From positions 1 through 22,971 of the IMG/VR virus record IMGVR_UViG_3300042445_001036: a stretch of DNA of 22,971 nucleotides, one strand, 5' to 3'. Of the stretch, positions 1 through 22,971 are shown one piece after another. The position numbers and the translations under genes are program-made. The first letter of the stretch is position 1. Every line of letters starts with the position of its first letter. The notes under the pieces are model-generated. The model searched no databases. It was not told the origin of the DNA and saw only the letters and a program-made list of their open reading frames with translations. This stretch comes from a virus.

Positions 1-13
1 TCATAGGTTTGGT

Positions 14-703
14 TCAATAGGGATCTTGCCATTGCAGGTCGCAGTCTTCGCAGATTACTCCGAGCATGTAGTGGTTTATTTTGTATCGACCGCACTCACA
101 CTCCGGTTCGAATTGTTGTTTAATTGGGCGTCTATACAATAACCTTGAGGCCGTAATAGGCATCCCGACATAACTTGATTTAACCCATTCGCGCTCATAG
201 ATATCGTAATACTCGTCGCCCTCTTCAATGGTTGCATCTTCAGCCAATGCAACGTAACCGTTGTTGTCTTCGTAGAAAGAATCAATAGCGTCGTTAACAA
301 GATCCTCCCACCCATCTGGTAGTGGTTGGCTACCAGAAAAGTATCCGTTTACCGACATGAACTTAATGTCGGCGTTTGGCAACACGTTCCGATCGTCCTG
401 CAACGTGTCGCAATAGTCCGCATCCATTAGGATGTTGCAGCTACAGGCAATGTGTGCCAGATGCGAGATACCGGATTCAGGGTCCAGATTTTCGCCATCA
501 CGAAATGCGTTGATGTGTCGCATCATCGCATTGATGTAGGTGCTAACGCATACTCCGGTATCGCGCCAGTTGAAGGGGCCATACTTTTCTGCGCCGTGTT
601 TATGGACCAACGCGGTCTGCTCCATCGCATAAGGAGGGATCAAGCCGAGTGGTGTTTTGAGTGCGCCTGCTGCGCCTTTGGGGTCGTTGTATTGTGTGTT
701 CAT
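14..703 (-). CDS. MazZ/DUF5664-like dATP/dGTP pyrophosphohydrolase with C-terminal zinc ribbon
   Basis: A 229-aa protein. Residues about 15-95 carry the pattern of the phage all-alpha NTP pyrophosphohydrolase family DUF5664/MazZ: a LGLIPPYAMEQTA segment, HGAEKYGPFNW, then MRHINAFRDGENLDPESG followed by SHLAHIACSCNIL. Known members (MazZ of cyanophage S-2L) cut dATP/dGTP to monophosphates, so a role in adjusting host dNTP pools is likely. Residues about 147-193 resemble a small phage module with a GDEYY...W...YRRP pattern. The tail has C202, C204, C218 and C221 (CxC...CxxC), a probable zinc ribbon. The ATG overlaps the upstream stop as ATGA, so translation is probably coupled. Another ATG lies at 4-2 on the same strand, nine bases after this stop, so the operon continues leftward out of the window. 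The family call is firm; substrate choice is inferred. Confidence 0.8.
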   Translation of the reverse strand: MNTQYNDPKGAAGALKTPLGLIPPYAMEQTALVHKHGAEKYGPFNWRDTGVCVSTYINAMMRHINAFRDGENLDPESGISHLAHIACSCNILMDADYCDTLQDDRNVLPNADIKFMSVNGYFSGSQPLPDGWEDLVNDAIDSFYEDNNGYVALAEDATIEEGDEYYDIYEREWVKSSYVGMPITASRLLYRRPIKQQFEPECECGRYKINHYMLGVICEDCDLQWQDPY

Positions 704-981
704 AGAGAGGTAGGAGTAGTGATTATGATCACGGTTTGTTTGAGTTCTTCAAGAGTAAGTCCGCGATGTTTCATTAAAAGACCACGATCAGTAAAGATTT
801 CATCGGGACGATCACTGAAAGAATACTCAACTATTCGTGGGTTTGCGGAAGCCAGCCTATGCCTTAACGTAAAAGTTATGTGGTGGCTTGTTGGTTCCGG
901 CTGTACAATTCCTTCGCAGTAATCGCACGTTCCGCCAACGAAGCCTCTTGGCGTGTCGCAGCATTCTTGTTGTTCGTTCAT
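700..981 (-). CDS. hypothetical 93-aa phage protein with N-terminal Cys motifs
   Basis: A 93-aa protein of unrecognised family. Residues 7-22 contain CC...CDYC, which could bind a metal, followed by a His-rich, beta-looking stretch (TSHHITFTLRHR) and a charged C-terminus. Its ATG overlaps the stop of the RNA ligase gene as ATGA, and its own stop overlaps the start of the MazZ-like gene as ATGA, so it sits inside a tightly coupled operon. That coupling on both sides, and the lack of a better frame here, is the main support for it being real. No function can be assigned. Confidence 0.7.
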   Translation of the reverse strand: MNEQQECCDTPRGFVGGTCDYCEGIVQPEPTSHHITFTLRHRLASANPRIVEYSFSDRPDEIFTDRGLLMKHRGLTLEELKQTVIIITTPTSL

Positions 982-1631
982 CGTGCTTGGCCTTTCGATT
1001 GGTCGTTGTTGTCGAGAGTCAGTTTGAACCCAACGCCAGCGGCTTCATGATATACGACAATGCCTTCAGGGTTCATGAATCCGTCTACTGCTGCGCTTCC
1101 GAAACGACGTAAGGCAGAGAGCGCCATGTCGGCTACTTCCGTATCGAAGATGCCTTTGTAGAGAATAGGAACTACTTTGCAGCAAGCTGGTGCGCATTCG
1201 GTAAATTTCTGCGGTGCTTTGGGGTTGGGGTTATTGATTGCATAAGTCGGCTTGTCATGCTCAACCCAACGGGCAGCATTGAAGAGCGAGAAGAAACGCT
1301 CGCCGTTCTTAAAGCCGTAGTTCCTTTGGATGCCGCTACCCCACCACTCGCCAAAGTGATGGCCTTCGCCCAGATTAAATAGCTCTGCCGTATGGTCGTA
1401 GGCCCACCGAGCAAAACCAAAGTTGTCGTTCGCTAAAGTGATCCAGCGATTGCGTGATCCGACCCACATCCCCAACGGGACGTTTTCCGTGTACTGAATT
1501 CCAATACAGTATGGGTCTAGTGGGTCATAAGCACCAATGCAAATACTGGCATTCGTACCGTCGATCTTTTCGGTGATGATGCAGTCTCTTAAAAGACGCG
1601 CCATTTTTGGGAATGGTTTAAATTTGTTCAT
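978..1631 (-). CDS. RNA ligase family protein (nucleotidyltransferase)
   Basis: A 217-aa protein with the covalent nucleotidyltransferase motifs of the RNA ligase family. Motif I is EKIDGTNA, with K22 as the expected AMP-accepting lysine. A central GEWWGSGIQRNYG segment fits the family. Motif IV is PEGIVVY and motif V is GFKLTL near the C-terminus. Such enzymes seal nicked RNA through an enzyme-AMP intermediate; in phages they are used to repair tRNAs cleaved by host defences or for nick sealing. It is shorter than T4 Rnl2 (334 aa), consistent with a compact phage version lacking a separate C-terminal domain. It is coupled upstream to the 35-aa membrane peptide (ATGA) and downstream to a small Cys protein (ATGA). 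No polynucleotide kinase is visible nearby. The substrate is not determined by the sequence. Confidence 0.85.
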   Translation of the reverse strand: MNKFKPFPKMARLLRDCIITEKIDGTNASICIGAYDPLDPYCIGIQYTENVPLGMWVGSRNRWITLANDNFGFARWAYDHTAELFNLGEGHHFGEWWGSGIQRNYGFKNGERFFSLFNAARWVEHDKPTYAINNPNPKAPQKFTECAPACCKVVPILYKGIFDTEVADMALSALRRFGSAAVDGFMNPEGIVVYHEAAGVGFKLTLDNNDQSKGQAR

Positions 1632-1735
1632 GGTTTAGGGTAGTTGTCGTTGTTCCAACTGATGATTGCGTGCCACAGGGCAGCTAGGATCAAGGCCACG
1701 AAGATCCAGATCAGTGTAAATATGATTACGTTCAT
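1628..1735 (-). CDS. 35-aa single-pass membrane micropeptide
   Basis: A short reading frame starting MNVIIFTLIWIFVALILAAL and ending in a polar tail (SWNNDNYPKP). Residues 3-25 are almost wholly hydrophobic, enough for one membrane-spanning helix. The TGA stop overlaps the ATG of the RNA ligase gene as ATGA, the same junction seen repeatedly in this cluster. This coupling and the clean hydrophobic profile argue that it is a real gene. The leader is G-poor (ACAAACCAAACCCGCA) with no Shine-Dalgarno sequence. Candidate roles, all inference, are a small inner-membrane effector such as a superinfection exclusion or lysis-timing peptide. Confidence 0.6.
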   Translation of the reverse strand: MNVIIFTLIWIFVALILAALWHAIISWNNDNYPKP

Positions 1736-1794
1736 TGCGGGTTTGGTTTGTTTTTATTCGAAGAGGGGGTCAGCGTGTGGGGTTCTTTACTCAC
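1732..1794 (-). CDS. candidate 20-aa coupled ORF (GTG start), uncertain
   Basis: A frame starting at GTG (MSKEPHTLTP...) whose TGA overlaps the ATG of the membrane micropeptide as ATGA. It lies in the same frame as the GTGAGKGD protein gene: after that gene's TAA at 1849-1851 the frame stays open for 38 codons until this TGA. The sequence AAACGGGGAAAC precedes the GTG, a possible weak ribosome site; a TTG at 'LIEVTP' is another possible start. It could be an independent peptide, a readthrough tail of the upstream gene, or chance. The shared ATGA junction is the only positive evidence. Confidence 0.25.
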   Translation of the reverse strand: MSKEPHTLTPSSNKNKPNPQ

Positions 1795-1848
1795 GTTTCC
1801 CCGTTTATCGGTCGGGGTGACTTCGATCAAGTCGAACGCTGTTTTGGT

Positions 1849-2061
1849 TTACGGCTTGCCGCGATAGTAGGGGTGAGCTTTGATCTGTGCGTGCAGATAC
1901 TCAACTAGCGCAGAGTCGCGGTCGTTTACAGCTTTATCAAAATCCGCCAGCAACGCATCAAGCGGTTCCGGCTTCTTGATCAAATCGTATGCTGCGCGAA
2001 ATGCTTCGCCCTTTACAGCGCGTGGCAAATCTCCTTTTCCTGCTCCGGTTCCGAATGACAT
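1849..2061 (-). CDS. small conserved-type phage protein, GTGAGKGD motif
   Basis: A 70-aa protein beginning MSFGTGAGKGDLPRAVKG and continuing with an Arg/Tyr helix (EAFRAAYDLI). The G-x-G-K-G-D-x-x-R-x-x start followed by an F/W...Y/F helix is a pattern I recall from many small uncharacterised phage proteins; no function is established. The remainder is a charged helical tail (LLADFDKAVNDRDSALVEYL). I chose the ATG at 2059-2061 rather than an in-frame TTG at 2088, because the motif sits at the N-terminus and the leader ACCAACACACC matches the G-poor leaders of other genes here. The 65 bp upstream separate it from the acidic 77-aa gene and contain TGACGG twice. A promoter there is possible but unproven. 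Confidence 0.65.
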   Translation of the reverse strand: MSFGTGAGKGDLPRAVKGEAFRAAYDLIKKPEPLDALLADFDKAVNDRDSALVEYLHAQIKAHPYYRGKP

Positions 2062-2126
2062 GGTGTGTTGGTTTCGTGTTACGGACAACCAACTATCTGA
2101 GACCCGTCAGGCCGTCAATGTTTTTT

Positions 2127-2360
2127 TCAGAAAAATAATTCGTCCTCCAGAAGAGCGATCAATTCGTTGAACGTCTCAGCAGACTCAAGGATCGTAATGT
2201 CCTCAAGATCAAACTCTTGCATCACCATATTCTGAAACACCTCAAATTCTTCTGGCTCAAAGAAAGCTTCGAACTCCGCACGGAAGGGGAACGTAAGACG
2301 GTAATTCAAAATATCCTCAAGGATTGCGGAGAGGGCGTCGATGATGTAGTGCCTGTTCAT
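2127..2360 (-). CDS. hypothetical very acidic 77-aa helical protein
   Basis: A 77-aa protein with 19 Asp/Glu, three Arg and no Lys, so strongly negative. It is predicted mostly helical with many Phe/Leu/Ile (FEAFFEPEEFEVF, LIALLEDELFF). No family recognised. It is coupled to the RuvC-like gene upstream by an ATGA overlap, and a run of seven A follows its stop on this strand. Strong acidity in a short phage protein is seen in DNA-mimic inhibitors, but also in many unrelated small proteins, so that role is only a suggestion. Confidence 0.7.
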   Translation of the reverse strand: MNRHYIIDALSAILEDILNYRLTFPFRAEFEAFFEPEEFEVFQNMVMQEFDLEDITILESAETFNELIALLEDELFF

Positions 2361-2860
2361 ATCTTGTAATGTAAATAGTAATGTGCAATTAAGGCCGCGT
2401 CAATCATTCCGTCATGGGGAGTCCGGCTTCGGCTTGTGGCGAGCCAATCCTCTTCGGGCCAGAGGCCGTTGGCTACGGCGAGAGCCTTTACTTTGGTCTG
2501 CCCTTTTGCGAGCCGCTTGCCCAACTCGACATCCTGCCACTCCTTAACCTGCACCCTGCATACTGGATATTGAATCGTCTCGCAAAGACCTAAGATCTTG
2601 CCGAAGGAGATGCTCATGGAGCGCATGGCTTGCGAAGACTTGGCGTGTCTGAGTGGTTCCTCAATAGCAATCAAAGTATTTAGGGGGGAGAAGTGGTCAA
2701 GCCAACCCAAAAGACCTCTGACGTAGACTTCGGTTTTGCCACTTGCCTCTTCCGTAGGCATTGCAATTGCTTCAATGACCGCTCCGTTGTGGCTGCTGAT
2801 GGCACACAAGCCGCCGCTTATGCCGTTATCCACTCCGATAATAGTTTGTATATTACTCAT
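2357..2860 (-). CDS. RuvC-like Holliday junction resolvase/endonuclease
   Basis: A 167-aa protein with the RNase H-like RuvC fold signature. The first strand is IIGVDNGISGG with D11, the second acidic site is IAIEEPL (E67/E68), and the C-terminal helix is PHDGMIDAALIAHY (D150, D154). Spacing and length match bacterial RuvC and its phage relatives. The expected activity is metal-dependent cleavage of branched DNA, resolving recombination or replication intermediates before packaging, which fits its position beside the terminase genes. The start ATG overlaps the stop of a 14-codon mini-ORF that is a partial copy of this gene's own beginning. Downstream it is ATGA-coupled to the acidic 77-aa gene. 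Confidence 0.85.
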   Translation of the reverse strand: MSNIQTIIGVDNGISGGLCAISSHNGAVIEAIAMPTEEASGKTEVYVRGLLGWLDHFSPLNTLIAIEEPLRHAKSSQAMRSMSISFGKILGLCETIQYPVCRVQVKEWQDVELGKRLAKGQTKVKALAVANGLWPEEDWLATSRSRTPHDGMIDAALIAHYYLHYKI

Positions 2861-2909
2861 AAAGGACCATTTACCCCAATAATAGCTTGTATATCACCCA
2901 TAAACGACC
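2835..2909 (-). repeat. imperfect direct repeat of a gene start (34 bp, two copies)
   Basis: Copies lie at 2835-2868 and 2876-2909 in the same orientation, with 29 of 34 bases identical by hand alignment. Each contains an ATG and the next nine or so codons of the RuvC-like gene. The start-proximal copy is the functional gene start. The upstream copy makes the mini-ORF at 2857-2901. Three of the five differences (T/C changes) fall at synonymous or conservative positions, consistent with an older duplication kept under some constraint. Confidence 0.75.
2857..2901 (-). CDS. 14-aa coupled upstream ORF, partial copy of RuvC N-terminus
   Basis: The frame encodes MGDIQAIIGVNGPL and stops at a TGA that overlaps the RuvC-like ATG (ATGA). 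Its first eleven residues mirror the RuvC start MSNIQTIIGVD, because the DNA around the start is duplicated 41 bp upstream. It has its own ATG and could act as a leader that feeds ribosomes into the RuvC gene by termination-reinitiation. Whether it is translated cannot be told from sequence. Confidence 0.4.
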   Translation of the reverse strand: MGDIQAIIGVNGPL

Positions 2910-2929
2910 GGTAATGCTTTAAGTATTGG

Positions 2930-3523
2930 TCATTCAACTTCTTCCGCTTCGACAACAACGCTTGACCCGCCGTTTGCGGCTTTGGCATTGTTGAGTATTG
3001 AGATATCGATACTCAGACCACCACCGGAATTGCTGCCACCTTTCGGGTTCAGGCCTAGGTTGCGGCGGATTAGCTGGTCAAGCTCGGAAAGTTCACGGAC
3101 AGTCCTAGGCCCTCGGACGTTCATCATGTTGTCGCGTAGCATTTTAATTGCGGACGCAGCCACATAGGCTTGATACTTATCCGAAGGGCTCGCCTGATTC
3201 TCAGCAATCTCCAAGAGGGTTTGCTGCTCTTCGTCACGCGCAGAGAGTCTTGAGTCTTCGACGATAGTCGCAGCGACCTCTTCCAGATTCTTTTGAAAGG
3301 GTTCTTTCTCAGTCTCTGTCGTAGGCGGTGCAACATTAGCAAGCCACCGACAGACCGTGTCAAAACTAATGCCTAGTTCTTCAGCGATGCGAACTTTCTT
3401 CCAGCCCTCTGAAAACAATTGTTTTGCCCTTACAACCCTATCTGCTTTGGCTTGTCTCTTAGTGGCTTCAATCTGAGGGCGGGTTGCCTTTGGTTTTATT
3501 TTCTTCCCGAATATTTTGTGCAC
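2930..3523 (-). CDS. putative terminase small subunit (HTH protein)
   Basis: About 197 aa from a GTG start. After a basic N-terminus, residues about 30-62 form a helix-turn-helix (RAKQLFSEGWKKVRIAEELG then ISFDTVCRWL), the DNA-binding element typical of small terminases and other HTH proteins. The middle is helical and charged, with DKYQAYVAASAIKMLRDNMM suggesting oligomerisation. The C-terminus is Gly/Ser-rich then acidic (VVVEAEEVE), as in subunits that dock a large terminase. It is divergent to and directly beside the large terminase gene, the main reason for the call. No ATG start exists in the frame: GTG at 3523 or TTG at 3562 (210 aa) are the options. A non-terminase HTH regulator remains possible. 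Confidence 0.6.
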   Translation of the reverse strand: MHKIFGKKIKPKATRPQIEATKRQAKADRVVRAKQLFSEGWKKVRIAEELGISFDTVCRWLANVAPPTTETEKEPFQKNLEEVAATIVEDSRLSARDEEQQTLLEIAENQASPSDKYQAYVAASAIKMLRDNMMNVRGPRTVRELSELDQLIRRNLGLNPKGGSNSGGGLSIDISILNNAKAANGGSSVVVEAEEVE

Positions 3524-3592
3524 AACGAGGGAGAGACAAGCGCAAAAACAATTACTTGTCAAACCTTTTTTAATTTAGTAGCCTCCGCTCGT
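3524..3592. promoter_or_regulatory. divergent promoter region between terminase genes
   Basis: The small and large terminase genes point away from each other here, so promoters for one or both are expected. The minus strand has a perfect TTGACA hexamer at 3562-3557, but no good TATAAT lies 16-18 bases downstream. The plus strand has an AT-rich run (CCTTTTTTAATTTAGTAG) at 3564-3581. The location is inferred from gene layout; exact elements are not resolved. Confidence 0.3.
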
Positions 3593-5404
3593 ATGGGCCG
3601 CGCCAAAAAACAAAATCCAGATAAGGTAACTACGTCAGTATTGGAGCCACGAATTGATGCGGTAAGTAAGAAGATGGATGTTGGGGGCTTCCTTATCCCA
3701 ATCACCAGCACGCTCACAGCATGTCTGTGGGGCTTTGCAAACCACTCGTCGCCCAAAGCCCGCGAGTTCTATTTCTGGCGCGTTGCAGACATGCTGTGGA
3801 ACAAGGATGACCTGCCGGAACACATGTTCTTAAGACATCCTTGGGCGGATAAGATCATCCACGAATGTATCAACAACAAATACCTCGCCATCGGGGGTGC
3901 GGCTTCATCCGGCAAATCGCATACCCTTGCCGGATACGGGATCATTAGCTGGCTTGCCGCGCCGAGGGACACGCTTGTGCTAATGACATCTACGACTTTG
4001 CGGGAAGCTCGTAAGCGAGTGTGGGGTTCCGTAATCTCTTTGCTTTCCGTGATTGACGGTGCGCCGATCAATATCCGAGACTCGATTGGTTCCGCCAACT
4101 ACGTTGATGAGAATGGCCAGACCTTCGACCGTGCCGGATTGTCTCTGATCGCGGCGGAAAAAAGCAGGACACGCGAGGCAATCGGAAAGTTCATCGGCCT
4201 TAAGCAAAAACATGTGATCCTAATTGGAGACGAGTTGGGTGAACTCAGCCCCGCCATTAAACAAGCCGCGCTCGCCAACTTGAGCAAGAACCCGCGCTTT
4301 GAATTTAAAGGCGCGAGTAACCCGTCAAGTCGCTTCGACGCGTTCGGGGATTGGAGCACGCCGAAAGATGGGTGGGATTCGATCACGCCCGAAGTGGACG
4401 ACGAGTGGGTTACAAAATGGGGTGGCAAGTATATCCGGCTCGACGGGGAGCGTAGCCCCAACGTATTGGCGGGGCAAACGATCTACCCGTTCTTGCCCAC
4501 GACAGAGAAAATTGAAGAGGACAAAGCCCTTCTAGGCGAAACGAGTAGGGCCTATTACCGAATGGTGCGTGCCGTGTTCTTTGACTCTGATGAGAACGAG
4601 GGTATCTACGGCGAGGCAGAGATGATTAAGTCTGGAGCAACTAAGGTGTGTGAGTTCAGTGGGTCCACAACGCTGATTGCGGGCGTAGATCCGGCCTTCA
4701 CCAACGGGGGTGACCGGACGGTAATGTACACGGCGCGGGTCGGCTCCTTTGCTAATGGGCAATACGGGTTACAGTTTGAGAACTATTACACACTAAATGA
4801 CGACACGGCTAATAAGGCAGTACCGCGTACATACCAAATCGTACATCAAATCCGAGATCGATGTTTGAAATTAGGGATCAAACCGGAAAACGTAGCGATT
4901 GACTCGACGGGAGCGGGCTCACCCTTTTGCGATGTCCTTGCCGGAGAGTGGTCGGACCAGTTCTTGCGTGTGCAATTTGGAGGCAAGCCCTCGGATCGGC
5001 GTGTGAGCATGAACAGCCAGTTAACGGGAGAGGAGCTTTATACCAACCGTGTCTCAGAACTTTGGTTTGTTGGTAAGGAGTTCATGCGGACTCAACAGAT
5101 TTGTGGAATCAATTCGGAATTGGCAAAGGAGATGTGCTCGCGCAGATACGACATGGTGAAATCCGGCACGTTGAAGGTGAAGGTTGAATCCAAGGGAGAA
5201 CTCAAACAAAGGTCAGGCCAGTCGCCCGACATCGCTGACGCGGCGTTCATTGCGCTCGACCTCGCAAGGCAGCGGCACGGACTGGTTGCCGTGGACGCCC
5301 CGAAAAACCGTGAGCAAGGGGTCTTCGGTATGCGACAGCCGCGCACTCTTCGCGATCTCGACGTCGTCAGCAGGTCTAAACACTCACAGATGATATACGA
5401 CTAA
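3593..5404 (+). CDS. terL: terminase large subunit (packaging ATPase/nuclease)
   Basis: A 603-aa DNA-packaging motor. The ATPase domain has Walker A GGAASSGKSHT at 101-111 and Walker B HVILIGDELGE (D213, E214). A coupling motif SN occurs in GASNPSS around 241-246. The RNase H-like nuclease domain has GVDPAFTNGGDRT (D366), VAIDSTGAG (D437) and SPDIADAAFIALD (D546, D549), giving the usual acidic triad. Length fits the family (500-650 aa). The frame is open a further 58 codons upstream, but ATG 3593 opens the first convincing coding stretch (MGRAKKQNPD) and the upstream part lies antisense to the small subunit. After the stop, about 170 bp of AT-rich DNA (5405-5575) separates it from a convergent gene; no strong terminator is seen there. 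Confidence 0.93.
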   Translation: MGRAKKQNPDKVTTSVLEPRIDAVSKKMDVGGFLIPITSTLTACLWGFANHSSPKAREFYFWRVADMLWNKDDLPEHMFLRHPWADKIIHECINNKYLAIGGAASSGKSHTLAGYGIISWLAAPRDTLVLMTSTTLREARKRVWGSVISLLSVIDGAPINIRDSIGSANYVDENGQTFDRAGLSLIAAEKSRTREAIGKFIGLKQKHVILIGDELGELSPAIKQAALANLSKNPRFEFKGASNPSSRFDAFGDWSTPKDGWDSITPEVDDEWVTKWGGKYIRLDGERSPNVLAGQTIYPFLPTTEKIEEDKALLGETSRAYYRMVRAVFFDSDENEGIYGEAEMIKSGATKVCEFSGSTTLIAGVDPAFTNGGDRTVMYTARVGSFANGQYGLQFENYYTLNDDTANKAVPRTYQIVHQIRDRCLKLGIKPENVAIDSTGAGSPFCDVLAGEWSDQFLRVQFGGKPSDRRVSMNSQLTGEELYTNRVSELWFVGKEFMRTQQICGINSELAKEMCSRRYDMVKSGTLKVKVESKGELKQRSGQSPDIADAAFIALDLARQRHGLVAVDAPKNREQGVFGMRQPRTLRDLDVVSRSKHSQMIYD

Positions 5405-5575
5405 ACCATCCAGAATGGACTTTTCTACACGGGAGGAAAATCTGAAGAGTTTCTCAAACTAGTGTAATTCATAATAATTCAATAATTTATGGGTTTCAAA
5501 AAGAAATGAATTAATGAGTTAATATGAATTACCTAAAGGGAAGAATACTTATAGGGTATCTTTTAACGGTATTTG

Positions 5576-5866
5576 TTAGAGCTTGCTGGCCACCTTATCC
5601 CATGCGGGCCAGAAGAGTTCGTCGAGGGCGCGAACGATTGGCTCTTGCTCGTAGTGCTCGCTCCAACTTACGCCCGAGATGAACAGCGCGGCCTCAACCA
5701 TTTCGTGGCGTAGCGTCTCGCGGAGGAGTTTCTTGTCCTTAAGTGTTTCCTTATCTAATTCGATGACTTTTGTCTCAGGCAAATACTGCCCGTAAGCCTC
5801 CCCTCTCAAATCCTTGACGCGGATAGGAATCCTGTATCCTGCAATTTGAACGCTCTTCGGGACCAC
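5576..5866 (-). CDS. small metallopeptidase-like phage protein (HExxE)
   Basis: A 96-aa protein. The core is TLRHEMVEAALFISG followed about 15 residues later by EQEPIVRALDELFWPAW. This resembles the compact zincin-like proteins common in phages, where HExxH sits on one helix and a downstream Glu completes the site. Here the second His is Glu (H54-E55-x-x-E58) with E75 as a possible third ligand, so activity is doubtful or the site is atypical. The only available start is GTG at 5866, just before an in-frame TAG upstream. It is convergent with the terminase and divergent from the next gene, with two bases between start codons. Its codons 9-14 form one arm of an inverted repeat. Confidence 0.6.
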   Translation of the reverse strand: MVPKSVQIAGYRIPIRVKDLRGEAYGQYLPETKVIELDKETLKDKKLLRETLRHEMVEAALFISGVSWSEHYEQEPIVRALDELFWPAWDKVASKL

Positions 5867-5896
5867 TGATGAAGCCTACAGGATTCAGGATACAGG
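5831..5896. repeat. inverted repeat spanning two divergent start codons
   Basis: CCTGTATCCTG at 5831-5841 is exactly matched in reverse complement by CAGGATACAGG at 5886-5896. Each arm is a stack of CAGGATN heptamers: CAGGATACAGGATTCC on the minus strand at left, and CAGGATTCAGGATACAGG on the plus strand at 5879-5896 at right. The arms flank the GTG (5866) and ATG (5869) of the divergent genes almost symmetrically. They could be a repressor operator with both genes as targets, a long hairpin in either transcript, or the trace of an inverted duplication. Confidence 0.5.
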
Positions 5897-6243
5897 GTCC
5901 AGCCCAAAATAAATACTTGCAATTTTGCTTTGAGTGGTGCACGATTCCGTGTGTGTCGATTCAATTCAAAAGAACCCCTGACGGTAAGATTAAATACCGT
6001 GGTGAGCTCTTTGCTGGTTTTAATAAACCCAAGAAGGCACCTGCCGGAGACCCTAAGAAGTACGTGGTGCTTGCTAAGGACGGCTCTAAGGTCGCCAAAG
6101 TCAAGTTCGGGCAACGCGGCTACGAAGACTACTTGCAGCACGGTGACAACAAACGTCGCGCTAATTTTAAATCCCGCATGAATTGCTCCGAATCGAAAGA
6201 CAAGACAACCCCTAAATGGTGGGCTTGCAACTTTAACTGGTAA
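5869..6243 (+). CDS. small basic phage protein (KFGQRGYxDY...KTTPKWWAC type)
   Basis: A 124-aa protein. Its C-terminal half reads KVKFGQRGYEDYLQHGDNKR, then a basic stretch (RANFKSRMNC) and finally KDKTTPKWWACNFNW. This arrangement (KFG...GYxD...HKDxxRRxxFxxRH...TPxxW) matches small uncharacterised proteins common in phages and large DNA viruses (DUF5754-like). The function is unknown; its basic, Trp-rich tail and location at the start of the late region suggest a structural or DNA-associated role. The N-terminal 28 residues are Cys-rich and look less protein-like, so GTG at 5953 is a credible alternative start. Codons 4-9 form one arm of the inverted repeat. The next gene begins 18 bp downstream. 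Confidence 0.6.
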   Translation: MKPTGFRIQGPAQNKYLQFCFEWCTIPCVSIQFKRTPDGKIKYRGELFAGFNKPKKAPAGDPKKYVVLAKDGSKVAKVKFGQRGYEDYLQHGDNKRRANFKSRMNCSESKDKTTPKWWACNFNW

Positions 6244-6261
6244 CTTTAATAATTAAAAACT

Positions 6262-7737
6262 ATGTCTGCGAAAGAAAAAACACCCATTCTAAATAGAGGT
6301 AAAGCATTAAGGGCTTATGAACAACTTCAAGCGGACCAAGCTGTAGCGGAAGAGATTGCAAAGAGCGGTGGTAAGATCCCTAAGACGGGCATGAGCCCCA
6401 CAGGCGTGCCTGAGTACACAATGGGGATGTCCCAAAAGGATAAGTTTTTTTCGGAAGGTCGCGCCCTAGATGCCTCTCAATTAAAAAGATTCGGCGGTGA
6501 TCGTTTTAAAAGCTTTGGTGACAAAGCCGATTTTGAACAGGCAAAAGCAATGCGTAAACTTACGGGCGGTCAGGCTCTATATGATGACCCCTACCAGTTT
6601 GTAGATGATCTTAATAAGTCGCTGGCCGTTGGTGGCACCAGCGCGATCAACTCGCCAGAAGGTCGGCAGCGAGCCGTGGCAGCGGGTGTGCAATCCGGCC
6701 TTTCTTTTGAGGACGCGGACGCCGCTGTCCAAGCGGCATTCAATAAGCTTAAGCAAGTAGGGAAACGGGATAAGGCAGCAAGCCCCGAAGCAGTGGCCGC
6801 TGCTGAGAAAGACAAAGCCGACAAAGCCAAAGCTGCTGCTGATGCTGCCGCTGCGGCGACCGCAGTTAAGAGTGCACCTGCACCCACAACAACAACCCTC
6901 GGTTATGAAGTAGCTAAACCTAAGCCCTCAATAGTTGAGGAGACCATGCCTTATATTGGGGCTGCGACGAAAGGACTTACCGAAGCTCGTCTTTTAGCTG
7001 CAACTCGGGCGGGCAAATCTTTTTTAAACACAGGCGGTATGACTGGTGAGGGGGCCGCAGCTAATGCTAAAGCACTAAACGAAGCAGCCCGCAAAGCTTT
7101 GGGTGCTGAAAAGCGACTTCGTATTTTGGCCCAAGGGGGTAAGGTGACAGCGCAGCAAGCAGACGCAGCGATGGAGGCAACTAAAATAGCTAAGGAGGCA
7201 GCTGAAGAAGCCGCAAAAATGGCTAGGGTTGCAAAGTTTGTTAGCCCCTCTTCTGGTTTAGCTAAGTTTGGCGTCGGCGCACTAAAGGGTGCGGGTAAGA
7301 TCGCCGCGCCCGTCGCCATCGGTATGGAAGTTTATGACGCTGCTAAGTTTATTTTTGACGACGAGGCTCGGGCAGAGATGAGGAAGGAAGCAGAAGAGAA
7401 CGCGAAAGACAGCTTTGACGTCGGAGGCGTCTCTTTATCTGCGACAGGGGCCTTGAAGGGCGCACTTAGCCCTACGAAAACCCTGCTAACTTCAGCGGCG
7501 AACATCAAAGATGCGATCTCATCCAGTAGGAACGCTAGGGAGGCAGAGGCCAATTTACAGACTGCACAAAACAGATACGAAGCTATGGCCGAGGCCCGCC
7601 GTAAAGACTACTCCGACGAAGCATGGAGAGCCCTCTCGCCACCCATAAGAGCTAAGTACCTAGACGACCAGCGTGTGTCGATGGGTGAGAAGCCACTAAA
7701 TAAAAACTACTACAAAAACAAAGCGGAGGGTAAGTAA
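6262..7737 (+). CDS. probable internal virion/ejection protein, 491 aa, Ala/Lys-rich
   Basis: A 491-aa protein with no recognised enzyme motif. Residues about 180-215 are a low-complexity Ala/Lys stretch then Pro/Thr linker (AAADAAAAATAVKSAPAP TTTT). Residues about 285-330 form an amphipathic Ala/Glu/Lys coiled coil (MEATKIAKEAAEEAAKMARV). Residues about 332-367 are a Gly/Ala-rich hydrophobic segment (GLAKFGVGALKGAGKIAAPV) that could enter a membrane. The C-terminus is charged and helical. Such a composition, next to another helical protein and a giant protein in one rightward run, fits phage internal head or DNA-ejection proteins. Start ATG follows an A-rich leader (TAATAATTAAAAACT) without Shine-Dalgarno. 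One base separates its TAA from the next ATG. Confidence 0.7.
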   Translation: MSAKEKTPILNRGKALRAYEQLQADQAVAEEIAKSGGKIPKTGMSPTGVPEYTMGMSQKDKFFSEGRALDASQLKRFGGDRFKSFGDKADFEQAKAMRKLTGGQALYDDPYQFVDDLNKSLAVGGTSAINSPEGRQRAVAAGVQSGLSFEDADAAVQAAFNKLKQVGKRDKAASPEAVAAAEKDKADKAKAAADAAAAATAVKSAPAPTTTTLGYEVAKPKPSIVEETMPYIGAATKGLTEARLLAATRAGKSFLNTGGMTGEGAAANAKALNEAARKALGAEKRLRILAQGGKVTAQQADAAMEATKIAKEAAEEAAKMARVAKFVSPSSGLAKFGVGALKGAGKIAAPVAIGMEVYDAAKFIFDDEARAEMRKEAEENAKDSFDVGGVSLSATGALKGALSPTKTLLTSAANIKDAISSSRNAREAEANLQTAQNRYEAMAEARRKDYSDEAWRALSPPIRAKYLDDQRVSMGEKPLNKNYYKNKAEGK

Positions 7738-7738
7738 T

Positions 7739-8491
7739 ATGGCAAACCCCGTAGAAAATACACAAGACAAGTTTTCTTACGAGGGGGATATACAACCCCT
7801 TATGAGTAATTACTTTACCGCCGTGCACAACTTAGGACTTAAAGGTGGTGCTGCTGCCAATATGGTTCAACAAGAACGCAATAGACTCCAAGCTAGTGCT
7901 ACACGGGATTTAGAAGTCAAGCAACGCAGCCAACAGTTTGAAGTAACTAAGCTACAGCTTGAAGAGGCCCGCCGAAAAGCGGCCTCCGCTGTTGGCTTGA
8001 ATGACGCCGTGAGCCAATTTGGACAACAACTGACTGCGGCTATTGATGCACCGGACGATCAGCGCAGAGATATTATCTCTAAACTCGGAGTCGTGAATGG
8101 CAATCTCATTAATCAAGACGACACGGCTAAGATAATGTATCAATCAGCAACTCAGTCTCTATCGGGTTCCTCCCGTAGGGGCCAAGAAGCTGAAGCCATG
8201 AACAGCGTTCTCAGCGGTCTCGATAAAGTCGAGTTTGGTGAGGACATTGCAAAGCGGCCCACAGGTAAATTTAAAGACGAGGTTCATAGCTCACGCGTAC
8301 TTGACGTTATTGATCTACTCGGTTCGCCCGAAGATAAGCAAGCTGCGCTTAAGGCTACGGCCCAAGAACAGTATAACATTGCGCGAAACATCCGCAACGC
8401 CCGCATCAAAAAACAACTCCAAGGCTCTACGCCTTCGGTTGAAGGACCACGGTCCCTCTTCGGTAAAAAACCCGAAGTCCCTCTCCCATAA
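7739..8491 (+). CDS. probable internal virion protein, 250 aa, helical
   Basis: A 250-aa, Gln-rich, largely helical protein: residues about 40-85 (NMVQQERNRLQASATRDLEV, then KQRSQQFEVTKLQLEEARRK) look like a long coiled coil. A Lys/Pro tail (LFGKKPEVPLP) ends it. No known domain. This gene has a genuine-looking Shine-Dalgarno (GGAGGG at 7725-7730, about eight bases before ATG), unlike its neighbours. It starts one base after the 491-aa gene and is followed after 27 bp by the giant gene, so the three probably form one late operon and one ejection apparatus. Function by context only. Confidence 0.65.
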   Translation: MANPVENTQDKFSYEGDIQPLMSNYFTAVHNLGLKGGAAANMVQQERNRLQASATRDLEVKQRSQQFEVTKLQLEEARRKAASAVGLNDAVSQFGQQLTAAIDAPDDQRRDIISKLGVVNGNLINQDDTAKIMYQSATQSLSGSSRRGQEAEAMNSVLSGLDKVEFGEDIAKRPTGKFKDEVHSSRVLDVIDLLGSPEDKQAALKATAQEQYNIARNIRNARIKKQLQGSTPSVEGPRSLFGKKPEVPLP

Positions 8492-8518
8492 CAACAACAA
8501 CACAACTAAATTCCCACC

Positions 8519-11500
8519 ATGCTGGAAATTAAATCATACGACGACTGGACAGACACTGAAGAAGAACTTCAAGCCGAGCCCGTTGAAAACTTAAAACGCT
8601 ACGCGAACTATGTCCGATCAGGATATTATAAAGCGGGGATGCTTAACGAGGATAACGAAAAAGAAATTATCTATGGCGTTAAAGAGCGGGCATATAGCGA
8701 CGGTCTTATTACTGACGATATGTCAAAAGAGGAACAAGACTCCTACATTAGTACTATTGTAGGCCCCTCGCAGAATGCCGATGCAAATGCTAGGTTTGTA
8801 CTAGACCACTTACGTACTGGTAGTGAGAGTGGCATTGACCCGAAAGACACCAAAGTATCAACCCTTTCTAGTTATCTAGCATTTAAACAAGCTGCACCAG
8901 ACCAGCCATCTGATTTACAGCCCCTTGTGGATGAACTGCTTTCCGATACGGCTCTTATCAAAAGAGCCAAGATGTCTGCCGTTGATCGTGGAGAATACAG
9001 TGTTGCGGCCATTGATGAAGACGACGGCGGTCGCTCGCTATATACCGGACCAACAGCAAAACCAGATAGCATTAAAGGCGAGGTGGACTCGCTACTTGCA
9101 TCCGGTGCCCTCTCCCCGTCGGATCTATACCGTGTTGATAAAGCGGTTAGCCCCATTAATGGGGGTCTAAGCAACACATCTGAAAACTTCAGATATGAAA
9201 TGTTTCGCCGCACTGTCAGCACACTCGCCAAAACCGATAAAGACCTAGGCGACCTTATTGAATCTTCAGCAAGCAAGACACGCGAGGAAAAACTTGCGGA
9301 GCAGCGCACCACTGGAGAGTCTGTTTGGGAGGGGGTTAAGACGGCGGTTGCCTACCCATTCCTTAAGCTCGCTGATGTCGTAGAGTTCGCGGGGGACTTC
9401 GTAACAGGCGAGGAGGATGTAGCACCAGCATTCAAACCGGAAACCAAAGTCTCCGATGCTCTTGCCGAAAACGACGAAATACGTAAAAAGTTTTCCGCCG
9501 AGGAAATTGAAAAGTTCAGTGCAGACCTAACCACAACGGCAGCGGGAGCACCCTACCGTGCGGATCGGCCTGAGTCGGGGGTCTCATCGGACTCGATGGG
9601 TAACATTATTATTGCACCCCAACTGCTCGCCAACAAACAGATTTTCGAGACAGCCGTTACAGCCGCCCCACTTAATGCTGAACAGCAGACACAAGCCCGC
9701 GCCGAGCGTGAGGTACTACTGACACGAAGCGCACCAGAACTACTGCGGGTTATCCTTGAAGAGGAGCCGGAAGCAGTTGGTGCTCTAGCCAAAGCTAAAG
9801 CTAGTGGACTAAGTAACGAACAATTTATTGAGCAGTGGGTGTCCACCCCCCAAAACTATGACGGGTTTAACGCACGCCTTGAGCAGTTCGGCAAGAGCGC
9901 GTGGAAAACCGTTGCTGAAATCCCTGTGGGGATTGCAGCCCTGAGTGGTAATGAATGGGCGGCAAAATATTTAGGGGGCCTAGCCAAAGATCAAGCTCGT
10001 CGCGAAGAATACTCTCGTCTTTTTGGTGACGAGTTCGGTGTCGGTTTCCAAATTATCAATGCAGTCCCCCAAGTTGCTGCGGATATTGGTCTCACTATTG
10101 GCACAGGTGGTCTTTTTGCTGGGGCGAAGACCCTTGTTAAAACGGCAAGCCTTTCTTCCCGTTCGCTACTACGGGCTTCCACTAAGTTTGCACTATCAAA
10201 TGTTGATGAGGCTGCAACACTAGCCTATAGGGGGGCAGCAGTCGCAGGGGGAGAAGCTAATATTGGCAGCGCAATCCAAAAAATCGGCGCAAGTTTGGCA
10301 ACCAATTTTGCAGAACAAGCTCCTGTATTCACAACTGCCTTTGTCCGGTCTGCTTCTTCTACTTACGGTTCGCTCTACAGTCAGTTACCTGACACGCTGA
10401 GTCACGAAGAAAAGCACAAGAACGCGTTGGGTTACTCTTTGGCTGCTGGCCTCTCTACTGGGGTTATCACTGCTGGCATGGGTTTCTTAGGTCGCGGTGG
10501 TGTTGAAGAAATTGCAACGAAGCGTGTGCGTGCGATGCTTGCGGGCGAGACTGATGAGTCTATACTCGCTTCCGGCGCGAAGGTGGTTCCTGTAGATAAG
10601 ATGAATTATCGTCAGGCTAAACAGGTCTACGAAAACCTGAAGAATGAAAGCCGCATTGTGTCGGATGCTACTTTCCAGAAGGCGATGCGTGGTGCAATTG
10701 GTAGTACATATAAGAACTGGTTACGCACCACACTTAAAGGTGGATTGAACGAGTCTATTGAAGAAGCGATGGATCAAGGAATCCAAATGAAGCTGGAGGA
10801 CGCGTCCCTCGACAAAGAGACACCCTTAGCCCAGAGGGTATCGCAAGTGTTTACCGCAGGTCTTATTGGTGGAACAATGGGCGGGGCGATGGGCGGGGCC
10901 ACGCAGTTCGGTAAAGTTAAAAAATCCGAGATGGCACTGGTCTATGAGGGTCGTGCATCCGCCCTCGACAATGTTGTTAAGGATCTACGCAAAAACAATA
11001 GTGGTGTTACAGCGGACTTCGTGGAGCGCATGATGGATGACGCTCGCGCAAAAGCGAACGCAGCCACTCAAGCAGACGTTCTGGCTCAGACGACCGCAGC
11101 TAAGGCTAAAGAAACAGAAGCAACTGCCAATGTTAAAGAGAAACCTGTCGTGCCTATTGATACGTTCCTACAGGCTTTCTTTGGTAAACCAAAAGAAGCA
11201 GCAGTAGAACAACCGGAAACAACCACCTTCCTAAATGATCTTATTGGCGAGTCTGTTTCTGTTGGGCAGTTTTCAGGGACACTTGAAATGGCTGACGACG
11301 GAGAGAACGTCAGACTCAAATTGGATAAACCCTACAAACAAAAAGGTGGCGATCCAGTTACGCACATGGGCTTGGGGCCTAGGCTACAGAAAGCCGAAGG
11401 TTATATTACTAAGTACCCAACGCTTATGCGTACAGGGGATGATGTGTTCGGGGTAAAAGCAGGCACTCCTTATTTCCTTGTTGGCTCCACTAAAGAAAAG

Positions 11501-14500
11501 TTCGCAGCAAGGCCGCTGGCAGACGGCGTAACAGTAGATGACCGCTTTACAGTTTTGCGCGACGATGAAGGTGTTGTTCGGTCGATCACAATCAAAGATG
11601 CGGTCTCCCTCAAGAATGGCAAGATCTCGATGCCCGTATCATTAACTGGTGCGTTCATCCTTCGTGCCTTTGCAAAGGAGTATGGTATCGATGTGTCAAC
11701 ACAAGCACCAGCCCCTGAAGGACAACAACAGTTCTCCTTCGCTGAAGGAGAAATCAAAGACACCGAACCTACAGTTGAAGAAGAGGCAGCTAAGGGTACT
11801 GAGGGTCAGATGGAGTTTGACCTTGACCGAACACCAGAACAACAAGCTGTGTTTGATCGCTTTGATTCGGAGATTGCAGACCTTAAAGAGAAAATCAAAG
11901 ACCCGAGCATTAACGATGTAAGACGGGAGCGACTTCAAGACCGCTTGAAGGGTCTTCAAAAAGCACGGCGCAATTATGATTCCGAGACAATTCAAATGGG
12001 GGCACTTAGCCCCGATGAACAGGCGCGTTATAACTCCACCGATGTACAGTGGAATGCCGAGCTGGATCTAATCCGTAATGCCTACGATGTTAATCCGAAT
12101 GTGGCGGGAGCGACCAAACGAATCTTGGCCGCTCCACTCCGCAATAAAATTGGTTCCGCTATTGCTTTTGGTGATCTCGACTACGATACGCTTGAAGCCG
12201 TTAGAGATATGGCTAATGAAATTATCTCATTTGCTAACGACGAAGATAATCAAGTGTCTGATAAGATCAGATCGGAAACCCGCAAATACTACAGCAATCT
12301 TCTTAATAGGGTTGACATCGCTCGCGAGTTTATTGACGAGCGCGATATCGATTTGATTAAACAGGAGCTTGAGAACGAGGACTTTAGAGTTACACAACAA
12401 CTCCAAAAACCAGAACCCAAACCCTATCCTGTAACCAACACCCTGCATTACCTGATCTCAAAGGGTAAGCTGAAGACCGTAGATATTGTTGCGGGACTAG
12501 AAGCCGAAGGGGCTGGCGAATCCTTGACAAGGATGACCCTTACAGGATTCAAATATTTCCCAGTAGAGCGTGAGATTGAGTTTACTGATGCCGACGGCAA
12601 TGTAATTTACTTCCCATTGGGCAGTGTTGATGTGTCCTCTAAGGAGATTCAGAAGAAGCTCGCACAGAATGAAGTAAAGGCCAAGGAGTTTATCAAGCAG
12701 GAGAAGCTCGCGGCTAAGGCCACGAACAAAACGCCAGAGCTTGAGCCCGAGTCCGAAGAGGAAGCTGAGCCTGAGGCCCCCCTAGACGAACGCGTCACTG
12801 GCTTTTTAAATCTGGTTAACGACTACGTTAATAAATTTAACGAACTTAATAGTAGGGTCACGCTCCTTAAGAGAAGCAAAACAGATCAGGCACGCGTTAA
12901 AGATGAGCTTAAAGCCCTCCGTGCTGGTGCCAATAATGCTATTAAAGAAGAACTCACTTCTTTGGTCGGAGAAATCAAAAGCCGTAATGACCTACAAGAA
13001 GATCTACGGAGTGAGATGATTGACCAGATCTCGGTGTCCATCTTCGGTAAGGGTGGGTTTACTCCGGTATCAGGAAGTAGGGCACAGTTCGGCAAGATCA
13101 TCGAACCATCACTGGCATTTAAAACTACGGCGGTAGACTATCCAGCTGACAGATTCCGTAGCGGAACACAAGAAGAAGCCCTATTCAATTTGCTTGTTGG
13201 AGCAGGGCAAGTGGTAAACCTACCAACAACGGGTGCAACTATTGCAGCGGCAACTAGTATGTACACTACATCCAATGGACTTATTAAACGACCAGCCTTT
13301 TCTGAGGCTGTTGTAGAACAGGTTACAGAGGAAGGCCAAGAAGTAGCTAGACCAAACTCTTACATTAGGGATAAGAATAATCTGCTTCGTGAGCGCGTCC
13401 ATAAGGCATACCCACCTTTGGGATCAATCCAGTATAAAGCCGAAGGGCCCCAAGGCACAAAGGTAAACCCTAAGTTGGAAGCCCAACTCCGCTCTAAGCA
13501 GGTTGAGTTATCAAACATAAAAACAAAGGCAGAAGCCAAAGGATACGATGCTAGTGATAAGATTGCTGTACTGAGCAAGGAAATTGCTGAGCTAAAGAAA
13601 CAAGTTAAGGATGTTCCTAAGTACAAGATCGGTAGAGATTCTTATGACATGGTTCGTTCTCAGGACGTCACTGACCTATTTTATCCAGTCACTGTATACG
13701 AAATTAATGGTGAGACAAAAACCTTTGGGGTGTTTACCAACGACATTGAAATCACACGCGCACAAATTGCTAGGGGTTTACATATTGTAATACCCCCAAA
13801 CTTCAAAGGAGTCTTAAACCCCGCCATCCATGTAGCTCAAGACGGCGTTACTGTGGACGGGTACTACGAACCACTCAGAGATAGCTTCGTCCCAATGGGG
13901 CAGTTCCGTAGCAAGCTCGACACCCGACGCAACAGCGGGGAAGAGCCTATTGATAAAACTAGGGCTACTAAATACGACGCTCGCGCTGAGTTGCTTGTTA
14001 ATAATATGGTGCCCCCCATGATTAATAGAGACTACGCATCTCGCACATCGGGCCTAATTCAAACCGTATTCGACGGGGCTAAAAGGTTCCTATATTCAAA
14101 CGCCTTCAGCCCAACGCCGGATGCTAAATTACCGCTTACAACTAAAGGGATTGAGGACGCGGCAAGTGACGCGCTCATAGACTTTACCTCTCAGCTTAAT
14201 GAGTTCCTTCTGGCTCGCCACATAGTCACTAAAGTAATCGGCTCCCTTGATTGGAAGAATAAAATCAAGTCGCAAGAAGGACAAGAGTTAATCACAAGAG
14301 CACTAGGAGGTAACAGCAGTGATATTAATTTTAGCGATCTGCCAAAAGAACTTCGTCGTCTCTTGATTAAAGAAGATTCCGGTAATCTTACAGATGCAGT
14401 AAAGGGTACAAACCTTTCTCGCTATGTGAGAGAGATGTTTAACGGTTTGGATGACGCGACCATTGCTAAAAACATTGTCAAAATGGATATTGGTTTTGGC

Positions 14501-17500
14501 GGCGGCGATCCAACTTCCATAATGACAGGTTACGGTATGTACCTGTTTCAGAATGCTACTAGTATTCAGGGTAGTTTCTTTACGGTACCCAACCCTAGAG
14601 AGTATCTCGTAAGGACCAAAGCGATTGGTGACAAAACCGTAAAGGTTCTTGGAAAAGATTTCTCCACAATTGCCAACAAGCACGCAAAGCGTGAAAGAGC
14701 TGAAGCAGAAGAACTCCCCTCAATAAGTATCGACGCTATCGAAGAGGCCTTCGGTGGGGACTTTGAGTTCTCAGAGTTAATTGGTGCTGGCGCAAGGCCG
14801 GATTGGCAGATCCTTTTGGACGCTACCCAACGACAAAAAGAAATGGGCCTATCCCTAAGCGACTATACGGATAATTCTTTCAATGAGCTTTTCGAAATCT
14901 TAGTGTCCGCGAATGGCCATGTGTTCAACGACCGAGGTTCTATGCTCGCTTCCGAGCTAATGGCCGCTGTCAAAGGTGATAAAGAACTAGGAAAGACGTT
15001 TAGGGACATTGCGAAAATGGTTGGGTTGGATACCCCAGCAGAACTCGCAAAGATATCAGATGAGTTTCTTATTAATGTGTTGTCAAAGAAAATTAGTGAC
15101 GATGCATTGTTCAAGACTAATAATGGGTATGCTGGTATCGTCATGTCCCAGTTGTCTGAAACAGAAGTGGGGCAGAGAGCAGCGGGTCTTATGATTCTGA
15201 AGGGCTGGCTACCCCCTGTAATGATCGAAGGTAAACGAGTTCCTCTGCGTGCGCCCGCCGAGCGTATAAGTAAAGCACCAGCGGCACCACCAACCCCACC
15301 TAACGCGTCCCCAGTCGGATTCGTTATTAGAGAGAAAGCTAAAGAAGTTAGTGCTGCCGAAGCTACGGGTGGGTATGTTACCACAATTGAAGAAGCGGAA
15401 GCCTACGAGGCTAACAAGAACGTAGCTCTAGCTAGGGTTGCGGATACTATTGTCAAGCTGGGAGAAGAGAAAGCTATTGCACTTCAGACTATTGAAGAGG
15501 CGCGTAATCACATTTCCAGTGGGTTCAAAATGCTAAAGGCTGTCATCCAACCTGAAGCAGGAGAGAACGTACTTGAGCTAGCAAAGAATGATTTCTGGAC
15601 TAATAGTGCAACGGTGAGTAGTGTTATTTCTGACTTCACTAGAGAGCAAATAGCCACAATTGCTGATGAAATTAGTTCCCTAGAGGTTAAACTTTCCAAC
15701 TACGAGAAGCTACAAAAAGCTGGGCAGAAGGGACGCAATAAAGATCTGTCAAGAATTGACAGACAAATTAAAAAATACGTTAAAGCACTAGCCGACCCGC
15801 GCCTTCCTGATGACTCAGATGAAAAAACAATCTTTAGTCAAAAGTACGACGAGTTGAATAGCTTGAAGTATCATATTACCTTCAATGGCCAATTCGTTAT
15901 TGATGGTTTGAATAGCTCTATTTCACTTAAGCAAAAGGAGATTGATCGTATCAATAAAGCTGTTGGCAACGGAGCCACGGTGCTTGACAATGTGATTAAC
16001 GATATTGAATCTAGCCTGCAACAGCTTAATGATAATCGTGATTACATTAGTAGACTTTCGGACAAGTCTAAAAGTGTTGTTGACAACGAGATCAAGCACG
16101 TTGAGTATTTAATGGGGCTTCCTGAATGGAAGAGCCTTGCCGTCGCTACCGCTAATCATCCTGCTGCCCTTAAGTTTAAAGCGGATCTTACATTAGAGCA
16201 GCGGAGCCGAGTTGATAAATACAATACGTCACTTAAGGTTAAGCAAGACTATGACGCTTTCGCTGCACAACAAAAAGAAAACCTTCGTGCGGCTTTGGTT
16301 GCAAACGGTGTTGGCGTATTTAACTCTGGCCTACTTACAACATACGTAGATCCTGTTGACGTTGTTCGTCCTGAGTTCTTTGAGGAGGAGACCACACCGA
16401 GACCACAAGCAGAAATTGATGAGAGCGTACGTCTATTTGCTCAGGCTATCTCACCCGCCCGCCCCACTAATCGGAAGTCAATTGACTTCGCTCTGTCCAC
16501 CCTCGACCCCTCGCTCAGGGAAGCTGCCCGTCAGGAGAACACAAGGATGATGAATGATTTGGGTCTCGTATCGGGAGACTCTGACAGTATCCTTAGAGCA
16601 CTATCCGTGTTGAGCAATAGGGGTACAGCACAACAGCAAGCCATCGTATCGATCCTGAGTGCAGCACCCGACCTCATTCGTTCGGTAAACATCGGCATTG
16701 TTGATATGCAAGCGGGCTTTGCGGGTCTATATGACAAGTCCAATAACACGATTCTACTCAACCTTAGTGAGCACAACGGGCGCGGCCTTGCCGACGTATT
16801 GCTACACGAACTGATTCATGCTGCCACTGTTCGGGTTATTAACAACCCAACGACAGCACAGCAACGTGTGGCGGTGCAACGTCTTGAACAGATCCGCAAC
16901 TTCGCATTGGCCGCTGCCGTGAAGAAAGGAACTGATACTGACCCGACTATGCAGTTGGGTCTGTCCACTGTAGAAGAGTTTGTCACGTATGCACTTACTG
17001 CGCCGGAATTCATGTCGCTCCTTAATGGTCTTACCAAACCACAAGAGCGCACGATCATTCGCCGTATGATTGATGCAGTCCTTTCGATCTTTGGCTTTGA
17101 ACCGAAGTCGAGACAGCAGACCTCCAACGCAATTGATGAGCTTCTTGACTTCACGAAGATGTCACTCGCTCACTCCAACACGTTCAACATGGACGCACGT
17201 TGGGCAAGCACGCTACGAAACGAGCCGTCGGAGAATGCCAAGGCATCGAACATTACGCGACTCAGGTCTGCTGAGAAGGTTAACCAAACGCTCCGTAATG
17301 TAGCGGAAGATAGTGACAACGTCCTCTTCGCCACTACATCATTCGATAGGGAATACCTTGCAGCAGTAGAGGCTGGTAATATGGAGACGGCACAGCGGAT
17401 GGTGGATGAGGCGGCGCGGGCGGCGTGGTACAATCTTCGCGGAGCAAGGTCGGGCTTCTACGCCAACGGAGTTCCCACAACCCCGGAAAGTTCCGCCAAC

Positions 17501-20500
17501 CTTGGATCTGGCTATTACGCCGCGTTGGATGCGCCCCTGTCGTCGATAGCTTCATACGGATCTTCCCCCAGATGGAAGGGTATTGACGCAAGATACGGAA
17601 CTTCCGTTGATAGGATCACGGGGGAGGTTTTTATCAAGTCTGAAAATCCGCTTGAGTTGGCCCATCCGGGAGATGTTGTTCAAGTCATTAAAGACATGGG
17701 CCTTGAAGAATCGTTTTTGAAATGGGGCGAGCACCAAGCGGCGGTCAACAAGGCATACCAAACGATTGGATCGACCCGCCCGAGGTCAGATACCGCCTCC
17801 AGAGGAGGCGGGATTTTTGAGGATAACCCGATTCAGCGGGAGCAGCAGATTTCAGCGATGCTCGAAGCTGGGTGGACAGAAAGAGACATTGATGCGGCTG
17901 GGTTGAGAAAACCAGCCCCTGTTTTCAGGGATTCCGGGAAGATGTTCAGCTACCTGCTTGAAGAGCGGATTTTCGACTCCATCATCATTGACTGGGACAA
18001 GGCGGCGAAGAAAGGAATGGCCAGCGGAGACGGCAGGACGGGAAGGGAAATCGCGGTTCGGGACCCATCCCAAATCAAATCCGCCGAGCCTGTCACCTAC
18101 GACAACAACGGGAATGTGATCCCTCTCTCGCAACGCTTCAACCTAAACTCTAACGACATCCGCTACGTCAGAGGCAGCGAGGGCCAAGGGCAAGGAACCG
18201 TAGATGCAATCAGTGAGATCCAACGCATCTTGCCTGAGGGTATCACGCTTGAGTTTGACAACACAATGTTGGGTCAGTTGGGCGCACGACGCACCAGACC
18301 TAATTCAATTATCGTGAACCCAGATACGGTCAACGATCTTGTATACAACCTGACTCCCGCTAACGCACGCTCTGCCGTACGCACATTCGTTGACGAAGAG
18401 CTAGCGCACTTAGCATCATACAGGACTTTCACCGAAGACGACTTCGTAAGTATCGCAGCAGGCATGGGTGAGAGTATGCGTAACCTTGTTGCGGATATGC
18501 TCTACTCTAACTCGGAGTCTGACTTCGCGAAACGTCAGGCAATGATCGCCGCTGATCTGGAATCAGGAGCGTTGAGGGAGTCCGACATCGCCGCCGAATG
18601 GGTACGCTCCGAGATGACACGCATCGCTGTCGGTCGTTCGCGTGAGGAGCATCTCGCGTTCCTTCGCACGAACCCATCGTTGCTCGCCAAATTTATCGAA
18701 GCGGTACAGGCGTTCATCACTAAGCTAAAAGCTCAGTTCACTACTAATCCTACGGCAAGCACCGCCGCTAAGATCTCAATGGCATCACGCCAGTTCCGCT
18801 CATTGCGTAACGGTGGCGTGCTCCCTGTGCCTGAAGCATCAACGGCAGGCGAGATGGGCGACGTAACGCACTTCATCAATGCCGTCGAAGGCAACGTCGT
18901 TGAGGGACAGGAGGATCGCACCCAATTCGATCTGCCTATTGCGTCCACCAACCCGTCGAAGGTCGCCGCCTTCTGGGAGAAAGCAAAACAAAAGATGTAT
19001 GATATGCCCCTTGAGTTACGTAAATACGTAAGTCAACGCGACGGCACAATATCAAACATTGAGTATACAATGTGGGACTTTGCCAAGAAGTATCCCAAGC
19101 TAAGGGACGCGGCACTCAATGCGGGTGTTGCTATTGACGACATCGGAACCATCTTAGGTACTACTGCTCCTGCTGTACAAGGCGAGGCACGCAAGGAACT
19201 GCAACGTCAAGTGCGCCAGTTCAAAGCGGACAATGCTGAAGACCCAAATCTTGAGCGGATGGCCGAAGACTATGAGGAGAAACTCACCCAACCAATTGCT
19301 GACCAGTTCTATGCGGAGTTCCGCAAGAACCAGAAAGTTGTAGAGGATCAGCTTAGGGCCAAAGGATTTAGTGCGTTAGTAGATTACCTCGTTGAGTTCC
19401 GCCAAGAAATCAATAAGGTAAAAGCTATCATTAATTTTGATGACACCAATGATGTGTACCTCACACGTACCTTCAGCTACTTCACAACAGAGGGCTGGTC
19501 ACTGGCCGCGAAGAGTGGTGGAGTCATCGAAATTGATGGCAAGACCGTTGACTTCAGTAAGCTACGCGCCGCTGCTGCTACTCACTTTGAGTGGGAGGTT
19601 CTTAACGACGCAAAGAACGAAGGTCAGACGTTGACTGAAGATCAAGTTGCACGCAAGACCCTTGAGGCCCTAGACAAGTACTTGATTAAGCTCGATACCG
19701 AAGCTAAGCAATCGAAGGAAAGCGGCACGATGAACACGATCAAGCGTGATGTTAATCGCTTACTCCGCAAGAAAGACTTCGACGAACCCCTTCGTGAACT
19801 CTTAGGTGAGGTAACCGACCCGTTTGAGAACGCAGTGCGTACTATCTATAGTGTCGGACGACTCGCCGCCAACGATAGGTTCCTTCGTGGCTTTGCAAGG
19901 CAAGCCATTAAATCTGAACTCGCGAGCAAGGAACCGAAGGATGGGATGGTGCTACTGTTTCCCCCCAGTGAGAACGCGGAGCTAGGTGACCTCGCTGGAC
20001 TATACGTTCGTAGTGATGTAGCCGCCGCCATCAGACAAGAACTCGGACCAAAGAACAGGGACCAAGAAGCCCGCTCTATGGAGATAATGAATAACTTTGG
20101 CCGAATGATGTCTAAGGTATCCGGCGTGTCCGTAGTAACGCAGACCCTAGGTTCTGTTGGTTTCTATCCTCGTAACATCTTAGGTGGTATGGCCCTCTCT
20201 ACTGCTCAAGGAATCATCAACCCCATCTACATGAGGGAGGCAGCAAAACTTGCCATCAGAGCAAACCTACTGGCCTCGGACTCTCAAGAAACACGGGACG
20301 CTATCCGAAGGCTGACCGAACTTCAGATCGTGCGCGATGAAACTCGCGGGCGTATGGCAATGGATATGTTCCGTGGATTTGCGGCCACTACTGATGAGCA
20401 ACTTGAGGAACTACTTAATGATATTGTGGAGGCGCAGGCTTCCGGTAACATTGACAAGATTGCCAAGAAGCTAAACATCAAGAAGGAAGTTCTTAGCAAG

Positions 20501-21859
20501 GCAGGATCTGTTGTTGATATCCTTGCTGGTTTCAACAACATCATCGATAGCGCGTTCAAGATTAATGCATATATGTATGAGCTTGATACCCTTAAAGCAG
20601 CATACGGTGACACAGAATCACTAGGCAAGTTGGAAGTAATGGCCGCTCGTAAGGTTAAGCTTACGTTCCCAACCCACTCCGATCAGGCAAGCCTTGTTAA
20701 GTCCTTCAACAGGTCACCCTTTGCAATGCTTGTGCTTCCGTTCATTCGATGGAAGTCAGAAGTTCTTCGCACGATGTTCAACACGGTGCCCCTTGCAATG
20801 GAAGAAATCAATTCCGGTAACGCAACAATTAAAGCTCGCGGCATTAAACGCCTAGTCGGTTTCTCCTCTACCATATTAGGAGGGGGCACTGCTTTCGGTC
20901 TTGTGTTCGGGACTTTGTTTACTCTGCTTGCTGGTTCCGGCGACGACGAAGACAAGGATAAACAACTAGGTCGGGTGCTTAGTCGTGATGAGATGGGTGC
21001 CCTACGTGAAGGACTGCCTGAGTGGCAGAGGAACCACGGTGTGTTCGCCCGATTAATTGGCAAGGATGGGGTTCAGGTCATTGACCTATCAAACATCCTA
21101 CCCTACAGTCAGCTTACTGATGTGTTTAAACTCGGTCTAGGCGGTGACGCTAAGGGCATCGCACAGTATCTAGTCAAGGATCTTATTGGCACACAGATCG
21201 CAGCGGGTACTCTCATTGAAGCCGCCAACAACACAGACGATTTTGGTAATCCAATCGTAATGCAATCTGATAATGCCCTGACTTCTTTCGTGAAGCTTAG
21301 TAGTTACGTAGGTAAGAACGCCTTCCAGCCCTCGGCGTATAAAAAACTAAAAGATATATTACGTTACGGGCAGCAAGATGCGACGTTGCTTATTGCTGGA
21401 GAACTTACAGGTGCAAGACCTATGGTCCATAAACTTTCGGACATTGAGTACAGGGCAATGAATAAGATCAAGACTACGATGGATGAGAATGTATCTATGC
21501 TCAGTCCGCTGTCTGCCGCGAAAGCCTTTGACCCGAAGGAGGCTGAAGCACTAATAGACAAACACCAGACGGCTTCGAACACTACTCAGAAACGCTTGTA
21601 TAACTTCATGCAGAACATGAAGTCGATGGGGTCAACCGAAGAGAGCTTGTTGATTACTGGTGACAAGGTTCGCATCAGTGAGTTGCGCCTATCCAATGCA
21701 CTCATGGGCCGCAATAGCCCTTGGATTCCAAACGCTGCGTGGTTTAACAAACTAATTCAGAACAAAGAAAGGGGCGGGGAACAAGATCCCAACCCCCTAA
21801 TTGATGAGGTCGTCAGAGTTGTGAGCAATAAAGCTGACCAATCCTTAACGACTTATTAA
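8519..21859 (+). CDS. giant 4446-aa modular polyvalent virion protein (zinc protease + ART-like domains)
   Basis: One open frame of 4446 codons. Residues 500-800 have several Gly/Ala-rich hydrophobic segments (about 505-535, 638-662, 777-798). Charged beta- and coiled-coil-rich sequence follows, with an acidic linker near 1406-1425. Residues about 2720-2850 form a zinc metallopeptidase with HELIH at 2763-2767 and VEEFVTYAL (E2819/E2820) downstream. Residues 2942-3216 match the ADP-ribosyltransferase-like module of polyvalent proteins: lead-in YLAAVEAGNMETAQRMVDEA, R2974-G, GSGYY at 2996-3000, and QIKSAEPVTYDNNGNVIPLS near the end. Residues about 3225-3330 hold a second zincin-like domain with a degenerate EELAH (3293-3297). 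The C-terminal ~800 residues resemble the conserved end of giant phage ejection proteins, with a hydrophobic helix near 4112-4139. The inferred role is injection into the host with phage DNA. The leader is CAA-rich without Shine-Dalgarno. Confidence 0.85.
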   Translation: MLEIKSYDDWTDTEEELQAEPVENLKRYANYVRSGYYKAGMLNEDNEKEIIYGVKERAYSDGLITDDMSKEEQDSYISTIVGPSQNADANARFVLDHLRTGSESGIDPKDTKVSTLSSYLAFKQAAPDQPSDLQPLVDELLSDTALIKRAKMSAVDRGEYSVAAIDEDDGGRSLYTGPTAKPDSIKGEVDSLLASGALSPSDLYRVDKAVSPINGGLSNTSENFRYEMFRRTVSTLAKTDKDLGDLIESSASKTREEKLAEQRTTGESVWEGVKTAVAYPFLKLADVVEFAGDFVTGEEDVAPAFKPETKVSDALAENDEIRKKFSAEEIEKFSADLTTTAAGAPYRADRPESGVSSDSMGNIIIAPQLLANKQIFETAVTAAPLNAEQQTQARAEREVLLTRSAPELLRVILEEEPEAVGALAKAKASGLSNEQFIEQWVSTPQNYDGFNARLEQFGKSAWKTVAEIPVGIAALSGNEWAAKYLGGLAKDQARREEYSRLFGDEFGVGFQIINAVPQVAADIGLTIGTGGLFAGAKTLVKTASLSSRSLLRASTKFALSNVDEAATLAYRGAAVAGGEANIGSAIQKIGASLATNFAEQAPVFTTAFVRSASSTYGSLYSQLPDTLSHEEKHKNALGYSLAAGLSTGVITAGMGFLGRGGVEEIATKRVRAMLAGETDESILASGAKVVPVDKMNYRQAKQVYENLKNESRIVSDATFQKAMRGAIGSTYKNWLRTTLKGGLNESIEEAMDQGIQMKLEDASLDKETPLAQRVSQVFTAGLIGGTMGGAMGGATQFGKVKKSEMALVYEGRASALDNVVKDLRKNNSGVTADFVERMMDDARAKANAATQADVLAQTTAAKAKETEATANVKEKPVVPIDTFLQAFFGKPKEAAVEQPETTTFLNDLIGESVSVGQFSGTLEMADDGENVRLKLDKPYKQKGGDPVTHMGLGPRLQKAEGYITKYPTLMRTGDDVFGVKAGTPYFLVGSTKEKFAARPLADGVTVDDRFTVLRDDEGVVRSITIKDAVSLKNGKISMPVSLTGAFILRAFAKEYGIDVSTQAPAPEGQQQFSFAEGEIKDTEPTVEEEAAKGTEGQMEFDLDRTPEQQAVFDRFDSEIADLKEKIKDPSINDVRRERLQDRLKGLQKARRNYDSETIQMGALSPDEQARYNSTDVQWNAELDLIRNAYDVNPNVAGATKRILAAPLRNKIGSAIAFGDLDYDTLEAVRDMANEIISFANDEDNQVSDKIRSETRKYYSNLLNRVDIAREFIDERDIDLIKQELENEDFRVTQQLQKPEPKPYPVTNTLHYLISKGKLKTVDIVAGLEAEGAGESLTRMTLTGFKYFPVEREIEFTDADGNVIYFPLGSVDVSSKEIQKKLAQNEVKAKEFIKQEKLAAKATNKTPELEPESEEEAEPEAPLDERVTGFLNLVNDYVNKFNELNSRVTLLKRSKTDQARVKDELKALRAGANNAIKEELTSLVGEIKSRNDLQEDLRSEMIDQISVSIFGKGGFTPVSGSRAQFGKIIEPSLAFKTTAVDYPADRFRSGTQEEALFNLLVGAGQVVNLPTTGATIAAATSMYTTSNGLIKRPAFSEAVVEQVTEEGQEVARPNSYIRDKNNLLRERVHKAYPPLGSIQYKAEGPQGTKVNPKLEAQLRSKQVELSNIKTKAEAKGYDASDKIAVLSKEIAELKKQVKDVPKYKIGRDSYDMVRSQDVTDLFYPVTVYEINGETKTFGVFTNDIEITRAQIARGLHIVIPPNFKGVLNPAIHVAQDGVTVDGYYEPLRDSFVPMGQFRSKLDTRRNSGEEPIDKTRATKYDARAELLVNNMVPPMINRDYASRTSGLIQTVFDGAKRFLYSNAFSPTPDAKLPLTTKGIEDAASDALIDFTSQLNEFLLARHIVTKVIGSLDWKNKIKSQEGQELITRALGGNSSDINFSDLPKELRRLLIKEDSGNLTDAVKGTNLSRYVREMFNGLDDATIAKNIVKMDIGFGGGDPTSIMTGYGMYLFQNATSIQGSFFTVPNPREYLVRTKAIGDKTVKVLGKDFSTIANKHAKRERAEAEELPSISIDAIEEAFGGDFEFSELIGAGARPDWQILLDATQRQKEMGLSLSDYTDNSFNELFEILVSANGHVFNDRGSMLASELMAAVKGDKELGKTFRDIAKMVGLDTPAELAKISDEFLINVLSKKISDDALFKTNNGYAGIVMSQLSETEVGQRAAGLMILKGWLPPVMIEGKRVPLRAPAERISKAPAAPPTPPNASPVGFVIREKAKEVSAAEATGGYVTTIEEAEAYEANKNVALARVADTIVKLGEEKAIALQTIEEARNHISSGFKMLKAVIQPEAGENVLELAKNDFWTNSATVSSVISDFTREQIATIADEISSLEVKLSNYEKLQKAGQKGRNKDLSRIDRQIKKYVKALADPRLPDDSDEKTIFSQKYDELNSLKYHITFNGQFVIDGLNSSISLKQKEIDRINKAVGNGATVLDNVINDIESSLQQLNDNRDYISRLSDKSKSVVDNEIKHVEYLMGLPEWKSLAVATANHPAALKFKADLTLEQRSRVDKYNTSLKVKQDYDAFAAQQKENLRAALVANGVGVFNSGLLTTYVDPVDVVRPEFFEEETTPRPQAEIDESVRLFAQAISPARPTNRKSIDFALSTLDPSLREAARQENTRMMNDLGLVSGDSDSILRALSVLSNRGTAQQQAIVSILSAAPDLIRSVNIGIVDMQAGFAGLYDKSNNTILLNLSEHNGRGLADVLLHELIHAATVRVINNPTTAQQRVAVQRLEQIRNFALAAAVKKGTDTDPTMQLGLSTVEEFVTYALTAPEFMSLLNGLTKPQERTIIRRMIDAVLSIFGFEPKSRQQTSNAIDELLDFTKMSLAHSNTFNMDARWASTLRNEPSENAKASNITRLRSAEKVNQTLRNVAEDSDNVLFATTSFDREYLAAVEAGNMETAQRMVDEAARAAWYNLRGARSGFYANGVPTTPESSANLGSGYYAALDAPLSSIASYGSSPRWKGIDARYGTSVDRITGEVFIKSENPLELAHPGDVVQVIKDMGLEESFLKWGEHQAAVNKAYQTIGSTRPRSDTASRGGGIFEDNPIQREQQISAMLEAGWTERDIDAAGLRKPAPVFRDSGKMFSYLLEERIFDSIIIDWDKAAKKGMASGDGRTGREIAVRDPSQIKSAEPVTYDNNGNVIPLSQRFNLNSNDIRYVRGSEGQGQGTVDAISEIQRILPEGITLEFDNTMLGQLGARRTRPNSIIVNPDTVNDLVYNLTPANARSAVRTFVDEELAHLASYRTFTEDDFVSIAAGMGESMRNLVADMLYSNSESDFAKRQAMIAADLESGALRESDIAAEWVRSEMTRIAVGRSREEHLAFLRTNPSLLAKFIEAVQAFITKLKAQFTTNPTASTAAKISMASRQFRSLRNGGVLPVPEASTAGEMGDVTHFINAVEGNVVEGQEDRTQFDLPIASTNPSKVAAFWEKAKQKMYDMPLELRKYVSQRDGTISNIEYTMWDFAKKYPKLRDAALNAGVAIDDIGTILGTTAPAVQGEARKELQRQVRQFKADNAEDPNLERMAEDYEEKLTQPIADQFYAEFRKNQKVVEDQLRAKGFSALVDYLVEFRQEINKVKAIINFDDTNDVYLTRTFSYFTTEGWSLAAKSGGVIEIDGKTVDFSKLRAAAATHFEWEVLNDAKNEGQTLTEDQVARKTLEALDKYLIKLDTEAKQSKESGTMNTIKRDVNRLLRKKDFDEPLRELLGEVTDPFENAVRTIYSVGRLAANDRFLRGFARQAIKSELASKEPKDGMVLLFPPSENAELGDLAGLYVRSDVAAAIRQELGPKNRDQEARSMEIMNNFGRMMSKVSGVSVVTQTLGSVGFYPRNILGGMALSTAQGIINPIYMREAAKLAIRANLLASDSQETRDAIRRLTELQIVRDETRGRMAMDMFRGFAATTDEQLEELLNDIVEAQASGNIDKIAKKLNIKKEVLSKAGSVVDILAGFNNIIDSAFKINAYMYELDTLKAAYGDTESLGKLEVMAARKVKLTFPTHSDQASLVKSFNRSPFAMLVLPFIRWKSEVLRTMFNTVPLAMEEINSGNATIKARGIKRLVGFSSTILGGGTAFGLVFGTLFTLLAGSGDDEDKDKQLGRVLSRDEMGALREGLPEWQRNHGVFARLIGKDGVQVIDLSNILPYSQLTDVFKLGLGGDAKGIAQYLVKDLIGTQIAAGTLIEAANNTDDFGNPIVMQSDNALTSFVKLSSYVGKNAFQPSAYKKLKDILRYGQQDATLLIAGELTGARPMVHKLSDIEYRAMNKIKTTMDENVSMLSPLSAAKAFDPKEAEALIDKHQTASNTTQKRLYNFMQNMKSMGSTEESLLITGDKVRISELRLSNALMGRNSPWIPNAAWFNKLIQNKERGGEQDPNPLIDEVVRVVSNKADQSLTTY
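17342..18166 (+). other. GC-rich ART-like module inside the giant gene
   Basis: This in-frame segment encodes residues 2942-3216. Hand counts give 40/60 GC at 17401-17460 and 39/60 at 18001-18060, against 28/60 at 16921-16980 and 23/60 at 15601-15660. Arg AGG/AGA and Gly GGG/GGA codons are frequent within it. GC stays raised to about 18960, so the right boundary is gradual. The composition suggests a domain acquired more recently than the rest of the gene. Confidence 0.5.
17793..17818 (+). terminator. terminator-like hairpin within coding sequence
   Basis: CCGCCTCC (17793-17800) pairs perfectly with GGAGGCGG (17804-17811) around a three-base AGA loop, then GA and five T (17814-17818). This has all the marks of an intrinsic terminator in the sense direction, yet lies in the giant frame at a low-complexity stretch (TASRGGGIF) of the ART-like module. 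It could attenuate transcription of the 3' part of the giant gene, or be a relic of donor DNA. Whether it terminates in vivo is unknown. Confidence 0.45.
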
Positions 21860-21940
21860 GTAGTTAACTATATCCAATAGGAAACAAACTACAATCCACA
21901 GGAACCAGCCCCCGATGAGGAGGAAGCAAAGCACGCCCAT
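21845..21940 (-). CDS. 31-aa single-pass membrane micropeptide
   Basis: The frame reads MGVLCFLLIGGWFLWIVVCF then LLDIVNYLISR. Nearly the whole peptide is hydrophobic with a short basic end, enough for one transmembrane helix. Its ATG overlaps the TAA of the upstream 62-aa gene (TAATG), indicating translational coupling. Its 3' end runs 15 bp into the 3' end of the convergent giant gene. A chance frame of this hydrophobicity exactly at a TAATG junction is unlikely. Function unknown; small membrane effector is an inference. Confidence 0.55.
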   Translation of the reverse strand: MGVLCFLLIGGWFLWIVVCFLLDIVNYLISR

Positions 21941-22128
21941 TACTTTGCCCCTCCTCTAGCTGCTTGCATTGTGAGTAGTGCTGCCTGCATTGCCTTGAGT
22001 TCTTTGGTTGATCGCTCGTTGAACCAGCGCATCATCTGGCTTTTCTCTGCGAACTTCTGGTGGGGCGATGAGTAAGTCTTCTTGCTAGCAATTGAAGACG
22101 TAAAGGAATCTAGTTTCTTTGTATTCAT
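21940..22128 (-). CDS. hypothetical 62-aa basic helical protein
   Basis: A 62-aa, Lys/Ser-rich protein with a C-terminal amphipathic helix (STKELKAMQAALLTMQAARG). No family recognised. The ATG overlaps the stop of the His-rich gene upstream (ATGA) and its stop overlaps the start of the 31-aa membrane peptide (TAATG), so it is a middle member of a coupled run. A nucleic-acid-binding or peptide-partner role would fit its charge, but nothing specific shows it. Confidence 0.6.
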   Translation of the reverse strand: MNTKKLDSFTSSIASKKTYSSPHQKFAEKSQMMRWFNERSTKELKAMQAALLTMQAARGGAK

Positions 22129-22343
22129 TTGAGTTTTAGTTTAGTGCCGAAGTTGTTTACCTTAACGGTCCACTTGTTACTGCGCCCGTCGTGTCGATCA
22201 TGCCCAACCATGATGTGTCCGTTGTTCATCTCAAGCTGTATACCACACGCGCAGTTAAGGTCGGCGGTATGGTGGTGGCCCGTATCCTTAAACGGTATGC
22301 TGTGTATCTGACTATTGTTATGGTGTGCTTTCGTTATCTTCAT
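22125..22343 (-). CDS. hypothetical 72-aa His-rich protein
   Basis: A 72-aa protein with a HHHTADLNCACG stretch and later GHIMVGHDRHDGRSNKW, giving many His plus two Cys that could bind metal. The beta-like layout (GIQLEMNNGHIMVGHD, WTVKVNNFGTKLKLK) suggests a small compact domain. No family recognised. I place the start at ATG 22343, thirteen bases after the preceding stop and behind an A-rich leader (TAATAAACATAATACA). The frame is open to a TTG at 22406 and has an ATG at 22373, both inside the preceding gene. Confidence 0.6.
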   Translation of the reverse strand: MKITKAHHNNSQIHSIPFKDTGHHHTADLNCACGIQLEMNNGHIMVGHDRHDGRSNKWTVKVNNFGTKLKLK

Positions 22344-22356
22344 TGTATTATGTTTA

Positions 22357-22647
22357 TTAGTTGTTGAGTTCATCAAGCTTGATAGCCCCGTCGATGTAGC
22401 ACTCAAGCTCCTCGCTCAGTCTAGCCATGTGGCTGTCGGAGAACCCGTCATTGGGGAAGTCACATGCTGTGATGACCGTATCAACAAAGACACGGACAAC
22501 ACGGGCTAGCTTCAATGCAGGGGACTTGACCGATAGCCCGTTGATGTATGCCGTTACCGTCAAGCCGTGTCTGCCTTCTTCGCAGCACACGTTGATGACC
22601 GTATGACCTGCGTCGAGCTGAGTATATTTTGTTTTTGTGTTGTTCAT
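22357..22647 (-). CDS. hypothetical 96-aa protein
   Basis: A 96-aa protein with alternating hydrophobic strands (TVINVCCEEGRHGLTVTAYI) followed by helices with an acidic end (ELECYIDGAIKLDELNN). No known family recognised. Start ATG follows a C/A-rich, G-free leader (CCCACCCAACCATAACAAT) typical of this genome. Thirty bases separate it from the 91-aa gene upstream and thirteen from the likely start of the next gene, so these are probably cotranscribed. Confidence 0.6.
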   Translation of the reverse strand: MNNTKTKYTQLDAGHTVINVCCEEGRHGLTVTAYINGLSVKSPALKLARVVRVFVDTVITACDFPNDGFSDSHMARLSEELECYIDGAIKLDELNN

Positions 22648-22677
22648 ATTGTTATGGTTGGGTGGGAGTTGATGGAA

Positions 22678-22953
22678 TCAGAGCGTGCGGAACTTGTCAA
22701 GGTGATTTAAAGCGTCACCCACTATTGTGTCGATGGTCCCATAGGTATCGTATATATCTAGTATGCGTTTACGCTCCTCGACATTAAACGAATTGATTAG
22801 TTTTACCATAGCGAGCAGGGGATCATCAATGGTCGTGCGCTCGCACACCCATCTAATGAGATTGGTGGATGCAAGGGTGTTCCTTCTATTATAGCAAAGG
22901 CCTATAAACGAATTGTCTTGTGACCTACCCGCAATCATTAGTCGCTTTGTCAT
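22678..22953 (-). CDS. hypothetical 91-aa protein
   Basis: A 91-aa, mainly helical protein (LLAMVKLINSFNVEERKRIL, DALNHLDKF) with a basic N-terminal half. No family recognised. The ATG at 22951-22953 is followed by A, making an ATGA with a TGA in another frame that stays open to the window edge. This suggests coupling to a further gene upstream, outside the window. The reading frame itself is also open to the edge, so a longer N-terminus cannot be excluded. Confidence 0.6.
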   Translation of the reverse strand: MTKRLMIAGRSQDNSFIGLCYNRRNTLASTNLIRWVCERTTIDDPLLAMVKLINSFNVEERKRILDIYDTYGTIDTIVGDALNHLDKFRTL

Positions 22954-22971
22954 ATCATCATCGAGGGGGTC

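Follow-up and report, generated by a model that had tools for sequence, protein, structure and literature searches.

The divergent genes and their start codons

The DNA analysed belongs to an uncultivated phage (virus record IMGVR_UViG_3300042445_001036; 22,971 bases, all of which is referred to here as the window), and over half of it is taken up by a single open reading frame of 4,446 aa (8519-21859). At the locus of interest two genes are divergently arranged. On the minus strand, positions 5576-5866 encode a 96-aa SprT/gluzincin-like metallopeptidase with the motif RHEMVEA, which matched PF10263 at an E-value of 0.001, below the curated cut-off; none of 50,697 phage records gave a match to it. 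Its GTG at 5866 comes first among the start codons that follow an in-frame stop, and is a plausible start. On the plus strand lies a DUF5754/phrog_7595-like gene, for which homologs and codon usage place the true start at GTG 5953 (5953-6243), within a longer open reading frame beginning at ATG 5869. Both genes were found together in 75 sources; in two of these (L054 and L055) they are not divergent, and the remaining 73 reduce to 24 distinct junctions, many contigs being present twice. A close relative of the window, the 61-kb record G001 (the record of loci L004 and L083), encodes a plus protein 100% identical and a minus protein 99% identical to those of the window.

An earlier sequence-only reading of this DNA had placed two divergent start codons, GTG 5866 and ATG 5869, two bases apart, and had named incorrect starts as one possible explanation. 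The 28 codons preceding GTG 5953 were surveyed for stops across 81 loci with a match to the plus gene, 58 of them distinct with the window included. Between the positions of ATG 5869 and GTG 5953 an in-frame stop occurred in 47/58 distinct loci, including relatives 79-89% identical, and none occurred in the other 11/58, which include the window itself and L003 and L005, the loci most closely related to it; because homology does not extend upstream of the gene in the distant homologs, stops there show only that the gene begins nearby. At locus L009 a TGA immediately precedes the GTG. A start codon is present at the 5953 position in all 19 aligned rows (18 GTG and one ATG), and a gene caller based on codon usage selected 5953 unprompted. 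The conserved GTG and the upstream stops together indicate that the plus gene starts at 5953, and the stops in the 47 loci rule out ATG 5869. Thus one member of the proposed pair of starts, GTG 5866, stands as plausible and the other does not, the 28-residue N-terminal extension (5869-5952, plus strand) is spurious and non-coding, and the divergent intergenic region, taken to hold the promoters, measures 86 bp (5867-5952) rather than 2. The suggestion of an incorrect start was therefore right for the plus gene. The same reading had set two observations against itself: homologs starting downstream at GTG 5953, which is what the homolog comparison found, and a repeat without conservation, which was not borne out, the heptamers being conserved in related junctions.

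Heptamers and inverted repeat at the junction

CAGGAT heptamers occur on the minus strand at 5829-5834 and 5836-5841 and on the plus strand at 5879-5884 and 5886-5891, and a third, degenerate copy (CAGGGT, 5893-5898) follows the plus-strand pair. The two tandem heptamers on the minus strand form the left arm (CAGGATACAGGAT, 5829-5841), within codons 9-13 of the minus gene, and the right arm (CAGGATT CAGGATA CAGGGT, 5879-5898, plus strand) covers the spacer of the proposed minus promoter. The exact 11-bp inverted repeat with CAGGATN heptamers that had been claimed here is present at 5831-5841/5886-5896, spanning 5831-5896 with 44 nt between the arms. Of the peptides that had been assigned to the two arms, AGYRIP is indeed what the left arm encodes in the minus open reading frame; TGFRIQ is not a real peptide, since ATG 5869 is not a start.

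Taken alone, the inverted repeat is weak evidence, because an 11-bp inverted repeat with arms 3-60 nt apart was seen in 21/100 dinucleotide shuffles and another such repeat lies in the window at 3716-3797; as strong evidence by itself it was ruled out by the shuffles. Lone CAGGAT hexamers showed no enrichment across the window, with 12 occurrences versus an expected 10.1. The tandem heptamers are nevertheless not a product of chance, as exact tandem dimers (CAGGATNCAGGAT) occur twice in the window versus none in 200 shuffles. The same 11-mer arms were found again at two other intergenic sites.

Proposed divergent promoters

Conserved hexamers stand at near-fixed distances from both starts. On the minus strand, a -35 element is proposed from its alignment position (TGGACC, 5896-5901, a weak consensus match), together with a -10 element (TAGGCT, 5873-5878) 6 nt before GTG 5866. 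On the plus strand, the proposed -35 element (TTGCAA, 5917-5922) is preceded by the A/T-rich AAAATAAATA, and the proposed -10 element (CACGAT, 5940-5945) lies 7 nt before GTG 5953. Among the aligned rows of the plus side, CANNAT is found 7 nt before the start in 18/19 and 6 nt before it in L041, with a TTG box (read by eye) 16-17 nt above CANNAT and an A-rich stretch before that. The minus-side pattern of TGGAC, TGTAC or TCGAC, a gap of 16-17 nt, TAnnnT and 6-9 nt to the start was detected by script in 18/22 rows; three further rows (L015, L022 and L030) fit by eye and L041 is weak. These hexamers are retained in L109, L113 and L127, members of a clade without heptamers.

The minus -35 element shares only 3-4 of its 6 bases with TTGACA, and a consensus promoter scan of 5400-6270 reported neither of the proposed promoters, a good sigma-70 consensus not being reached, so that the promoter claim rests on conservation. 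Across the aligned rows the -10 box lies a conserved 6-9 nt before the start codon, the placement sought in a leaderless pair, and this spacing suggests that both genes may produce leaderless transcripts and that 5867-5952 may consist of two leaderless sigma-70-like promoters, back to back. A stretch resembling that of the plus promoter by eye, AATTACTTGTCA (AATTACTTG), was also observed in the divergent gap at 3524-3592, between a terminase-small-like gene and the gene for the terminase large subunit.

Upstream regions in the phage group are A-rich. Shine-Dalgarno-like words were rare before genes that have 40 bp or more of upstream space (1.4% of 280, control 3.2%) and commoner than in the control before genes lying close behind another (12.4% of 209, control 7.2%). 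A-rich upstream regions with rare Shine-Dalgarno-like words resemble those of Bacteroidota, as described in PMC6847099. The cultured relatives of TerL (three records, 24-28% identity) and those of the DNA polymerase of a related phage (all under 60%) are too distant to indicate a host.

The heptamer family across the phage group

The search for CAGGATN elsewhere that the sequence-only reading had proposed was made as a census of dimers in 12 related phage records, with one mismatch allowed and the reversed pattern as control, and returned 107 dimers versus 2 for the reversed pattern; these records were selected for carrying the junction genes and some are close kin, so that the counts are not independent. 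Dimers were present in 11/12 records, G006 having none, and 79/107 lay outside the genes called by a simple gene caller versus 25.7 expected, an expectation that is inflated because the caller cut the giant open reading frame at piece borders. Among intergenic runs with a lag of 7, 34/90 contain a CAGGNT core. The remaining 56, a few of which are near variants of the CAGGATN unit, are comparable in number to the runs at lags 5, 6, 8 and 10 (50, 71, 54 and 44), and intergenic DNA shows no clear excess of any other heptamer. The period-7 excess is thus essentially CAGGNT, which points to a specific sequence and shows that generic slippage with a period of 7 is not a sufficient explanation.

All 13 clusters of mixed orientation in the related records run CCTG...CAGG, and none run in the reverse order. 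Five are at this junction, three at a place termed site B, four at site C and one elsewhere, so that the 13 amount to three orthologous places plus one. Site C, at G001 31682-32003, is a divergent gap that has orthologous counterparts in nine further records; a conserved GCTACGGGTGG element is followed there by an A-rich stretch and a TTGAC-like promoter, both read by eye. All 10 records examined had dimers of the heptamer in this gap (10 or more of 12 positions matching), the reversed control occurring in none and both orientations in 7/10, with the position of the dimer varying between gaps; a loss of the heptamers in G002 and G011 was ruled out by dimers elsewhere in those gaps. Site B is a heptamer hairpin with a conserved loop (AAGGGTTGGACTT) between tandem genes, found in 7/11 records (G004 7005-7043, G005 28635-28671, G002 50558-50594 and G008 3284-3322, and near G007 10039, G009 29356 and G011 10008). 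Its 13-base arms pair in full only in G004, the other six records pairing at 10-12 of 13 positions, and the exact loop with one arm was found in nine viral stretches.

Triple heptamers were found in 44 viral stretches and in at least 119 bacterial stretches, the latter spread over so many phyla that no host is indicated. Three further features were observed in the related records. A second heptamer-like array (GGATTAT/GGTTCAT) adjoins the CAGGATN array at L305 (G002 near 50.5 kb); a perfect hairpin with 16-bp arms, perhaps a terminator, lies between two minus genes at G001 56397-56435; and the 340-aa product of G001 28406-29428 has a gamma-glutamyl cyclotransferase domain at its C-terminal end and weakly matches glutamine amidotransferase.

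The coding arm and the upstream array

Across 31 representatives of the minus gene, an upstream array was scored as present at 10 or more of 12 matches, a cut-off picked after the scores had been seen. By this measure the array is present in 20/31 representatives, spanning about 60-100% protein identity, with the reversed control reaching at most 9 and the other 11 representatives at most 8. The coding arm likewise scored at least 10 in 19/20 representatives with an upstream array, the exception being L032, versus 0/11 without one. Those 11 comprise one clade (L109, L110, L113 and L127; support 93/85), nested beside the heptamer-bearing L026/L040, plus outgroups, so that the association between arm and array amounts to 2-3 evolutionary changes, over which it is not significant (sign test, p 0.5).

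The right array lies in the minus promoter spacer in the clade of the window and upstream of the -35 element in the clade of L025, L027 and L037, and the left arm stays fixed in codons 9-13 while the upstream array changes place between clades. Comparison of own with cross-row pairing at the junction found no covariation of the arms (p = 0.15). Arg12 is encoded by AGG in 16/17 rows with arginine at this position versus 7/69 at four other arginine columns. A bias of the YRI codon context was considered as the source of this AGG and rejected, there being no strong bias: AGG was used for arginine between Y/F/H/C and Ile in 5/30 contexts versus 12.4% elsewhere. A GxKI motif is present in the outgroup coding arms already, written in similar codons, and a single change from AAG, an ancestral lysine codon, could have given the AGG of Arg12. 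The Arg12 codon stands out, but synonymous constraint over codons 9-14 was not significant (P = 0.52).

A proposed operator-like site and its alternatives

The anatomy of the locus, comprising the corrected start, the divergent promoter region and the heptamer family, is well supported, and the site is best read as a phage representative of the intergenic heptanucleotide repeat class, probably operator-like. The most likely mechanism is that the divergent promoter region (5867-5952) serves the small metallopeptidase gene on the minus strand and the DUF5754-like gene on the plus strand, each of which would have its own sigma-70-like promoter with transcription starting at or next to the start codon. 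The CAGGATN array spans the spacer of the proposed minus promoter and the opposite-facing dimer lies in codons 9-13 of the minus gene, so that the expected start of its transcription falls between the two heptamer sets. A DNA-binding protein of the phage or the host may then recognise the heptamers, its occupancy hindering RNA polymerase at the minus promoter, and tandem duplication may keep the number and place of the heptamers turning over. The repeat, its recurrence, the corrected start and the conserved hexamers at near-fixed distances are shown by the sequences; active promoters, leaderless transcripts, a bound protein and repression are what we infer from this arrangement. The retention of sites beside the promoter across relatives (20/31 representatives, and 10/10 gaps at site C) is consistent with an operator of the metallopeptidase promoter, a reading that is held tentatively, at slightly short of an even chance. 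The earlier suggestion of an operator within coding DNA is possible in this form, but only the left arm lies in coding DNA. Family searches of ten G001 genes around other heptamer sites named no regulator, and binding of the CsrA type was considered and dropped, as sites are found on either strand and within stems. A wider claim, in which a genome-wide regulon of this phage group has inverted CAGGATN arrays as its operators, with a single regulator reading 7-bp direct repeats in opposing pairs and with pairs in promoters and first codons timing the expression of divergent gene blocks, is considered unlikely.

The close rival to an operator is that these are unselected short tandem repeats, with polymerase slippage driving their turnover in intergenic DNA, promoters included, while the left arm is no more than the codons for the conserved GYRIP peptide and the inverted repeat a coincidence. 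This explanation is judged somewhat less likely than an operator. It is in keeping with the array of L032, which in one clear case has 21 bp (three heptamer lengths) more than that of L027, with a G003 array that runs to some seven units in register, with the shifting of arrays within orthologous gaps both at this junction and at site C, and with the occurrence of the same arrays in many bacterial phyla; the lack of arm covariation and of significant synonymous constraint, and the frequency of 11-bp inverted repeats in shuffled sequence, also fit. However, unselected turnover does not readily account for upstream heptamers that score 10 or more of 12 across 20 representatives of such divergent identity when the reversed control reaches at most 9, nor for the lack of a clear excess of any other heptamer, and the coding arm tracks the upstream array, though over few independent changes. 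The dimers in all gaps at site C slightly raise the standing of an operator and slightly lower that of unselected turnover.

Two further explanations relate to the arms as a pair. The sequence-only reading had offered inverted duplication, and such an event, or template-switch repair, could have made the arms and could maintain them as a palindrome, as the exact 11-bp arms in several members, the variant GGAAACAGGAT in both arms of L041 and the pairing of the site B arms of G002 and G004 (12 and 13 of 13) despite a differing seventh base might indicate. This is nonetheless improbable, as own arms pair no better than cross-row arms at the junction, GxKI codons were already in place in the outgroup coding arms, the array shifts relative to a fixed coding arm, and full pairing at site B is confined to one record in seven. 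Least probable is an RNA-level element, either a hairpin or a translational operator, in a transcript through the region: the arms could pair in a transcript begun upstream, and a role in translation has been proposed for other heptamer repeats in PMC4679880, but the proposed minus start site leaves the right arm out of the mRNA, the proposed plus promoter is downstream of both arms, and arm covariation is again lacking.

Comparison with known repeat systems

These results add phages to the bacteria known for sequence-specific intergenic heptamer repeats; they correct a gene start and indicate a conserved, apparently leaderless divergent promoter pair in a phage group; and phages with arrays of differing copy number and place at a single orthologous promoter offer a natural series for testing heptamer function. 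CAGGATN-type strings and such repeats in phages were not found among the open-licence PMC papers searched, in which the heptamer-repeat work mentioning a phage genome concerned Haemophilus. Among phage regulatory sites, operators of the lambda OR type combine divergent promoters with repeated sites overlapping the promoter core. The junction resembles these in having divergent promoters with repeated sites over the promoter core, but its sites are contiguous 7-bp direct repeats rather than spaced palindromes, and no repressor gene was identified alongside. In the hmwA promoters of Haemophilus influenzae, the copy number of 7-bp tandem repeats generally correlates with transcript level, according to PMC2424069. 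Heptanucleotide tandem repeats inside a promoter region are common to both, whereas the CAGGATN array is degenerate, low in copy number and provided with an inverted partner, with no evidence of phase variation.

Families of intergenic heptanucleotide repeats in bacteria include the cyanobacterial STRR. Direct repeats of TAACTGA in Beggiatoaceae, for which related heptamers are rare and 7-nt indels are described, feature in PMC4679880, and GGGNATC repeats of Xanthomonas and Nostoc in PMC4692102. CAGGATN shares with the bacterial repeats a 7-bp unit, short arrays, a mostly intergenic location and a scattered distribution. It differs in its unit, its presence in phage contigs, its frequent occurrence as inverted pairs and the placement of one arm in coding DNA; moreover, it here overlies a divergent promoter, whereas GGGNATC is reported in PMC4692102 to be under-represented between divergent ORFs. 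The distinctive trait of the phage CAGGATN family is its inverted pairing.
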